Shown here piece by piece: positions 1 to 64,000 of a stretch of 64,000 nt of DNA (within the stretch, counting starts at the first letter, position 1; each line of letters begins with the position of its first letter). Below the pieces are notes generated by a model. That model was given only the letters and a program-made list of their open reading frames with translations, made no database searches and had not been told where the DNA came from. The stretch lies in assembly GCA_032881465.1 (NCBI GenBank), contig CP126168.1:620001-684000 (forward strand). Reading direction: 5' to 3'. This DNA comes from Parvibaculaceae bacterium PLY_AMNH_Bact1. Its GTDB lineage: Bacteria; Pseudomonadota; Alphaproteobacteria; Parvibaculales; Parvibaculaceae. Made by a program: the position numbers and the translations under genes.

Positions 1-1
1 G

Positions 2-658
2 CGCGATTGTAAGGCTGCGCGCCAGCGATTGGAGGAGACACCGAACGACCCGGAATGTGCGAAGGACCTCAAACGGGCGGAACGAAAACGCGAGCATTGC
101 CGCTACTATAGTGAAGCGCGGAAGTTTGCAGAGATTGTGTCGAAGGAAGCGCAGTCAAACACCCATCTTGACTATGTCATCGCGACAGGTGGTGGGCCGG
201 GAATTATGGAAGCCGCTAATCGTGGCGCGGCAGATGCCGGTGCCATGTCGGTGGGCTTCAATATCGCTTTGCCCCACGAGCAATTTCCCAATCCCTATAT
301 CTCGCCGGAGCTTTGCTTTCAGTTCCACTACTTCGCGCTCCGGAAAATGCACTTCCTGATGCGCGCCAAAGCGCTTGTCATTTTTCCAGGCGGTTTTGGC
401 ACATTGGATGAGCTGTTTGAGACACTCACTCTCATCCAGACCGGTAAGATAGACCCTATGCCTGTGCTATTGTTCGGCGAGTCTTACTGGCGCCGTATCG
501 TCAACTTCGAGGCGATGGCCGAGGAAGGCATGATCGCAGAAGAAGACTTGAGCATTTTCACCTTTGTCGAAAGTGCAGAGCAGGCATGGGCCCACATAAA
601 CGCCTTCTACGCAGAGGGGGACGCTCCACCTCCCCTGATGCGCTCATCGCCTCTCTGA
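2..658 (+). CDS. LOG-family (TIGR00730-like) Rossmann-fold protein, 5' end cut off by window
   Basis: The reading frame is open to the first base, so the true start lies upstream and about 218 residues are visible. It carries the LOG family signatures: the nucleotide-binding stretch GGGPGIMEAANRGA and, later, PGGFGTLDE, whose Glu belongs to the PGGxGTxxE motif used for phosphoribohydrolase activity in cytokinin-activating LOG enzymes. Members were long misnamed lysine decarboxylases. Bacterial members hydrolyse nucleoside 5'-monophosphates, but the substrate here cannot be read from sequence. A TTG at 29 is the first possible internal start, but nothing supports it. The protein is probably cytoplasmic. 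Family membership is sure, function less so. Confidence 0.85.
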   Translation, partial: RDCKAARQRLEETPNDPECAKDLKRAERKREHCRYYSEARKFAEIVSKEAQSNTHLDYVIATGGGPGIMEAANRGAADAGAMSVGFNIALPHEQFPNPYISPELCFQFHYFALRKMHFLMRAKALVIFPGGFGTLDELFETLTLIQTGKIDPMPVLLFGESYWRRIVNFEAMAEEGMIAEEDLSIFTFVESAEQAWAHINAFYAEGDAPPPLMRSSPL

Positions 659-813
659 ATGCTCTCATTAATGATCTTTGTGTTGGGCGAAGCTGTCATT
701 GCGGGCGGCGATGGCGCTGACTATGTGGCATTTTATGGAGGAGGATGCCGACCCACCAATTTGGGTTGCTAAGTAGAATGGCTGTGCCTAGGCTTTTCTT
801 CAGGAGGAAGCCG

Positions 814-1656
814 ATGAAATACGATCTGATTCATGTGACACCGCTCAATCCGGTGATCGGAGCCGAAATTCACGGTGTAGATCTATCCAAGCCTTTGGGT
901 GAGGCGACCTTCAAGGAAATTGAATCAGCGCTGCACCAGCATTTGGTTGTCTTTTTCCGTGGTCAGGATCTGAGCCCTGACTCCCACATGGCATTTGCCT
1001 CTCAGTTCGGGGAGCTGGAACCTCCCCATCCCTTCTTCCCGAAGATCGACAGTCATCCGCAGATTTCTGTTCTTGAAAACGACGAAGGCCGACCACCGGA
1101 AACCAACTACTGGCACACCGACGTCACCTGGCGCGATAAGCCGCCTATCGGGTCTGTCCTCTATGGTGCGGACATTCCGCTATCTGGCGGTGACACACTT
1201 TGGGCGAACATGTACGCCGCTTATGACCGGCTCCCCGATGATCTAAAGGCAAAGCTTGAGGACATGCGGACTGTGCATTCCATTGAAGTGTTCGATGCGT
1301 CTCAAAATTATGACAATGCCAAAGACAAGGCAGCGCTTTCAGAGATCCTGAAAAAATACCCGCCCCAATCTCATCCCATCATCCGCACGCACCCGGTCAC
1401 CGGTCGCAAAGCACTGTTCGTTAATGCCACCTTCACGCAACACATTGAAGGCGTGGACACCGCTGAAAGTGATGCGCCTCTTCAAGTCCTCTACGATGTA
1501 GTGAAACTGCCGGAAGTGCAGGTTCGCTTTTCTTGGACCAAGGGGGCGGTCGCAGTTTGGGATAATCGGGCAACGCAGCACTATGCTGTGGCAGACTATT
1601 GGCCGCAATATCGCCGTATGCACCGCATCACAATCAATGGTGACAAGCCGGTCTAA
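814..1656 (+). CDS. TauD/TfdA-family Fe(II)/2-oxoglutarate dioxygenase
   Basis: The protein has 280 residues, the usual size for alpha-ketoglutarate dioxygenases of the taurine / 2,4-D type. The metal facial triad is visible: H101 and D103 in WHTDVTW and distal H256 in TQHYA, followed by the 2-oxoglutarate-binding arginine near 267-271. The ATG at 814 is preceded by AGGAGG at 802-807. An upstream in-frame ATG at 745 lacks such a site and adds a non-conserved tail. The substrate could be taurine, an alkyl sulfate ester or an aryloxyacetate. The adjacent rhodanese and persulfide-type regulator make a sulfur substrate attractive, but that is inference. Confidence 0.88.
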   Translation: MKYDLIHVTPLNPVIGAEIHGVDLSKPLGEATFKEIESALHQHLVVFFRGQDLSPDSHMAFASQFGELEPPHPFFPKIDSHPQISVLENDEGRPPETNYWHTDVTWRDKPPIGSVLYGADIPLSGGDTLWANMYAAYDRLPDDLKAKLEDMRTVHSIEVFDASQNYDNAKDKAALSEILKKYPPQSHPIIRTHPVTGRKALFVNATFTQHIEGVDTAESDAPLQVLYDVVKLPEVQVRFSWTKGAVAVWDNRATQHYAVADYWPQYRRMHRITINGDKPV

Positions 1657-1664
1657 GCCGCAAG

Positions 1665-2018
1665 TCAAGCACCCGGATCAATCACGGCGCCCGTTGCTGG
1701 GTCTAGCGTGATAACGGTGAGCCCGGCTTGTTTCCAGGCCGCGATGCCACCGGCCAGATGTTTTGTCTCTCCGCCCAGAAGAGCTGCTGCTTTGTCGGCA
1801 GCCATTGCGGAGCGTTTCCCTGATCCGCATTGAAACACGACCTTTGACGGATCGTCGAGAGGCAGGAAAGCGGGATCAAACGTCGATAGCGGCATATTGA
1901 GGGCCCCGTGGATGCGCTCAACCGCAAACTCCCGAGGCTCACGCACATCAATCAACAGCGCTTTGTGATCTTTAAGAAGGGCATGGGTTTCGTCTGGGCT
2001 TAGGTCGGTTAACATCAT
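1665..2018 (-). CDS. Single-domain rhodanese (sulfurtransferase)
   Basis: This 117-residue protein is one rhodanese domain. It has the N-terminal LLIDVREPREF segment and the catalytic loop FQCGSGKRS with cysteine C64, which would carry the persulfide. No signal peptide or membrane segment is seen, so it acts in the cytoplasm. The start is one of two adjacent ATGs (2018 or 2015), with a purine-rich site just upstream; the frame extends further to 2054 without a better start. It is transcribed away from the ArsR-type gene at 2084, and the 65-bp gap holds a palindrome. The likely role is transfer or detoxification of sulfane sulfur under that regulator. Confidence 0.88.
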   Translation of the reverse strand: MMLTDLSPDETHALLKDHKALLIDVREPREFAVERIHGALNMPLSTFDPAFLPLDDPSKVVFQCGSGKRSAMAADKAAALLGGETKHLAGGIAAWKQAGLTVITLDPATGAVIDPGA

Positions 2019-2050
2019 TCGTCTCCCTGGGGATGGGTGAGCTAAAGCTT

Positions 2051-2062
2051 GCATATATATGC
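2051..2062. promoter_or_regulatory. 12-bp palindrome between rhodanese and ArsR genes, candidate operator
   Basis: GCATATATATGC is a perfect palindrome. It lies 33 bp before the rhodanese start and 22 bp before the regulator start, and is flanked by AAAGC on the left and GCTTT on the right. ArsR-type repressors bind such AT-rich dyads over divergent promoters. Binding is inferred from position and symmetry only. Confidence 0.5.
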
Positions 2063-2083
2063 GCTTTTGATAAATTAGTAATT

Positions 2084-2386
2084 ATGAATATTAATGTAAA
2101 CCCACAGCAAGCAGAAAAAGCCGCCGCCTTGCTGGGGTCCATGAGCAATCCTCACCGGCTACGTGTTTTGTGCGAATTGCATGAAGCAGAACTCACTGTT
2201 GGTGAGCTTCAGGAGCGTATCGGCATCAGCCAGTCGAACCTGTCCCAACAGTTGGCTAAACTCCGGGAAGCAAAGCTCGTGAAGACGCGGCGTGACAGCC
2301 AGAAGATATTCTACACACTCGCCAGTGACGAAGTGGTGCAGGTTATCCACGTGCTGCACGAACTGTTCTGCAGAGATGCGGACTAA
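2084..2386 (+). CDS. ArsR-family repressor of the SqrR/BigR persulfide-sensing type
   Basis: This is a 100-residue winged-helix protein. The recognition helix lies in the segment GISQSNLSQQLAKLREAKLV, followed by the beta wing. It lacks the ELCVG metal motif of arsenic sensors (ELTVG here). It has exactly two cysteines, C30 in VLCEL and C96 in ELFC, 66 residues apart. From memory, the dithiol pairs of SqrR (C41/C107) and BigR (C42/C108) also lie 66 apart, and in those proteins they form a polysulfide link that releases DNA. The neighbouring divergent rhodanese fits a persulfide regulon. The start at ATG 2084 keeps the usual N-terminal length; the frame runs further upstream without support. 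Confidence 0.85.
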   Translation: MNINVNPQQAEKAAALLGSMSNPHRLRVLCELHEAELTVGELQERIGISQSNLSQQLAKLREAKLVKTRRDSQKIFYTLASDEVVQVIHVLHELFCRDAD

Positions 2387-2507
2387 ATCAGAGCCAAACA
2401 CGAGATACATCAACAACTTATCCTCCCCCTCCTGAGACAGACCTATCCTGATCGCAAATCGGCCCTTTGCGTGGCGGCGAAGGGATCGTTTGCATCAGGA
2501 GGTTCTT

Positions 2508-3044
2508 ATGGACTGGAAACAGATTGTCGGTGCTGTCGCACCAGGTTTGGCGACAGCCCTTGGCGGGCCCATGGCTGGCGTTGCGGTTCGCGGCATTGCC
2601 TCGGCTCTTCTGAGTTCTGAGGATGTGAAGCAAGCAGACGTCGAACATGCTGTCTTGCAAGCATCGCCCACGGACCTCCGTAAACTTAAACAGGCTGAAC
2701 TCGTCTTTCGTCAGCAGATGAAGGAACTTGAGATTGATCTGGAGGCCTTGCACGCCGCAGATCGCGAGAGCGCGCGGGAGCGTCAGATAGAGACCGGCGA
2801 TCAAATGCCCGCTTTCATTGCCTTCGCAGCGCTCGGCGGTTTCTTCGGGATTTTGATTGCGATGATTTTCGTCAATTTGCCCGCCGGGAGCGAAGCGCCA
2901 CTCAATGTCATGCTGGGCGCGCTTGGCTCTCTCGTTGTCTCCATTGGCAACTATTACTTCGGATCTTCGGCAGGATCATCCGCAAAGAACCAACTGATTG
3001 AACATCTGATCAGTGATCGGACGACATATTCCACAAATAGATAG
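2508..3044 (+). CDS. Holin-family protein (3TM type, gene-transfer release)
   Basis: The protein has 178 residues. It has a small-residue-rich N-terminal helix (AVAPGLATALGGPMAG), a charged central helix (about 40-95) and two clear membrane segments near 98-120 and 128-147. This matches the 3TM holin family linked to GTA release, which makes the lysis pore that lets particles out. The start is the ATG at 2508 with AGGAGG at 2497-2502; a TTG at 2490 is in frame but poorly placed. The gene ends 9 bp before the spike-base gene and is probably cotranscribed with it. No endolysin gene is seen nearby. Confidence 0.75.
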   Translation: MDWKQIVGAVAPGLATALGGPMAGVAVRGIASALLSSEDVKQADVEHAVLQASPTDLRKLKQAELVFRQQMKELEIDLEALHAADRESARERQIETGDQMPAFIAFAALGGFFGILIAMIFVNLPAGSEAPLNVMLGALGSLVVSIGNYYFGSSAGSSAKNQLIEHLISDRTTYSTNR

Positions 3045-3053
3045 GAGAACATC

Positions 3054-3314
3054 ATGGATCAATTTGGCGCGCATACCACGAGTCTCGAGAGCCCTGCGTC
3101 GAGCGCTGTGGCAATTACACCATCTGATGAGAACGATTTGGCCCAAATCAGTCGGGCAGTTTACGTCGGCGGGGCAGGCGACCTGGCGGTGACCATGAAG
3201 GATGGAAGCATTGCGACTTTCAAAAACCTTATCGGGGGTACAGTGATGGCTATACGCGTCGCCAGAGTGCTTTCAACTGGCACAACGGCAACCCATATTG
3301 TGGCGATGTCCTGA
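3054..3314 (+). CDS. ghsA: GTA/phage head-spike base protein (Rcc01079/GhsA-like)
   Basis: This 86-residue protein contains ITPSDENDL, then RAVYVGGAGDLAVTM and VLSTGTTATHIVA. That is the signature of the spike base family named after RCAP_rcc01079 of Rhodobacter capsulatus. There GhsA sits on the GTA capsid and holds the GhsB spike used to bind the recipient capsule. A Shine-Dalgarno AGGAGA lies just upstream. Its stop overlaps the next start by one base (TGATG), so the two are translationally coupled. The main GTA structural cluster is not in this window, as is also the case for the spike genes of R. capsulatus. A prophage origin is the alternative. Confidence 0.8.
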   Translation: MDQFGAHTTSLESPASSAVAITPSDENDLAQISRAVYVGGAGDLAVTMKDGSIATFKNLIGGTVMAIRVARVLSTGTTATHIVAMS

Positions 3315-4582
3315 TGATCGGGCATGGTCATAGCCTCGGCGGTACTTCTTCGTCCGTGCTCACTCTGGTGTTGGGCCAAAGGCCAGGTGCCAATGCCTAC
3401 GCGCGCTTCGATGACAGGTATGGGGATGGGGGGCTCTACTACTCCACAAGCGAAATCAAATCGTTTGCCGACGTCATTGCGACCCCACCTGTTGGCGAGC
3501 CTACATTAGCTGGCCTTAATCTGTTCGCCGCCGCGACAAACTCGGTGCGGTCGCCGGTAGATATAGACGGTATTAGCTGGAACCAGTCCTTCAACTGTAT
3601 AACAAGCGGAGACACGGTATCGCATGGACCGCTGACCCTTCAGGGGATATCAACGGACGGTCTGTCGACCTTTCCGCAAATTCGAGGAGGTGGGGCCGCT
3701 GATGCAATCACAATTGGCGACGGTGAGAAATGCTCTGTTACATATTTTGTACAAGAGGGATCGTCATCGTCGTTCTACGTTGGATTGACCCCAACAGCCG
3801 CGCTTCAAACCTCTGGTGCGGTGTTTAGTTGGTCGTCTGGCGCGCCCGTATGCGCCAAGAGTGCTTCGTTTCACGCGGCCACGAGCGTCGATGGGTGCCA
3901 GGTTAAGCCGCTTGGTGGCGGATTGCACCGCGTTCGCAGCACGGTTCAAAATAATTCAGGTAGTAGCCTGAGTTATTACCCTTTCATCTATCCCTTTGAC
4001 GTGACCATCGGTGATGCCACCATTTACGACAATGCGCTTTACATTGGTGGGATCAATGTTGTTGCCGGTGATGGGTTCTCGCCCCTCATTACAAGCGCAT
4101 CAACCCGCGCAGCCTCAACGCCAACACTGGTGCAGGGTGATGGGTCTGTCCCCTATCCGGGTTATTCAGGGACAGAGCACACGGTGTCTGTCTCTTGGGA
4201 TGCTGATGGCACCACCGGTGACCGTGTTGTCTGGTCTGCGTGGAAAGATGCAGACAATAGGCTTGCGCTGCACGTCGTCTCTGGTGCCCTGCGCTTTGAA
4301 AGCTTCGTTGGCGGCGAGAGCCAAGGGGCTGTGACTGTCGCAGCCAAAGATGACGGCGGCGCCCATAGCGCAGTGATTTACTGGGATGAGGTAACGAACA
4401 CGCTTTCTATTGGTGTTGATGGCGCGGCAAATGTGTCGGCCATAGCGACGGATGTACCCACGAACCTTATCGAGTTTCACCTCGGCCACTCAGGTGGCGT
4501 GAACCAGCTCAACGGGCTGTTTCTCGAGCATGCCGCCGCAAATGGTGATCATCGTAACAGTTGGCGTGGCATGCCTTCTTAG
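3314..4582 (+). CDS. ghsB: GTA/phage head-spike fibre protein with C-terminal lectin-like domain (GhsB-like)
   Basis: The protein has 422 residues and no signal peptide. The N-terminal part (about 1-110) is a spike-fibre region rich in Gly, Ser and Thr. The middle (about 110-245) is a beta-rich, carbohydrate-binding-like domain. The C-terminal part (about 250-415) looks like a concanavalin A/LamG fold: alternating strands around TVSVSWDAD, LHVVSGALRFESF and LSIGVDGAAN. Its overlap with the spike-base gene and its domain plan fit GhsB, the capsule-binding fibre. Spike tips vary quickly between strains, so its receptor cannot be predicted. The gene ends 23 bp before the 3' end of tRNA-Thr. Confidence 0.7.
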   Translation: MIGHGHSLGGTSSSVLTLVLGQRPGANAYARFDDRYGDGGLYYSTSEIKSFADVIATPPVGEPTLAGLNLFAAATNSVRSPVDIDGISWNQSFNCITSGDTVSHGPLTLQGISTDGLSTFPQIRGGGAADAITIGDGEKCSVTYFVQEGSSSSFYVGLTPTAALQTSGAVFSWSSGAPVCAKSASFHAATSVDGCQVKPLGGGLHRVRSTVQNNSGSSLSYYPFIYPFDVTIGDATIYDNALYIGGINVVAGDGFSPLITSASTRAASTPTLVQGDGSVPYPGYSGTEHTVSVSWDADGTTGDRVVWSAWKDADNRLALHVVSGALRFESFVGGESQGAVTVAAKDDGGAHSAVIYWDEVTNTLSIGVDGAANVSAIATDVPTNLIEFHLGHSGGVNQLNGLFLEHAAANGDHRNSWRGMPS

Positions 4583-4605
4583 TAGGTCGAATTCTGGGAG
4601 TTTAA

Positions 4606-4680
4606 TGGTGCTGCCGGACAGAATTGAACTGTCGGCCTCTCCCTTACCAAGGGAGTGCTCTACCCCTGAGCTACGGCAGC
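4606..4680 (-). tRNA. tRNA-Thr(GGT)
   Basis: Read on the minus strand, the acceptor GCTGCCG pairs with CGGCAGC. The D arm is GCTC/GAGC, and the anticodon stem CTCCC/GGGAG carries loop TTGGTAA with anticodon GGT. The T arm is GACAG/CTGTC with loop TTCAATT. CCA is encoded (TGG at 4606-4608). The gene faces the spike-fibre gene. The 267 bp upstream, to 4947, hold no recognisable gene and probably contain the tRNA promoter. Confidence 0.95.
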
Positions 4681-4947
4681 ATCCGCTCGCGCGTCGCCTG
4701 AAGCGAGGTGCGAAATCGCGGGGAAAGTGCCACAGCGTCCCCCGTGGCGCAAGCGTTCAAAATGAGCCCGTTGAAGCCTCGGAAGGACCGGGGAGATTAC
4801 AGCTGCCCCCGCAGTTGACGGGGCCTTGGAGCCCATGCGACATGAACAGATTGGATATCAGATTTGGCCTTAAGCCTCGGTAAACTTGGGGCAGGCGCTG
4901 GATGACCAGAAACCGATTTGCCCATCTGGCTGGGCAGGGGCATCAAG

Positions 4948-5172
4948 ATGACGGACAAAACAGAGGCTAACAAGAAGGATGGCACCGACCAAGGAGGCCG
5001 CGGGAGCTCTAAAGACGGCGCGACCAGTCCGGCTGATTCGCGCGATGAACGCCTAAGCGCTGCGCTGAGAGCGAACTTAAAGCGCCGCAAGGCCCAAGCT
5101 CGCAGTCGCAAGTCTGACGCTCCAGGCAATGGCCCTGACAATGCCCCCGATATAGCAGATGAGACCTCTTAA
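4948..5172 (+). CDS. Small basic conserved protein upstream of murA, function unknown
   Basis: The protein has 74 residues. The N-terminal half is polar and disordered-looking. A conserved-looking basic helix follows, DERLSAALRANLKRRKAQAR (about 32-51), and then an acidic tail. Similar short proteins with an LRANLKRRKAQ core are found next to murA in alphaproteobacteria, as far as I recall. ATG 4948 follows a GGGGC-rich stretch; an upstream in-frame ATG at 4918 is possible. It may bind nucleic acid through the Arg/Lys helix, but no function should be assigned. Confidence 0.6.
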   Translation: MTDKTEANKKDGTDQGGRGSSKDGATSPADSRDERLSAALRANLKRRKAQARSRKSDAPGNGPDNAPDIADETS

Positions 5173-5258
5173 CCAACCCCTCAATTCAGCCTTCCCTTTG
5201 CCGCATTCCTGAGAGAGGCTCCGCCAGCTGGGTGCACAAGCCAGGGGGCGCCTTTGTT

Positions 5259-5287
5259 CAGGGGACCCACTGGATCCAGGGGACCCA
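5259..5287 (+). repeat. Short direct repeat in the murA leader
   Basis: CAGGGGACCCA occurs at 5259-5269 and again at 5277-5287, an 18-bp period, 28 bp before the murA start. It may be a leader element or a slippage product; nothing else supports a function. Confidence 0.5.
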
Positions 5288-5314
5288 AGAGCTCTAGGGG
5301 AATACGAGACCTTT

Positions 5315-6595
5315 ATGGATACACTTCACATTAAGGGCGGCAAACCGCTCACAGGAACCATTCCAATCTCCGGTGCGAAAAACGCTGCGCTGCCATTGAT
5401 GACGGCTGCTCTTCTCACCGAGGAGGAGATGCATTTTGAAAATGTGCCCCAGCTGACAGATGTGCGCACACTCATTCGCCTGCTCACAGAATTGGGATGT
5501 GAAGCGGAACTCGGAAATGGCAGCGAAGAAACATTCGGCAAAAGTTTGCGCCTGAAGGCCGGAACCATCACGTCCACAACGGCACCCTATGAACTGGTAA
5601 GCCAGATGCGGGCAAGCTTCTGGGTCCTGGGGCCGCTCCTTGGACGCTTTGGTGAAGCACGTGTCTCTTTGCCGGGGGGGTGCGCGATTGGGGCTCGGCC
5701 GGTCGACATTTACATAAAGGGCCTCCAGGCGATGGGCGCCGACATCGAGATTGTCGACGGTTATGTGCATGCGACGACCAAAGGCGGGCTTAAAGGTGCC
5801 CACTTCCGGTCGTCCCTTGTCTCGGTAGGGGCAACTCATACTCTGATGATGGCTGCGACGCTGGCAGAAGGTGAAACGGTGCTTGAAAACGCCGCAAGAG
5901 AGCCGGAGGTTAGTGACCTCGCCAAATGTCTTAACTCCATGGGAGCCAAGATAGAGGGTGCGGGAACTGAAACAATCCGCATCCAAGGTGTGTCGAAATT
6001 ACATGGTACAAAACACCCGGTTTTGGCCGATCGCATTGAAGCAGGGACCTTTGCTATCGTCGCCGCCATGATGGGTGGGCCGATCAAACTGACAGGCCTG
6101 GTTCCTGAAACCATTGAGGCTGCTCTTTCCGCCTTGCGGGCAGCGGGCGCTGAGATCGAGGTAGGAGAAAACTGGGTCACAGTGAAGCGGGAAGGAGAGC
6201 GTCTTTGTCCCGTCAATGTCGTGACTGAGGTTTATCCGGGCTTCCCAACCGATCTGCAGGCTCAATTCATGAGCTTGATGACCTTAGCGGATGGGCCCTC
6301 TGAGATTGTTGAGCGGATCTTTGAGAACCGCTTTATGCATGTGCAGGAACTGGCCCGCTTTGGCGCCGATATCTCTTTGCACGGTGATATGGCTCTGGTC
6401 CACGGCGTCGAAAGATTGACTGCGGCACCTGTGATGGCGAGTGATCTGCGGGCGTCGGCCGCGCTGATAATTGCAGCTCTCGCAGCAGAAGGCGAAACCA
6501 TCGTCAGCCGGGTCTATCACCTGGACCGCGGATTTGAGCGGATTGAGGAAAAGCTGAGCGCCTGCGGTGCTGAGATCTGGCGGGAAAAGGCCTGA
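5315..6595 (+). CDS. murA: UDP-N-acetylglucosamine 1-carboxyvinyltransferase
   Basis: This enzyme transfers enolpyruvate from phosphoenolpyruvate to UDP-GlcNAc, the first committed step of peptidoglycan synthesis, in the cytoplasm. Its 426 residues match the family length. K22 and N23 sit in SGAKNAALP, and the catalytic cysteine C123 lies in [13 protein letters not shown], so the fosfomycin-target cysteine is kept. The start at 5315 gives the standard N-terminus [12 protein letters not shown], although the ribosome site is weak. It heads the housekeeping run continuing with DUF2948 and hisD. Confidence 0.98.
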
Positions 6596-6597
6596 TA

Positions 6598-6626
6598 TGC
6601 CACCCCGCGTGGGGGGTGCCATTTTC
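6598..6626 (+). terminator. Possible rho-independent terminator after murA
   Basis: CACCCC (6601-6606) and GGGGTG (6613-6618) can form a 6-bp GC stem, followed by CCATTTTCT. The T tract is short, so termination may be partial. Confidence 0.45.
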
Positions 6627-6701
6627 TGACGTTTCAGTGTAAGAACCGCTCCATACCTAGTCTGCACCTAATGAAACACACTCTCAGCACGGGCATCCTT
6701 G

Positions 6702-7163
6702 ATGAGCACTCTTAGACTGAAAGCAGAAGACGCTGAAGACCTACAGGTTATCGCGGCCTACCTTCAGGACGCCGTCGTGCTCGTCAAAGATGTTGCTTAT
6801 CTGCCAGGTACTCGCCGTCTTGCAATGGTTGCCAACAGATTTTGCTGGGAAGATGAATTGGGCTCGGTTCCGGCTGGCCGAACGCATAAGCGAGCCCGCA
6901 CAGGTCTCCATTTCGACAATGTCGAGAAGGTTCGGTCTCGAAACATCGAGCAGGACCGCCAGGAAGGTGTTTTGAACCTTCTAACGATTGCGTTTGAAGA
7001 GGGGGCCTCCTCCCCCTCAGGCTGCATAGTGCTCACATTTTCTGGAGACGGTGAAATCCGTATTGATGTTGAGGCGCTGGAAGCCCATTTGGCAGATATG
7101 GGCAGCAGCTGGGACACCCCCAACTTGCCCAAGCACGACCAAACAACAGACCCTGAAAGCTAA
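6702..7163 (+). CDS. DUF2948 family protein
   Basis: The protein has 153 residues. It begins LRLKAEDAEDLQVIAAYLQDA and has the conserved centre FCWEDE and GLHFDNVEKVRSR, which I recognise as DUF2948, a family found beside hisD in alphaproteobacteria. No catalytic residues are known. The ATG at 6702 is chosen over an adjacent TTG at 6699. The stop is 4 bp before hisD, so the two are one transcription unit. Function is unknown. Confidence 0.85.
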   Translation: MSTLRLKAEDAEDLQVIAAYLQDAVVLVKDVAYLPGTRRLAMVANRFCWEDELGSVPAGRTHKRARTGLHFDNVEKVRSRNIEQDRQEGVLNLLTIAFEEGASSPSGCIVLTFSGDGEIRIDVEALEAHLADMGSSWDTPNLPKHDQTTDPES

Positions 7164-7167
7164 GCCC

Positions 7168-8460
7168 ATGACCTATCGGTTGAACACGCGCGATGCCGAT
7201 TTCGAACCGTCTTTCCAGGCTTTCTTGGCCTCCAAGCGCGAAGTCTCGGAAGACGTCAACACGACTGTTGCTGGGATCATCAAGGATGTTCAGGAACGTG
7301 GCGATGCCGCGGTGATTGCGCTGACGTCAAAGTTTGATCGCCAGGACCTGGCAGCAGATACACTGCGCTTTACTCAGGCAGAAATCGACGCTGCCTTGGC
7401 GGAGTGCGATGCAGAGACCGTGGACGCACTGAAACTGGCGGCCACTCGCATTGAAGCGTTTCATAAAGGACAACTCCCAGAAGACCGACGTTATACCGAT
7501 GATGCAGGCGTCGAACTTGGCGAGAAATGGACCAGTGTGGGCGCCGTCGGGCTCTATGTCCCCGGTGGCACTGCCGCCTATCCCAGCTCCGTCTTGATGA
7601 ATGCGATCCCGGCCAAGGTTGCTGGCGTTGAGCGCATTGTGATCACAGTGCCGACACCAGACGGGGTGATCAACCCACTGGTTCTGGCGGCTGCAAAGAT
7701 TGCAGGAGTTAGCGAAGTGTATCGCATTGGCGGGGCGCAGGCGGTTGCAGCACTTGCCTATGGGACGCAGACCATTGCACCGGTGGACAAGATTGTCGGG
7801 CCCGGAAATGCTTATGTCGCCGCCGCCAAGCGGCAGGTCTTTGGAACTGTCGGCATCGACATGATTGCAGGGCCGTCGGAAATTCTGGTGCTGGCCGATG
7901 GCGAAAACGACCCAGACTGGATTGCCGCTGACCTTCTGAGCCAGGCAGAACATGATGCCGTTGCCCAGAGCATTCTGGTTACCGATGATGCGGCCTTTGC
8001 AGAGCGCGTCGTCGACGCCGTTGAAGCACAGCTTGGAATTCTCGATCGCGGAGACATGGCACGCGCGAGCTGGGAGGATTTTGGCGCGGTGATCCTGACC
8101 GAAAGCCTGGACGCATCAGTGCCGTTGGTGGACCGGATTGCCGCAGAACATCTGGAAATTGCGGTAGCAGATCCAGAGCCTCTCGCGAAGAAAATCAGGA
8201 ATGCGGGCGCCATGTTCTTGGGGCGCTACACGCCCGAAGCTATTGGGGATTACGTGGCGGGCACCAACCATGTGCTTCCGACCGCACGCTCGGCCCGATT
8301 CTCATCAGGTCTGTCTGTGCATGATTTCGTGAAACGGACATCCATTGTGAAATGTTCACCAGATGCACTCGCCGCAATTGGGCCCGCAGCGGTAAAACTC
8401 TCGACCGCAGAAGGGCTTGACGCCCATGGGCGGTCAGTGTCAATTCGCCTTAATCAATGA
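7168..8460 (+). CDS. hisD: Histidinol dehydrogenase
   Basis: This enzyme oxidises L-histidinol to L-histidine in two NAD-dependent steps, the last reactions of histidine synthesis. It has 430 residues, typical for HisD. Zinc and active-site features include Q259 and H262 in SQAEHD, GTNHVLPT and the C-terminal HDFVKR. The NAD-site segment GGAQAVAALAYGT is intact. The ATG at 7168 follows the DUF2948 stop by 4 bp. The frame extends upstream to 7051 inside DUF2948, but that part is not HisD-like. Confidence 0.98.
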   Translation: MTYRLNTRDADFEPSFQAFLASKREVSEDVNTTVAGIIKDVQERGDAAVIALTSKFDRQDLAADTLRFTQAEIDAALAECDAETVDALKLAATRIEAFHKGQLPEDRRYTDDAGVELGEKWTSVGAVGLYVPGGTAAYPSSVLMNAIPAKVAGVERIVITVPTPDGVINPLVLAAAKIAGVSEVYRIGGAQAVAALAYGTQTIAPVDKIVGPGNAYVAAAKRQVFGTVGIDMIAGPSEILVLADGENDPDWIAADLLSQAEHDAVAQSILVTDDAAFAERVVDAVEAQLGILDRGDMARASWEDFGAVILTESLDASVPLVDRIAAEHLEIAVADPEPLAKKIRNAGAMFLGRYTPEAIGDYVAGTNHVLPTARSARFSSGLSVHDFVKRTSIVKCSPDALAAIGPAAVKLSTAEGLDAHGRSVSIRLNQ

Positions 8461-8555
8461 TCTTAACCTTGACGAGGCAGGGCTCGCATCCGGTCCCTGT
8501 TTTAGCTTAGACTATATCCATGGCACATGGATCCGACAGGCAAGGAGCGGCGCAG

Positions 8556-9062
8556 GTGGCTCATTCGGACGATACGCCCGGTTCTGCCGGAGGCGATCCC
8601 TACCGTCTGATCGACATTACGCTCGATGAGACAACGGTAGTGCGTCGATCTCCTGACATTGAGCATGAGCGCAAGGTCGCGATCTACGATCTGTTGGAAG
8701 AAAATTCTTTTCGACCAAACGGATCGGAGGGTGGGCCCTACAGGCTGCATCTGTCAGTGCAGGAAAACCGTCTTGTCTTTGATGTTCGCATCGAGGAGGA
8801 CGAGGCACATGGCAAGGTCATGCTGTCACTCGCACCCTTCCGCAAGATTGTGAAAGACTATTTCCTGATCTGCGAAAGCTATTACGACGCGATTAAGACG
8901 GCGGCGCCTGCGCAGATCGAAGCCATCGATATGGGCCGTCGGGGGCTCCACAATGAAGGTTCTGAGCTCCTGAAGGCGCGGCTTGATGGAAAGATCGAAG
9001 TGGATTTCGACACGGCCCGCAGGCTCTTCACCCTCATCTGTGTTCTTCACATTAAGGGCTAA
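8556..9062 (+). CDS. UPF0262 family protein
   Basis: The protein has about 168 residues. It has the family's N-terminal LIDITLDE, central RLVFDVR and C-terminal [17 protein letters not shown] stretches. It is a conserved alphaproteobacterial protein of unknown role, normally located between hisD and the phosphatase/infA genes as here. I chose GTG 8556 because AAGGAG at 8542-8547 is well spaced. An ATG at 8520 in the same frame has no clear site, so the N-terminus is uncertain. Confidence 0.85.
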
Positions 9063-9065
9063 GCG

Positions 9066-9524
9066 ATGGGCCGGCGCGGACAACAGACGCGCCCGGGCGC
9101 GGTCCTCTTTGCATGTACACTAAATTCTGTCCGCTCACCCATGGCCGAAGCACTGATGAAGCATCTGCTCGGCACTGTCATCTTTGTTGATAGTGCGGGG
9201 GTGGAGTCTGCGGAGCTTGATCCGTTTGTTCTCGAAGTGCTGAGTGAAGTGGGCTATGAGCGCAAAGAGCATCACGCTAAGCGGCTGGATGATCTGCAAG
9301 ACCATGCGTTTGATTTGATCATTGCCCTCACCCCTGAAGCGCGGGAAAAGGCTGAAGAGGTGGTGAGCGGTGAGGCGGTCGATGTTGAATATTGGCCGGT
9401 GGAAGACCCAACACTGGCAGGCGGGTCACGGGCTCAACGGCTTGATGCCTATCGACGGCTTCGCGATGATCTGACCCTGCGCATAAAGGACCGATTTGGC
9501 TCAGACGTCGCCGAAGCCAGCTGA
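9066..9524 (+). CDS. Low-molecular-weight protein-tyrosine phosphatase family protein
   Basis: The protein has 152 residues. The P-loop CTLNSVRS (C17, R23) fits the CX5R(S/T) active site, and the general-acid aspartate is probably in EDPTLAGG near the C-terminal third. These enzymes hydrolyse phosphotyrosine or, in relatives, reduce arsenate; the conserved alphaproteobacterial copy in this position has no proven substrate. It starts 3 bp after the UPF0262 stop and is probably cotranscribed. Confidence 0.88.
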   Translation: MGRRGQQTRPGAVLFACTLNSVRSPMAEALMKHLLGTVIFVDSAGVESAELDPFVLEVLSEVGYERKEHHAKRLDDLQDHAFDLIIALTPEAREKAEEVVSGEAVDVEYWPVEDPTLAGGSRAQRLDAYRRLRDDLTLRIKDRFGSDVAEAS

Positions 9525-9645
9525 GAGAGCGGTTTGAAGCCGCAAAATCCGCAAAAAAGGGTCGATTCGCGCCTCAAATGCCGCTCAGGTCTTGATTTCC
9601 CGGGCACTCTTGCGCATTCTCCGGCCAAATTAACAAAGGGCGATT

Positions 9646-9864
9646 ATGGCCAAGGAAGAACTTCTCGAATTCCCAGGGACAGTAGTGGAACTGCTGCCCA
9701 ACGCGACGTTTCGGGTGCAGCTCGAAAACGATCACGAGATCATTGCGCACACAGCAGGCAAGATGCGGAAAAACCGCATCCGCGTACTGGCGGGCGACAA
9801 GGTGCTTGTCGAAATGACACCCTATGATCTCACCAAAGGCCGCATCACCTACCGCTACAAATAA
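9646..9864 (+). CDS. infA: Translation initiation factor IF-1
   Basis: The 72-residue S1/OB-fold protein begins [19 protein letters not shown] and ends ITYRYK, diagnostic of IF-1. It binds the 30S A site during initiation. A 121-bp gap before it (9525-9645) may hold its promoter. maf follows after 25 bp. Confidence 0.98.
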
Positions 9865-9889
9865 TGTAGTGGGTGGGCACAAGCCGCTC

Positions 9890-10504
9890 ATGACAAATTC
9901 AGACACATGCGCCCATCGTCCACAGCTTGTGCTGGCGAGTGCGAGCCCGCGCCGCCTTGATCTGCTGCGGCAGGTTGGGATTGTGCCGGATATGGTCGCC
10001 CCCGCCGATCTGGATGAAACACCCGGACCGACAGAGCTCCCCCGCGTCTATGCAGAACGCCTGGCCGCAGAAAAAGCGGCAGCCGTCGCTGCAAACCATG
10101 ACGGTGCATTGGTGTTGGCGGCGGACACTGTGGTTGCCTGCGGGCGCAGAATTTTGCCAAAAGCAGAGACAGAAGATGAGGCGCGCACCTGTCTTAACCT
10201 GCTTTCAGGCCGTGCCCACAGAGTTTATACGGGCATTTCGCTCATCAAAGGCGGCAGGCAAGTCACCAAGTCGGTCATGACCCGTGTTCAGATGTCGCGG
10301 CTGAGTGACGCAGATTTGGACGCCTATATTGCGAGCGCCGAATGGCAGGGCAAGGCGGGCGGCTATGCCATTCAAGGCCTTGCCGCAGCGTTTATCAGGG
10401 GACTGAATGGCTCCTATTCCAATGTTGTAGGCCTGCCGCTCCATGAGACCGTTAACCTCCTCAAAGGAAGCGGTTTCCCGGTCTACCAAGCGCCGACATC
10501 TTAA
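9890..10504 (+). CDS. maf: Maf-like nucleoside-triphosphate pyrophosphatase
   Basis: The protein has 204 residues. The Maf signature [14 protein letters not shown] is near the start, with AADTVV in the middle and the [19 protein letters not shown] segment near the C-terminus. Maf proteins hydrolyse non-canonical or canonical NTPs (house-cleaning) and have been linked to septum formation. The start at ATG 9890 is set by the signature; the open frame back to 9824 overlaps infA and is not Maf-like. Confidence 0.93.
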
Positions 10505-10591
10505 GTTAGGATTGCTCTGTTCGGGGGAACAACAAGCGCGCGGAGCGGTAGCCGTGAGCGGGCAATCATGCCAGGGGGCAGGTCGGAGTCG

Positions 10592-12112
10592 ATGACCGAA
10601 GAAGTCTTGATCAATGTAGGGCTGGGCGAAATCCGGGTTGCCGTTTTGGAAGAGGGCAAACCTGTTGAGTTCGTGTTGGAGCGCACCAGCGAAGACGATC
10701 TGAAAGAGAAAACCGGACGCGCCGGGCATTCTCTTCTGGGCAATATTTTTTATGGTCGCGTACAGCGGGTGCTGCCCGGCATGCAGGCTGCCTTTGTTGA
10801 TGTGGGCCTGCAACGCGCGGGCTTCCTGGGCGCGCGCGAGGCTAAATGTCTCTGTGAACTGACAGGGCTTGATGAGGGCACTCTGCCGCCCATCTCATCT
10901 TGCGTGACTGAAGGCCAAAGCATTCTGGTGCAGGCGACCAAAGACCCGATTGGAGAAAAGGGCGTGCGCCTCTCAGCCAATGTCACCCTGCCGGGGAGGC
11001 TATTGGTGATGGTGCCGAACCAGTCCGGCGTTGTGATGTCCAGGCGGATCGAAGATGAAGCAGAGCGCGAGCGCCTTTCCATTGTCGTCTCACGTATTGC
11101 TGAAAAGCTGAATGCGCTTGGCGTTACTGGGGAGCCCGCGGGCTTCATTGTCCGCACCGCGGCTATTGGCATGGAAGAAGCTGCACTCGAAGAAGATGCA
11201 CGCCGTCTTGCAGCCGACTGGGCGGAGGTGCGCGCGGCAGAGAAAAACGCAAGCCCGCCTGACGTGCTCTTCCATGATCTTGATCCGGTCGCCAAAACCA
11301 TGCGCGACTTTGTGAGCATGGACACCGCTCGCGTCGAGCTCGATGATGCCAAGGCCTATCAAGAGGCCGTGCGCTATTGCAACCGCGCCATGCCGCATAT
11401 GGCGGAACGGGTAAACCTTGTGAATGGTCCGGGCTCTGTCTTTGATGAGCACGATATTGACGGAGTGATTGAGCAGGCGCTTGACCCGCGTTTTGAACTA
11501 CCGTCCGGCGGCTGGATCACCATTGAGACAACGGAAGCGCTCACCGCCATTGATGTGAACTCCGGGCGTTACACAGCCTCAACTGGCTTGGAAGAAACGA
11601 GCGTGCGCACCAATATCGAGGCGGCACAGGCAATCGTCGATCAAGTGCGTTTGCGCGGCACCGGCGGGCTCATCGTCATCGATTTCATTCACATGAATGA
11701 CCCGGCGAATATTGAGAAAGTGCTCGACACTCTCAATAGCGGTTTTGAGAAAGACCGCGTGCCGACGCAAGTCTCCGCCATGTCGGAATTCGGCCTTGTG
11801 GAAATGACCCGGAAGCGCGTGCGCGAGCCGCTGGAGAAATTGCTGACCGAACCCATCTATGGCGACGGGCGTGCCCGGGTGAAAACCCGTGCGACGGTGG
11901 CTAACGAACTCTTGCGCGCCATTGACCGCGTGGCCGCGCGCTTCCCAGGTGCCGAGATTTCCGCCCGTGCCGCGCCCGGGGTCATCGCCTGGTTGGAGGG
12001 GAGCCATGGGCGTCTTGTGCGCGAGTTGGAAACCCGCGTCGCCGGCACCGTGTACTTAGAGCCCATGCCGGGCTTTGACCGGGAGCAGATCGATGTGGGC
12101 CCCGCCCGGTAA
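10592..12112 (+). CDS. rng: Ribonuclease E/G family protein lacking the zinc-link cysteines
   Basis: The protein has 506 residues. An S1 domain (about 30-110, GNIFYGRVQRVLPGMQAAFVD) is followed by the catalytic DNase I-like region. The two Mg ligands are D321 in AIDVNSGR and D364 in VIDFIHMND, 43 apart as in RNase E (D303/D346). The zinc link that joins subunits, CPxC just after the TRKR motif, is replaced by LTEPIYGDGRA with no cysteine, so tetramer assembly must differ. Probable role: single-strand RNA cleavage in rRNA or mRNA turnover. ATG 10592 has GGAG upstream; 10568 is an alternative. Its stop overlaps yacG by one base. Confidence 0.92.
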   Translation: MTEEVLINVGLGEIRVAVLEEGKPVEFVLERTSEDDLKEKTGRAGHSLLGNIFYGRVQRVLPGMQAAFVDVGLQRAGFLGAREAKCLCELTGLDEGTLPPISSCVTEGQSILVQATKDPIGEKGVRLSANVTLPGRLLVMVPNQSGVVMSRRIEDEAERERLSIVVSRIAEKLNALGVTGEPAGFIVRTAAIGMEEAALEEDARRLAADWAEVRAAEKNASPPDVLFHDLDPVAKTMRDFVSMDTARVELDDAKAYQEAVRYCNRAMPHMAERVNLVNGPGSVFDEHDIDGVIEQALDPRFELPSGGWITIETTEALTAIDVNSGRYTASTGLEETSVRTNIEAAQAIVDQVRLRGTGGLIVIDFIHMNDPANIEKVLDTLNSGFEKDRVPTQVSAMSEFGLVEMTRKRVREPLEKLLTEPIYGDGRARVKTRATVANELLRAIDRVAARFPGAEISARAAPGVIAWLEGSHGRLVRELETRVAGTVYLEPMPGFDREQIDVGPAR

Positions 12113-12378
12113 TGGCGCCGGCTCCTAAAGACGTCCCGGATAAAGGCCAGTCAAAGAAGGTGGCAGGCGGGGCTGAGGCTGAAAACGTCACCCCGTTTCG
12201 CGGCACCAGACCCTGTCCCATCTGCAAGAAAAAGGCGACCCGAGAATTCCACCCCTTCTGCTCCAAACATTGTGCAGATGTGGATCTTAATCGCTGGTTC
12301 AATGGTTCCTACGCCATCCCGGCGGTTGAAGAGCCCGAAGAATGGTCCGAAGGGGATTTACCGCCGGAAGACCGGTAA
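12112..12378 (+). CDS. yacG: DNA gyrase inhibitor YacG
   Basis: This 88-residue zinc protein has C35, C38, C50 and C54 in the pattern CPIC-x11-C-x3-C, then the conserved DLNRWFNGSYAIP. In E. coli YacG binds GyrB and blocks DNA binding by gyrase. The N-terminal 28 residues are an extra polar extension. The start overlaps the rng stop (TAATG), so the two are coupled. It closes the conserved housekeeping run. Confidence 0.95.
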   Translation: MAPAPKDVPDKGQSKKVAGGAEAENVTPFRGTRPCPICKKKATREFHPFCSKHCADVDLNRWFNGSYAIPAVEEPEEWSEGDLPPEDR

Positions 12379-12533
12379 ATTTGACCTGCTTAAGCGCTGG
12401 ACAGGGCGGGGCACTTCGCCTATAAACCGCGGACTTCTGCGGTCAATATCTGGCAGGGCGCAAGCCTTGTCTCCGAAAAGTGCCAAGAACAGTCGAGGCG
12501 GTTTTGGGTCTAAGGATATGACCAACAAAGAAG

Positions 12534-12609
12534 GCCCGGGTAGCTCAGTTGGTAGAGCATGCGACTGAAAATCGCAGTGTCGGTGGTTCGAACCCGCCCC
12601 CGGGCACCA
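12534..12609 (+). tRNA. tRNA-Phe(GAA)
   Basis: The acceptor GCCCGGG (12534-12540) pairs with CCCGGGC (12599-12605), followed by encoded ACCA. The anticodon arm GCGAC/ATCGC carries loop CTGAAAA with anticodon GAA. The T loop TTCGAAC is canonical. The sequence after it is non-syntenic-looking, so the tRNA may mark an insertion boundary. Confidence 0.95.
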
Positions 12610-12782
12610 CTTCCCGGAGCTTTGCATTGCAAAGCGAGTTCGGCATCTCAAGAAATCTATGACTGAGAGTGGCAAGCGTCTTTTCGCTAGAAATGCGCCG
12701 AGAGCGTCCCTTTCGTATTCTAATCCTTGAACGAAACGAACATTTCGCAGAACCTTCGTTGTCCGTCATTGGGGGGTTTGGA

Positions 12783-13646
12783 ATGCAGACCGATATTGAA
12801 AAGAAAGCAGCAAACCTCGCTGCGTGGCCGCTGGCGGCGGCGGCCCTTGTTATCACGATCCCGCTCTTTGAGATTGATGTCTGTATTTTTTCTGCCTGGT
12901 CCTTTGATCAGAAGCTCAACTTTGCTGTTGCGTTCGGTACCTGTAGCGCCGCCGCTATGGCACTTTTTGGTGTTTACGCGGCGTGGAAAGCTCAAAAACG
13001 TGAGTGGGCGAACCAAACCGAGAAAGCCGAAACAGAAAAAGCTAGAATGCAGAATGCCCAAATTGCGGCCGGCTATGTTCAGATGCAGCGCGCCGCGACC
13101 CTGTTGCTCGCGATAACCCGGGAGTTTGATGGTGCCTTGAACCGATTGATCGCCGCTGAGGCGGACGGCGGAGAGGCATTCGACCACGCGCAGGAAGTTT
13201 GTCGGCGAATGTCTGAAGACCCCAACTATGCTCGGAACCTGTCGAGATTTGCACTTGCAAGAGACGATATGGAGAAGCTTGTTCAGATCACGAGCCTTCG
13301 TATTCGAAATGCTGCATTTAAGTTTGGTACAAGTGTAGATGCTGCCTTGTATCGGCTGGGTGGGATTCAACGAACGGGTATTATCAATGGAAGATGGACG
13401 GAAGAAAGTATTCAGGTGTTGGCCCTGAATACTCTTGAGATCGGCATTTATGCTGAGCGCTACAGGATGCATGAGAATATTGGCTTCCAACAATGGAGTG
13501 GGATCGTTGATGCCATTGAGCTCTGGCGCGGAAGCCCATGGCAAGGGGGGAGGCCTCTTTCCACCGCTGAAGTTGATACACTTTGGATTGATGCTGAAAG
13601 GGCGCTGATCGAGGGTGGCGGAAGCACACCCACCCAGACGGAGTGA
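12783..13646 (+). CDS. Unknown membrane-anchored protein with coiled coil
   Basis: The protein has 287 residues and I do not recognise its family. Two hydrophobic segments lie near residues 13-33 and 47-67. A strongly charged helix predicted to be coiled coil follows (about 68-95, AQKREWANQTEKAETEKARM), then a mainly helical soluble domain to the end. With a short N-terminal tail, the large domain is probably cytoplasmic. ATG 12783 starts just before the first membrane helix; the frame is open upstream to 12669. It stands alone downstream of tRNA-Phe. The plan resembles small membrane effectors or phage-related proteins, but no function can be given. Confidence 0.65.
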   Translation: MQTDIEKKAANLAAWPLAAAALVITIPLFEIDVCIFSAWSFDQKLNFAVAFGTCSAAAMALFGVYAAWKAQKREWANQTEKAETEKARMQNAQIAAGYVQMQRAATLLLAITREFDGALNRLIAAEADGGEAFDHAQEVCRRMSEDPNYARNLSRFALARDDMEKLVQITSLRIRNAAFKFGTSVDAALYRLGGIQRTGIINGRWTEESIQVLALNTLEIGIYAERYRMHENIGFQQWSGIVDAIELWRGSPWQGGRPLSTAEVDTLWIDAERALIEGGGSTPTQTE

Positions 13647-13917
13647 GGACACACCACTTGTGGCGGTGAGACGCACCTATTCTTGAACGTTGATCTGCGC
13701 TGGCGTTTCTCCCTGAAAATCGAAACTCAATGCGCCTGGGGCGCAGGCTCCAGCGCGTGAACAAGGTCTTGAATAGTGATGGCGCGCAGATCCCCATGGC
13801 AGTTGACGAAGACGCAGGTTGATGTTGTTTTTTCCAAGTCGACGCGGGCAGGCGCAGGCTCTGCGCTCAATAGCGGTTCTATCCCGCCACCGACCTTTAT
13901 GATAAAGAACTGACCCT

Positions 13918-14190
13918 ATGAGCTATGCAGTCGGTCCAGGCGATCTTGTTTTATGCGTGAACGCAGCCCCGAACCATATGACGGGGCAGCCGGTGCCGCT
14001 TGTTGCCGGGGAGACGTACCGGGTTTATGACGTCCTGGAGTTTATGTGCCCCTGCGGCCGGTCCGATGCGCTTCTTGATGTCGGCGTTGATTTCGCCTGG
14101 TGCCAGTCACGCTTCCGGCTTCTTCCCAAGCCCAAAATCGAACAGAAGCCCAGAAAGGTCTCAGCGCCGAAGGAAACAGAAAAAGTGTGA
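13918..14190 (+). CDS. Small cysteine-containing phage-type protein of unknown function
   Basis: The protein has 90 residues. It opens with PGDLVLCVN, has a central ETYRVYDV strand and a C-P-C pair (about 44-46), then AWCQSRFRLLPKP and a Lys/Glu-rich tail. Short proteins of the form GDLVVCVD...VY.V...SRFRP are common in alphaproteobacterial prophages and GTA-rich genomes; this is pattern recall, not a search. The 271 bp before it (13647-13917) hold only a possible short minus-strand frame that lacks an ATG. Confidence 0.5.
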   Translation: MSYAVGPGDLVLCVNAAPNHMTGQPVPLVAGETYRVYDVLEFMCPCGRSDALLDVGVDFAWCQSRFRLLPKPKIEQKPRKVSAPKETEKV

Positions 14191-14242
14191 TCAATGCTCT
14201 CCGCGTGCATCAATCCGCTAGCGGTTGGTTGTCCTAGATGAC

Positions 14243-14563
14243 CTAACCCTTCAACTCTGTCTCTCCGAACTTCTTCATGGCCTGGATGACCGGGCGCAGT
14301 GCCTTCGCCTTTTCCGTCGGTACATAGTGGTGACGAACGGGCTTCTCCTGATAGGGCATCTTCTCTAAAAACCCTGCTTTCACCAGACGCTTCAGACGAT
14401 CGGCCAAGAGGCTTGTCGGAATATTCTCCGGGCTCTGTTCGAACTCTGCGAAGGATTTGGCTTTAAACACCAGCGCATCCCGCAAGATGAGCAGTGTCCA
14501 CTTGTCGCCGACATGGTCCAGTGTCCGTGCAATGGGACAGGCAGAACGATGGGGTGGGTTCAT
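14243..14563 (-). CDS. HxlR-family transcriptional regulator
   Basis: This 106-residue winged-helix protein has the family's conserved cysteine C9 in ACPIARTLDHVGDKWTLLIL and the DNA-binding segment IPTSLLADRLKRLVKAGFLEK. The cysteine often senses quinones, aldehydes or oxidants. ATG 14563 is set by the conserved N-terminus and an AGGAG upstream; the longer open frame into the MATE gene is spurious. It follows the MATE gene by 14 bp on the same strand, so it probably controls that exporter. Confidence 0.9.
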   Translation of the reverse strand: MNPPHRSACPIARTLDHVGDKWTLLILRDALVFKAKSFAEFEQSPENIPTSLLADRLKRLVKAGFLEKMPYQEKPVRHHYVPTEKAKALRPVIQAMKKFGETELKG

Positions 14564-14577
14564 GTCTAACCTCGCTC

Positions 14578-15933
14578 CTAGCGTTGTCCCAAATGGCGCC
14601 AGGCGCCAAGCTTCAGGGACGCTGCAATCATAAGCCCATAGAGAAGCATGGCGGCGGCGGCGCCGATGAAGATGCCTTCGAGCCCCATGTCGAAAGAGAA
14701 GGCGAGCACCCAGCCTCCGCCAACCGCAAAAATAAAACGCACAATGGTTGCGCCAATCGGCCATCTCATGGCACCCGCTCCCTGGCTTGCAAAATAGAGC
14801 GACAGGCCAAGGCCCTGGAAAGCAAAAAAGGGTCCTACAATCAGGATATAGGTTCGCGAAGCCTCGAATGTTGCTGGGTCGTCGGTAAAGGCGGAAATCC
14901 AGACATCGGGAAAAAGCGCTAACAGCAGCCCGACCACGCCAGCAAGAGCGCCTGCAAAGAGGCCGCCGGTCCAGCCAATATTCTCTGCGCGATCCACATT
15001 TCCGGCGCCGATGCTTAAGCCCACCAGAGACGTCATGGCTGCACCTATGCCAAACACCAGCGGAATGAGCAAAAATTCAATCCGCGATCCGATGCCATAG
15101 CCTGCGAGCGCTGCCTCGCCGTAGGTTGCCACCATGGCGGTCAGAAAGAGAATGCCGAAAATGGTAAGCAATGGTGACAGCGAAGCAGGGAGTGCTACTT
15201 TGAAGATGTCCTGAAACAGGTTTTTGGAAAACGCCAGGAATTGCCTGTCCAGCTGAATGACCCGACCCTGGCGGCTTAGAACAAAAAGCATGACAGCACT
15301 GACCAGAAATCCGCTGGCGATGGCGGAGATTGCCGCGCCCACAATTCCAAATTGCGGGATGCCGAACAGGCCAAGCACTAACACACCAGACAGCGGTACT
15401 TGTATGAACGCGCTGATTACCATCAGCACAGCAGGGAATTTCATGTCCCCCATGCCACGAAAGATGGCCCCCACAACACCGATCAGCCACACAAACAGAC
15501 CGCCGACGAACAAGACCAGACAATAGGAGGTCGCCTGATCCAGAATCTCGTCGGTTCCCCCCAGAAAGGCGAGCAGCGCACGTCCGAACAGCAAATAGAC
15601 TATGAGGAAGAGGGAGCTTCCCATGGCTGCGATGGCGAGGGCGTGCCAGATGAGCTTATGTGCCCGGTCGCGATCCCCGGCGCCCAGCGCGCGCGCGATG
15701 GATGAGGAAACAGCTCCGCCAAGCGCGCCGCCGGACATTGCTTGCATGAGCATGAGTAGCGGAAAAGCGAGAGCGATACTGGCAAGCGCACTTGTGCCAA
15801 GCTGACCGATGAACCAGACCTCGATGAGACTGACGCTCGATTGAATCACAAAGGCCAACGAGTTAGGGGTTGCCATTCTGACGAGAAGGGGCGCCGGTGG
15901 GGCGGTCAGCAAGTGTCGGGTACGTTCATCCAT
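14578..15933 (-). CDS. MATE-family multidrug/metabolite efflux protein
   Basis: The protein has 451 residues with about twelve hydrophobic helices in two halves, each with MATE features such as FIGQLGTSALASIALAFPL near the start and GIGAAMTSLVGLSIGAGN in the second half. It is an inner-membrane, cation-driven exporter of drugs or metabolites. It shares a transcription unit with the downstream HxlR regulator. The substrate is unknown. The 145 bp upstream, to 16078, hold no gene. Confidence 0.92.
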   Translation of the reverse strand: MDERTRHLLTAPPAPLLVRMATPNSLAFVIQSSVSLIEVWFIGQLGTSALASIALAFPLLMLMQAMSGGALGGAVSSSIARALGAGDRDRAHKLIWHALAIAAMGSSLFLIVYLLFGRALLAFLGGTDEILDQATSYCLVLFVGGLFVWLIGVVGAIFRGMGDMKFPAVLMVISAFIQVPLSGVLVLGLFGIPQFGIVGAAISAIASGFLVSAVMLFVLSRQGRVIQLDRQFLAFSKNLFQDIFKVALPASLSPLLTIFGILFLTAMVATYGEAALAGYGIGSRIEFLLIPLVFGIGAAMTSLVGLSIGAGNVDRAENIGWTGGLFAGALAGVVGLLLALFPDVWISAFTDDPATFEASRTYILIVGPFFAFQGLGLSLYFASQGAGAMRWPIGATIVRFIFAVGGGWVLAFSFDMGLEGIFIGAAAAMLLYGLMIAASLKLGAWRHLGQR

Positions 15934-16078
15934 TAAGTCCGGGTACTTTCTTGTCTTTATTCATTGGCTTCGGAATCGAAAGTTATTACTTCTAATATCA
16001 AAGTGACTGTTCAAGTCGAGGGAAAATGTATCAACGTCTCCTTCATGGTCAGGGTGACGGAGGGAAGGTCGAGAAGCC

Positions 16079-16216
16079 ATGGCGGAAAATTCTGCACCGA
16101 GTGAGGTGCAACTCAAGAAACTGATGTCTTTGCCGGCGGAGGTGCCAGTGGCGGCCCTCAATCTCTTTCAGTTCAATGACCGCGCGCGATATGTGGAGGA
16201 CGATCCGTTTCAGTGA
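16079..16216 (+). pseudogene. Truncated DUF1330-type gene remnant
   Basis: The 45-codon frame has the N-terminus of a DUF1330-like protein (LPAEVPVAALNLFQFNDRARY). It then meets a stop directly after DDPFQ, where family members continue for about 100 residues. The intact relative at 44874-45329 has ELPADAPLAAVNYVKLRDQAQY at the same place. No continuation is evident in the other frames to 16362. It is the only coding trace in the 429-bp gap between the MATE and acyl-CoA dehydrogenase genes. Confidence 0.55.
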
Positions 16217-16362
16217 AGCCGAGCTTGAGCGGCTTGGCACCCGCACCCACTTTCTGCCGTAGGGTTACAAAGGCATTGTAAGCAAGCGCTGTACTGTGTG
16301 CTGAAGTGTGCCAACATGCCTCCATCGAAATTTCCAAGAACATGAAAAAGGCGGAGGAACCC

Positions 16363-17589
16363 ATGATTGATTTTGAAATTCCAGAGGATGCGAAGGTCAT
16401 TCGCGAGACAGTACGTAAGTTTGTTCGTGAACATTGCATTCCGGCGGAAGAGGGGCTCACAGCAGATACGTTTGATGAAAAACTGACAGCCCTGCGCGTG
16501 AAAGCGCGGGATGCGGGGCTCTGGTGCCCTTTCATTCCAGAAGAGCATGGTGGCATGGGATTGAAACCCCTGGCGAATGCTCTGGTTCAAATGGAGCTAG
16601 GCGAGAGCATCTTGGGTGCGCTCTCCATGAATACCCAGGGGCCAGATGATGCCACCATGCTGACGCTCCTCACCCACGGAACGGAGCATCAGAAAGAGAA
16701 ATTTCTGAAACCCCTCCTGAATGGTGAGAAACGTATCTGTTACTCCATGACCGAAAAAGCGGCCGGCGCCGACGCCACCGGCATGCAGACTAGTGCTGTT
16801 GCAGACGGAGATAACTTTGTTCTGAACGGTGAGAAATGGTTTAGTTCTTCGGCTGATGTTGCAGACATTGCTGTCGTGATGGCAAAGACAAACCCGGAAG
16901 CCCCGCGCCATCGCCAGTTCACCACCTTCATCGTGGAGCTGCCCAACCCCGGCTACAACATCATCCGAAACATTCCGACCATGCACGGTGAGTCGCCGCT
17001 TATGGAAAAGGTCGGTGCTACTCATTCAGAGATTGAAATCAAAGACCTCGTCGTACCCAAAGAAAACGTCTTGGGTGGCCTCGGCGGCGGTTTTGAAATG
17101 GGTCAGCACCGCCTTGCCTACGGGCGCCTCCGCCACGGCATGCATAATGTGGCGCGCGCTCAACGCGCGCTTGACCTGGCGGCAAAACATGTGACCAGCC
17201 GCGATACATTTGGCTCTCGCCTTGCGGACCGTCAGGGTGTGCAATGGATGCTGGCCGAGTGCGCAAGCGAGCTCTACATGGCGCGTCTCATACTGCTCCA
17301 CATAGCCTACAAGGCGGAGAAGGGCATGGATCTCAGACAGGAAAACTCGATCGCCAAAGTCTTTTTGGCTCACATGGTGCATAAGGTAGTGGACACAGCG
17401 CTGCAACTGCATGGTGCGTTGGGTTACAGTCATGACACGCCGCTTGCCGCCTGGTACACAGCCATCCGTAGTCAGCGCTTGGTGGACGGACCGGATGAAG
17501 TGCATAAATGGCGCGTTGGCAAGAATGTCATTCGAGCCTATGAACAATTTGGCACCACGGCGTCTGCCGCCGGTGGCGATCTGCTCTAA
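16363..17589 (+). CDS. Acyl-CoA dehydrogenase (ACAD10/11-like)
   Basis: This 408-residue flavoprotein has the usual order: an N-terminal helical domain, a middle beta domain with CYSMTEKAAGADATG and WFSSSADVADI, and a C-terminal helical domain with LQLHGALGYSHDTPL. It would oxidise an acyl-CoA to the 2-enoyl-CoA with FAD, passing electrons to ETF. ATG 16363 follows GGAGG; the frame extends upstream without support. The gene is 15 bp before an APH-type phosphotransferase, the pairing seen fused in ACAD10/11, which suggests an unusual acyl substrate. Confidence 0.93.
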   Translation: MIDFEIPEDAKVIRETVRKFVREHCIPAEEGLTADTFDEKLTALRVKARDAGLWCPFIPEEHGGMGLKPLANALVQMELGESILGALSMNTQGPDDATMLTLLTHGTEHQKEKFLKPLLNGEKRICYSMTEKAAGADATGMQTSAVADGDNFVLNGEKWFSSSADVADIAVVMAKTNPEAPRHRQFTTFIVELPNPGYNIIRNIPTMHGESPLMEKVGATHSEIEIKDLVVPKENVLGGLGGGFEMGQHRLAYGRLRHGMHNVARAQRALDLAAKHVTSRDTFGSRLADRQGVQWMLAECASELYMARLILLHIAYKAEKGMDLRQENSIAKVFLAHMVHKVVDTALQLHGALGYSHDTPLAAWYTAIRSQRLVDGPDEVHKWRVGKNVIRAYEQFGTTASAAGGDLL

Positions 17590-17604
17590 AGGAAATCGCA
17601 AAAC

Positions 17605-18672
17605 ATGAGCGCACAAGAAAAGAGCCGGGATCTTCCTGGTTACAAAGTCGACGCAGTAGAAGCCTGGGTCCGGAAAAATGTTTCCGGACTCACGCCTCCC
17701 TTTACGTGGGTGCAATTGGAAGGCGGACATTCGAACCTGACCTATCGTCTGAAAGACGTGGACGGCCATGAGGCTGTCATTCGTCGCCCGCCCGAAGGTG
17801 AGCTACTGCCTAAGGCGCATGATATGGGCCGTGAATGGTCGGTGATCTCGGCCCTTGATCCCACGCCCGTGCCTGTCGCCTCACCACTCGGGTTTTGTGA
17901 GGACAAGAGCGTGACAGGCGCGCTGTTCTATCTCATGTCGTGGGTCAATGGGCATTCGCTCCATGCCGCGCCCCATGCAGAAGAGCACCTCCCGGAAGCA
18001 TCGAGAACCAAGGCTGCACAATCATTGATTGATGTCCAGGTGGCACTTCATTCTTTGGACCCGGAAGAGATTGGCTTAGGTGGTCTCGGCAAGCATGATG
18101 GATACGTCGCCCGTCAGCTGAAAGCCTGGTACCGATCCTGGACGGCCTCAGCTGCAGACTCAAAACTGGAAGACCAGCGGGCTCACGACCTCGAAGCATT
18201 CCTGACGGCGAACATCCCGGATCAGGGCGCCCCCCGCGTCGTCCACGGTGACTATGGCATGCACAACGTGTTGTTCGGAGCCGATCACACAGTAGCCGCG
18301 GTGATTGACTGGGAGATTTGTACGCTCGGTGACCCGATCGCTGATTTTGCCTACACGCTCAATCAATTCACCGATCCGTCTGATCTCGAACCACCACCAC
18401 CCGAAGCTGTCTCGGCGTTACCGGGCTTTCCGTCGCGGACGGAGCTCTCGGCACGCTATGCGGAGAAGTCAGGCCGTGATCTCTCGCTGCTTGATTATTA
18501 CATCGCCTTCAATCATTGGAAGACTGCCTGTATCGTACAAGGGGTCGTGGCACGGTACCGGGCGGGTCAGAAATCCACCGAAGGGATAAATCTCGATCTG
18601 TTGGATGACCGGGTGCTGCGGTCACTGGCGCGGGCAACAGAAGCCGTCGAGCGCCTGAAAGCAGTCAGCTGA
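17605..18672 (+). CDS. APH-family phosphotransferase, kinase-like (ACAD10/11 kinase domain type)
   Basis: The protein has 355 residues. Kinase landmarks are GGHSNLTYRL in the N-lobe, a lysine-bearing strand region, HGDYGMHNVLF (about 213-223) and DWEICTLGDPIADFAY as metal site. This is the aminoglycoside-phosphotransferase fold as in the N-terminal half of ACAD10/11. Related LvaA of Pseudomonas putida acts in 4-hydroxyacyl-CoA (levulinate) breakdown. Position in one operon with an acyl-CoA dehydrogenase supports a 4-hydroxyacyl role rather than antibiotic resistance; this is inference. Confidence 0.88.
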   Translation: MSAQEKSRDLPGYKVDAVEAWVRKNVSGLTPPFTWVQLEGGHSNLTYRLKDVDGHEAVIRRPPEGELLPKAHDMGREWSVISALDPTPVPVASPLGFCEDKSVTGALFYLMSWVNGHSLHAAPHAEEHLPEASRTKAAQSLIDVQVALHSLDPEEIGLGGLGKHDGYVARQLKAWYRSWTASAADSKLEDQRAHDLEAFLTANIPDQGAPRVVHGDYGMHNVLFGADHTVAAVIDWEICTLGDPIADFAYTLNQFTDPSDLEPPPPEAVSALPGFPSRTELSARYAEKSGRDLSLLDYYIAFNHWKTACIVQGVVARYRAGQKSTEGINLDLLDDRVLRSLARATEAVERLKAVS

Positions 18673-18702
18673 GAACACAACAAAGAAAAGGCGGAGGCCA
18701 CG

Positions 18703-19368
18703 ATGGCAGACCCAAACGAGTTTTATTCCGATGCCCAGCGAAAGCTTCAGTCAGAGCAGGACAGTGAAAATCTGGCTGCCGCAATGGCAGCCACCATTGT
18801 GTTTGACGAACTGCAGGAAGATCACAGCGATTTTATCGCAAGCCGTGACTATTTCTTTCTCTCAAGTGTCAATGCAGATGGAGAGCCGACAGTATCCTAC
18901 AAAGGCGGACCTGTGGGCATCGTCCAAATTCTGAGCCCCAAAAAGCTTGCCTTCCCGAGCTATGATGGCAACGGCATGTTCTATTCGATGGGGAACGTCG
19001 CCGAAGCGGGGAAGGTCGGCATGCTCTTCATTGATATGGCAACACCCCGCCGTGTCCGCGTGCAGGGCACCGCAACGGTAACTAAGGACCCAGACCTGAT
19101 GAAGCGCTTTCCCGGTGCCAATATGGTGGTTGAAGTAGAGGTGACATCAGCGTTCATCAATTGCGCGCGATACATCCACAAGCACCAGCGGTTGGAAACG
19201 TCCAAATACGTGCCTGATGAAAAAGGGGAACAGCCATACCCTAGCTGGAAGCGTGTTGACCTTCTGCAGGATGCCTTGCCGAGCAAGGATATGGGCCGTG
19301 CTGACGATGCTGGCGGGGTGATCACGGTCGAGCAGTATCAGGAGGCTCTGGACAAGGGAGAGTCTTAG
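18703..19368 (+). CDS. Pyridoxamine 5'-phosphate oxidase family flavoprotein
   Basis: The protein has 221 residues with the split-barrel FMN fold. Recognisable segments are FFLSSVNADGEPTVSYKGGP, LAFPSYDGNGMFYSMGN and RRVRVQGTATV. Such proteins bind FMN or F420 and reduce or oxidise diverse compounds. It lacks features specific to true PdxH, so vitamin B6 synthesis is unlikely. It is third in the operon with the dehydrogenase and phosphotransferase (30-bp gap, GGAGG site). Its stop overlaps the end of a remnant on the other strand. Confidence 0.82.
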   Translation: MADPNEFYSDAQRKLQSEQDSENLAAAMAATIVFDELQEDHSDFIASRDYFFLSSVNADGEPTVSYKGGPVGIVQILSPKKLAFPSYDGNGMFYSMGNVAEAGKVGMLFIDMATPRRVRVQGTATVTKDPDLMKRFPGANMVVEVEVTSAFINCARYIHKHQRLETSKYVPDEKGEQPYPSWKRVDLLQDALPSKDMGRADDAGGVITVEQYQEALDKGES

Positions 19369-19553
19369 GCGTGCGGCTCCGCGTTCAGTTCATCAAGCTT
19401 TGAAGGCGAAAACTGCATATCAAATAGCCCATCGACGAGAGCGGCAGCGGCGCCATCTCCTTTGTCCGCGCGCGTTTGTTCGTAAGCTGCTGGAAGAAAA
19501 TCCTTCCAGATGTCCCGAAGCGGGTATTGAGCTTGTGCCTGTTCTTGCGCAAA
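19365..19553 (-). pseudogene. C-terminal gene remnant, family not recognised
   Basis: This is a 62-codon minus-strand frame without a start codon. Its product looks natural (QYPLRDIWKDFLPAAYEQTR, then LVDGLFDMQFSPSKLDEL). Two stops close it upstream at 19554-19559. The composition suggests the tail of a deleted gene rather than chance. The opposite-strand 97-codon frame over the same bases looks like its shadow. This remnant is all I see in the gap 19369-19724. Confidence 0.35.
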
Positions 19554-19724
19554 TCATCATTTGGGGGCGCCATCACTTACCCGTTTCCGTCCATCACATC
19601 GCCATGGCAAAAGTGATGGAAGAAGGGGGAACAAAGCTTCAGCGCAAACTGATGGTGGACCTGCGTGCAATGCATCTGCCCCAGACAGCTTGAGCGGGCT
19701 TTAAACAAAATTGAGGGAAGAAAT

Positions 19725-20195
19725 TTGGCGTTAAGCGAGCTTGTGAATGGGTATGCCCGGTCGGGAGCGGTCATGTGGATTGGCGTGCGGCCGGAACGCC
19801 GAGCGCCTCTTCTGGCACTCACGTCAGTCGTCGTCACAGAAACCGGCATTGAAGGTGACCATCGGGTGAAGGCGGGTAAGCGGGCGGTAAGCCTCATTCA
19901 ATGGGAGCATTTGCCTGTGATCGCGGCTTTGGCAAACAAAGAGGCGGTCGCACCCGAAGAACTCCGCCGAAATTTTGTCGTAAGCGGAATCAATCTTCTG
20001 GGGCTGCGCAATCGAACCTTTCGGATCGGCGAGGCAATACTTAGGGGCACAGGCATCTGCGCACCCTGTTCCCGAATGGAAGAAAACCTTGGACTTGGAG
20101 GCTATGCGGCAGTACGCGGCCATGGGGGCATCACGGCCGACATTGTTTCGCCGGGAAGGGTCTCCCTTGCGGATCAAGTTGAACCAGTTATCTGA
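19725..20195 (+). CDS. MOSC-domain protein
   Basis: The protein has about 156 residues. It begins with GAVMWIGVRPERRAPL and has IEGDHRVKAGKRAVSLIQ, LRRNFVVSGINLLGLRNRTFRIG and the cysteine segment GTGICAPCSRME. MOSC domains carry sulfur or bind molybdopterin, as in the molybdenum cofactor sulfurase C-terminus, YiiM and mARC. It is a stand-alone domain, probably cytoplasmic. TTG 19725 has GAGGGAAG just upstream; an ATG at 19665 is in frame and possible. Confidence 0.82.
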   Translation: MALSELVNGYARSGAVMWIGVRPERRAPLLALTSVVVTETGIEGDHRVKAGKRAVSLIQWEHLPVIAALANKEAVAPEELRRNFVVSGINLLGLRNRTFRIGEAILRGTGICAPCSRMEENLGLGGYAAVRGHGGITADIVSPGRVSLADQVEPVI

Positions 20196-20221
20196 TACTT
20201 TGGCTCCTCTCACCGGTGCAT

Positions 20222-20599
20222 TCAAACAGACAAAGCAGGGTCCTGCTGCAGTTCAAGTGTGTTGCCAGCGGGGTCTTTGAACCAGATGATCTGATTTGAT
20301 CCTTCCCCAAAATGCAGATGGTCATCTGTCATCCCTTTGACCTCGGCCACAGCAACATCAATGTCATCGACAAAAAGGGAAAGGTGCGTGTTGTTCGGCA
20401 TTTCCAGACCACCTTCAGCCGGGTCTGTTATGACATGAACGATAGGATGGTCTTTCCCAAACCAGAAACCGTTCACCAATGTGGCCGCACCTTCGCGTTC
20501 AATGTCACCCATTCCGAGGAACGACGTATAAAACTCTCGGATCTCATCATGTTTGCCAACTGCATTAAGGCCAACATGGTTGAAGCCGGTGATACGCAT
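20222..20599 (-). CDS. VOC-superfamily (glyoxalase/dioxygenase fold) protein
   Basis: The protein has 125 residues forming paired beta-alpha-beta-beta-beta modules. Likely metal ligands are the histidine in FNHVGL, the histidine in NTHLSLFV and the glutamate in NTLELQQ. The family includes glyoxalase I, extradiol dioxygenases and resistance proteins; nothing here tells them apart. It is convergent with the MOSC gene and probably cotranscribed with none of its neighbours. Confidence 0.85.
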   Translation of the reverse strand: MRITGFNHVGLNAVGKHDEIREFYTSFLGMGDIEREGAATLVNGFWFGKDHPIVHVITDPAEGGLEMPNNTHLSLFVDDIDVAVAEVKGMTDDHLHFGEGSNQIIWFKDPAGNTLELQQDPALSV

Positions 20600-20651
20600 A
20601 TTTGTTCATCCTTGTTTGGTGGGGAAGTCTGAGCCCAAAGGTCAAAGATAC

Positions 20652-21080
20652 TTACACGTCTGAAACATTGGTCGCCTGCCTTGACGCTGGATACATCATG
20701 ATCCAGCCAATGTAGAAGCCGACAACTTGTGGACCATGAAGATAGTAAGCGCCATTCTCATCAATGGCCCCACCCCATATCTCCGCCAGTCCACCTGTAG
20801 ACCATCCCAACAGGGCAGCGATCCAGAAGGGGAGGATGACGATGGACCCCAGCGCACCCAAGGCAACCCATTCTCTCATCGTTTGCACACGTAAACTAAG
20901 TCTGATTGCCAACGCGGCCAGAACGACGCCAAAGATCACTTCTCGAATGAAGTGGTTCTTAACGTAATCCGCAATGAGGTCGTTTGAGAGCGAGGTAGGC
21001 AGGAAATTGCTGTAGGCAAAAAACAAAAGACCTAGCGCTAGAATGACGAGGATTCGACCTATTTGTTGTCTCATTCCTAT
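20652..21080 (-). CDS. Small integral membrane protein, function unknown
   Basis: The protein has 142 residues with four hydrophobic segments (about 8-24, 42-60, 70-92, 112-130). No family was recognised. The start at 21080 has GGAGATAGGA just before it; a start at 21092 is also possible. It begins 13 bp after the TetR stop on the same strand, so it is probably cotranscribed with, and perhaps controlled by, that regulator. Confidence 0.7.
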   Translation of the reverse strand: MGMRQQIGRILVILALGLLFFAYSNFLPTSLSNDLIADYVKNHFIREVIFGVVLAALAIRLSLRVQTMREWVALGALGSIVILPFWIAALLGWSTGGLAEIWGGAIDENGAYYLHGPQVVGFYIGWIMMYPASRQATNVSDV

Positions 21081-21093
21081 CTCCATGGCCTGT

Positions 21094-21672
21094 TCAGGAG
21101 GCGGCCAGGCCCTTCCACACAATATCAAATGTTTCACGAAGAAGGGCTGGTTTGACTTTCTTTTTGTCACGAGCGGCGGCTTTTGCCAGCTGCACTGCCG
21201 GTGCCATAAGCACTGCTTGAATGGATGCAGTGGGGGCCTTGGCGAGTGTTCCGTCTTTAATCGCCTTGGTCATGACGTTTTCGAGCTTCTTGATCTTCTT
21301 TGCAATGCTTGCCTCGTTGGAAGCATCAATCAGATGGGCGGCGCCAACAGTTTCGGAGAAGAGGAAGTCATTCGGGCGATCAACAACAAAATCGAAAAGG
21401 GCAAACCACATATTTCGAATTTTGGCTGCTGAGTCTTCCCCGCTATCGGCGGCGGCAAACATGGTCTCAAACCAGTCGGTTTTGATATCCAGATAGGTCT
21501 GTTGGATCAATTCTTCTTTGTTGGCGAAATAGAGGTAAATCGTTCCAGGAGACACAGCGGCGCGTTTTGCGATCCTAGAGACCGATACGTTTGCCAGCCC
21601 GCCCTCAATGACAACGGCAATGACTGCGTCGCGAATGGCTTGTCGTTTTTCTTCGTCTTTTGGTCGCGCCAC
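21094..21672 (-). CDS. TetR-family transcriptional regulator
   Basis: The protein has 192 residues. The N-terminal helix-turn-helix SVSRIAKRAAVSPGTIYLYFANKEEL is typical. The C-terminal ligand domain is mostly helical and gives no clue to the inducer. GTG 21672 yields the usual MARPKDEEKRQAI start; the frame runs on to 21777 without an RBS. It is upstream of a four-helix membrane protein in one unit. Confidence 0.9.
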   Translation of the reverse strand: MARPKDEEKRQAIRDAVIAVVIEGGLANVSVSRIAKRAAVSPGTIYLYFANKEELIQQTYLDIKTDWFETMFAAADSGEDSAAKIRNMWFALFDFVVDRPNDFLFSETVGAAHLIDASNEASIAKKIKKLENVMTKAIKDGTLAKAPTASIQAVLMAPAVQLAKAAARDKKKVKPALLRETFDIVWKGLAAS

Positions 21673-21745
21673 GATGGCCCCTACTCTTGAACGGGGCGGA
21701 GTATGACATTTTGAGGCCAAAGACCAAAATTTCTTGGAAAACAGC

Positions 21746-22044
21746 CTAAATTGGCGACAAGCGGTGATAGGCATCAACTAAGGCAGTGGCCGTTTCCTCA
21801 GGAGCGAGAGCAGGGTGCAGGTGTGTTCCCTTCAGGCGGATCACCGGCCAACCAGGATCGGATCGTCCATTTTGGGCAGAGCTTCAAGGAGCCGCAGAGG
21901 CCATTCGCGCCATGTCGTGTGGCCTGGCAGCCCATCGGGTGTTGGGACGTGGGTAGCAAATCCCAGCGCGCCCAAAGCGTCGGCGGTTGGAAGAACCGAC
22001 GTTGACCCAACAAGAGGGCTGTGGATGAGGACAAACTGAGGCAT
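21746..22044 (-). pseudogene. Alpha/beta-hydrolase pseudogene with internal deletion
   Basis: The N-terminal part reads MPQFVLIHSPLVGSTSVLP..DDPILVG, the first strand and oxyanion region of an alpha/beta hydrolase. At 21841 the frame stops at the point where the nucleophile motif (GHSxGG) should follow. In another frame the C-terminal end of the same kind of protein continues (VIRLKGTHLHPALAP, ending HRLSPI at 21746). About 100 central residues, with the catalytic serine and acid, are gone. The gene is therefore dead. It occupies most of the gap 21673-22181; the rest shows nothing. Confidence 0.7.
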
Positions 22045-22181
22045 GCGAAACATCTCTGCCAAAAGCCGTTGCTGAAATAATAGTACCTCAACTCCCGAGA
22101 AAAATATTGGCAGTAATAGTGTCATTTGTTAGGGTGGTAAAAAGCGCCCAAGATTAAGGGCTAGGCTGGGAGGACATCAAA

Positions 22182-23957
22182 ATGCATCCGGTTGTTCAAT
22201 CTTTTGGTCGCACCTTGTATCTGTGCGGTGCGATCTGGATGTTTATGGCTGCTAACGCCTCCGCCCAAACCCAGCCAAACATAGTCATCCTGCTTGTCGA
22301 TGATGCGGGATTGATGGATTTTTCACCCTTTGGTGGTGAAGCAAACATGCCCAGCATTGATCGGCTGGCAGCAGAAGGGGCAATGTTTACGGGGTATCGC
22401 ACGTCGCCTTCTTGCGCGCCGTCAAGAGCCATGTTGCTGTCAGGTGTCGATAATCATCGAACGGGCATGGCAACGATCCCCGAGTTTTTGCGCCCTGAAG
22501 ATAAGTCAAAACCTGGCTATTCCATGAGCCTTGAGCCGGGTGTGCAGACCATTGCTGATCGTCTGAAGGCAGCCGGCTATCGCACCTATATGACCGGCAA
22601 GTGGCACCTGGGAAGCGAGGAGGGCGATCTTCCTAATCATCACGGATTTGATCGATCCTTCGCGCTGGATGCTTCTGGCGCAGACAATTGGGAGCAGAAG
22701 TCATACCTGCCCTTCTATCCATTCGCTCCGTGGTATGAAGACGGTGCACCTGCCGACCTACCAGAAGATTTCTATTCGTCGAAATTCCTTGTCGACAAGA
22801 TGATTGACTATTTTGATGAAGGCACTGGCAGTGATGCGCCCTTTCTTGCTTACATCGGCTTTCAGGCAATCCATATTCCCATACAGGCGCCGCGTGAGTT
22901 CATTGACAAGTATGAAGGCGTGTTTGACGACGGCTGGAATGTATTGCGGGAACAGCGCTGGCAGCGCGCGCAAAAATTGGGGTTGGTGCCGCATGGAGCG
23001 CCGCTTGCACCCATACCCGAACGTTTGCGGGTTTGGGACGATCTGAGTGACGAAGACAAGCGGCTATATTCCAAAAGCATGGCGGTCAACGCGGCCATGC
23101 TTGAAGCCATGGACTTTCATATCGGTCGGCTCATCGCGCATCTGGAGGCATCCGGTGAGCTTGAAAACACGCTCTTTGTTGTTACGTCCGACAATGGCCC
23201 AGAGGCGAGTGCTATTGTAGAGCTCCCGGGTTTTGGTCTCTGGATGGCTCTTAACGGATATCACTATGATGTCGAAAGGCTGGGCGAAAAAGGCAGCATG
23301 GGTTTCATTGGCCCTGAATGGGCCCATGCGGCAGCGGCTCCAAGCGACTTGTTCAAGTTTTATGCGGCGGAAGGCGGCATTCGTGTACCGCTGATTGTTT
23401 CGGGGGCAGGCGTGGCGCCACAGGCACCTATCCCCTCCATGGCGATGGTCACCGACATCACGCCCACGATTATGGATTTCGCTGGGGTCGAGGCATCAGA
23501 TGATGAGCCGGTGCCGATCAATGGGCGCAGCCTGCGCCCCGTTCTTGATGGCGCTGCAGAAGAAACGCACGCCGCAGCCACGCCGATCGGTTTGGAAGTG
23601 TCCGGCAATGGGGCTCTGCTCCTTGATGGCTACAAAATTACGCGGAACATGCCTCCCTTCGGTGATGGTGTCTGGCGTCTATACGACTTGTCACAGGATC
23701 CGGGCGAAACGACCGATCTCGCAGAGGTAGAGCCAGAGCGCATGCAAAAAATGCGCGATCACTACCAGCAATATGCCGAAGAATTCGGTGTGGTCGAATT
23801 GCAGGCAGACTTCAGCTACCTGGAACAGGTGACGGCTAACTCAAGACCCAAATTGATTGCTCAATATTGGTGGCTATTGCTCGCGGTGGTAATTGTCATC
23901 GTTGGCAGCGTCGTCCTTGTCGGTCGTTTTACCTGGAGGAAACTGCGAAATGCCTGA
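22182..23957 (+). CDS. Secreted, C-terminally anchored sulfatase (arylsulfatase type)
   Basis: The protein has 591 residues. A signal peptide (about 1-28, ending ANASA) is followed by IVILLVDDAG with the metal aspartates. The formylglycine motif is CAPSRAMLLSG with C78. MTGKWHLG holds active-site Lys/His, and VTSDNGPE is the second metal site. A hydrophobic helix at about 560-583 followed by RFTWRKLR looks like a tail anchor, so the enzyme probably faces the periplasm on the inner membrane. It would release sulfate from aryl or carbohydrate sulfate esters. Its last 8 bases overlap the GST-like gene. Confidence 0.93.
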   Translation: MHPVVQSFGRTLYLCGAIWMFMAANASAQTQPNIVILLVDDAGLMDFSPFGGEANMPSIDRLAAEGAMFTGYRTSPSCAPSRAMLLSGVDNHRTGMATIPEFLRPEDKSKPGYSMSLEPGVQTIADRLKAAGYRTYMTGKWHLGSEEGDLPNHHGFDRSFALDASGADNWEQKSYLPFYPFAPWYEDGAPADLPEDFYSSKFLVDKMIDYFDEGTGSDAPFLAYIGFQAIHIPIQAPREFIDKYEGVFDDGWNVLREQRWQRAQKLGLVPHGAPLAPIPERLRVWDDLSDEDKRLYSKSMAVNAAMLEAMDFHIGRLIAHLEASGELENTLFVVTSDNGPEASAIVELPGFGLWMALNGYHYDVERLGEKGSMGFIGPEWAHAAAAPSDLFKFYAAEGGIRVPLIVSGAGVAPQAPIPSMAMVTDITPTIMDFAGVEASDDEPVPINGRSLRPVLDGAAEETHAAATPIGLEVSGNGALLLDGYKITRNMPPFGDGVWRLYDLSQDPGETTDLAEVEPERMQKMRDHYQQYAEEFGVVELQADFSYLEQVTANSRPKLIAQYWWLLLAVVIVIVGSVVLVGRFTWRKLRNA

Positions 23958-25032
23958 CATTAACAAGAAGCATGTAATGCACGGTCTCAAACTTTCACTG
24001 TTCACGGGAAAGTTGGAGGCCTATTTTCGAATGAAGGGTATCCCCCATGATTATGTGGAGATGGATACAGCCGACATGGCCAAATGCGCGAAGGCGACAG
24101 GCATTGCGCAGATGCCGCAGGTCGAAACGCCTGACGGAGGATGGCTGACTGACACGACAGCCATCATCGCGAAGTTTGAAGCCAAAGGCGAAGGACCAAA
24201 CCTGACACCACAAACGCCGGTCGCCAAGTTCGCGAGCCTGATGTTGGAAGACCTGTTTGATGAATGGTACTGGCGACCGGCGCTCTATTATCGCTGGGCG
24301 TTTGACGAAGATGCTGACCTCATGAGCGCACAGATTGTACGAACCATACTGCGTGACATGCGGCTGCCGGCATTTCTTCGACGTCAGTTTATCCTTCTGC
24401 GCCAACGCAAGGTTTACTTGAAGGAGGACGGCGTAACGAAGGAAACAGCACCAGCGATCGAAGCGCATTATCACCGGACTCTTGCTGTTTTGAATGAGAT
24501 CCTGGCAAGGCGCCCCTTTCTGATGGGCGAGCGGCCTTGTGAGGCGGACTTCGGTATGTTTGGGCCCTTCTTTCGACACTTCTTTTCCGACCCCACGCCG
24601 GGCTTAATCATGCGCGAAGAGGCGCCTCATGTGTGTGCATGGGTGACACGGCTTTGGGCACTCCGCCCGGCAGACTTGAAAAATGTGCCAGAGGTTACAG
24701 ATGTGCCGGGTGATCTCGGCTTCTTCTTTGAGATGTTCGGCACCGACTACCTATCCTATCTGCAGGCTAATGCCGACGCCGCAGATCGTGGCGACAAGAA
24801 TGTTTGCCACAATGCGCAAGGTGTCGATTGGTCTCTTCCCACAGCACCCTATCGTGTTCACTGCCTGAGTGAACTCAGCCGACATTTTCAGGCGCTAGAT
24901 CCCGACGGTCAGGAACAGATACGAGCATTGATTGGGCGCGGTGCAGACGTTTTGGAGGAGGAGCCGACACCCATTGGTGGACCGGAGACCTTTGTAGGCG
25001 GCGGGAAACCAGTCACACGCCTGTGGACCTAA
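23950..25032 (+). CDS. Glutathione S-transferase family protein
   Basis: The protein has 360 residues, longer than a classical GST (about 210). An N-terminal thioredoxin-like domain (KLSLFTGKLEAYFRMKGIPH, IAQMPQVETPDG, TDTTAI) is followed by a helical domain with LMGERPCEADFGMFGPF. The last ~110 residues are an extra segment of unknown use. ATG 23950 lies inside the sulfatase gene with GGAGGA before it, so translation is coupled. The role may be glutathione conjugation or isomerisation of a product in the same pathway. Confidence 0.83.
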   Translation: MPDINKKHVMHGLKLSLFTGKLEAYFRMKGIPHDYVEMDTADMAKCAKATGIAQMPQVETPDGGWLTDTTAIIAKFEAKGEGPNLTPQTPVAKFASLMLEDLFDEWYWRPALYYRWAFDEDADLMSAQIVRTILRDMRLPAFLRRQFILLRQRKVYLKEDGVTKETAPAIEAHYHRTLAVLNEILARRPFLMGERPCEADFGMFGPFFRHFFSDPTPGLIMREEAPHVCAWVTRLWALRPADLKNVPEVTDVPGDLGFFFEMFGTDYLSYLQANADAADRGDKNVCHNAQGVDWSLPTAPYRVHCLSELSRHFQALDPDGQEQIRALIGRGADVLEEEPTPIGGPETFVGGGKPVTRLWT

Positions 25033-25034
25033 GC

Positions 25035-26153
25035 TCAGTCAAGGCGGGTCGCTGCTAGGCGCTCCTCATCAAGTGAGATGCCAAGGCCCGCCTCATCAGA
25101 GAGTGTGACAACGCCATCTTTCTGAGTAATCAGATGGCTTAACATATAGTCGCGCCGATCAGGTCCCCATGTGGGCGGATCGTAGGGGAACTCCACAAAG
25201 GGCGCGCCGCCAATACCAGCCATGAGATGAAAATTGGCCATCATGCCAAGACCGTTTGTCCAGGTGTGTGGCGTGAAGATCGTGTTTGTGCCGCGCAGCT
25301 TCCGTCCAAATTTTGCGAGACCAGTTATGCCCCCAACGAGGGCCGCATCTGGCTGAACAATGTCAAACGCGCCACCGTCCACCATGTCCAGCAGGCTCGA
25401 GAGCTCGCGGGTCATTTCGCCTCCGGCAATCTTCACTGAGGTCATGTCCCTCAAACGCCTATGTCCGTCCAGGTCTGCGCGGTGGAGCGGTTCCTCCATC
25501 CAGAAAACATCAAGACGTTCAAGCTCACGGGCAACGGGAAGCGCCTCTTCAAACGTCCAGGATGGCTCTGTATCCCAGGGCATCTGCCAACCCTGATTGC
25601 AGTCGACCATGAGGGTCAGTTTGTCCCCAACGCGCGCACGAACAGCCTCCAGGCCCTTCATGTCCTCCCGCCATCCACCACTTGCGCGGGACCGAAATCG
25701 GATTTTCATTGCTGGGAAACCTTGGTCGAGAAATGCCTGGGCAAGGTCTGCCAGTTCCTCAGGCCCATGCAGAGCGCCGGAGGAGGCATAGACGGGAACT
25801 TGAGGATCGCTTCCTCCCAGCAGTCGCCAGATTGGCTCTTGGTTGATCTGTCCCGCGAGATCCCAGAGCGCGATGTCGAGTGGCCAGCAGCGACCATAGT
25901 GAAAGTCAATATTAGTGAGCACTTTGTTGTGGCGTGTGAGGTCAAGCGGGTCGCGCCCTTCGAACAGGGATTCATGGACCTCAAATCCCAGCATCAGGTC
26001 TCCCGACCCAATGCCCATCCGGCCATCTGTATCGAAGACCCGAACAATTGTTGCATCAAAATGGTGTCGCGCACGCCCGTCCCATGCCGCGCGGAAGGGC
26101 GGGGTGAGCTGTACCCGATGGTGACTGATTGCAATCCGGTCAATGGTGGTCAT
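25035..26153 (-). CDS. Enolase-superfamily enzyme (mandelate racemase/muconate lactonizing type)
   Basis: The protein has 372 residues. The barrel has catalytic K150-x-R152 (MKIRFRS). Metal ligands are D184, E220 and E246, with a later H296 in FTPHTWTNGLG. The K-x-R plus His arrangement resembles the mandelate racemase/galactonate dehydratase branch, which abstracts a proton next to a carboxylate; a sugar-acid dehydratase or racemase is plausible. The start at 26153 excludes a leader reaching 26192. It lies 7 bp after the hpnN stop and may share its transcript. Confidence 0.87.
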   Translation of the reverse strand: MTTIDRIAISHHRVQLTPPFRAAWDGRARHHFDATIVRVFDTDGRMGIGSGDLMLGFEVHESLFEGRDPLDLTRHNKVLTNIDFHYGRCWPLDIALWDLAGQINQEPIWRLLGGSDPQVPVYASSGALHGPEELADLAQAFLDQGFPAMKIRFRSRASGGWREDMKGLEAVRARVGDKLTLMVDCNQGWQMPWDTEPSWTFEEALPVARELERLDVFWMEEPLHRADLDGHRRLRDMTSVKIAGGEMTRELSSLLDMVDGGAFDIVQPDAALVGGITGLAKFGRKLRGTNTIFTPHTWTNGLGMMANFHLMAGIGGAPFVEFPYDPPTWGPDRRDYMLSHLITQKDGVVTLSDEAGLGISLDEERLAATRLD

Positions 26154-26160
26154 CGGCGTC

Positions 26161-28767
26161 TCAGGCTTCAGTGGCATCAAGAAATTTGTCACGCCAAGCG
26201 ATAAGGGCGGGCAAGACGATCACGGTACAAAAAATCACCCAGATGATGGCAATAGTCAGGAGAAGGCCCATGCTCGCAAGCCCCCAATGGCGGGAGAGAG
26301 AAAGAGCGGAGAAGGCCCCGAGTGTGCTAAGCGCGGAGAGAACAATTGCTTGTGGAGTGCTGGACTGCATGACGACACCGACAGTCTTCTCGTGCCTCCT
26401 GCGCAACACGAAATGAATGCCGCTATCAATGCCCAGTCCAAAAATGAGCGGCAATACAATGATGTTCGCAAAGTTAAACGATACTCCGAGAAAATTTGCG
26501 CTCGCGATTGTAAAGCAGGCGGCCAACGCGAGGGGTACCAATACCAGGAATGCGTCGACACTGGAGCGAAGAACAACAAGGAGCAAACCTGCAATGGTGA
26601 CAAAAGCGATCATGCCGGCAAGGTAAAAGGATTGAACAACCAAAGCTCCGACGTCAGCCTCTGTCAGAGCTCGTCCTGTTGCTTCCGGTGCGACAGATCT
26701 AACCGCGTCAACAAATTTTTCGAGGTCAGTTGAGGTGAACAACGGGTGGCTGGGCACAGCTGTAACGCGAACTTCGCCACCTGCTCCAATGACGCGTGAC
26801 CGCAAGTCAGAAGGTAGATCATCGAAAGCGATCTCCTCGGCAGCCAGTGCATTGCGAAGACGATCGACATCCCGCAGAAGAGGTGCTGAAACGCGTGTCT
26901 CGAACTCTCGGAGCATCTGGCCGGATGGATCCTTTTCCCCAAGCGCTGTCAACTGGGAGCTTAGGAGCCGAAGGTTTTGTGCAATGGTATCGTCTCCGCT
27001 TATCGCAGTGACTGTTAGCGTGAACTGCGCCACAGCTTGCGCCCGACCTGTATCAGTTAACAGGGCGCTCGGGCGCGCAGTGAGGGCGGGCCAAAGAAAT
27101 CCTTCGGCGTCGGAAAGAATGTCGAGCTTAAGATCCTGCTCGTCAGGTACATAGGTGGCGGGGACAAAAACGTCGCCGACCTCTGGCAGCTTTGAGAGGC
27201 GCACAGCGAGGTTTGTTGCATCCTCGTATGTGCTTACGAGCACATCTGCCGCGTAGTCAGTCACAACACCATCTGCCTGTAGCTCCAGTAATGTGGTCAC
27301 CGACTCGGACCCAGCGTCACGGATCGCAAGGGTGCTGAAGTCAAACTGGGGTGGGCCTGCGGCGGCAATGGCAATCAGCGCTGCCACGGCAACACCGACA
27401 CTGAAGAACATGGAATGCCCTGTAAGCCAGCGCGAGGTGGCATTGCCGATAAAGTGAGGAACATGATCTTTCGCAGGATCGTCTCCAAGTAGAGTAAGCA
27501 AAGCTGGAAGGACCGTAAAGCTCGCAACAAAAGCGAGAAAGAGAGACCCGGCTGCGATAACCCCCAGTTCGGCCAGGCCGCGATACTCGGTCGGTATGAA
27601 AGCCGCAAAGGCAATGGCAGATGTTGTTGCACACAGCGCCACAGCCCCACCCATTTCCTGGGCAGCCGTGCGAACTGCATCCAGATGGGTGTCACCGTTC
27701 TGGCGCGCTTCGCGATACCGCAGCGACACATGGATGCTGTGATCTATGCCCAACCCTATGAACAAGACGACCACAGCTGCAGAGATCATGTTGAGGCTGC
27801 CGACGGAGAGCGTTGCAAACCCCATTGTCCAGAGGAGACCAATAAAGAGCGTTGTCAAAATGGCCGCGATTAGTCGCCAGGATCTAAGGGCAAACCCCAG
27901 GAGTGTGCCTGCAAACAATGTTGATAGAATTCCCGCAAGAAAGACACTGTCCTGGATAGCCCAAATCTCGTCATCCGCAAGCGCGACCCTCCCAGTTAAG
28001 CGAATGCGAACACCTTCTTTTTGAAAGGCGGGATTATCCAACAGCTGCCGCAGATCTAGTATCGCAGTGCGTTCGGCACTCTGCGAGCTGTAGTCCAGCG
28101 TTGGTTGAAGCATAATGATACGACGCTTGGAGTCTTCACCGGCTTCCATAAACCCGCCAAAGTGATCGCTTTGGCGTCCTTCGTTCAGGGATTGCGCAAT
28201 GGCTGCGAGGTCCGAGGTTAGCTGCTCGAAACTGGGAGGGAGCGTTTCGCCTGTTGCGCGTGCATTCATTCCCAGATCTAGAAGATCAAATATTCCTTCA
28301 AGCGTCGGGTTTGCGGCAATGGCCGCCAAGCCGGGCTCAGCATTTGCGAGAAGATCAACGCGCTCTTCGAGCTCCTCCGGGCTTAGGTACAGCAGGCCGT
28401 TTTTTCGAAAGAAGGGATCACCTTCGGCGAAATAGATGTTTTGATATTTGTCTGGTGTTGCTTTGAGCCTCATGGTGATCAGCTCAGCCAGGTCCTGTGC
28501 TTGCGTGCTGTCAGGTGTGTCGATCACGATGATTAAAGAGTTCAGGAATTGCGGAAAGGCGTGATCAAAGGCTGCGTTGCGGTGCTTAAATGGCGCTGTT
28601 TCCGCGACGAGACTTTCTTTGTCGGAGTTGAACTGAAGGCTCGTCACAACGAACAGCAGACTCGCTGCTGCGAATACCAATGCGGTGCAAAGGGTGAACC
28701 ATCCGTATCTGGCTGAAAAGGTCGCCGTATCAGTCAGAAAGTCTCGAAGAACCTGAGCAATACTCAA
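26161..28767 (-). CDS. hpnN: Hopanoid-associated RND transporter HpnN
   Basis: The protein has about 868 residues and twelve membrane helices in the RND/MMPL plan: one helix, a large periplasmic loop, six helices, a second loop, then five helices. The first loop opens with FNSDKESLVAE..FDHAFPQFLNSLIIVID, characteristic of HpnN. HpnN moves hopanoids to the outer membrane in Rhodopseudomonas and Burkholderia. The start is probably TTG 28767 (SIAQVLRDFL); the frame extends to 28869 over the divergent gene. The partner hpnM lies divergently. Confidence 0.85.
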   Translation of the reverse strand: MSIAQVLRDFLTDTATFSARYGWFTLCTALVFAAASLLFVVTSLQFNSDKESLVAETAPFKHRNAAFDHAFPQFLNSLIIVIDTPDSTQAQDLAELITMRLKATPDKYQNIYFAEGDPFFRKNGLLYLSPEELEERVDLLANAEPGLAAIAANPTLEGIFDLLDLGMNARATGETLPPSFEQLTSDLAAIAQSLNEGRQSDHFGGFMEAGEDSKRRIIMLQPTLDYSSQSAERTAILDLRQLLDNPAFQKEGVRIRLTGRVALADDEIWAIQDSVFLAGILSTLFAGTLLGFALRSWRLIAAILTTLFIGLLWTMGFATLSVGSLNMISAAVVVLFIGLGIDHSIHVSLRYREARQNGDTHLDAVRTAAQEMGGAVALCATTSAIAFAAFIPTEYRGLAELGVIAAGSLFLAFVASFTVLPALLTLLGDDPAKDHVPHFIGNATSRWLTGHSMFFSVGVAVAALIAIAAAGPPQFDFSTLAIRDAGSESVTTLLELQADGVVTDYAADVLVSTYEDATNLAVRLSKLPEVGDVFVPATYVPDEQDLKLDILSDAEGFLWPALTARPSALLTDTGRAQAVAQFTLTVTAISGDDTIAQNLRLLSSQLTALGEKDPSGQMLREFETRVSAPLLRDVDRLRNALAAEEIAFDDLPSDLRSRVIGAGGEVRVTAVPSHPLFTSTDLEKFVDAVRSVAPEATGRALTEADVGALVVQSFYLAGMIAFVTIAGLLLVVLRSSVDAFLVLVPLALAACFTIASANFLGVSFNFANIIVLPLIFGLGIDSGIHFVLRRRHEKTVGVVMQSSTPQAIVLSALSTLGAFSALSLSRHWGLASMGLLLTIAIIWVIFCTVIVLPALIAWRDKFLDATEA

Positions 28768-28908
28768 CGTAAAACCTTGACCGTGTGGGCGGTTGGTCGC
28801 CGCGTGATAAGAGCCGGGACGGGGCCCTCCCCTGACCTGTATAATGGCCCATCTGTCAGCCGGGGCCAAATCGGCTTCCGTCGCAAATGGTTTGCTGTGG
28901 GAGGTGTT

Positions 28909-29547
28909 GTGAGAGTTTTTGCCATCGGAGCCCTGTTTCTGGGCATCGCAGGTGCATTCGCACCTTCATTCGCAGGGGACGTCTCAACTGTTCCAGAGCG
29001 CGCGCAGATTGCTCCGCAGACAGTGATTCTTCAGTTCATCGAAAAAGTTGAAAGTGCTCGAGCGCTGGAAACAGATGAGCTCTATCGTGCGCAGCTTGCT
29101 CATCTCGTTCCGGTTGTGGGCGATGTGTTCGATATGCGCGCCATGTCGGCCGCAATCGTTGGACGTGTTGTTTGGCGGGTGTGGTCGGAAAACGAAAAAG
29201 CGGATTTCGCTGATATTATGACGGAGTTTCTGGCGGCAACCATCGCAAGTCGCCTGGAGCTTGAAACAAACGCGCCTACAGAAATTCTGGCTACAATTGA
29301 AGGTCCCCGCGGCACAAAAATTGTGCAAACACTTTCAACGCAGAATGGCGAAAGTATTCGGGTGGACTACCGGCTGTCGCAGGTCAATCGCGGCTGGGCA
29401 ATCGTGGACATTGTCGCAGATGCAAAAGTGAGCGAAGTGGCCAGACGCAGAGCTGAGTTTCTTGGCATCATCAGAAGCCAAGGTCATGCAGGTATCATTG
29501 CAGCAATTGGCAAAAAGCTTGAGCAGTTGGACCAGGCCGGCACATAG
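28909..29547 (+). CDS. hpnM: HpnM, MlaC/Ttg2D-family periplasmic lipid-binding protein
   Basis: The protein has 212 residues with a signal peptide (about 1-23, ending SFAGD). The mature part has the MlaC fold: DMRAMSAAIVGRVVW, FADIMTEFLAATIASRL and RGWAIVDIVADAKVSEVARRR. It would carry a lipid, here probably a hopanoid, across the periplasm together with HpnN. GTG 28909 follows GGAGG and begins the signal peptide; the longer frame from 28777 is not signal-like. It is divergent from hpnN across 141 bp. Confidence 0.8.
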   Translation: MRVFAIGALFLGIAGAFAPSFAGDVSTVPERAQIAPQTVILQFIEKVESARALETDELYRAQLAHLVPVVGDVFDMRAMSAAIVGRVVWRVWSENEKADFADIMTEFLAATIASRLELETNAPTEILATIEGPRGTKIVQTLSTQNGESIRVDYRLSQVNRGWAIVDIVADAKVSEVARRRAEFLGIIRSQGHAGIIAAIGKKLEQLDQAGT

Positions 29548-29577
29548 TCGTCAACATTGAGTGTGGGGAGAGATTGA

Positions 29578-30339
29578 ATGGAAATGTCGTTGAACGGAAG
29601 AGTGGCTCTTGTCACCGGTGGATCGCGGGGTATCGGTCGGGCCATCGCACTCACTTTGGCAAAGGCCGGTGCTGATGTCGCCATCAACTATCGGCGGGAC
29701 GACAAAGCCGCCGAGGAAGTTGCAGCAGAAATTAGGAAGCTTGGGCGCCGGGCGGAGATCTACTCCGCTTCTGTCGATGATGGTGATCAAGCGGCTGGCC
29801 TTGTCGCCGCTGTCCTGAAGGACTTCGGGTCAATCGGCATCCTCATTAACAATGCAGGTATTGCCAGCCGTGGACAGACCGTTGCAGATACGGACCCGGC
29901 AGAACTGGAACGTGTTGTTCGCGTACACGCCTTGGCGCCACATCGTTTGTCGCAGCTCGTGCTTCCTGCTATGCGCGAAGAAGAGCGGGGGGATATTGTA
30001 ATGATTTCAAGCGTCGCCACGCTATCCAATGGCCCCAATGGCGCGCCCTACAATATGGGCAAAGCGGCGATGGAAGCGCTCGCGCTGACACTTGCGAAGG
30101 AAGAGCGCAAACATGGTATTCGCACCAATATTGTTTCTCCGAGTCTAACTGTGACAGAGATGGGTACACGCCTGGTCAAAGCTCGCTCCGGCGCCGACAT
30201 CCACGATCTGGATGCCAGCTCTCCTTTCGGGCGTGTCTCGGTGCCCGACGATGTTGCCGCTGCAGTTCTGTTTTTCGTCAGCAATGCCAACCCCTATTGC
30301 AATGGGCAAAAGCTCAATGTTGACGGCGGTGGCGCATGA
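29578..30339 (+). CDS. Short-chain dehydrogenase/reductase (FabG-like)
   Basis: The protein has 253 residues. TGGSRGIG is the dinucleotide site, NNAG is at the end of strand 4, and the catalytic Ser (ISSV) and Tyr-Lys (YNMGK) are present. It ends with CNGQKLNVDGG. FabG-like enzymes reduce 3-oxoacyl groups, but the gene overlaps galT by 4 bp, so an oxidoreductase for a sugar such as galactose is possible. The substrate is undecided. It is the first gene of the galactoside island. Confidence 0.88.
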   Translation: MEMSLNGRVALVTGGSRGIGRAIALTLAKAGADVAINYRRDDKAAEEVAAEIRKLGRRAEIYSASVDDGDQAAGLVAAVLKDFGSIGILINNAGIASRGQTVADTDPAELERVVRVHALAPHRLSQLVLPAMREEERGDIVMISSVATLSNGPNGAPYNMGKAAMEALALTLAKEERKHGIRTNIVSPSLTVTEMGTRLVKARSGADIHDLDASSPFGRVSVPDDVAAAVLFFVSNANPYCNGQKLNVDGGGA

Positions 30340-31391
30340 CGCGAAAGGTCCATACGCGCACGGTTCAAAAATCAGACGGGCGGGACCTGACTTTTTACGG
30401 ATGGGAGAAACATGAGCGGCCAATCGTTGCCGACCTTCCACCCCTTGAGGCATCGGCTCTACCGTATAAGCGCTGGCATTCACTCCGCCATGAATGGGTG
30501 AGCTATGCAGGCGCCAGGCAGGGCCGTACCTTCTTCCCAGATGCCGCCTCTTGTCCGTTATGTCCTGCAAAGAGCGAAGGCCTGACTGAAATACCGGCTG
30601 ACGACTTTGAGATGGCGGTTTTTGAAAACCGTTTTCCAGCGTTTCGTTTGGATGCGGGCGGTGCTGAGCTTGCTGGCGGTGATGAACCCGCTATTGGTCG
30701 CTGCGAGGTCGTTGTTTTTTCTGCCGACCATGGCGGATCTCTCGGCGGACAGTCAGTCGAGCGCATTGAGCTCCTGTTTGAGTTGTGGGCACGGCAAGCC
30801 AGACAGATGATGGACGAACATGGGTTGGCCTGTGTCTTACCTTACGAAAGCCGCGGCGAAGAGATTGGCGTCACGCTTCATCACCCCCACGGCCAGATTT
30901 ATGGCTTTGACTTCGTGCCCGACCTTCTGATGAAAAGTGCGGAGGCGCAAACGTCTGCCCCGATTGTCAAAAGCATCCTTGAGCGAACCCCATCGCGACT
31001 GGTTCTCGATAAATCTGATCATGCAATGGCTTTCGTGCCTGATATTGCGCGATACCCCTATGAATGCTGGGTGGCGCCGCATCGGCGGACGCCGGGTCCT
31101 TGGGATCTGAGCAGAGATGAGCGCCACGATATGGCTCATCAGCTGAAGCGGGTACTCCAGCGCTTGGATGGCTTGTTTGGAAAACCTATGCCCTATGTCC
31201 TGTCTGCGCAGGTTTCGCCCGCCGGCTACGAAGACAGCTATCATTTTACCTTGCAGATTTGGCCGATCCGTCGGGCAGAAGACAAACTGAAGTTTCTCGC
31301 GAGTGTGGAGCAGGTAAGTGGTGTCTTCCTGGTGGATGTCCCACCTCCAGCGGCGGCTGAAGCGCTTCGTAAAGTGGATATAGATGCATGA
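30336..31391 (+). CDS. galT: Galactose-1-phosphate uridylyltransferase
   Basis: This Leloir enzyme exchanges UMP between UDP-glucose and galactose-1-phosphate. It has 351 residues. Zinc-site cysteines C73 and C76 lie in CPLCP, and the active-site HPHGQ triplet (H183, nucleophile H185, Q187) is complete. ATG overlaps the preceding stop (ATGA), as does galK with galT, so all three genes are coupled. No galE for recycling UDP-galactose is found in the window. Confidence 0.95.
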   Translation: MTRKVHTRTVQKSDGRDLTFYGWEKHERPIVADLPPLEASALPYKRWHSLRHEWVSYAGARQGRTFFPDAASCPLCPAKSEGLTEIPADDFEMAVFENRFPAFRLDAGGAELAGGDEPAIGRCEVVVFSADHGGSLGGQSVERIELLFELWARQARQMMDEHGLACVLPYESRGEEIGVTLHHPHGQIYGFDFVPDLLMKSAEAQTSAPIVKSILERTPSRLVLDKSDHAMAFVPDIARYPYECWVAPHRRTPGPWDLSRDERHDMAHQLKRVLQRLDGLFGKPMPYVLSAQVSPAGYEDSYHFTLQIWPIRRAEDKLKFLASVEQVSGVFLVDVPPPAAAEALRKVDIDA

Positions 31392-32440
31392 CGAGTCATG
31401 AAGAGGTATTCGGCCAGAAAGCCGGCGCAACCTGCTTTGCGCCCGGTCGAGTCAATCTCATCGGCGAGTATACAGATCTCATTGGTGGGAATGTTCTTCC
31501 TATGCCGCTCACCAAGGGCATAACAGTGACGGTGGGACCAGCAGTGTCCGGCATTCATGCCTTTAGCACAGCTGAAGAGACCAAGATTGAAATCAATCTG
31601 CGTGAAGGACGGAAAGACCATTGGGCGGACTATGTGGCCGGGCCGCTGGTGATGGCGAAAAAAGCGGGAGCAACCATCCCGCCGATGAACCTAATGATTG
31701 AGGCGGACCTGCCTGCGGGCGCGGGCGTATCGTCCTCGGCAGCGCTGGAAGTGGCAACCCTAAAAGCGCTGTTCGCATTTAGTGGTCAAGGTCGGTCGGG
31801 TACAGACATCGCGCTTTTGGCGCAAAGGGCTGAAAACGAGTTTTGCGGTGTCAAATGCGGGATCATGGATCAGATGGCCGTATCGGTCGGCAGTCAGGGC
31901 CACGCGCTTGCGCTCAATTGCGAAACTCTTGAATGGGATCAGGTTGCGGTACCCGCAGGTTGGACGATTGCGGTCATTCATTGCGGAGAGGCAAGGCAGC
32001 TGACCGATGGTGCCTACAATGAACGCCGCGCAGCTTTGGATCACGCAGCGGAGGAGTTAGGGCCGAAACCGTTAAAGTCACAACGAGTAGATGTTGCTGA
32101 GACGTTGAACGACCCGCTTGTCGCGCGGCGCGTGCGCCATGTCCTCTCAGAACAGGCCCGCACCTTGACAGCAACAGAAGCGCTTCGGGCGGGAGACATG
32201 TCGCTTTTGGGTGACCTGATGAATGACAGCCACGAGTCTTTGCGGACAGATTTTGAAGTCTCTACCGGGAGTCTCGACAGGCTGGTTGCGGCGGCACGGG
32301 ATGCAGGTGCGCTCGGGGCGAGACTAACAGGCGCCGGATTTGGCGGATGCATTGTTGCTCTTGTCGCTGAACATGAGCGGGCCACCTGGTGGCAGGCTGT
32401 CTCGAACGAGTGTCCAGCAGCCTGGGCGGTTGAGCTCTAA
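31388..32440 (+). CDS. galK: Galactokinase
   Basis: The protein has 350 residues of the GHMP kinase fold. The sugar-site motif is GRVNLIGEYTDLIGGNVLP, where the usual His after GE is Tyr. The ATP loop is LPAGAGVSSSAALEVA and the C-terminal motif GAGFGGCIVAL. It phosphorylates galactose to galactose-1-phosphate for GalT. The His-to-Tyr change lies in the signature and could shift sugar preference. It is convergent with the GH4 gene with only 7 bp between. Confidence 0.94.
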   Translation: MTSHEEVFGQKAGATCFAPGRVNLIGEYTDLIGGNVLPMPLTKGITVTVGPAVSGIHAFSTAEETKIEINLREGRKDHWADYVAGPLVMAKKAGATIPPMNLMIEADLPAGAGVSSSAALEVATLKALFAFSGQGRSGTDIALLAQRAENEFCGVKCGIMDQMAVSVGSQGHALALNCETLEWDQVAVPAGWTIAVIHCGEARQLTDGAYNERRAALDHAAEELGPKPLKSQRVDVAETLNDPLVARRVRHVLSEQARTLTATEALRAGDMSLLGDLMNDSHESLRTDFEVSTGSLDRLVAAARDAGALGARLTGAGFGGCIVALVAEHERATWWQAVSNECPAAWAVEL

Positions 32441-32447
32441 AACTTCT

Positions 32448-33761
32448 TCAATGGAAGGCCGGTAGCCAATCGCCATGGGCTTCAATCAGATCGTCTGTCA
32501 GAGCCCATATCTGATCCAACGACAATTCTGCCGCCGTATGCGGGTCCATCATGGCTGCGTGATACACGTGTTCCCGTTTGCCTGTTACCAAAGCCTCAAC
32601 TGCCAATGACTGCACATTCACGTTGCTCTGCATCATCGCCGCAAGATGTGGTGGAAGCGCACCCACCCGCGTGGGCGTGACACCGCGATGATCTATCAGG
32701 CATGGCACCTCCACTGAAACGGCGTCAGGCAAATTGTCGATCAAGCCATTGTTGGGCACATTGCCATTGATCACGGTAGGGCGTCCGGTTTTCACTGCAC
32801 GCATAATGCGCGCCGCATATTCACCCGAATAGCTGATGTCCAGCTTATTGGCGTCTGCGAGCTCCTTTTCCTGAGCCCGCCACCCCGCGATTTGTTTTTC
32901 ACATCGACGGATATACTCATCCAGCGGCACGTTGAACTGACCGATCAAATCGGGGCGGTCACGCTTGATAAACCAGGGGACGTATTCAGCAAAATGCTCA
33001 CTGGACTCCGTGACGAAATAGCCGGTCCGCTTCAACATCTCATAGCGCACCTTATTCGCTGCAGGTTCTGCACCTGCAGCGGTTATTTCCTTAAGACGTG
33101 GATAGAGGTCTTCAATCCGTCCGTCTTCATGTCGCTTCTCAAAAGTAAGATAGAAGGACATATGGTTGATACCGGCACACTGATACTGGATGGACTTGAA
33201 GTCTTCACCCAGGTCCTGCGCAAGCTCATAGGCGGTTCCCTGCACAGAATGACAAAGACCAACTTGGCGGATGTCGGGCGCAAGCTGTGCAAGAGCCCAG
33301 CAATTGATCGCCATGGGGTTCACATATTGCAGCATGAGCGCGTTGGGGCAGTGTTGACGCATGTCTTCTGCAATGTCGAGGAGCACAGGTACCGTGCGCA
33401 GGCCCCTCATAATCCCCCCGACACCTAGCGTGTCGGCGATGGTCTGACGGAGGCCATACTTCTTTGGAATTTCGAAATCGGTGACTGTGCAGGGCTCAAA
33501 GCCGCCTACCTGGATCATCAGGATCACGAATTCGGCATCTCGCAGTGCCTCAACCCGGTCTTCCGTAGCGATGATGGTCGGGTTGACATTAAGCGAGGAT
33601 GCGATCTTCTTCGCAACCATGCAGGAGGTTGCCAGCCGCTCAGGATCAATATCGTGAAGTGCGATCGTACAGTCCGCGAACATGTCGTTCAGCAGAACAT
33701 CGCCAACAATATTTTTCATAAAGACGGTGCTGCCAGCGCCGATCAAACAAACTTTGGTCAT
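32448..33761 (-). CDS. GH4-family alpha-galactosidase (MelA-like)
   Basis: The protein has 437 residues. It begins with an NAD-binding loop CLIGAGSTVF, and metal-site residues lie in GLCHSVQG and GINHMSFYL. GH4 enzymes need NAD and Mn and cleave by oxidation-elimination. The NPMAINCWA segment and genomic context suggest alpha-galactosidase rather than galacturonidase or phospho-glucosidase. No signal peptide is seen, so it acts on imported sugars. It is divergent from the GH42 gene across 101 bp. Confidence 0.85.
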   Translation of the reverse strand: MTKVCLIGAGSTVFMKNIVGDVLLNDMFADCTIALHDIDPERLATSCMVAKKIASSLNVNPTIIATEDRVEALRDAEFVILMIQVGGFEPCTVTDFEIPKKYGLRQTIADTLGVGGIMRGLRTVPVLLDIAEDMRQHCPNALMLQYVNPMAINCWALAQLAPDIRQVGLCHSVQGTAYELAQDLGEDFKSIQYQCAGINHMSFYLTFEKRHEDGRIEDLYPRLKEITAAGAEPAANKVRYEMLKRTGYFVTESSEHFAEYVPWFIKRDRPDLIGQFNVPLDEYIRRCEKQIAGWRAQEKELADANKLDISYSGEYAARIMRAVKTGRPTVINGNVPNNGLIDNLPDAVSVEVPCLIDHRGVTPTRVGALPPHLAAMMQSNVNVQSLAVEALVTGKREHVYHAAMMDPHTAAELSLDQIWALTDDLIEAHGDWLPAFH

Positions 33762-33862
33762 CTTAAACTCCGAATTGAACGGAGCTAAGCTTCGGGCAAC
33801 TTGCAGCGCGGGTCAATTTGGTAAAAGCTGCCAACTCAAAAAAACATGGGGAGGCGCGTTCC

Positions 33863-35818
33863 ATGGGGCGGCAACCAGAGCTGGGTGTTTGTTACTATCC
33901 AGAACATTGGCCTGAGGTCATGTGGGAGCAGGATGCGGCCGACATGGTGAAGGCAGGCATTACCCATGTGCGCGTTGGGGAGTTTGCCTGGTCCCGTTTC
34001 GAGCCTGAGCCTGGAACATATGATTTCGATTGGCTCGCTCAAGCAATCAAAACCTTAGGTGACGCGGGTTTGAAGCTCATTCTGGGGACGCCGACAGCAA
34101 CGCCTCCCAAGTGGCTCGTTGATAAAATGCCAGATATGCTGCCGATCAGTCGGCAAGGCCGCACCCGCGGGTTTGGTTCCCGGCGGCACTATTGTTTTTC
34201 GCATATGGGCTACCGGCGGGAATGCGCCCGCATCACCCGCGCCATGGCAGAGCGGTTTGGCGATCATCCAGCCGTTGTCGCCTGGCAAACCGATAACGAG
34301 TATGGCTGTCACAACACCACCCATTCCTACACGCCGGCGGCGAAAGCGAATTTCCAGACTTGGCTGGCGAACCGCTACGGCACCATTGGCGCCCTCAACG
34401 AAGCTTGGGGCAATGTGTTCTGGAGCATGGAGTATCTCAGTTTTGATGAGATTGAGCTGCCGAACCAGGCCGTAACGGAGACCAACCCGGCACACCGGTG
34501 GGACTATCGGCGCTTCGCTTCAGATGAGGTAAAAGCCTTCAACAAGGTTCAGACAGATATTCTGCGTGAGCTCTCTCCCGGTCGTGATCTGGTGCACAAC
34601 TTTATGACCTTCGTGACCGAGTATGACCATTTCTCGGTCAGTGAAGATCTCGATGTTGCGAGCTGGGACAGCTATCCGATTGGTTCGCTGGATGTCATGC
34701 CTTTTGTCCATGAGAATAAGGAGCATTTTGTCAGAACGGGCGACCCGGATATTCAGGCTTATCATCATGATCTTTACCGCGCTTGTGGCCGGGGGCGCTT
34801 CTGGATCATGGAGCAGCAACCAGGACCGGTGAACTGGGCACCCTATAACCCGGATCATCTGCCAGGGATGCAAAGGCTCTGGGGATGGGAAGCCTTCGCT
34901 CATGGCGCGGAGCTTGTGTCCTACTTTCGTTGGCGCCAGGCCCCCTTTGCGCAGGAACAGTTCCATGCCGGGCTCAACCGACCCGATGGGGAGCCGGACC
35001 GGGCATTGCACGAGGTTACTCAATTAGGATCAGAGTTGAAGCAGCTCGGAGATATCGAGCCGGCATCCCAGGCAGATGTGGCGATCGTCTACTCCTATGA
35101 CAGTCATTGGGCTTTGTTGACACAACCGCAGGGACAGAATTTCAGCTACATCGTTCAGACGCTGTCGATCTACCGCGCGCTGCGAGAGAAAGGGTTGAAC
35201 GTTGATTTCATCTCTCCCGATGGGGCGCTGGACGGATACAAGATGGTGGTGCTTCCGAGCCAGATCCATGTAAGCGACGCACTTACCGCGCGACTGACGG
35301 CTTTCGACGGCGACTTGATTGTTTTGCCCCGGTCTGGAAGCCGGACGGTCTCGCATGAAATCCCGGCTAACCTGGCGCCAGGACCCTTGAGTGAATTGCT
35401 GGGGGTCAAAGTAACGCGTGCGGAGAGTTTCAGGGAGTTTGCTGCCGTCGACGTCGACTACAGATCCAAGCTCTACACCTTTGATCGGTGGCGCGAATAT
35501 GTGGAAGGTGATGCGGAGACGGTCGCGCATACATCTGATGGGCACCCTGCGATTACGCGAAAGATGAACGCCTACTACATTGCAGGCTGGCCGGACGACG
35601 CTTTGCTCAAAGATTTCCTGGATGTCCGTGCTGCTGCTGCGGGGCTTCCGACCCTTGATTTGCCGTTTGGTGTGCGGACGCGGACAAGAGGGAGTTATCG
35701 GGTTTTCGTCAATTACAATCCGCAAACGGTGTCGATCGCTGATTGTGTCTCTGGCGACCTTGTTCTGGGATCGCTGGACTTAGCCGGAGCGGATGTTGCT
35801 ATTGAGAGGCTGGCTTAG
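33863..35818 (+). CDS. GH42-family beta-galactosidase
   Basis: The protein has 651 residues. It opens with LGVCYYPEHWPEVMWEQD, a hallmark of GH42. The acid/base E146 lies in WQTDNEYG and nucleophile E317 in FWIMEQQPG, followed by the GH42 trimerisation and C-terminal beta domains. It hydrolyses terminal beta-galactosides in the cytoplasm. ATG 33863 has GGGGAGG before it; the frame starts earlier at 33818. Together with GH4, galT and galK it forms a galactoside pathway. Confidence 0.94.
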   Translation: MGRQPELGVCYYPEHWPEVMWEQDAADMVKAGITHVRVGEFAWSRFEPEPGTYDFDWLAQAIKTLGDAGLKLILGTPTATPPKWLVDKMPDMLPISRQGRTRGFGSRRHYCFSHMGYRRECARITRAMAERFGDHPAVVAWQTDNEYGCHNTTHSYTPAAKANFQTWLANRYGTIGALNEAWGNVFWSMEYLSFDEIELPNQAVTETNPAHRWDYRRFASDEVKAFNKVQTDILRELSPGRDLVHNFMTFVTEYDHFSVSEDLDVASWDSYPIGSLDVMPFVHENKEHFVRTGDPDIQAYHHDLYRACGRGRFWIMEQQPGPVNWAPYNPDHLPGMQRLWGWEAFAHGAELVSYFRWRQAPFAQEQFHAGLNRPDGEPDRALHEVTQLGSELKQLGDIEPASQADVAIVYSYDSHWALLTQPQGQNFSYIVQTLSIYRALREKGLNVDFISPDGALDGYKMVVLPSQIHVSDALTARLTAFDGDLIVLPRSGSRTVSHEIPANLAPGPLSELLGVKVTRAESFREFAAVDVDYRSKLYTFDRWREYVEGDAETVAHTSDGHPAITRKMNAYYIAGWPDDALLKDFLDVRAAAAGLPTLDLPFGVRTRTRGSYRVFVNYNPQTVSIADCVSGDLVLGSLDLAGADVAIERLA

Positions 35819-36990
35819 GAGAGCCAGCCTGCCATGGCGACACCGAAAAAGTTGGCGATGGCATAGCCGAGAACGCCCAACATCACACCTGGTGTAACAA
35901 GCGGCTTCCATCCTTGCGCCGCAGCTTGGGCTGCCGCTGGTGCTGGCCCAAGGGCCACCGCATTCGACGCGATCAACGCTTCAGCCAGATCAATCTTGAA
36001 AAGTTTCGTGGCAGTCAGTACGACAAGAAGATGAACACTTGCCATGATGCCCACAAAGCCGAAAATCGGGAGGGCTCGGTCAATCATGGCCATAACGTCT
36101 GCACCTGCGCCCATCACGCCAAAAAACACATACATGAACAACATGCCGAGCGGGAAGTCTCCGCTCATAGGCTCGATTTTGGAGGAAAGCAGATTTGCCA
36201 CCAGCAGTGCATAGATGGTGACAAAGAGCACTCCATACCGGCTGAAATCCGCGAGCCAACCGATGCCCTGTTCTGCGCCCCAGCCACCAATGAGTGCGGC
36301 GGTGCCATACCCAAGGAAACAGCAGAGCGCGGCGCCCGATAGGAAGAGAGCAATGTGCACCATGTTGAGGTCTTTTGACCCATGGTCGACAGCGCCACCC
36401 TCAACACTCGCCGTCTCTTCCATGATTTTAGACGGAAACAAACGACGGATGGCGAGCGAGGCGGGAAGAAGCACCAGTACCATCAGAAAGAGTGTCCCGC
36501 CCACACTGTCAGCGGCAGCCATGGCGCTGAGTAGGCTGCCATCACTCATGCCGAGCGCTTGTGACGTCGCCGCGAAGTTCATCGATCCACCAATCCAGCT
36601 GGCGCCGATGGTTCCGGCAATGTTGGCGCCGCTACCGCCCATATCAATGAGCGAAGCGCCGACAAAAACACCCAGAACCGTGCCAACGGCCGCAATCACG
36701 AAGCTGATGAGCATCGGCCCTGTCGCAGGCAGAATTTTCTTGAAGTCTGCCCGGAAGAGAAGAAGCGGGATCGCCAGTGACACAGCATATCCCCAGACCA
36801 GATCATAGAACGGTGCCGAGAAGGGGATGATCCTGAAATTGGCCAGTGCCAAACCTGCCAGGATGACCAAGATCACCCCCGACAGTGTTTGTCCGATCTT
36901 AGTGCGTTCCGACCAGAAGCCGAAGGCAGCAAGCCCCAGGAAGACCGTGAGTAGGGCGTAGATATTGTCTGGCGAAATCAATGAAGTCAT
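35815..36990 (-). CDS. DUF819 family integral membrane protein
   Basis: The protein has 391 residues and about ten to twelve hydrophobic helices. The pattern YDLVWGYAVSLAIPLLLFRAD followed by GASWIGGSMNFAATSQALG is that of DUF819 (YjcL-like). No transport function is established, though the repeat-like halves resemble anion or carboxylate carriers. Its stop overlaps the GH42 stop on the other strand by 4 bp. Confidence 0.85.
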   Translation of the reverse strand: MTSLISPDNIYALLTVFLGLAAFGFWSERTKIGQTLSGVILVILAGLALANFRIIPFSAPFYDLVWGYAVSLAIPLLLFRADFKKILPATGPMLISFVIAAVGTVLGVFVGASLIDMGGSGANIAGTIGASWIGGSMNFAATSQALGMSDGSLLSAMAAADSVGGTLFLMVLVLLPASLAIRRLFPSKIMEETASVEGGAVDHGSKDLNMVHIALFLSGAALCCFLGYGTAALIGGWGAEQGIGWLADFSRYGVLFVTIYALLVANLLSSKIEPMSGDFPLGMLFMYVFFGVMGAGADVMAMIDRALPIFGFVGIMASVHLLVVLTATKLFKIDLAEALIASNAVALGPAPAAAQAAAQGWKPLVTPGVMLGVLGYAIANFFGVAMAGWLS

Positions 36991-37011
36991 GAAGCCGTCC
37001 TGATCTGTCGG

Positions 37012-38469
37012 TTATTGTTTCTCGGCGATGCGTTCAGCGCGAAGTTGCGACCGCCGAACCTTACCAGCATCATCACGCACAGGCGCAGCAACAAATTCAA
37101 ATGTTCGTGGGATCTTGTAGCGCGACAGCGTCTCGGAGAGGTGGGCCGTGAGCGCGTCAACATCAATCCCATCCGGCGCATCAATAATGCCGTGGGCGAG
37201 GTTCCCCATATCGTCATCGGGCAGGCCGATCACAGCGCTGGAGCGTACGCCGGGAAAAGCATCAATGGCCGCCTCAATTTCCGCTGGGTAGAGATTGGCA
37301 CCGCCTGACAGGATCATGTCTGTCTGCCGGTCAGCGAGATAGAGAAATCCATCCTTATCCATGGAGCCCATGTCGCCGAGGCTTTCCCATCCGCCTTCAA
37401 TGGCTTTGGGTTCAGCCCCCAGATAGTGATAGGTCGTGCCCTGTCCCTTGTCCGGGCGCATAAAAACTTCACCCACTTCACCAGCGGGCAGCTCATTGCG
37501 GTTCTCGTCCAGAATTTTCATTTGGCCACCAGCCATAGGACGTCCGACAGAGCCTTTGTGCTCCATCCACTCGGTGCCGGTGATCCAAGTGACGCTCTGT
37601 GCCTCCGTTCCCGCATAGAGTTCGTGAATACGCTCTCCGCCCAGCCAGTTGATCCACTCTTCCTTGAGCCAGGCAGGACATGGGGCTGCCAAGTGCAGCA
37701 CCATGCGCAGTGCGGAGAGATCGTATTTTGTCCGCACCTCTTCAGGCAGGCGCCAGATACGTTGCATCATGGTCGGCACCATCATCACCCAGTCGACGCG
37801 ATGTTCCTCCAGAAGACGTAATGTCTCCTCCGCATCAAACCGTGTCATGATGATGATGTGATTGCCGCAGATGAGCGCCCGGCAGGAGAAACTGAAGGGC
37901 GCATTGTGATAGAGTGGGCCGGGCACCAGCTGTGCTTTGTCCACATCCATGCCAAGCGGTGCTTCTTCCGGGTCGAAAACGCCCGGTTCTGCCGCGACGA
38001 TGATCTTCGGACGCCCCGTGCTGCCACCAGACGTCGGGGCTTTCCAGTGCTTTGAGGTTTTTATCGGAAGCGGCGCGTCTGAGAGAGAAGCCTCCGGGGC
38101 AAATCCCGCTGCAAGACAAGTAACGTTGCCATGGGCACCAGGCTCAGCACCGATGACGAGTTTTGAGTTAGCCACTTCAATAATGGCTTGACGCTCAAAA
38201 TGGGGTAGTTTTGCGGAGACAGGTTGGGGGGTCGCGCCCAACTTCCATACCGCAAAGGCTGCCTCATAGAACTCAATGCCGTTGGGGAGTCCAATTGTTA
38301 CCAAGTCACCCTCGACAACGCCCAGCGCTTCATAGGCGCGAGCCAGCTTGTTCGTGCGTGCGTCAAATTCAGCCCGGCTGACGGTGCGCCCTTCATGAGT
38401 AATGGCAGGTGCGTTTGCATCTTTTTTCGCCCAGAAGGCGATGGCTTGGCCGATGGACAAGTTCGTCAA
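37012..38469 (-). CDS. AMP-binding acyl-CoA synthetase
   Basis: This 485-residue adenylate-forming enzyme has the P-loop TSGGSTGRPKII, the motif YAGTEAQSVTWI, the hinge DRQTDMILSGGANLYPAEIE and a C-terminal lid ending DAGKVRRSQLR. It activates a carboxylic acid, probably fatty or aromatic, to its CoA thioester. The lysine in GKVRR is the expected catalytic residue. It is 21 bp upstream of the DUF819 gene on the same strand. Confidence 0.92.
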   Translation of the reverse strand: MTNLSIGQAIAFWAKKDANAPAITHEGRTVSRAEFDARTNKLARAYEALGVVEGDLVTIGLPNGIEFYEAAFAVWKLGATPQPVSAKLPHFERQAIIEVANSKLVIGAEPGAHGNVTCLAAGFAPEASLSDAPLPIKTSKHWKAPTSGGSTGRPKIIVAAEPGVFDPEEAPLGMDVDKAQLVPGPLYHNAPFSFSCRALICGNHIIIMTRFDAEETLRLLEEHRVDWVMMVPTMMQRIWRLPEEVRTKYDLSALRMVLHLAAPCPAWLKEEWINWLGGERIHELYAGTEAQSVTWITGTEWMEHKGSVGRPMAGGQMKILDENRNELPAGEVGEVFMRPDKGQGTTYHYLGAEPKAIEGGWESLGDMGSMDKDGFLYLADRQTDMILSGGANLYPAEIEAAIDAFPGVRSSAVIGLPDDDMGNLAHGIIDAPDGIDVDALTAHLSETLSRYKIPRTFEFVAAPVRDDAGKVRRSQLRAERIAEKQ

Positions 38470-38516
38470 TATAATTCCCCGTTTGCTAAATCCAATTCGC
38501 CGGCGGCATGTTGGTT

Positions 38517-39812
38517 CTATTCTTTTTGTTCTGCCAGATCTGGTGCGTTAGGCAAGGTAATGACAAAACAGGCGCCTTGCCCTGGACCATCACTGTGAGC
38601 TGACACAAACCCCCCGTGACGGCTGGCAATGGATTTCACAATCCATAAGCCTAATCCGAAAGATGTTTCGCCACCGGTTGGTTTTGAGGAGGTATTCTGA
38701 AATCGCTCGAAAATTAACTCAATCTCGTCGGCCGAAATGCCCACACCCTCGTCCTGAACCGATATGGTGATGGCGTCATCGGTCTTTGTGGCCATCAATG
38801 TCACCGCAGTTCCCTCAGATGAAAACTTGATGGCGTTGCCGAGCAGATTATCGACGGCCTCGATCAGCCGGTCTTCATCCCCAAAAATATTGAGCCCCTG
38901 GGAAAAATCCCGGTGAATGTAAATTGACTTCCTGGTCGCGACGTCATCGTTGAGCGCTGCTACCGTGGCCAGCATTTTGGAAAGATCGAATTGTGCCGGC
39001 GCGTATGAAAGGTCAGTCGCATCAGTTCGTGAGCTGTACAGTACATCTGAGATCATTTTCTCCATACGCTCGCTTGTATTTATAATCTCATCCGCGCTCT
39101 TGGTTGCCTTTTCTACGCGTGTTTCCGCAGGTAGATCTATTTCATCGCCAAGGTATGTTGCAATCAGCTCTGCGCGGCTCATGATTGCTGTTAGAGGGTT
39201 TCGCAGGTCATGCACAGTTATGGCCACCAGATCGGACTTGAAGTTATTCGCTGCACGTGAGGCTTCCCGCTGTCGCTCGAGCCGATCCCGAACATGCAAT
39301 AGGGATTGAATCAACGCATCTCGATCTCTGTCAGCAGAGGCCCGCTGTAGTTCGGCTTCAACCCTGTTGCCGAAAATCCGCATGATTATTTGGCAAAGCT
39401 CAACGTCTTCAAATGGGTCTTTGGACAGTACCGCAAAATGACCGACGACTGATTGATGGCGATTGAGCAAGGGCACACCGCAATAACCCTCAAATCCTTC
39501 TTCTTTTGGATAGCGCAGCCCAAGTTCGCATGGAATTACAATTCGGTCACCGCCATAAACAAGCGCGCACGGCGTACCTTCTAGTTCGTAAGAAAAATTC
39601 TCAGCCGGTGCGCCTTCTCGCCAGCAGAAAAGAGTTTGCGCAGAGTGCGATGGGTACCCTTCACCGCGTGTGATGAGAACGAGCGACACATTCATGACCC
39701 GATTAAGGGTCTCTGTCAGGGCGGTGTGAAATTTGTCGCCAATTTCATGCGAGGTCCCCTCCGCAATTTGCAGCACGGTACGAACCGTAAGGTTTTCCTG
39801 ATTTTCGGGCAC
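38517..39812 (-). CDS. Cytoplasmic GAF-domain histidine kinase
   Basis: The protein has 431 residues. Residues about 20-160 form a GAF sensor, 160-190 a coiled linker, 190-260 the dimerisation domain with H201 in HDLRNPLTAIMSRAE, and 300-425 the ATPase with N box DNLLGNAIKFS, G1 DEGVGIS and G2 FGLGLWI. No membrane segment or receiver domain is present. It is probably a soluble sensor. No response regulator gene lies near, so it is an orphan. Confidence 0.92.
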   Translation of the reverse strand: MPENQENLTVRTVLQIAEGTSHEIGDKFHTALTETLNRVMNVSLVLITRGEGYPSHSAQTLFCWREGAPAENFSYELEGTPCALVYGGDRIVIPCELGLRYPKEEGFEGYCGVPLLNRHQSVVGHFAVLSKDPFEDVELCQIIMRIFGNRVEAELQRASADRDRDALIQSLLHVRDRLERQREASRAANNFKSDLVAITVHDLRNPLTAIMSRAELIATYLGDEIDLPAETRVEKATKSADEIINTSERMEKMISDVLYSSRTDATDLSYAPAQFDLSKMLATVAALNDDVATRKSIYIHRDFSQGLNIFGDEDRLIEAVDNLLGNAIKFSSEGTAVTLMATKTDDAITISVQDEGVGISADEIELIFERFQNTSSKPTGGETSFGLGLWIVKSIASRHGGFVSAHSDGPGQGACFVITLPNAPDLAEQKE

Positions 39813-39900
39813 GAATTTCCTCAGTCAGTCTGCAGAATGCAATGCGGCAAGGAGTGTCGACTGGCGCTTACCTGTTGACAAGGGCAAATCGTCTGATTTT

Positions 39901-40965
39901 TTAAAAGGCGAAGCCGAGGGTCAGCGAACCAAACTGATCAGGCTTAGGTTGCTGGGAATATTCCTTCGTTCGATAAACATGGGTAAAGCTCAAACGGGTG
40001 CGGCCCCAGATCGCAACAGCTCCAAGCCGCAGATCGGTGACAAAATACTTTTTATCAACGCTGTGACTGCTGCGGAAAAGGTTTCCATCCAAAAACATGT
40101 CACGGCCAACAACGCGACCTTCAGCCCCTGCAAAAAGGTACCAGTTAATTTCACCGTCTGATGGCCTGAACTGTTCAGACCCACCAACGCCCGGATAGAT
40201 ACGGGCTGGGCCAAAATCGTCAGGCAGGTCTGGTCCGATGCGAATGATGCCGCCACCACCGGCATAAGTCTGAACATTGCCGAGAGCAGCAACAACGTAA
40301 GGGATGCCGTCAATCTGCAGACCGCCGAGCTCAGACGGCGAAAGGTCAGGGCTATTCCAAGCCCGTTCAAAGGTCACATTAAGCCCGGGTTCATTCCGTA
40401 ACTGATTGTCCCACCCATCGGATTCCTCAGCGCCGATCAGCTTGTGCCAGTTGTTTTGAACAAATTCTCCACCAGCAGCCGGACCAACGACCCCAACATC
40501 GAACTTCCATTGATCCTGAAAGGTGCCGTGTCCGTTTGTCGCCCACAGAGTTTGCAGTGTGAAAGTAAGGTGCAGCCAGGCTGCATAGGGACGGTCACTG
40601 GCAATAAGCCCGGACGTGTCCGTGTCGTCCGGGGTGAAAATCGAATGGCCCAGCGCCAGACCCACCCGGTGTGATTTGGGTCTTGCGTCATCAAGACCGA
40701 ACGGGACGCGGGCTGTCGCGACCTCTTTTTGCCAGCCGGTGAGTTCTAACGGATGGGACAGGACCGACGCCTGTAAGCCATTGGTATAGTGCCTGTCTGT
40801 ATTGGCGGTGTTGGCGAATAGGTCGTTTTCTACCTGAACGGTTCCAAAGGCCCATTGTCGCACCGTTTCCGGCTTGTCCTGATCTGCGGCATGCGCACCT
40901 GCAAGAAACACCACTGAGCCAAAGGCGATCAGGGTCGCTGAGCGACAGATTTTGTACGCTGACAT
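39901..40965 (-). CDS. LpxR-like outer-membrane lipid A 3'-deacylase (DUF2219)
   Basis: The protein has 354 residues with a signal peptide (about 1-26, ending GAHAAD) and a final strand ending in phenylalanine (LTLGFAF), typical of outer-membrane barrels. The N-terminal strand VENDLFANTANTDRHYTNGL carries the Asn-Asp pair of the LpxR active site and RPYAAWLHL follows. LpxR removes the 3'-acyloxyacyl group of lipid A. The active-site His and Ser were not matched with certainty. Confidence 0.85.
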   Translation of the reverse strand: MSAYKICRSATLIAFGSVVFLAGAHAADQDKPETVRQWAFGTVQVENDLFANTANTDRHYTNGLQASVLSHPLELTGWQKEVATARVPFGLDDARPKSHRVGLALGHSIFTPDDTDTSGLIASDRPYAAWLHLTFTLQTLWATNGHGTFQDQWKFDVGVVGPAAGGEFVQNNWHKLIGAEESDGWDNQLRNEPGLNVTFERAWNSPDLSPSELGGLQIDGIPYVVAALGNVQTYAGGGGIIRIGPDLPDDFGPARIYPGVGGSEQFRPSDGEINWYLFAGAEGRVVGRDMFLDGNLFRSSHSVDKKYFVTDLRLGAVAIWGRTRLSFTHVYRTKEYSQQPKPDQFGSLTLGFAF

Positions 40966-41070
40966 GGATACTCCGGGGGCTTGAGCTTGACGGCGGCCAG
41001 ACTAGACCTTCCAATATCCCCAGCAACTATAAATATTAGACATAAACGTCAAGGGATCAGGGAGGATCGA

Positions 41071-42657
41071 ATGACAGCATCTGCCGCAGAGCTTTCAATG
41101 ACGCCGGAGGAGGCCGCCGCCTGCGGGATGGTGATCGCCCTTCATGCGGAAGCTGCGCCTGATCGCCCAGCCATTCTCTCGCCACTCGGCGACCGCACCT
41201 ATGCCGAGCTTAATGCGCGGTCCAATCAGCTCGTGCGTGCACTTCGGAGTGCGGGACTGAAAGAGGGGGATGCAGTTGCGCTTCTGAGCGCCAATCGGCC
41301 GGAATTCGTGGAAACATGCGTGGCTTTATCGCGATGTGGCATGCGTCTCACTCCGATCAATTGGCACCTTACCGTTGAAGAGATCGGCTACATCGTCGAA
41401 AACTGTGAAGCAAAATCATTCATAGCAGATGCACGGTTCGCGGAAAAAGCGGCTGAAGCATCGGCCATGTCGCCGCACCTGATTCAGAAGCTCGCCGTAG
41501 CTGGTGAGATCGCCGGCTTCACCTCTTACGATGACGCGCTGGATGCGGAACCTGCCCACAATATTGAGGACCCAACGGTTGGCACGCAGATGCTCTATAC
41601 GTCAGGCACAACGGGTCACCCCAAAGGCGTCTACCGCAAAGCAGCCCCACCTGTCTCTCCCCTTCTCGTCAAACTGCGGGAAACCGCCGCATTCGACCCT
41701 GCAAAAGACGTAGCGCTTTCAACCGGTCCTCTCTATCACGCAGCCCCTCTCGCCCTGAACCTGAACTTCCCCTTGATGTCCGGCGTCGGTGTTGTGCTGA
41801 TGGACAAGTGGGATGCAGAAGAAACGCTGAAGCTCGTTGCCAAGCACAATGTCACCCACACACATGTTGTGCCGACCATGCTGCATAGAATTCTTTCGCT
41901 CCCAGATGAGGTCAGAAACAGCTATGACGTCTCCAGCATGCGCTGGGTTTTGCACGGTGCCGCCCCCTGTCCGGTCCACGTGAAAGAAGACACGATTAAA
42001 TGGCTCGGAAATGTCGTCTATGAATATTACGCGGCGACCGAGGGCGGTGGCATTTTTGTTGAGTCAGAAGAATGGCTCACGAAGCGCGGAACTGTGGGAC
42101 GCGCCCTTGAAGGTGTAACGGTCGAAGTTCAGGACGATGCGGGCGTCGAAATTCCTGCGGGTGAAATTGGTACCATCTATTTCAAGGCACCTGAGACCGG
42201 ACGGTTTGAATATTTTAAGGCACCAGAGAAGACGGATGGCGCTTACCGTGGCAACTATTACACGATGGGCGACATGGGTTATGTCGACGAAGATGGATAC
42301 CTGTTTCTCACAGGCCGCTCCGCCGAAGTAATCATTTCCGGTGGCGTCAATATTTATCCAGCGGAAGTGGATCAGGAACTTCTCCGCCATCCGGCCGTCG
42401 CAGATGTCGCGACCATTGGTGTTCCGAATGAGGAATGGGGCGAGGAAGTGAAATCCGTCATTCAGCTGGAAGAGGGTGTTGAAGCATCGCAGGCGACCAA
42501 GGATGATTTGCTCGCCTTTGCCGCAGAGCATTTGCCGGGCTACAAGCGTCCACGTTCCATAGATTTCGCGAGAGACCTGCCACGCTTGCCAACCGGCAAG
42601 ATTGTCCGTCGGCAGGTCCGCGAGCCTTATTGGGAAGGGCACGCTAAATCGATTTGA
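41071..42657 (+). CDS. AMP-binding acyl-CoA synthetase
   Basis: This 528-residue enzyme has the P-loop YTSGTTGHPKG, the core YEYYAATEGGG and the hinge GRSAEVIISGGVNIYPAEVD. The lid lysine is in LPTGKIVRRQVR. It converts an acid to acyl-CoA. ATG 41071 follows GGGAGG; the frame is open back to 40981. With the SDR 23 bp downstream it starts a lipid-catabolism unit, opposed by an acyl-CoA dehydrogenase on the other strand. Confidence 0.94.
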   Translation: MTASAAELSMTPEEAAACGMVIALHAEAAPDRPAILSPLGDRTYAELNARSNQLVRALRSAGLKEGDAVALLSANRPEFVETCVALSRCGMRLTPINWHLTVEEIGYIVENCEAKSFIADARFAEKAAEASAMSPHLIQKLAVAGEIAGFTSYDDALDAEPAHNIEDPTVGTQMLYTSGTTGHPKGVYRKAAPPVSPLLVKLRETAAFDPAKDVALSTGPLYHAAPLALNLNFPLMSGVGVVLMDKWDAEETLKLVAKHNVTHTHVVPTMLHRILSLPDEVRNSYDVSSMRWVLHGAAPCPVHVKEDTIKWLGNVVYEYYAATEGGGIFVESEEWLTKRGTVGRALEGVTVEVQDDAGVEIPAGEIGTIYFKAPETGRFEYFKAPEKTDGAYRGNYYTMGDMGYVDEDGYLFLTGRSAEVIISGGVNIYPAEVDQELLRHPAVADVATIGVPNEEWGEEVKSVIQLEEGVEASQATKDDLLAFAAEHLPGYKRPRSIDFARDLPRLPTGKIVRRQVREPYWEGHAKSI

Positions 42658-42680
42658 TGAAATGCTAACAGGAGGGTGTC

Positions 42681-43580
42681 ATGGGTATTTGTGAAGGACG
42701 AAGTGTCATTGTCACGGGCGGCGCCCGCGGCATAGGACGGGAATATTGTCTGGAGTTTGCACGTCAGGGCGCCAAAGTGATGGTCAATGACCTCGGTGGT
42801 GACCGCGCTGGCGGCGGCAAAGATGTTGGCGCTGCGGAAGAAGTCGCAGAAGAAATCCGTAGCCTGGGCGGTGAGGCGATTGCCAACGGGGCCGATGTCG
42901 CCGACTGGGACCAGTCTGGCGCCATGATCCAACAGGCAGTGGACACGTTCGGCGGGCTTGATGTTGTCGTCAACAATGCGGGCATTCTGCGTGACCGAAT
43001 GCTGGTCAATATGTCGATTGAGGAATGGGATGCAGTGATCCGCGTGCATCTGCGTGGCACCTTCTGTCCCATGCGCCACGCATCTGCCTATTGGCGGGAC
43101 CGGGCAAAGGCAGGTGAGACGAACGATGCACGCATCATCAATACAAGCAGTGTGTCCGGCCTTTTCGGTAATCAGGGACAAACGAACTATGGGGCGGCAA
43201 AGTCCGGCATAGCGTCCATGACCGTCATTTCTGCCAAAGAGCTCATGCGTTACGGCATCACAGTGAACGCGATTTCGCCGGGCGCGTTAACGCGCATGAC
43301 GGAGGATCTGGGTCCACCACCGGAGGAAGTGCCAGAAGGAACCTGGAGTCCGCGTGATCCCGGCAACATTGCACCGATCTGTGTCTGGCTTGGCAGTTCT
43401 GAGTCAAAAGATGTGACCGGCCAGGTATTTGAGAGCATGCGCGGCAGGCTTTGCGTCTATGAAGGCTGGCACCGCGGACCCATGGTGGAACAGAACGAAC
43501 GCTTTGACCCGGCGAAGCTCGGCCCCATCGTCGAGAAGATGATGAAGGACCGCAGGCCCGATCAAGGCATGGGCGAGTGA
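42681..43580 (+). CDS. SDR-family 3-hydroxyacyl-CoA dehydrogenase (MFE-type)
   Basis: The protein has 299 residues with the dinucleotide site VTGGARGIG, then VMVNDLGGDR and the catalytic Ser/Tyr of NTSSVSG and NYGAAKSG. The DLGGDR loop and long C-terminal tail resemble the dehydrogenase part of peroxisomal multifunctional enzyme type 2. It would oxidise 3-hydroxyacyl-CoA. It follows the acyl-CoA synthetase by 23 bp with an AGGAGG site, so the two act in sequence. Confidence 0.9.
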   Translation: MGICEGRSVIVTGGARGIGREYCLEFARQGAKVMVNDLGGDRAGGGKDVGAAEEVAEEIRSLGGEAIANGADVADWDQSGAMIQQAVDTFGGLDVVVNNAGILRDRMLVNMSIEEWDAVIRVHLRGTFCPMRHASAYWRDRAKAGETNDARIINTSSVSGLFGNQGQTNYGAAKSGIASMTVISAKELMRYGITVNAISPGALTRMTEDLGPPPEEVPEGTWSPRDPGNIAPICVWLGSSESKDVTGQVFESMRGRLCVYEGWHRGPMVEQNERFDPAKLGPIVEKMMKDRRPDQGMGE

Positions 43581-43595
43581 GGCAAAGCTCGGGCA

Positions 43596-44795
43596 TTAGA
43601 ACCCCAGCACCGCTTTCGCGATCACGTTGCGTTGGATTTCGTTGGAGCCGCCATAGATTGAAGATGCGCGCCCAAACGCCATATTGACGACCGGCAGGAG
43701 CGAATAATCGGGGCCCACTGGTTTCTGATTGCTCCGGCCTTCCAGATCATCCACATGAGAGGGCAGGGCGTAATGCTGCAGCGCTTCAACAGTGAGGCTT
43801 GCCAGCTCCTGCTGCACTTCCGAGCCGATGATTTTCAGGATTGAGCTTTCAGGGCCTGCGTATTTCCCGGCAGCCACGTCTGCCAGAATGCGCAGATCCG
43901 TGTATTCGAGGCTCTGAAGTTTCACTTCAATCTCTGAAAGTTTGCGACGGAAATCATCCTGCGCCCAGAGCGGGTCTCCATTGCCATTAGCTTCTTTGTT
44001 CGCGATGGACTTCAATCGGTCAACGGCCATTTTGGACTGTGCAACACCGGCAATGCCTGTGCGCTCATTCACAAGCAGGAATTTTGCGTAGGTCCAGCCT
44101 TTGCCTTCCTCGCCTATGCGGTTGGCGACAGGAACCCGGACATCGGTGAAGAACACTTCATTGAGGTGATGAAGACCATCAATGGAGACAATCGGTTTTA
44201 CTTCCACACCGGGTGTTTTCATATCGATAAGGACAAAGCTGATGCCTTCTTGCTGCTTGCCGCTATCATCGGTGCGCACAAGGCAGAAAATCCAGTCAGC
44301 TTCATGGGCATAGGATGTCCAGATCTTCTGACCATTAATGATGTAGTCATCCCCGTCCCGCACAGCTTTTGTCTTGAGCGAAGAAAGGTCAGAGCCAGAA
44401 CCGGGTTCCGAGTAGCCCTGACACCACCAGACATCGCCATTGAGGATACTTGGAAGGTGTTGCGCCTTCTGTTCCTCATTGCCAAACGCATAGATGACGG
44501 GCCCCACCATGGAGAGACCGAACGCCATCAGACGCGGTGCGCCCGCACGGCTCACTTCCTCATCCCAGATGTGCTTCTGGGTGATGGTCCAGCCTGTTCC
44601 GCCGTGCTCGACGGGCCAGTGAGGCGCCGCCCAACCTTTATCCGCGAGAATCTTGTGCCACTTCTTAAGGAGCGGTTTCTCAATCGCGACGCCGACAGAG
44701 GGCGCTGCTTTCACGTCATGGGGCAGGGTATCTTCCAGGAAGCTGCGCACTTCCGCACGAAATGCATCATCTTCAGCGTTGAGTGAGAGATCCAT
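43596..44795 (-). CDS. Acyl-CoA dehydrogenase
   Basis: The protein has 399 residues. WCQGYSEPGSGSDLSSLKTKA and KIWTSYAHEADWIF are the FAD/substrate segments, and the C-terminus RASSIYGGSNEIQRNVIAKAVLGF is the family tail. It lacks the exact catalytic Glu context of short-chain enzymes, so chain length is open. ATG 44795 sits 8 bases past AGGAGA; a GTG at 44801 is too close to it. The gene is convergent with the SDR. Confidence 0.94.
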   Translation of the reverse strand: MDLSLNAEDDAFRAEVRSFLEDTLPHDVKAAPSVGVAIEKPLLKKWHKILADKGWAAPHWPVEHGGTGWTITQKHIWDEEVSRAGAPRLMAFGLSMVGPVIYAFGNEEQKAQHLPSILNGDVWWCQGYSEPGSGSDLSSLKTKAVRDGDDYIINGQKIWTSYAHEADWIFCLVRTDDSGKQQEGISFVLIDMKTPGVEVKPIVSIDGLHHLNEVFFTDVRVPVANRIGEEGKGWTYAKFLLVNERTGIAGVAQSKMAVDRLKSIANKEANGNGDPLWAQDDFRRKLSEIEVKLQSLEYTDLRILADVAAGKYAGPESSILKIIGSEVQQELASLTVEALQHYALPSHVDDLEGRSNQKPVGPDYSLLPVVNMAFGRASSIYGGSNEIQRNVIAKAVLGF

Positions 44796-44815
44796 GAGCA
44801 CAGTCTCCTATAAGT

Positions 44816-44852
44816 CTTGAATGGTTGGGTCCATTCTACCCAACCATTCAAG
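44816..44852. repeat. Perfect 15-bp inverted repeat with 7-nt loop
   Basis: CTTGAATGGTTGGGT (44816-44830) and ACCCAACCATTCAAG (44838-44852) are exact reverse complements around CCATTCT. It lies between the DUF1330-type gene stop and the acyl-CoA dehydrogenase start, on their common transcript. No T run follows, so it is not a simple terminator. It may be an operator or an RNA processing hairpin. Confidence 0.85.
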
Positions 44853-44873
44853 CACAGGCGAGCAACAGGTTCT

Positions 44874-45329
44874 TTACGTAGCGTTGCCGGTTGAAAGAAG
44901 AGCCAGCCAGGTCTCGACGGCGGCGCGACGATGATGGAACGCGGCCTGATAGTCCGGGTCGACAAACAGGGAAAGGTAGGCGGCGGGTGTTGGGAAGTGC
45001 CCAATGATGATGAGATCCCAGTCCGTCGCTGGCCCGATGATGGCGCCCTGGTGGAAGCCGGTAAGAAGGAACGCACCGCCAACAGCTGCAGCTCGCGGCG
45101 TGCTGACCGAACTGTACCGCATCATCGCCTCCAATCCGGTTGCATCAGGCTCCTTTTCACTCGGCGCGTACTGAGCCTGGTCTCGGAGTTTCACATAATT
45201 CACGGCTGCAAGAGGAGCATCGGCAGGCAGTTCGAACAGAAGGGCCCACTGGTCAGCGGTGGGCATATTGGGGTCGGTTCCATAGAAGGACGCGAGGTTT
45301 GCAAGAAGAGATTCTTTTGAGGAGGTCAT
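44874..45329 (-). CDS. DUF1330-type (alpha/beta barrel dimer) protein
   Basis: The protein has 151 residues. LFELPADAPLAAVNYVKLRDQAQY and WDLIIIGHFPTPAAYLSLFVDPDYQAAFHHR are the family's two characteristic segments, the second with the aromatic Phe-His region. DUF1330 and NIPSNAP-like proteins have no established catalytic role. It is 78 bp upstream of the acyl-CoA dehydrogenase on the same strand and divergent from the TetR gene, so it is probably under its control. Confidence 0.75.
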   Translation of the reverse strand: MTSSKESLLANLASFYGTDPNMPTADQWALLFELPADAPLAAVNYVKLRDQAQYAPSEKEPDATGLEAMMRYSSVSTPRAAAVGGAFLLTGFHQGAIIGPATDWDLIIIGHFPTPAAYLSLFVDPDYQAAFHHRRAAVETWLALLSTGNAT

Positions 45330-45389
45330 GGGGATTCTCTCATGGTTATAAAATCAACAAAAAACGTAAAAAACGTCAATTCCGAGATA

Positions 45390-45417
45390 TTTGACACAAT
45401 CATGTAAATCTGTCAAA
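45390..45417. promoter_or_regulatory. Inverted repeat before the TetR gene, candidate operator
   Basis: TTTGACA (45390-45396) and TGTCAAA (45411-45417) are exact reverse complements separated by 14 bases, between the divergent DUF1330-type and TetR genes. TTGACA also resembles a -35 box. It is a plausible site for TetR autoregulation; this is inferred from position. Confidence 0.45.
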
Positions 45418-45441
45418 CGCGAGATCTGATCGGAGATCCAT

Positions 45442-46062
45442 ATGCCCACGCCATCCGGCCCAAAACCCAACCATTTGGGCGCTCAACAGCGCTCAGCGAT
45501 CTTGGACAAGGCATTCGCTTTGTTTGCGCGCCAGGGGTACCGCCGGACTTCCTTCGGCGACATTGCGGAGGAAGTGGGGCTCTCGCGTCCCGCCATCTAT
45601 CACTATTTCAAGAACAAGGACGCGGTGTTTAAGGCCGTCACGGACCGTATTCACAAAGACATTTCGCTCGCCATCGATCGGGCTATGGACGTGCCCGGTT
45701 CTGTCGAAGATCGCTTATTGGCCGTCTTTGAAGCGCGCGCCGGTCGAGACTATGCACTTCTCTTTGTGTCGCCCTATGGCAGGGAGCTTTTGGAAGAGCG
45801 CAAAAAACGAGGGGGAGGCGATAGCCGTGACTCCGGCGTTCAAGCCCGTGTGGCGATGGAAGAAATCATTCGCGATGGCGAAACATCGGGGGAACTTGCC
45901 CTATCCCTGCGGGGAATGACCCCAAAAAGGACCGTCGACCTTCTGGAGCATTTTTTCGAAGGTCTGTTGGCGCGCGAGGCGTCAGAAACAAATGCAAGCG
46001 CGGCGGCGCGATCAATGATCGAGCTATTCGTCGCGGGACTGCGAAAACCACAACCCGCATGA
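45442..46062 (+). CDS. TetR-family transcriptional regulator
   Basis: The protein has 206 residues. Helix-turn-helix residues SFGDIAEEVGLSRPAIYHYFKNKDAVFKAV sit in the N-terminal third, and the rest is a helical ligand-binding domain. It is divergent from the DUF1330 / acyl-CoA dehydrogenase unit and 81 bp upstream of the paraoxonase-type gene. A fatty-acyl-CoA effector would fit its location, but the ligand is not known. Confidence 0.92.
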   Translation: MPTPSGPKPNHLGAQQRSAILDKAFALFARQGYRRTSFGDIAEEVGLSRPAIYHYFKNKDAVFKAVTDRIHKDISLAIDRAMDVPGSVEDRLLAVFEARAGRDYALLFVSPYGRELLEERKKRGGGDSRDSGVQARVAMEEIIRDGETSGELALSLRGMTPKRTVDLLEHFFEGLLAREASETNASAAARSMIELFVAGLRKPQPA

Positions 46063-46143
46063 GGTTGATCCGCATTTCCTAGACATTTGGCGTCCAGCGC
46101 GGCAGCATCCTGACCTAAAAGTAAACGCTTGGGATGGGGACAT

Positions 46144-47202
46144 ATGCGCACGTTCTTGATTATTCTAGGACTTCTATTGGCGGTCGTGCTCTGGCGGGGC
46201 CACGAGTTCGCGTCAACTGCGGGCATGTTCCGCGACCTCGAGCCTCAAATGGCAGGGCAATGCACGATTGTTCCCGGTGTCGTTGGGCCGGAGGATCACA
46301 CCATCGATCCTGAAACAGGCATCGTCTATCTCTCCGGCTATGATCGAGTGAGTGCAATTGGGGGTGACCCGAAGCCTGGTGCGATCTGGACCTATGACCT
46401 GAACGACCCGGAAGCTGTGCCGGTCAGCATCACGCCAGATGCAGATGCTGGTTTTCAGCCTCACGGCATTTCCCTCTATATCGGGGAAGACGGGGCACGG
46501 CGTCTCTTCGTGATCAACCACGGCACCAATGAACAAGCCGTCGACATTTTCGATGTCGGTGAGGGCATCCTGCAGAAAGTCACTACCGTGACCGGTGAGC
46601 TTTTGCGCACGCCCAATGATCTGGTGGCTGTGTCGCCGAACGCCTTCTACTTCTCCAACGACCATCGCTTTCTTGCCGATGATTTCATGCGACCCTTTGA
46701 AGACTTTTTGGGTTTGCCGATGACTGACGCTGTCTTCTACGACGGAACCAGTTTCCGAAGCGTGGCGCCCAGCATCAAAGGAGCGAACGGGATTAATGTG
46801 AGTGCTGATGGGGAAACACTCTATCTCAGTGCAGCCCGCGGCAGTGCCCTCCATGTTTACGATCGTGATACAGCTTCCGGCGATCTGACCTATCAAAAGA
46901 CAATTGAGCTGCCAGGGATGCCTGACAATATTGAGCTTCTGCCGGACGGACAGTTGCTGGTCGCACTACATCCCAATGCGTTCGACCTGCTCGCGCATTT
47001 TGCTGACCCGATACAGAAAGCACCGACACAGATTGTGAAGGTCGATCCGGAAAGCAACTCAGTCGAAACGATCTTCCTCAGTTTGGGTGAGGATCTGTCG
47101 GCCGCCAGTACAGGAGCGATCTATCAGGATCGTCTGATCATCGGCGCCATTATTGAATCGAAATTTTTAGATTGTGACCTTTCCTATCCAACTAACCCCT
47201 AG
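46144..47202 (+). CDS. Paraoxonase (PON)-family six-bladed beta-propeller lactonase/esterase
   Basis: The protein has 352 residues with a hydrophobic N-terminal anchor (about 2-16). The PON fingerprint is nearly complete: C40 and C344 for the propeller-closing disulfide, E50 in GPEDHTI, H107 in FQPHGIS, H126, N158 in RTPNDLVAV, then FYFSNDH, N215 in ANGINVS and D261/N262 in MPDNIELLP as calcium ligands. Animal PONs are lactonases that also open acyl-homoserine lactones. The enzyme is probably periplasmic. ATG 46144 places the anchor at the start. It is followed by a GPH symporter after 9 bp. Confidence 0.85.
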   Translation: MRTFLIILGLLLAVVLWRGHEFASTAGMFRDLEPQMAGQCTIVPGVVGPEDHTIDPETGIVYLSGYDRVSAIGGDPKPGAIWTYDLNDPEAVPVSITPDADAGFQPHGISLYIGEDGARRLFVINHGTNEQAVDIFDVGEGILQKVTTVTGELLRTPNDLVAVSPNAFYFSNDHRFLADDFMRPFEDFLGLPMTDAVFYDGTSFRSVAPSIKGANGINVSADGETLYLSAARGSALHVYDRDTASGDLTYQKTIELPGMPDNIELLPDGQLLVALHPNAFDLLAHFADPIQKAPTQIVKVDPESNSVETIFLSLGEDLSAASTGAIYQDRLIIGAIIESKFLDCDLSYPTNP

Positions 47203-47211
47203 GACCTCTTT

Positions 47212-48621
47212 GTGAGTAAAACTACATCCGGCGTCGGTCGCGGCGTTACAATACTGCATGGTTCCGTGGGCCTGCCCACGGCCATGTTCGGCTACCCGAT
47301 TGCCATCTGGCTGCCGGCTTTTTACGCGGGTGAGCTAGGTGTTTCTCTAGCTGTTGTCGGTACCATGATCATGCTGGCGCGTCTCACGGATGTAGTGACG
47401 GACCCGGTTATTGGATATCTGTCTGACAGGTCAAAGCTGCCAATGGGGCGCCGCAAACCTTTTATGATTGCAGGCCTGCCCATCCTCGCTTTGGGTGTAA
47501 TCATGCTCTTCCTGCCCAACCAGCTGGGGTTCTCTTCGGTTGGTCCGATGCATCTGGTCTTATGGATCAGCATCATGTTTTTGGGCTCTACGCTGGTCTA
47601 CATCCCTTACTACGCATGGGGTGCGGAGCTTTCTCCAGACTATAATGAGCGCAGCCGCATCACAGCTGTGCGGGAGATATTCATCCTGGTTGGCCTTGCT
47701 TTCGCCGCGGCGATTCCCTTCGGCGTGGAGCTGGTCAATGGCGAGGGGGCGGGGCGTGATCCCGGCCTCGTACTCGAAGCCATGGCCTGGGCGATTGTAA
47801 TTCTGATGCCGTCGCTGGTATTGCTCGTTGTGTGGCGTGTTGTCGAACCCAAGTCTGAAGTTCGAAAGGACGTGCCGCTTCTAGATGGACTGAGGCTTGT
47901 TCTACGCAACGGCCCTATGGTGCGGGTTCTTGCCATCGTGCTGATCGTCACCGGGGGTGAGGCGTTTCGCAATGCTCTGTCACTTTTCTTCATGCGCGAT
48001 GTGATCGGCATTAACAGCATCGGCTCTCTTTACTTTATCTATTTTGGCGCAGGGCTCGCGGCCATTCCTTTCTGGCTATGGCTCGGGCGTAAGATGGGAA
48101 AACACAAAGCGTTTGCAGTATGTATGGCGACCGTCGCAGTGATCTCCATCGCGACGTATTTTCTTGGGCCGGGTGATGTGACGCCATTTACACTGCTCTT
48201 CATTGCCAAGGGGTTTTGCTTCGGTGGCCTGCAATTCCTGCCGCTTTCAATGCTCGCAGACGTCGTTGATGTTGATACAGCAAGGTCCAAGGGTGAACGG
48301 GCAGGTACGTTCTTTGCGATTTCCGGCATGACAGCGAAGCTGGCAACGGCTTTTGGCACCGGCATTTCACTGAATGTCGTCGCGTTTTTCGGTTTCAATC
48401 CGTCAGGTGAGGCGGGCGTTAACGGAGCGACAGAACTGAACTGGCTGGCGATCAATTATGCCATCATGCCAGCAATCTTCTTTATTGGTGCGCTTTGGCT
48501 CACCTGGAACTATCCGTTGACCGCCGAACGACAGGCACGGTTGCGCGGACTGATCGAACGTAGAACAGCCCGCCTGCAGGCAGAAGCAGCGTCTCTGACC
48601 CGCGCTGGCGAAACGAGTTGA
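47212..48621 (+). CDS. GPH-family cation symporter (MFS)
   Basis: The protein has 469 residues with twelve hydrophobic segments. The N-terminal half contains MIMLARLTDVVTDPVIGYLSDR and GRRKPFMIAG, the GPH (melibiose/glycoside-pentoside-hexuronide) signature. It carries a sugar or similar solute with Na or H. The start is GTG 47212. It lies between the lactonase and the amidohydrolase in one unit, so its substrate may be their substrate or product, not necessarily a glycoside. Confidence 0.88.
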   Translation: MSKTTSGVGRGVTILHGSVGLPTAMFGYPIAIWLPAFYAGELGVSLAVVGTMIMLARLTDVVTDPVIGYLSDRSKLPMGRRKPFMIAGLPILALGVIMLFLPNQLGFSSVGPMHLVLWISIMFLGSTLVYIPYYAWGAELSPDYNERSRITAVREIFILVGLAFAAAIPFGVELVNGEGAGRDPGLVLEAMAWAIVILMPSLVLLVVWRVVEPKSEVRKDVPLLDGLRLVLRNGPMVRVLAIVLIVTGGEAFRNALSLFFMRDVIGINSIGSLYFIYFGAGLAAIPFWLWLGRKMGKHKAFAVCMATVAVISIATYFLGPGDVTPFTLLFIAKGFCFGGLQFLPLSMLADVVDVDTARSKGERAGTFFAISGMTAKLATAFGTGISLNVVAFFGFNPSGEAGVNGATELNWLAINYAIMPAIFFIGALWLTWNYPLTAERQARLRGLIERRTARLQAEAASLTRAGETS

Positions 48622-48657
48622 GAGGTAGCAAAGCTGGTAACCGACTTGGAGGAAAGA

Positions 48658-50394
48658 ATGAGCGAGTTTGATCTGATAATTCGGGGCGGCACAGTGCTCG
48701 ACGGAGCGGGTGCCGAAGCCTATCAGGCGGATGTCGCGGTCAAGTCCGGGCGCATTGTGGCAGTCGGTCAGATTGAAGGATCTGCAACTGAAGAAATTGA
48801 TGCGACGAGCAAGCTGGTGACACCGGGCTGGGTTGACGTGCACACTCATTATGATGGTCAGGTGACTTGGGACAGTTTCGTGACGCCTTCCTCCCTGCAC
48901 GGGGCCACAACGGTTGTGATGGGCAATTGCGGTGTTGGGTTTGCGCCTGTACGAAAGCAGGATCACAAAACACTGATCAGTCTGATGGAAGGCGTCGAGG
49001 ATATTCCTGGTGCGGCCCTCCATGAGGGTCTCAGCTGGAACTGGGAGACCTTTCCGGAATATCTCGATGCCATCGAAGAGCGCGCGCATGACATTGATGT
49101 GGCCGCACAGGTGCCGCACGGCGCGCTTCGTGTTTATGTCATGGGAGAACGGGGCGCAGCGCTTGAAAAAGCGACAGACGATGATATTGCAGAGATGGCG
49201 CGGCTAAACAGAGAGGCTGTTGAGGCCGGTGCCCTGGGTTTTACGACATCGCGAACGATTTTGCACAAAACCGCCGAAGGGGAGGCTGTCCCCACTTATG
49301 ATGCCGCCCGCGAGGAATTGTTGGCCATTGCCGAGGAAATGGGAAAATCCGGCAGAGGCGTTTTGCAGCTTGTGAGCGATTTTGCAGACCTTCAGGTTGA
49401 GTTTGAAACACTCACCGAAATGTCTCGTCTCTCAGGCCGGCCATTGAGCCTGTCTCTAGCGCAGGCCGATGTCATGCCCGGGCGTTATAAAGAGCTGCTC
49501 GCTAAGCTGGAAGAAGCTAATCGCGCGGGGCTTGAGATGCGCGGTCAGGTCGCCAACCGGCCTGTGGGGTTGTTGCTTGGCCTGCAGGGCTCTGTACACC
49601 CGTTCATCACTTATCCTTCATATCGGAATATTGCCGACCTGCCGCTTGCCGAGCGTCTCGCGAAAATGAAGGAGCCGGACTTCCGGGAACAGCTTTTGTC
49701 TGAAAAACCGCAAAAGGGCAATGTGTTCGCCAACCATATTGCAAGTTCATACGACAAGATGTTTCAGCTTGGCGACCCTCCGAACTATGAGCCGGAGCCA
49801 TCGACAAGTGTTGCAGCTATTGCCGCGCGCGACGGAAAACAGCCAGATGAGTTGGCCTATGACATCTTGCTGCAGAATGACGGTCGCGAGTTTCTCTATT
49901 TCCCCTTCCTGAACTACGCGGAGTTTTCGCTCGACGCGACCAAAGAGATGCTCGAAAGCGACTATACAATTCCCGGTCTCTCTGACGGCGGCGCTCATGT
50001 GGGGGCCATCTGTGATGGCAGTTTTCCAACCTATATGCTGACGCATTGGGCGCGGGACAGGACGCGCGGTGATCGCTTTGACCTTGCTTGGCTCGTGAAA
50101 AGACAAACCCGCGATACAGCAGTATCTATGGGCTTATTGGATCGGGGCCTGATCGCGCCGGGGTACAAAGCAGACCTCAACGTCATCGACTTTAAGAAGC
50201 TCAGGCTTCACCCACCCCATATGGTTTTTGATTTGCCCGCCAACACCCGCCGCCTCATGCAGGAAGCCGACGGCTACGTCGCAACGATCGTAAGTGGCGA
50301 AGTGATCCGTCGGGACGGAAAAGCGACCGGCGCTCTGCCAGGAAAACTTGTTCGGGGTGCGCAGGAGCCGCCCTCAAAGCGTGCCGCTGAATAG
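48658..50394 (+). CDS. D-aminoacylase/dihydroorotase-type amidohydrolase
   Basis: The protein has 578 residues. H62 and H64 in DVHTHYDGQ form the first metal site, C91 in GNCGVGFAP matches the Cys ligand of D-aminoacylase, and SDGGAHVGAICDG carries the barrel aspartate. It resembles N-acyl-D-amino acid deacylases, which hydrolyse N-acyl-D-amino acids; family members of this subgroup are often only annotated by homology. ATG 48658 has GGAGG upstream. It ends 2 bp before the stop of the convergent SUMF1-domain gene. Confidence 0.86.
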   Translation: MSEFDLIIRGGTVLDGAGAEAYQADVAVKSGRIVAVGQIEGSATEEIDATSKLVTPGWVDVHTHYDGQVTWDSFVTPSSLHGATTVVMGNCGVGFAPVRKQDHKTLISLMEGVEDIPGAALHEGLSWNWETFPEYLDAIEERAHDIDVAAQVPHGALRVYVMGERGAALEKATDDDIAEMARLNREAVEAGALGFTTSRTILHKTAEGEAVPTYDAAREELLAIAEEMGKSGRGVLQLVSDFADLQVEFETLTEMSRLSGRPLSLSLAQADVMPGRYKELLAKLEEANRAGLEMRGQVANRPVGLLLGLQGSVHPFITYPSYRNIADLPLAERLAKMKEPDFREQLLSEKPQKGNVFANHIASSYDKMFQLGDPPNYEPEPSTSVAAIAARDGKQPDELAYDILLQNDGREFLYFPFLNYAEFSLDATKEMLESDYTIPGLSDGGAHVGAICDGSFPTYMLTHWARDRTRGDRFDLAWLVKRQTRDTAVSMGLLDRGLIAPGYKADLNVIDFKKLRLHPPHMVFDLPANTRRLMQEADGYVATIVSGEVIRRDGKATGALPGKLVRGAQEPPSKRAAE

Positions 50395-50395
50395 A

Positions 50396-51325
50396 CTAGT
50401 CAGTCGGGGGGAGGTCCATGGCCAGCCGAAAGCTCACCATGGACTGGCGCGCGACCGGAGAAAGCGAGTACCGGGTCTGCGGCCGGACGGGTCCTGGCGC
50501 ATCGGTCCATGAATGGCCTCGCAGGGCATATTCCGCGCAGGCTGGATCGGTGAGCGGCGACCCGTCGACTGGCAAACCTTCATAGCTGCCAGTCCAGCAA
50601 TCCGCCGTCCATTCCCACGCATTTCCGATCATGTCGTAGAGCCTGTTCGGGTTCGGCTTGTAGGTGGCGACGGGGGCCGTGTAGAGCGCGCCGTCATCAC
50701 AGGGCTCCCCGGCTTTGGCAGTCTTATTCTTTGAGGTGAGGTCTGGCACATTGCCGAAATCGCACACGTCATATCGAGTGCCCCAATATGGGCTTGGCAG
50801 GTTCGCGGTACTCGCGAGATGCCATTCTGCTTCACTTGGAAGCCGATATGATTGTCCATCACGGTCGGAAGCCCAATCAATGTAGGCAAGCGCATCCTCT
50901 CGTGACACGCAGACAACGGGATCGGACTCTGTTTGTTCAAAGCCGGGATTGCGCCAGTCGGCTGTCTCATCTTGCGCCCAGCCATACTGAGTATATGTCC
51001 AGCATCCGAGCCGCGTTCGGTGACCGGTTTGTTCTGCAAAGACCGAAAACTGAGCGCGTGTTACCTGTGTGGTGGCCATCATGAAGGGTTCAGCAATCGT
51101 GATCTCAACAGCAGGAAGTTCGTCAGGGCCCATCTGGTCTCCCTGTACATCTGCCCCTATCACGAAGGTGGCAGGTTCAATTCGCTCGAATCCAGGACAA
51201 GTTATGCAGTCTGCTGTTTCGGCCTTTACGGCACCAGCGAGACACAACATGATCAGAGTGCATAAAAATATCGCAAAGGGAACTCGTGCGAAGTCGGACC
51301 AAATTGTCAGCTGGCGGAAAACCAT
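50396..51325 (-). CDS. Secreted SUMF1-domain protein lacking formylglycine-generating cysteines
   Basis: The protein has 309 residues. A signal peptide (about 1-35, ending AVKAE) is followed by the SUMF1/FGE fold: QVTRAQFSVFAEQTGH, YRLPSEAEWHLAS, YDMIGNAWEWTADCW and LRGHSWTD..RPQTRYS. In true formylglycine-generating enzymes the segment after GGSW contains two catalytic cysteines (C336/C341 in human). Here it reads TDAPGPVRPQ with none, so it is unlikely to activate sulfatases. It may be a binding or lectin-type SUMF1 protein in the periplasm. Confidence 0.82.
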   Translation of the reverse strand: MVFRQLTIWSDFARVPFAIFLCTLIMLCLAGAVKAETADCITCPGFERIEPATFVIGADVQGDQMGPDELPAVEITIAEPFMMATTQVTRAQFSVFAEQTGHRTRLGCWTYTQYGWAQDETADWRNPGFEQTESDPVVCVSREDALAYIDWASDRDGQSYRLPSEAEWHLASTANLPSPYWGTRYDVCDFGNVPDLTSKNKTAKAGEPCDDGALYTAPVATYKPNPNRLYDMIGNAWEWTADCWTGSYEGLPVDGSPLTDPACAEYALRGHSWTDAPGPVRPQTRYSLSPVARQSMVSFRLAMDLPPTD

Positions 51326-51472
51326 TCGTCAGTCTTTCCCGAACACTGACATGTGTCAATTCGCAGAACTCAAAAGTGACCGACACTGGCGATTGTACGA
51401 AGACCGGTTTTGGAGGGTGGCCATTTGACACTCTCTTTTTCAGATAACTCAAAAAGCCTGAGGAGGCAGATG

Positions 51473-51883
51473 ATGGCAACCGCAACCCCCAAGCGAAAAA
51501 CAGCGAAGAAGAAGGCTGCCAAGCGCCCAGCCGCCAAAAGGAAAGCAGCTAAAAAAGCACCGGCCAGAAAAAAGACCGCCGCGAAATCTGCAACTTCAAA
51601 AAAGCGGGCCACCCACCAAACGAAGCTTGATCAGCAGATAAAGGCGATTTCCAAGGAAATTGATCGGGTTGAGCGCGAAGGAAAGAAGGTTCTGAAGGAC
51701 GCGCAGAAGCGGTATGAAAAGACGGTCAAGCAGTTGCATGGGGAGCGTGCCCGTCTGGAGAAACAGGTTGATACATTGGCGGCCAAAAGCGAGCTTGCCT
51801 ATGATGATGTGCGCAAAGGCATAGAAGCGGCCTATCGCGATCTCTCTAAAGCCGTAAAACAGGCCTACAAGCATTTCTCCTGA
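51473..51883 (+). CDS. Ala/Lys-rich histone H1-like protein with coiled-coil tail
   Basis: The protein has 136 residues. Residues 1-48 are almost only Ala, Lys, Arg and Pro, in AAK-type repeats like eukaryotic H1 tails and bacterial HU-like or H1-like nucleoid proteins. Residues about 49-136 form a long charged helix with heptad character (LDQQIKAISKEIDRVEREGK, LHGERARLEKQVDTLAA). It probably binds DNA electrostatically and oligomerises. ATG 51473 is 6 bases past AGGAGG; 51470 is the alternative. A strong terminator follows. Confidence 0.75.
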   Translation: MATATPKRKTAKKKAAKRPAAKRKAAKKAPARKKTAAKSATSKKRATHQTKLDQQIKAISKEIDRVEREGKKVLKDAQKRYEKTVKQLHGERARLEKQVDTLAAKSELAYDDVRKGIEAAYRDLSKAVKQAYKHFS

Positions 51884-51911
51884 TGGCACTTCAGCGATGA
51901 CTGAACGGATG

Positions 51912-51944
51912 GGGCGCTCCAGGTGGGAGCGCCCAATTCTTTTG
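51912..51944 (+). terminator. Rho-independent terminator
   Basis: GGGCGCTCC (51912-51920) and GGAGCGCCC (51926-51934) form a perfect 9-bp stem with a 5-nt loop, followed by AATTCTTTTG. It ends the Ala/Lys-rich gene transcript. Confidence 0.75.
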
Positions 51945-52033
51945 GCACGAACAGTGCAATATTTCTTGCCGTCGTGTGACCTTCGCGCTTTACTCCCGCC
52001 ATTGAAATTCATAAGCGCTGACGGAGAGAAAGC

Positions 52034-52972
52034 ATGAACCGGGTTTGTGAACATCTGGGCTCGAAATACCCCATCGTACAGGCCCCCATGGGCTGGATTG
52101 CGCGCTCGCAATTGGCCTCTGCTGTCTGCGAGGCAGGCGGCATGGGGATCATTGAGACGTCATCTGGTGAAACAGAGGCCTGTCAGGCTGAGATCCGGAA
52201 GATGCAGGAAATCACTGACAAGCCTTTTGGCGTGAACCTGCCCATCATGTTTCTGCGCGAAAAAGCGATCCTCGATTTTGTTTGTGAGAGTGGCGTGAAG
52301 TTCGTCACCACATCTGCTGGTAGCCCAAAAAAGTTTATTGGTCCTTTGAAAGATGCGGGCATCACCGTCTACCACGCGGTGCCAACCGTTGATGCTGCCA
52401 TTAAGTGCGCGGAAGCCGGTGTTGATGGCTTGGTTGTTGAGGGTGCCGAAGGGGGTGGCTTTAAAAACCCGGAAGAGGTTTCCACCCTGGTGTTGCTGCA
52501 GGCGATCCGCGCGAAAGTAGATATTCCCTTGATTGCTGCGGGCGGCATTTCCGACGGGAAAGGTATGGCGGCGGCCTTTGCGCTTGGAGCAGAAGGTGTG
52601 CAGATGGGGACTCGTTTTGTGAGTTCCGCTGAAAGCCCCGTTCACGCAAACTATAAGAACGCGATTATTGATGCAGATGAAGCCGGAACCTGGGTCCTGA
52701 ATAAAAAGGCATCGCCCTGTATCCGCGCGCTGAAGACAGAACGCACAGCGAAAATTCATGAAGATGGTCTGATGCCTGCTGACACGTTCGCAAATATTCT
52801 CGATCTCTATTTTGGGGGTGATATGGAGGCGAGTGTTGGTCTTGCGGGTCAGTCCGTTGGTCTCATTGATGAAATCAAACCGGTAAAACAGATCATTGAT
52901 GAAACGGTGGCCGAATTTTTTGAGATCACTAGCCGCTTAGGCGCATGTGCGGAAAACAAGAACTTCGGCTAG
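52034..52972 (+). CDS. Nitronate monooxygenase family flavoenzyme
   Basis: The protein has 312 residues and an FMN-binding TIM barrel. VQAPMGWIARSQLASAVCEAGGMGIIE opens the barrel. VEGAEGGGF, IAAGGISDGKGMAAA and GAEGVQMGTRFVSS are the phosphate-binding strands. It oxidises nitroalkanes or, in relatives, acts as an enoyl-type reductase. ATG 52034 has an AGAGAAAG region before it. It is 25 bp before the GH1 gene on the same strand. Confidence 0.88.
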   Translation: MNRVCEHLGSKYPIVQAPMGWIARSQLASAVCEAGGMGIIETSSGETEACQAEIRKMQEITDKPFGVNLPIMFLREKAILDFVCESGVKFVTTSAGSPKKFIGPLKDAGITVYHAVPTVDAAIKCAEAGVDGLVVEGAEGGGFKNPEEVSTLVLLQAIRAKVDIPLIAAGGISDGKGMAAAFALGAEGVQMGTRFVSSAESPVHANYKNAIIDADEAGTWVLNKKASPCIRALKTERTAKIHEDGLMPADTFANILDLYFGGDMEASVGLAGQSVGLIDEIKPVKQIIDETVAEFFEITSRLGACAENKNFG

Positions 52973-52997
52973 TTGCATAAACCTTGGGGAGGGGCAG

Positions 52998-54218
52998 ATG
53001 ACCGAGTTTCCAGAAGGCTTTATCTGGGGCACCGCAACGGCGGCGCATCAGGTTGAGGGCAACAATACATCCAACGACTTTTGGTTGATGGAACACACAG
53101 AACCGACAATGTTCAAGGAACCGTCGGGAGATGCCTGTGATCAATTTCATCTCTACGAGCAAGATGTGCGACTCTTGAAAGAGTTGGGGTTCAATGCCTA
53201 TCGCTTTTCCGTGGAATGGGCACGGGTCGAACCTGAAAAGGGCGAGATATCGAACGCAGCGCTGGAGCACTATAGGCGGATGACTGTGTTTGTGAGAGAG
53301 CAGGGGCTCACGCCTATTGTGACGCTTCACCATTTCACATCACCCTTATGGTTTGCGCGCGAAGGTGGTTTTGCCTCGGAGGACGGGCCTGCCCATTTTG
53401 CGAATTACGCGGGCATCATGGCGGATGTGTTGGGAGATAGTTGGGGGCAGGTCTGCACCATCAACGAAATCAACATTCCCATGCGGTTCTTTCATGACGG
53501 CATGTTGGGTAACCAAGAGCGCCTCGCACCGTTCCTGGATGCTGCAAAAAAGCGGTGCGGGTCTGATGAGTTCTCGTCTTTCTTCATTGGCGACATTGAA
53601 GGCGCTGCAGAGGGCATGAAAAAGGGTCATCGTCTCGCAGTAGACGCAATCCGCGCGAGGGCGCCGGAAACCCCCGTGGGCGTGACCCTTGCGATCCAGG
53701 ATGAGCAAGCGATTGAGGGAGGTGAAGCACTGCGCGACACAGCCCGCGCTCGCTGCATTGACGCCTTTCTCGATATTACCAAGGGCGATGATTTTGTCGG
53801 CGTACAGACCTACTCCCGATCAATCTATGGGCCGGAGGGAAAGCTCAAAGTGTCCGACGATGTTGAGAAAACGCAGATGGGCTACGAATTTTATCCCGAA
53901 GCGTTGGAAGCCACCATTCGCTACACAGCTGACCATACCGGTCTGCCGATCATCGTGACAGAGAGCGGTATCGGGACTGATGACGACAGCAGGCGCCGCG
54001 CCTATGTCGAGAGGGCGCTCAAAGGCGTCCAGAACTGCCTCGCCGACGGCATCGATGTCCGGGGATATTGCTACTGGTCCATGCTCGATAATTTCGAATG
54101 GATGCTGGGCTACAAACCAACCTTCGGTCTGATCGCCGTTGATCGTATCACACAGACACGGACCGTGAAGCCAAGTGCCCAATGGTTGGGTGGCATTGCC
54201 AAAGCCAACGCCTTCTAG
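52998..54218 (+). CDS. GH1-family glycosidase (beta-glucosidase type)
   Basis: The protein has 406 residues with the GH1 N-terminal FIWGTATAAHQVEG, acid/base E157 in TINEINIP and nucleophile E322 in VTESGIG, then SMLDNFEWMLGY. Both catalytic sites differ slightly from the usual TxNEP and ITENG, and the protein is shorter than most GH1 enzymes (about 450). Specificity among beta-glucosides, galactosides or glycosylated lipids is open. ATG 52998 follows GGGGAGGGGC. It has no signal peptide. Confidence 0.92.
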   Translation: MTEFPEGFIWGTATAAHQVEGNNTSNDFWLMEHTEPTMFKEPSGDACDQFHLYEQDVRLLKELGFNAYRFSVEWARVEPEKGEISNAALEHYRRMTVFVREQGLTPIVTLHHFTSPLWFAREGGFASEDGPAHFANYAGIMADVLGDSWGQVCTINEINIPMRFFHDGMLGNQERLAPFLDAAKKRCGSDEFSSFFIGDIEGAAEGMKKGHRLAVDAIRARAPETPVGVTLAIQDEQAIEGGEALRDTARARCIDAFLDITKGDDFVGVQTYSRSIYGPEGKLKVSDDVEKTQMGYEFYPEALEATIRYTADHTGLPIIVTESGIGTDDDSRRRAYVERALKGVQNCLADGIDVRGYCYWSMLDNFEWMLGYKPTFGLIAVDRITQTRTVKPSAQWLGGIAKANAF

Positions 54219-54225
54219 AAAGTAA

Positions 54226-54333
54226 AAGCGCGTGCCGTTGACTCGAGGAGGAGGGTCGAGCCAGGGCACGCGCTTGGTGACTCCTGTAGGCCTGCGAACG
54301 CACAGGAGCCGTGCGGGGGACCACCTCCCCGCA
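54226..54333. terminator. Three consecutive stem-loops between convergent genes
   Basis: First stem: AAGCGCGTGCC (54226-54236) with GGCACGCGCTT (54265-54275), perfect 11 bp and an inner CTCGA/TCGAG. Second: CTCCTGT (54281-54287) with ACAGGAG (54302-54308). Third: TGCGGGG (54312-54318) with CCCCGCA (54327-54333). They lie between the GH1 gene (+) and the 54339 gene (-), so a bidirectional terminator fits; a structured RNA is possible. Confidence 0.6.
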
Positions 54334-54338
54334 ACTAA

Positions 54339-54839
54339 TCAGTGAAGAACCGGCATGCCGTTCGGCCAGTTGCGATGGTGAACATTGAACACAGGCTGCA
54401 ACTGGACACCTGCCGAAATCAGCGCCAGTGCCAGATGTTGCCCTGACTGCAGAACGGTATCTGAGAGGTTTGAGGGTATTGGCTCCTCACCCATCGACGC
54501 CGATTGAAACTGATCGACCAGGGTGAGAATACGGGCTTCGTCGGCTTGCAAAGACCGCCATTTGAAACAAGGGGACCCGAGTGGTCGCCCGAATTGCGTT
54601 TCGAGGTCTTTTAGAAATTCGAGAAAACGAGGCAGCGCTTCTTGTGCATCAATTGCCGCAAATGCTGCTTCCAGTCTGATCCGTCCGCACCCGCTCTCTG
54701 AACCCATGCGGGACGCCCGCGTCGCCCAAACCACAAACTGCTCTGCAAAGCTCAGGGTCGAAAGGTCGGTGCCTGGCTGGTACTGCACGGGCGTATGTTG
54801 CCTGCCGTCTGCTTGGGGAGAGAACTCCAGCACTTTCAT
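54339..54839 (-). CDS. Conserved-looking protein of unknown function under a Fur-box-like site
   Basis: The protein has 166 residues and no family was recognised. There is no signal peptide or membrane segment; the centre is helical (SFAEQFVVWATRASRM, LPRFLEFLKDLETQFGRP) and the tail HHRNWPNGMPVLH is rich in His and Pro. A hexamer array of the Fur type (54874-54900) lies 35 bp upstream of its ATG, so iron or metal control is plausible. The start 54839 gives MKVLEFSP and a reasonable site (AGGAGCC). Confidence 0.65.
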   Translation of the reverse strand: MKVLEFSPQADGRQHTPVQYQPGTDLSTLSFAEQFVVWATRASRMGSESGCGRIRLEAAFAAIDAQEALPRFLEFLKDLETQFGRPLGSPCFKWRSLQADEARILTLVDQFQSASMGEEPIPSNLSDTVLQSGQHLALALISAGVQLQPVFNVHHRNWPNGMPVLH

Positions 54840-54873
54840 CTGTATGGCTCCTTGAGATCATGTTGCCTCATCT

Positions 54874-54900
54874 TGATAATGAAAGTGATAATGAATAGCA
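54874..54900 (-). promoter_or_regulatory. Fur-box-like hexamer array
   Basis: TGATAATGAAAGTGATAATG contains GATAAT twice, 12 bases apart (GATAAT-GAAAGT-GATAAT), as in Fur hexamer arrays. It precedes the 54339-54839 gene and shares GATAATGAAA and AATAGCAA with the site at 56985. Regulator identity is inferred. Confidence 0.45.
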
Positions 54901-54939
54901 AGAAGAAAATGCAGAAAAGTGAATGAGGTTCACCGGAGG

Positions 54940-55425
54940 TTAGGTGAGGGCAGTAGGGGAGATAATCACACCGTCGCGGTCTGCATAGAGCCAGGCACCG
55001 GGAGTGAAGGTGACACCTGCAAATGTGACCGGCAGATCAATATCGCCAAGGCCTTTCTTAATGCTCTTGCGCGGATGATGGCCGATGGCTTTGATGCCAA
55101 CACTCTCGGCTTCAAGCTCATCCCTGTCACGAACACAGCCAAACACCAAGATGCCTGCCCAGCCGTTTGTCGCTGCTAGTTGCGCGAGATTGCCACCGAA
55201 AAGCGCACACCGCATGGAACCGCCACCATCGATCACAAGCACGCGCCCTTCGCCCGGACCTTCGACGGCTGAACGCACAAGTGCATTGTCTTCGAAAACT
55301 TTGAGCGTAGTGATCGGGCCATGAAAGGAGGTCTCGCCACCATAGTCGAAGAAGATCGGATCAACATGCGCAATGCTGTCGGCGTGAGCATCGCTCAGGT
55401 CGGTCGTGGCTAAAGATGTCGGCAT
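54940..55425 (-). CDS. RraA-like protein
   Basis: The protein has 161 residues. Family core: VLVIDGGGSMRCALFGGNLA, NGWAGILVFGCVRDRDEL and the closing GAWLYADRDGVI. In E. coli RraA binds RNase E and limits its action; homologues are 4-hydroxy-4-methyl-2-oxoglutarate aldolases, and the R-D-R-D loop seen here is shared by both. ATG 55425 gives the usual start; the frame is open upstream to 55512. It is divergent from the GPH symporter gene. Confidence 0.85.
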   Translation of the reverse strand: MPTSLATTDLSDAHADSIAHVDPIFFDYGGETSFHGPITTLKVFEDNALVRSAVEGPGEGRVLVIDGGGSMRCALFGGNLAQLAATNGWAGILVFGCVRDRDELEAESVGIKAIGHHPRKSIKKGLGDIDLPVTFAGVTFTPGAWLYADRDGVIISPTALT

Positions 55426-55591
55426 CGAAGGCTCCTGAATAGTCTGTTGGGCGTTGCTATAGCGCGCGCGGTCGCCAGCGCCAAGGGGGCATGAGGAAAT
55501 AGCTACATCCATTGATTTAATGCGCTAGTTTGTCTCCCACTGTGAATTGATCGGCCAGCGGGTAGAAACAAGCCCGTTTCGTGGGGGGAAG

Positions 55592-56959
55592 ATGAGCGAC
55601 GCAACATCTGCATCAAGCGGCGCAAAGTGCCTGAGCGCAGGGACCTATGTCGGTTATGGCGTGGGCGATCTGGCGGTTAATCTATTCTTTCAATCCGCGA
55701 TCCTTTATCTATTGATTTTCTATACCGATATTGTCGGGATCTCTCCGGCGGTTGCGGCCTCCATTTTTCTCGTAGCGCGGGTTGTTGATGCGGTGACTGA
55801 TCCGCTCATGGGTGTCATTGCCGACAAGACCCGGACGCGCTGGGGAAAGTTTCGACCCTATCTGATCTATGGCTCCGTGCCGCTTTCACTGATGGCCATC
55901 GCGACTTTCTCCGCCCCGTTTTCCGATGACAGCAGCAAAATTCTCTTCGCCTACGCTACCTACATCATCTTTGGCATTGCCTATACCGTCGTGAGTATTC
56001 CCTATTCAGGACTGACGGCGGTGATCACAGACGATGCCCAGGAACGCACCATGTTGTCTGCCTACCGCATGGCCTTTGCACTGGGTGGCGGGCTGATTGT
56101 CGGTGTTGGGACACTGCCGTTGGTTGAAGCCTTTGGTGGCGGAGCGCAAGGCTATCAATTGACGCTAAGCCTCTATGGTGTGCTCGCCATATTGCTGTTG
56201 TTGGTGACTTTCATCTCAACGCGTGAACGGGTAGGGGCGACAGCGCCGCAAACGCCGCGCCTTGTTGATTGCTTTTCTGTCCTTGCCCACAACCCGCCAC
56301 TCTGGCTCATCACCACCGCCTTTTTCATGGGCATGTTGGCGTTCATCATTCGCTCCACCGCGATCATCTATTATTTCCAGTACAATCTGGGGCAAAAAGA
56401 ACTGTTCCCCGTTTTTATGCTCTCCATTCTGCTGGGCCAGCTAGCGGGCATTGTCGCAACACCGACGGTTGCGAAAAAGCTGGGCAAGAAAAACACCTAC
56501 ATCTGGGGGGCGTTGGGCGGCATGGTCACCGGTGTTGTTCTTTTTATGACTCCCTATGATGCGATTACCGCAATCTTTGTGGTCTCGATCTTTGGGTCCT
56601 TCTTCTTTGCCTTCCCAACAGTGATGGGCTGGTCGATGCTGCCGGATACGATTGAGTATGCGGAGTGGAAAAAGGGTATTCGTGCTGATGGTGCGATCTA
56701 CGCGGTCTCCAGCTTTTTCCAAAAGATGGCGATGGCAGTGGGCGGCGCATTGGCGGCCATGATCTTGAGCGTGACGGGATATGTCGCGAACCAAGCTCAA
56801 AATGCTGAAGCACTCCACGGCATCCTTTTGATGATTTCTCTGGTGCCTGTCGGGATTATGGTGATCGGCATTATTGCTATCTGGTTCTACCAGTTGGACG
56901 ATGACACCCACGCCACCATTCGCGGCGAGTTGGATGAACGTCGTACCTCAGCACTCTGA
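55592..56959 (+). CDS. GPH-family sugar:cation symporter (MFS)
   Basis: The protein has 455 residues and twelve helices. VGYGVGDLAVNLFFQSAILYLL, ARVVDAVTDPLMGVIADKTRTRWGKFRPYL and ADGAIYAVSSFFQKMAMAVGG are the MelB-type signatures; the Asp in DAVTDP is the cation site. It imports a glycoside with Na or H. Start ATG 55592 follows GGGGGG; the frame is open back to 55547. Clustering with GH1 suggests a beta-glycoside substrate. Confidence 0.9.
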   Translation: MSDATSASSGAKCLSAGTYVGYGVGDLAVNLFFQSAILYLLIFYTDIVGISPAVAASIFLVARVVDAVTDPLMGVIADKTRTRWGKFRPYLIYGSVPLSLMAIATFSAPFSDDSSKILFAYATYIIFGIAYTVVSIPYSGLTAVITDDAQERTMLSAYRMAFALGGGLIVGVGTLPLVEAFGGGAQGYQLTLSLYGVLAILLLLVTFISTRERVGATAPQTPRLVDCFSVLAHNPPLWLITTAFFMGMLAFIIRSTAIIYYFQYNLGQKELFPVFMLSILLGQLAGIVATPTVAKKLGKKNTYIWGALGGMVTGVVLFMTPYDAITAIFVVSIFGSFFFAFPTVMGWSMLPDTIEYAEWKKGIRADGAIYAVSSFFQKMAMAVGGALAAMILSVTGYVANQAQNAEALHGILLMISLVPVGIMVIGIIAIWFYQLDDDTHATIRGELDERRTSAL

Positions 56960-56984
56960 GATTGATTGCACCATCATTCAATAA

Positions 56985-56999
56985 ATGATAATGAAAATC
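56985..56999 (+). promoter_or_regulatory. Fur-box-like element
   Basis: TGATAATGAAAATCA fits the 7-1-7 Fur consensus TGATAATnATTATCA with two mismatches, 32 bases before the MFS gene start. An upstream ATCATT/AATGAT dyad (56972-56977 with 56983-56988) overlaps it. It is similar to the element at 54874. Confidence 0.5.
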
Positions 57000-57031
57000 A
57001 ATAGCAACAAATTGAGGGAGGGTGATGAGCA

Positions 57032-58252
57032 ATGACAGATGAGCTGGTGTCAGGTTCTGCGCCTGCAGACAGTCGGAGAGTGGATGTCGCGCTGATCATG
57101 ATGGGGCTCATGGCATTTTCCATGGGTCAAACGATGGTCTTTGCTGTCGCCGGACCCATTACAAGGCTAATGGGGTTGGTTGAAACCGACCTCGGGCTCA
57201 TGGTCTCACTCGCAGCGGTCACATATACAATCGCAGTACCCATTTGGGGCAGGGTGAGCGACCGTATTGGGCGGGTATCTGTGATTGCCATCGGGCTCAT
57301 TGCCTACGCGATTGCCACAGTCGCATTCGCCTATGTCATGCATCTCGGCATGACAGGGGTGCTTCTTGCTCCTGTGAGCTTAATCATTCTCATTGGGCTT
57401 CGTATGAGCCACACCATCGGCTCAGGCGGTGTGCACCCAGGGGCAACGGCGTTTATGGCGGACATCACGGAGAGCTCCAAGAGGGCTGCGGGTGTTGCAA
57501 AGGTTGGCGCAGCATTTGGGCTGGGCGCAATTTTGGGGCCGGTGCTTGCAGGTCTTCTCTCCGTCTACGGACTTCTTTTTCCGATTTATGCATCAGCGGT
57601 CGTGGCATTCATTTTGGGAATTGCCATCGCGCTCAAAGTGCGCGAGCCAGAACGCGCGAAAGGAAAAGATGCAGGCCAGATGCCCATGTTCGATATGCGC
57701 ATCCGGTCCTTCTTCCTGCTAGCGCTTATTGCTTTCACAACTGTGTCGATCATTCAACAAACAAGCGCCTTCTACTTTCAGGACCGGTTTGATCTCAGTC
57801 CAGAAGCGACAGCGCGCAATGTAGGAATTTCTGTTGGCTGCATGTCTCTCGCCATGATGGCGGTGCAGATGGGGCTCATCCAGATATGGAAAATCTCGCC
57901 GAAAAACATGTTGGTCATCGGCTTTGCAACAACGGCTCTAGGGCTTGCGCTTGTCATTTGGTCACCGTCGCTTGCATTCACCTATGCAGCTTATGCCGTC
58001 ATTGGCATCGGTGGTGGACTGATCAATCCCGGCTTACTGGCAGGCGCTTCCCTGCGTGTGGGTGCAGATCATCAAGGCGCTGTGGCGGGCGTGGTGGCAG
58101 CGGGTATGGGGGCTGGATACATAGTGGGGCCCCTTCTTGGGACCTACTTGTTCTCCCACAATCTCTTCTACCCATTTATATGTGCGGTGGGCCTCTCAAT
58201 CGCCAGTGTCTTGGCCGCCCTCCTATTAAGGCCGCAGCCTAGCGTGTCCTAA
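57032..58252 (+). CDS. MFS transporter, possibly siderophore or metal-linked
   Basis: The protein has 406 residues with twelve hydrophobic segments; GRVSDRIGRVSVI is the cytoplasmic loop motif A of the drug:H antiporter type. The 28 bases before helix 1 are polar. It could export or import a small molecule. The Fur-box-like site directly upstream hints at a link to iron supply, which is inference. The start 57032 has GGGAGGG upstream (57015-57021). Confidence 0.85.
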   Translation: MTDELVSGSAPADSRRVDVALIMMGLMAFSMGQTMVFAVAGPITRLMGLVETDLGLMVSLAAVTYTIAVPIWGRVSDRIGRVSVIAIGLIAYAIATVAFAYVMHLGMTGVLLAPVSLIILIGLRMSHTIGSGGVHPGATAFMADITESSKRAAGVAKVGAAFGLGAILGPVLAGLLSVYGLLFPIYASAVVAFILGIAIALKVREPERAKGKDAGQMPMFDMRIRSFFLLALIAFTTVSIIQQTSAFYFQDRFDLSPEATARNVGISVGCMSLAMMAVQMGLIQIWKISPKNMLVIGFATTALGLALVIWSPSLAFTYAAYAVIGIGGGLINPGLLAGASLRVGADHQGAVAGVVAAGMGAGYIVGPLLGTYLFSHNLFYPFICAVGLSIASVLAALLLRPQPSVS

Positions 58253-58383
58253 GAAACACCTGAGCCAGTTTTGTGCGGGCACTCAAATGGATCGGTTGGA
58301 GGGGCGCCTATTGGCGCTTGAAAGATCGCCGGTCGGGGGCAACATATCGCACACCGACAATGCATCTTATCGAAGGGACGAAT

Positions 58384-58848
58384 ATGCCTGAGTTCAAACT
58401 AACCGGTGGCTGCCAATGCGGCGCCGTGAGATATGTGCTCAACGCCCCGCCGATCATGGCTTACGCCTGTCACTGCACGGAATGTCAGCACATCTCAGCT
58501 AGTGCTTTCGCCACATCATGCGTCATCCTGCAGGATACGATGCGGATCGAACAGGGCGACCTTAGTCGGATCGATTGGAAAGTAGAAAGTGGTGCTCACC
58601 GATATGGCGAGTTCTGCACGGCCTGTGGCGGTCGCATCCGCCATGGGAGCGAGCCTTCGCAAGGCGTCTATTCGCTACGCGGCGGAACGCTTGATGACCC
58701 GAAGTGGGCGACACCGGCAGCGCACACCTGGCGGTCAAGCGCCCTTGAGTGGTTTAAACCTCCCGAAGACGCTCTCCTGTATGATGGCCAGCCGACAGAT
58801 TATGCGCCTATCGCTGAGCGTTACGCAAAGCAGATGGGCCTGAGCTGA
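58384..58848 (+). CDS. GFA-family zinc protein (CENP-V/GFA domain)
   Basis: The protein has 154 residues. Zinc-binding cysteines are at C10, C12, C29, C31, C34, C78 and C81 (GGCQCG, CHCTECQ, CTACGG). This is the glutathione-dependent formaldehyde-activating fold; most members do not act on formaldehyde and are of unknown role. ATG 58384 gives the standard N-terminus; the frame runs upstream to 58273 without similarity. It is convergent with the serine hydrolase gene. Confidence 0.9.
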   Translation: MPEFKLTGGCQCGAVRYVLNAPPIMAYACHCTECQHISASAFATSCVILQDTMRIEQGDLSRIDWKVESGAHRYGEFCTACGGRIRHGSEPSQGVYSLRGGTLDDPKWATPAAHTWRSSALEWFKPPEDALLYDGQPTDYAPIAERYAKQMGLS

Positions 58849-58860
58849 GCTCCCTACCTT

Positions 58861-60012
58861 TTAGGCGCTAAGCCCTTCATAGGCAGCTGCGAGAAGCCCC
58901 ATGGCCCGTGGATCTCCCGCAAGGTCGGGGCCCATCTGGTTCATCACATAGGCAATGCCGACGCCAGCGGTGGGATCGCCCATGACGAACGAGCCCCCCC
59001 AACCGGAATGGCCGATGGTGGCTTCGTTAGGGCCATAAAGCAGGCCTCCGACATTCCGCAGCACGCCAGCGCCCCAACTTCCGGGAAGGCCCAGCACCAG
59101 ATCTTCATTGAAAATCTGTTCAGCCGACAGCTTCTCTCTCGTTTCTGGGCTAATCAGCTTTTTGCCGTTGAGCGTGCCGTCGGTTGCAACCGCACCATAA
59201 AGCTTGGCGAGAGCGCTCGCTGACCCACGTCCGCCTGCAGACGAGAGTTCTGCGGCCCGCCAGGCGCGCGTGTTGGGCGCAAGCGCAGAGGGTGCCGGGT
59301 TGGCAAAGGTGAGCTTCTGCACATCGTTCAGCCCTCCCTCGTCGAGTGACTGAGCATTCTTGGCTTCAATCATTTCAGCGATGCGCGGTTCTTCGCCTGC
59401 CGGAAGGCCGATATGAAAGTCCACGTCCCAGGGACCAGCCACTTCTTCGCGAAAGAACTGCCCGATGGTTTTGCCGGTGATGCGCTTCACCAGCTCGCCG
59501 GTTGGGAAAGCAAAGGTGAGAGCGTGATAGCCTGATCGTGTGCCCGGTTCCCAGAGGGGCTCCGCTGCTGCCATGCGCGCCGCCATGGCGTCATGGTCGT
59601 ACAGGTCTTCCGTGGTGAGCGGTTCTCTGACCGTGGAGACACCGGATTGATGAGATAGCACCTGACCAACTGTCAGCTGGTCTTTGCCATGCGCCCCGAA
59701 CTCCGGCCAGTATTTGGTGATTTTGTCGTCGTACGAAAGTTGACCGCGCTCCACGAGGAGGGCAAGGCAAAGCGCGCCAACCGCTTTTGTGGTCGACCAG
59801 ACATTGGGAAGCGTGTCCCGCTGCCACTCTTTAGTCTTGGCAGCGTCCGCATGTCCGCCCCAGATATCGACCAGATATTGTCCGTCTTTCCAGATGGCGA
59901 AAGAGGCACCCACTTCGCCTGCGCTCGCAAAATTATTGGCGAAGGCATCTCTCACCGCTTCAAATCCCGGCGCGACGTCTCCTTTGATATCCAGCGTAGC
60001 TGTGTCTGACAT
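58861..60012 (-). CDS. Beta-lactamase-fold serine hydrolase (EstB type)
   Basis: The protein has 383 residues. The active-site motif is S73-T-T-K76 (VWSTTKAVG), a tyrosine sits in SGYHALTF and GHSGWGG replaces the KTG box. This set is typical of class C-like esterases and carboxyl hydrolases rather than true beta-lactamases. There is no signal peptide. Start ATG 60012 has a GGGAGAAGACC site. The ester substrate is unknown. Confidence 0.9.
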   Translation of the reverse strand: MSDTATLDIKGDVAPGFEAVRDAFANNFASAGEVGASFAIWKDGQYLVDIWGGHADAAKTKEWQRDTLPNVWSTTKAVGALCLALLVERGQLSYDDKITKYWPEFGAHGKDQLTVGQVLSHQSGVSTVREPLTTEDLYDHDAMAARMAAAEPLWEPGTRSGYHALTFAFPTGELVKRITGKTIGQFFREEVAGPWDVDFHIGLPAGEEPRIAEMIEAKNAQSLDEGGLNDVQKLTFANPAPSALAPNTRAWRAAELSSAGGRGSASALAKLYGAVATDGTLNGKKLISPETREKLSAEQIFNEDLVLGLPGSWGAGVLRNVGGLLYGPNEATIGHSGWGGSFVMGDPTAGVGIAYVMNQMGPDLAGDPRAMGLLAAAYEGLSA

Positions 60013-60126
60013 GGTCTTCTCCCCAGTGTGAATTTTTATTGTGGGAAGCCTATCGGGAGAAAGCGGGTCTGACCAAACAAAATCTCGGGTCGTATGTGCT
60101 ACACCTCAGCCCGGCGCGCCAACCTA

Positions 60127-60597
60127 CTATTTCGGCGGATAGAGGCGTAAGAGCCGCTTGTGCCGATGCCGGAAGATGGACGCGACGATATGGTTCGTCA
60201 GCGGCTGCATGAAAGCGACACGTGGGATCACGGTCACGACATCGCGCACATCCGTGCTGTCTCCCTGGGCGGTCAAGTATCGTTCATGCCGCCACAGCTT
60301 TTGAAGCAGCGTGTGCGATGTTTCGATGAAATGCAGCGGCCCAACTTCATGGAGGACGAAGGTGTGCCGGTCAAAGGGCAGGAAACCGAACAACAAGATC
60401 CAGGAAGTGAATAAGGGCTGCTTCAATGGTGCTTTGGAAAAATCAAATCCACCAGGCGGGAATGTCATAGTGATGAGCGGATTTAGCTCGGCGTTTACGC
60501 CTGCCGCAGACGTGACAATGGGCCAAAGCTCGCGCGTGGGGCATTCAACGCGGCTGGTGATATCTATGGCGGGCTTGCGTAGCGATGTCTCTCCCAC
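60127..60597 (-). CDS. SRPBCC-like or unknown small protein
   Basis: The protein has 156 residues. It starts ITSRVECPTRELWPIVTSAAG, a pattern common at the head of SRPBCC/START-like ligand-binding proteins, and ends NHIVASIFRHRHKRLLRLYP. Fold assignment is tentative. The start is GTG 60597 with AGGGAAG upstream. It stands alone on its strand, between the serine hydrolase and aceA genes. Confidence 0.65.
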   Translation of the reverse strand: MGETSLRKPAIDITSRVECPTRELWPIVTSAAGVNAELNPLITMTFPPGGFDFSKAPLKQPLFTSWILLFGFLPFDRHTFVLHEVGPLHFIETSHTLLQKLWRHERYLTAQGDSTDVRDVVTVIPRVAFMQPLTNHIVASIFRHRHKRLLRLYPPK

Positions 60598-60693
60598 AGC
60601 GTCTTCCCTGTCAAATGCCTGAATTCGTGCCTCCAGCTAAATAGATGAACGGCAGATGTGCAACCAATTGTGCCGGTGCGAAAGGGCGCCAGG

Positions 60694-60726
60694 CAAAGAA
60701 AAACCCCGGCAGTTGCCCGCCGGGGT
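60694..60726 (-). terminator. Rho-independent terminator of aceA
   Basis: On the minus strand ACCCCGGC and GCCGGGGT (60719-60726 and 60703-60710) form an 8-bp stem, followed by a T tract (TTTTTCTTT). It lies 27 bp past the aceA stop. Confidence 0.85.
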
Positions 60727-60752
60727 CTGTAACAAAGCTATGTGCTGTAGGA

Positions 60753-62048
60753 TTATTCAGCAGCGTCTGTTTTGAACTGCGCGCTCTCTGTTGACTCACC
60801 CAGAGCCGTCGTTGAGCTTTCGCCGCCAGCAGCAGCAACAGAAACCATGTCGAAATAGCCTGTGCCAACTTCACGCTGGTGACGTGTTGCTGTGTAGCCG
60901 TCGCCTTCTGCGCCGAACTCAGCCTGCTGCAGTTCGGAGTAAGCAGCCATGCCACGATCCCGGTAACCGGAAGCGAGCTGGAACATGCCGTAGTTGAGCT
61001 GGTGGAAGCCAGCAAGCGTAACGAACTGGTACTTGTAGCCCATTGCTGCGATTTCACGCTGGAACTTGGCGATTGTGTCCTTGTCCAGATTTGCTTCCCA
61101 GTTGAAGGAAGGTGAGCAGTTGTAAGCAAGCATCTGGTTAGGATGATCTTTGCGAACTTCTTCAGCGAAACGTTTCGCATCGTCGAGGTTCGGTACAGAA
61201 GTCTCCCACCACAGAAGGTCAGCATATTTAGCGAACTGCTTGCCACGAGCGATACAGTGATCAACGCCTGTGCCGTCTTTCAGACGGTAGAAACCTTCTG
61301 GTGTCCGGCCAGCATCGAAGTCGATGAACTCGTGATCCCGCTCGTCAACGTCAGACGTGATGAGTTTGGCAGATTCAGCATCTGTACGAGCCATGATGAG
61401 CGTTGGTGTGCCCATAACGTCTGCAGCAAGACGCGCAGCGTTCAGGTTACGCTCATGCGCTTTCGTTGGGATAAGGACCTTGCCGCCCAAGTGACCGCAC
61501 TTCTTTTCAGAAGCAAGCTGATCTTCGTAGTGCACGCCAGCAGCGCCCGCTTCGATGTAAGCCTTCATGATTTCGAAGCAGTTGAGAGGTCCACCGAAAC
61601 CGGCTTCCGCATCAGCAACGATAGGCACGAACCAGTCGCGTGTTGCGCCACCTTCAGAATGCTCGATCTGGTCGGCACGCTGCAGGGTACGGTTGATGCG
61701 CTTTGCAAGCTCAGGGCCTGCATTTGCTGGGTAGAGGCTCTGGTCAGGGTACATAGCAGAAGCAGTGTTAGCGTCTGCAGCAACCTGCCAACCTGACAGG
61801 TAGATCGCTTTCAGACCAGCGCGGACCATCTGCATGGCCTGGTTGCCGGAAAGAGCACCAAGTGAGTGGATGTAATCTTCGGTGTGAAGACCTTCCCACA
61901 GTTTGTTGGCACCGCGTGTCGCGAGCGTGTGCTCGATTGGGAAAGAACCGCGAAGCTTTTCAACTTCTTCAACTGTGTAATTGCGCTCGACGTCGTCGAA
62001 GCGACCAGCTGGGGCGCTAGGGATAATATCGTAGAACGTTTTGCTCAT
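60753..62048 (-). CDS. aceA: Isocitrate lyase
   Basis: The protein has 431 residues. The catalytic motif KKCGHLGG (in SEKKCGHL) is intact, with HYEDQLAS ahead and FNWEANLD behind. It splits isocitrate to succinate and glyoxylate, the first glyoxylate-shunt step. It follows aceB by 60 bp on the same strand, and a terminator closes it. ATG 62048 gives the expected N-terminus SKTFYDIIP. It is needed for growth on acetate or fatty acids, matching the acyl-CoA genes in the window. Confidence 0.98.
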
Positions 62049-62108
62049 AGCATTGTCCTTTAGTTAGAGGTGACACTCAGTCGAGCTATCGGTTGAGTGG
62101 TAGTGCGA

Positions 62109-63734
62109 TTAATTCCCGCTTTTGACGAGAAGTTCATAGGCCGGAAGGGTGAGGAATTCCTCGCAATCCCGGGATGTTGCCATTTCGGCGAACATAGAGA
62201 TCGCCTCGTCAAAATGGCCGGATGTCCAACGCTCTTCACCGAGCGTTTCTTCAAGTTTCTTCATTTCATCGTCGAGAAGGGTCGTGAAGAGTTCTTTCGT
62301 GACCTTCTGTCCGTCAGCGAGATCAACCTCGTGATAGAGCCACTGCCAGATCTGTGTCCGGCTGATTTCAGCCGTCGCCGCATCTTCCATGAGATTGTAG
62401 AGCGGTACCGCGCCGCGGCCGCCAAGCCAGGCTTCGATATACTGAACACCTACACGGCAGCAATCACGCAGGCCTTCTTCAGTGCGTTCGCCTTTGTGCG
62501 GCTCGATCATTTCTTTCTGACCGACATGCACATCTTGGCGCTGACGGGCGAGCTGGTTGGTCTCCGGCAGTTTGCCGAAGATCTCGCTCACCACATCGAC
62601 CATGCCCGGGTGGGCGATCCATGTACCATCATGACCATTGTTGGCTTCGCGCTCTTTGTCGGCGCGGATTTTTGCAAATGCCGCTTCATTGGCTGCATCG
62701 TCGCCCTTCACAGGGATCTGCGCTGCCATGCCGCCCATCGCGAACGCGCCGCGCTTGTGGCAGGTCTTGATGAGAAGCAGTGAGTAAGCGGACAAGAAAG
62801 CGTCGCCCATGCCCACCTGCGACCGGTCTGGCAGGATGTAGTTTGCATTTTTGCCAAGACGCTTGATGTAACTGAAAATGTAGTCCCAACGACCACAGTT
62901 CAGACCCACAATGTGGTCGCGCATTTCATAGAGGATCTCATCCATCTCAAACGCTGCAGGCAGCGTTTCGATGAGGATCGTGCAGCGTGCCGTGCCCACA
63001 GGAAGGCCCAGGGCCTTTTCAGCGTGCGTGAATACGTCGTTCCAGAGACGCGCTTCCAGATGGCTTTCCATCTTTGGAAGGTAGAAATAGGGCCCTGTGC
63101 CATTGGCTTTGAGGTTCGCGTGGCTGTGGAAGAGATACATGCCAAAGTCGAACATGCCGCCGGACATGTTCTGACCATCAATTTTCAGATGCGCTTCTTC
63201 CAGATGCCAACCGCGAGGACGGACGATGAGCGTTGCCCGCTCACCATTTGGCAGGGCGTCATATGTCTTGCCATTGGTCTCATCGGTGAAGCCGATCGTG
63301 CCGGCCCACAGATCCATGAGATTGAGCTGACCGCCGATCATATTGTCCCAGGTAGGAGACGCGGCATCTTCAAAGTCGGTCATATAAGAGTTGGCGCCTG
63401 AATTGAGCGCATTGATGACCATCTTTCGATTGTCGACAGGACCCGTGATTTCGATCCGACGATCCAGCAGATCTTTCGGAATAGGAGAGATTTTCCAGTC
63501 GCCATCCCGCACAGATTGAGTTTCAGGCAGGAAATCGGGCAATTCACCCGCATCGAACCGCTTTTGGCGCTCTGCGCGGGCTTCCAACAGCTCGCGGCGA
63601 CGACCGCCAAAATTCCGCTCCAAATCTGCGACAAAGGCTAAGGCCTCGTCGGTCAGAACGCGTTCGTATCCTGGCTTCATCGCGCCGACAATTTCGACGC
63701 CCTCAACGCTGGACTTCACCTGAGCCTGGCTCAT
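62109..63734 (-). CDS. aceB: Malate synthase A
   Basis: The protein has 541 residues, the size of the A-type enzyme. YMTDFEDAASPTWDN, LNCGRWDYIFSYIKR and DGTWIAHPGMVDVV are the conserved segments. It condenses glyoxylate with acetyl-CoA to malate. It is the first gene of the aceB-aceA unit, transcribed away from the XRE-type regulator start at 63937; the 202-bp gap holds AATCTT repeats. Confidence 0.98.
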   Translation of the reverse strand: MSQAQVKSSVEGVEIVGAMKPGYERVLTDEALAFVADLERNFGGRRRELLEARAERQKRFDAGELPDFLPETQSVRDGDWKISPIPKDLLDRRIEITGPVDNRKMVINALNSGANSYMTDFEDAASPTWDNMIGGQLNLMDLWAGTIGFTDETNGKTYDALPNGERATLIVRPRGWHLEEAHLKIDGQNMSGGMFDFGMYLFHSHANLKANGTGPYFYLPKMESHLEARLWNDVFTHAEKALGLPVGTARCTILIETLPAAFEMDEILYEMRDHIVGLNCGRWDYIFSYIKRLGKNANYILPDRSQVGMGDAFLSAYSLLLIKTCHKRGAFAMGGMAAQIPVKGDDAANEAAFAKIRADKEREANNGHDGTWIAHPGMVDVVSEIFGKLPETNQLARQRQDVHVGQKEMIEPHKGERTEEGLRDCCRVGVQYIEAWLGGRGAVPLYNLMEDAATAEISRTQIWQWLYHEVDLADGQKVTKELFTTLLDDEMKKLEETLGEERWTSGHFDEAISMFAEMATSRDCEEFLTLPAYELLVKSGN

Positions 63735-63860
63735 GGTCTCAAACCTCCGCTGTCACTGGGTGGCCCCTGATCGTAGCGTCAGGGTGCTTTAAGCGGGGTC
63801 ATACAACTCGTACAAAAGATTGTCCAACGATTCATAAGTCATTGAAAATATTAAAGTAAA

Positions 63861-63915
63861 AATCTTTACACGATTCCAGTGAAATTCTGTAGTAAATGTA
63901 AATCTTGTAAAGATT
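63861..63915. promoter_or_regulatory. Repeated AATCTT/AAGATT elements in the aceB promoter region
   Basis: AATCTTTAC (63861-63869) is the reverse complement of GTAAAGATT (63907-63915). AATCTT (63901-63906) and AAGATT (63910-63915) form a second, close dyad. These sit between divergent aceB and the XRE-type gene, a sensible place for that regulator to bind. Confidence 0.45.
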
Positions 63916-63936
63916 GGTGACAGGAAAGCGCGGAAA

Positions 63937-64000
63937 ATGGCGTATGAGCGGCAGGATAAGAAAGTCTTTGCGGGTCCAAGGGTCCGGCGGCTTCGCCGTG
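63937..64000 (+). CDS. Start of an XRE-family regulator (ScfR/RamB-like), cut by window end
   Basis: Only 21 codons are visible: MAYERQDKKV and then FAGPRVRRLRR. The KVFAGPRxRRLRR opening is that of XRE-type regulators that carry a short-chain fatty acyl sensor domain (the RamB group, which controls aceA/aceB in Corynebacterium). A GGAAAGCG site lies upstream. Divergence from aceB fits control of the glyoxylate shunt. The rest lies outside the window. Confidence 0.65.
   Translation, partial: MAYERQDKKVFAGPRVRRLRR

Follow-up and report, generated by a model that had tools for sequence, protein, structure and literature searches.

Two Fur-type boxes were identified in the window, which is the whole stretch of 64,000 nucleotides analyzed here (the marine Parvibaculaceae bacterium PLY_AMNH_Bact1, contig CP126168.1, positions 620,001 to 684,000). 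One lies before the gene of a 166-aa protein of an unnamed family and the other before the gene of an MFS transporter. Iron-type regulation of both genes, as read from the boxes, is well supported. The two genes probably (about 0.7) form a Fur-repressed pair for iron or heme starvation, consisting of an undescribed helical protein and an inner-membrane MFS transporter. Fur control is well known and the target family is the new part. The features of the locus were as follows.

54339..54839, minus strand: 166-aa protein, family unnamed, with five helices predicted by AlphaFold2 and no Pfam or NCBIfam match
54875..54901, minus strand: Fur-type box 1 (matrix hit 54880-54901, score 27.1, the top of the window)
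54940..55428, minus strand: RraA-like gene (NF006875, 219 bits, cut-off 136), with box 1 lying 3' of the gene
55592..56959, plus strand: GPH-type symporter (TIGR00792, 425.9 bits, cut-off 231), with box 2 lying 3' of the gene
56986..57007, minus strand: Fur-type box 2 (matrix score 23.9, second in the window)
57032..58252, plus strand: MFS transporter of 406 aa (PF07690, 152.8 bits, cut-off 33.4)

The direct neighbor of the MFS gene in the window is the GPH gene and not the 166-aa gene. Box 1 is located 41-62 bp before the start codon of the 166-aa gene and box 2 is located 25-46 bp before that of the MFS gene. Site 1 contains the word GATAATGAAA (54875-54884), which recurs as GATAATGAAT (54887-54896), and AATAGCAA (54894-54901). 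Site 2 contains GATAATGAAA (56987-56996) and AATAGCAA (57000-57007). AATAGCAA follows the first copy by 9 bases at site 1, where it overlaps the second copy, and by 3 bases at site 2, so the element is not one fixed string. The E. coli Fur consensus is a near-palindrome of 19 bp, GATAATGATAATCATTATC. Site 2 agreed with it at 16/19 positions, more than any other place in the window. Site 1 agreed at 14/19, a score reached by two window positions.

A box matrix was built from 14 distinct sites, all of other genera, and used to scan the 127,958 positions of the window. Sites 1 and 2 ranked first and second (27.1 and 23.9) and no other position reached 10. The pattern TTGCNANTNATTNTCANTNNCA, which was designed after the two sites had been seen, gave 9 matches with up to 2 mismatches in the 3.74-Mb genome compared to 3 for the reversed-pattern control, and its only perfect matches were the two window sites. 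A strict motif at 3 mismatches found the two sites, one unrelated place and nothing else in the same genome. The 22-bp element as a whole is far beyond chance. A sigma-70 scan at box 1 found two promoter-like words on the opposite strand, no more than in shuffles, and a plasmid search gave no match.

The first-pass annotation had described twin Fur-like elements before the 166-aa and MFS genes and had proposed one metal-responsive regulon that also took in the RraA-like and GPH genes between them. The twin elements proved real and their Fur-like nature held, as judged by the consensus and by their retention in relatives. The regulon is supported for the 166-aa and MFS genes and is not supported for the other two, as the stretch before both (55401-55620) was without a box (best score -6.0).

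Orthologues of the 166-aa gene were present in 29 of 116 relatives, own genome counted. Within the taxonomic family of the window all 29 orthologues carried the box at up to 3 mismatches, with one site (L009) holding an N that was not scored as a mismatch; 5 of 5,800 Markov sequences did as well. Box 1 was also kept when six genomes of the genus were aligned. In other taxonomic families a score of at least 12 within 270 bp upstream was found for 24 of 26 homologues, compared to 2 of 257 control tiles from the same loci. At a score of at least 18 the counts were 16/26 and 1/257. These 26 homologues came from 32 rows after leaving out four of the window's family and two without a locus. In a second, wider set the box was found in only 8 of 19 homologues (2 of 191 control tiles); this set came from 46 rows, leaving out the own row and 26 without a locus. 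Pooling both sets, in which L112 and L119 are one gene, gave the box in 31 of 44 distinct homologues.

Four of the misses (L107, L127, L128 and L135) had a box scoring 17.6-25.6 farther upstream, before another possible operon gene. No such box was found within 270 bp upstream of eight homologues in families f171 and f22 (L121-L124 and L129-L132, of which L129 and L130 are near-identical species), nor anywhere in the four of these loci viewed whole (L121, L129, L131 and L132). The L115 locus also had no box anywhere. An Irr box as a replacement in the lineages without a Fur box was considered and rejected, as the best upstream match to the ICE consensus in 10 loci had 4 mismatches. An ICE-like word with 2 mismatches occurs about 1.3 kb away in L129.

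Homologues of the 166-aa protein were found in 30 of 385 sampled alphaproteobacteria, spread over 23 genera. Its AlphaFold2 model had a mean pLDDT of 84.1, with helices at residues 31-49, 51-62, 68-83, 99-115 and 127-142. No Pfam or NCBIfam family matched the window protein at 0.01. At an E value of 1, searches with 17 and 36 family members gave scattered matches, each from one or two members. Foldseek searches with two models against solved PDB structures found no match at E <= 0.001, and a fold search of a viral library found nothing at the same threshold. The best VIA match (Z 2.7, rmsd 4.8, 57 aligned) was weak, and a match this weak is no proof of a new fold. Word searches of the literature found no description of the family, although a nameless family can escape such searches.

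In some genomes the family gene has hemP, imelysin, Bfd, ferritin or hmu genes as neighbors. Sixteen genomes of the phylum sample contained both the family and hemP. In seven, all of f22, the gene immediately 5' in the same orientation is hemP, and in eight hemP is far away. The f22 homologue in L131 is situated between hemP and imelysin. In L132 it has hemP on one side and an imelysin-like ORF on the other, and a Bfd-like gene comes next. In L129 hemP is present and imelysin is not next. No hemP was found in the own genome. In L167 a cluster of TonB receptor, hemP, HemS, Peripla_BP_2, FecCD and ABC genes is divergent from a pair of 166-aa family and MFS genes. A plain iron gene was near the family gene in only 4 of 22 annotated loci outside the window's family (30 proteins), namely ferritin in L104, L108 and L115 and a TonB receptor in L116. 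The remaining annotated neighbors were diverse, for example Hsp33, LysR, phosphate acetyltransferase and a methyltransferase. Because the box is frequent upstream and some members lie among heme uptake or iron storage genes, the family, which has no Pfam or NCBIfam model, can be put forward as a specific candidate for a step not yet known by which these bacteria gain or release iron.

The MFS gene was found at E <= 1e-60 in five of the seven genomes of the genus. The two in which it was not found at this threshold, G003 and G006, both have the 166-aa gene. The promoter box of the MFS gene is present in G000, G001 and G002 and in G033 of another genus, with scores of 18.6-26.8. In G004 the MFS gene has no box and starts 4 bases after the GPH gene, and in G005 only a weak box remnant (5.6) is left. 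The pairing with the 166-aa gene is therefore not obligatory.

Relatives of the MFS protein were scanned in 28 of 36 rows, leaving out six rows without a locus and the two that hold the MFS genes of G000 and G002. One of the 28, L152, is the paralogue in G003, which belongs to the genus of the window. Three of the four relatives outside the window's family at 38% identity or above (L138, L139 and L140) are co-directional behind a 166-aa family gene, with a box of 24.7-33.2 before the latter. The 38% line was chosen after the rows had been seen. Among the three positive rows L138 and L139 share a genus, and L140 is the same place as L116. The fourth relative, L141, had neither a family gene nor a box. 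Below 38% none of 24 relatives had a family gene in the locus and none had a box above 5.9 in the 1,500 bp upstream flank (168 bp in L148). The nearest NCBIfam models to the window MFS protein are Tet efflux proteins, matched far below cut-off (77.1 bits against 475), and the siderophore exporter BcbE also stayed below its cut-off (50.1 against 600).

These results bear on an explanation in which the boxes and iron control are real and the two genes are merely co-regulated. The 166-aa protein would then act in the use of iron or heme, and an unrelated efflux pump that happened to gain a box would account for the MFS protein. The absence of the MFS match in G003 and G006, the efflux proteins as nearest models, the GPH gene adjoining the MFS gene and the lack of a partner gene in L141 all suit this explanation. 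It has to contend with the co-directional order of both genes under one box in two other taxonomic families and with L167, where the cluster of TonB receptor and heme genes diverges from the pair, and we consider it unlikely.

Boxes were also sought beyond the window. In the own genome a box scoring 21.9 precedes a TonB heme receptor gene (TIGR01785, 332 bits, cut-off 317) that is followed by HemS, FecCD and ABC genes. The best scores anywhere in the other four TonB loci of this genome were 13.2, 3.0, 0.0 and 2.9. A family-wide pattern was found at 17 places in eight of nine genomes, compared to one for the reversed-pattern control, and as two places overlap these are 16 sites. Seven are at 166-aa promoters, two at MFS promoters and seven elsewhere. 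The last seven include two at TonB receptors (L057 and L059) and one at a solute-binding protein as identified by Pfam (L066). L061 has the same arrangement as L057, L062 and L063 are near what we take by eye to be an HslV-like gene, and L065 is the seventh. The labels speD/speE, HslV, HmuT, isocitrate lyase and malate synthase are tentative assignments of our own. The expectation of the first-pass annotation that the motif would occur at metal genes was checked in part. The same box accompanies genes of iron and heme uptake, and the motif is thus not absent from metal genes.

The own genome encodes a Fur candidate (L042) whose best model was NF006999, at 105.7 bits under its cut-off of 146. 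It exceeded the cut-off of PF01475 with 134.7 bits, a model which spans the whole FUR superfamily. IrrA is also encoded. Mur, the manganese-responsive Fur paralogue of Rhizobiales, would be the regulator in a second alternative, with the pair serving manganese. Mur boxes resemble Fur boxes, and the score of L042 below the Fur model cut-off leaves room for such an assignment. In the window's family the same model found boxes at TonB receptors and at a solute-binding protein, and in the own genome at the heme operon. These boxes speak against Mur, as do the homologues beside hemP, Bfd, imelysin, ferritin or HemS, and this alternative appears quite improbable. Fur is favored over Mur as the putative regulator because a box lies on the hmu operon and because a Fur model, albeit under its cut-off, gave the best match to the regulator. 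We take Phaeomarinobacter to be a possible close relative of the organism of the window. In excerpts of the sources, Phaeomarinobacter is called close to Rhizobiales (PMC4110880) and iron in Rhizobiales is ruled by Irr and RirA (PMC3751524). This kinship, the IrrA of the own genome and the low score of L042 weigh against Fur as the regulator.

A chance likeness of AT-rich promoter sequence to Fur boxes would fit the bare 10-mer, which is no rarer than expected (4 matches at one mismatch compared to 2.9 expected), and is hardly credible given the top two ranks obtained with a model from other genera and the box at every orthologue in the window's family and nearly all of the 26 homologues outside it.

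For the preferred reading of a Fur-repressed pair, the boxes, their conservation, the common gene order under one box and the iron and heme neighbors in some genomes can be read from the sequence. From the position and conservation of the boxes we infer a scheme of repression and release. Both elements would be Fur operators just before the start codons. With plentiful iron, Fe-bound Fur would bind and repress both genes as well as the distant hmu heme-uptake operon, and with scarce iron all three would be released. The biochemistry proposed for the pair is likewise conditional. The 166-aa protein, of an undescribed and mainly alphaproteobacterial family, would be small, helical and probably cytosolic and would have a part in assimilating iron or heme. 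Its inner-membrane partner would be the MFS protein, which may carry a siderophore, another chelate of iron or a compound derived from heme, in either direction. This gives the MFS protein a testable substrate class. A wider proposal is possible and offered tentatively. The family and a dedicated MFS protein may form a route across the inner membrane, or one for salvage, that handles heme, siderophores or products of heme breakdown in addition to the usual ABC importer. This route would be under Fur in Fur-type lineages and would have moved into the hemP-imelysin-bfd operon where boxes are absent.

In Caulobacterales, Rhodospirillales and Sphingomonadales the role of global iron regulator is ascribed to Fur (PMC3751524, PMC7376174; excerpts). 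The Fur regulons of Caulobacter and Sphingobium SYK-6 are similar to the present case, as an incomplete inverted repeat precedes iron-uptake genes and genes of unknown function. They differ in that no member of the 166-aa family can be recognized in the excerpted descriptions (PMC3751524, PMC7376174), and the window boxes are putative Fur sites.

The hemP-irpA-bfd-bfr operon of Rhodobacter sphaeroides is induced by iron limitation and described as co-transcribed (PMC4618611, PMC4176601, PMC3413700; excerpts). L131 and L132 share its order of hemP and imelysin or an imelysin-like gene, with the family gene between, and L132 also has the Bfd-like gene. In the R. sphaeroides operon the regulator is IscR at an Iron-Rhodo-box and not Fur, and the excerpts mention no gene between hemP and irpA (PMC4618611, PMC4176601, PMC3413700). 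In Ruegeria TM1040 hmuRSTUV-type clusters are induced by iron stress and one hypothetical protein is included in the operons, according to the excerpt of PMC5225302. L167 resembles these roseobacter clusters, as such a cluster is divergent from its pair of 166-aa family and MFS genes. The hypothetical protein of the roseobacter operons, as excerpted, may be of the 166-aa family, HemP or something else. FptX is an MFS permease which imports ferric pyochelin, as given in the excerpt of PMC7376174, and the window MFS protein, likened to it by description only, is similarly an MFS protein with iron control, predicted here from its box.

Four genes of the window are concerned:

54339-54839, minus strand, 166-residue protein of an unnamed family
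54940-55428, minus strand, RraA-like protein
55592-56959, plus strand, GPH-type symporter
57032-58252, plus strand, MFS transporter

A Fur-type element (box 1) lies between the two minus strand genes and another (box 2) between the two plus strand genes. The bare 10-mer of the boxes was not unusually frequent in the window. A 22-bp matrix was built on 14 distinct sites upstream of orthologues of the 166-residue gene, all from other genera. Boxes 1 and 2 scored 27.1 and 23.9 and nothing else among the 127,958 window positions scanned reached 10. Against the E. coli Fur consensus, box 2 agreed at 16 of 19 positions and box 1 at 14 of 19. The first-pass annotation had proposed a metal-responsive regulon comprising all four genes. 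Fur boxes at the 166-residue and MFS genes were well supported by these scores and by conservation in relatives. Inclusion of the RraA-like and GPH genes was not supported, the boxes being found only at the other two. The best explanation is a pair probably repressed by Fur and expressed in iron or heme starvation.

Elsewhere in the window, 50396-51325 encodes an FGE-sulfatase domain protein whose top NCBIfam model was PvdO (148.7 bits, far below the cut-off of 500). Within 10 kb (47212-48621, 52992-54218 and 55592-56959) lie a GH1 glycosidase and two GPH-type symporters, the first of which fell short of the TIGR00792 cut-off, a set looking like sugar or glycoside use. The lysine/alanine-rich 157-residue protein at 51410-51883 has a histone H1-like composition, with relatives in 13 of the loci carrying a 166-residue family gene. 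Adjacent genes at 60753-63734 resemble, by eye, isocitrate lyase and malate synthase.

The 166-residue gene was found in 29 of the 116 genomes searched, comprising 7/7 of the genus (own included) and 22/33 other genomes of the family. All 29 genes had a box with at most three mismatches to TTGCNANTNATTNTCANTTGCA (0, 1, 2 and 3 mismatches in 10, 13, 4 and 2 genes), compared to 5 of 5,800 first-order Markov sequences. Because this pattern was composed after the sites were known, a fair test has to come from applying the matrix to the window's genus and from homologues outside the family. Among the latter, 24 of 26 scored at least 12 within 270 bp upstream, compared to 2/257 same-locus tiles and 0/520 shuffles. 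At a cut-off of at least 18 the counts were 16/26 and 1/257. A wider sample had an upstream box in 8/19 homologues and 2/191 tiles. With both homologue sets pooled and their one common gene counted once, 31 of 44 had a box.

For four of these 13 misses the cause may be that a box sits before or at the start of a preceding ORF (loci L107, 25.6; L127, 24.4; L128, 17.6; L135, 24.2). In L107 that ORF is a DUF2325 gene (170-1471) with the box at its start, and judging by this sequence it may also be iron-controlled. L128 (genome G710) holds the sole homologue outside Alphaproteobacteria in the phylum sample. Misses in families f171 (L121-L124) and f22 (L129-L132) and in L115 had no such preceding-ORF explanation. 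RirA and Irr replace Fur in Rhizobiales and Rhodobacterales, according to PMC3751524. Our guess, drawn from operon content and genome size, is that f171 and f22 are lineages using these regulators instead of Fur.

MFS orthologues (E ≤ 1e-60) were present in 5/7 genomes of the genus. Box 2 scored 26.8 in G002, 21.7 in G001 and only 5.6 in G005. It was absent in G004, where the MFS gene starts 4 bases after the GPH gene. Box 2 stood out from diverged flanks in a three-genome alignment. A genome of another genus (G033) had an 18.6 box before a 48%-identical MFS gene. MFS relatives (E ≤ 1e-50) were found in 31 of 385 alphaproteobacterial genomes, and 28 matching genes besides the orthologues of the own genome and G002 were scanned. 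Four had at least 38% identity, and in three of these a 166-residue family gene lay just upstream on the same strand, itself preceded by a box (L138, 25.8; L139, 33.2; L140, 24.7). The gaps between the two ORFs, stop codons included, were about 23, 173 and 14 bases, respectively. L138 and L139 belong to one genus of family f123 and L140 to f91. The fourth (L141) had neither family gene nor box. None of the 24 relatives below 38% had the partner gene in the locus, and their top upstream-flank score was 5.9 (flank 1,500 bp; 168 bp in L148). The difference (3/4 vs 0/24) gave a Fisher p of 0.0012, with the 38% cut set afterwards and two positives from the same genus.

In locus L167 the pair is divergent from a heme cluster that comprises genes for a TonB receptor, hemP, HemS, a periplasmic binding protein, FecCD and an ABC ATPase. 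Past this cluster lies an ORF that resembles ferritin by eye. Two further boxes adjoin the 166-residue family and MFS genes of L165. One (15.6) separates a 2OG-Fe(II) oxygenase gene from an unknown gene divergent to it (4453-6234). The other (19.1) precedes a tandem pair of ABC transporter genes that have membrane domains (8104-11700).

The 166-residue protein was modeled with AlphaFold2 from 36 sequences (mean pLDDT 84.1, pTM 0.76). Five helices were predicted, with ends of low confidence. R41 and E101 were invariant in the 36 rows, and M1, W38, R85, D100 and Q112 nearly so. Histidine was the C-terminal residue in 29/36 rows. A CxxC shortly precedes the DE motif in 14/36; only its first cysteine is kept in the window's genus, which rules out a CxxC metal site as a feature of the whole family. 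Searches of Pfam, NCBIfam, PDB sequences and folds gave no credible match. The protein is probably cytosolic, as no signal or membrane segment is evident.

The own genome (3.74 Mb, single contig; the window spans 620001-684000) encodes three FUR-family proteins: L042 (top model Fur, below cut-off), L043 (IrrA, above cut-off) and L044 (top model Zur, below cut-off). At 2736606-2738900 the Zur-like gene directly precedes a ZnuD-like TonB receptor gene (L089). The genome has five TonB receptors, and a 21.9 box stands at the start of the one for heme/hemoglobin (L088). The longest reading of this receptor begins beside the box, so the true start is probably further in. The receptor is followed by HemS, an ORF resembling HmuT, FecCD and ABC genes, with two ExbD genes further on. 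At 3720813-3722000 (L043/L041) IrrA is followed by a rubrerythrin gene, with a 21.5 Fur-like box between them ending in TTTAGAA, which we take to be an Irr-like half-site. Some 350 bp upstream of a ferritin gene there is a weaker box (13.6), and the locus maximum at a B12-type receptor (L087) was 13.2. No hemP was found in this genome.

Outside the family, 30 neighbors were annotated in 22 loci. A plain iron gene was present in four, ferritin in L104, L108 and L115 and a TonB receptor in L116. The neighbors also included cytochrome c' (L097, L101), redoxin (L096) and DUF2325 (L107), and the remainder had no evident iron link. As most of these were not iron genes, confidence in the Fur-repressed pair was slightly lowered, to about 0.70. 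In the wider set, ferritin adjoins the family gene of L134 and an MFS gene lies downstream of that of L133. Within the family (L068-L086), an NMO-type gene was near the 166-residue gene in 19/20 loci, and genes resembling speD and speE (by eye) occurred in 18 and 15 of 20.

The phylum sample (398 genomes) had the 166-residue family in 41 (40 alphaproteobacteria, one other) and hemP in 93. Both were present in 16. In seven of these, all f22, hemP is directly 5' on the same strand, with 12-75 bases between matches. An eighth (G578, f22) has hemP 981 bp off on the opposite strand, and in the other eight it is distant or on another contig. In f22, imelysin is next in L131, an imelysin-like ORF (by eye) followed by a Bfd-like protein occurs in L132, and a DUF1289 gene comes next in L129.

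The point of interest is an unnamed family whose gene has a Fur-type box in each of the 29 Parvibaculaceae-like genomes in which it was found and in many other alphaproteobacteria. Some genomes link it to the uptake of heme and the storage of iron, and in at least two other families it stands next to an MFS gene of this same type, with a single box for both. Heme or iron-chelate handling is its most likely role, at roughly even odds, and any finer mechanism would be a guess. In R. sphaeroides, iron limitation strongly induces the hemP-irpA-bfd-bfr genes; the passages describing this do not mention the 166-residue family (PMC4618611, PMC4176601, PMC3413700).
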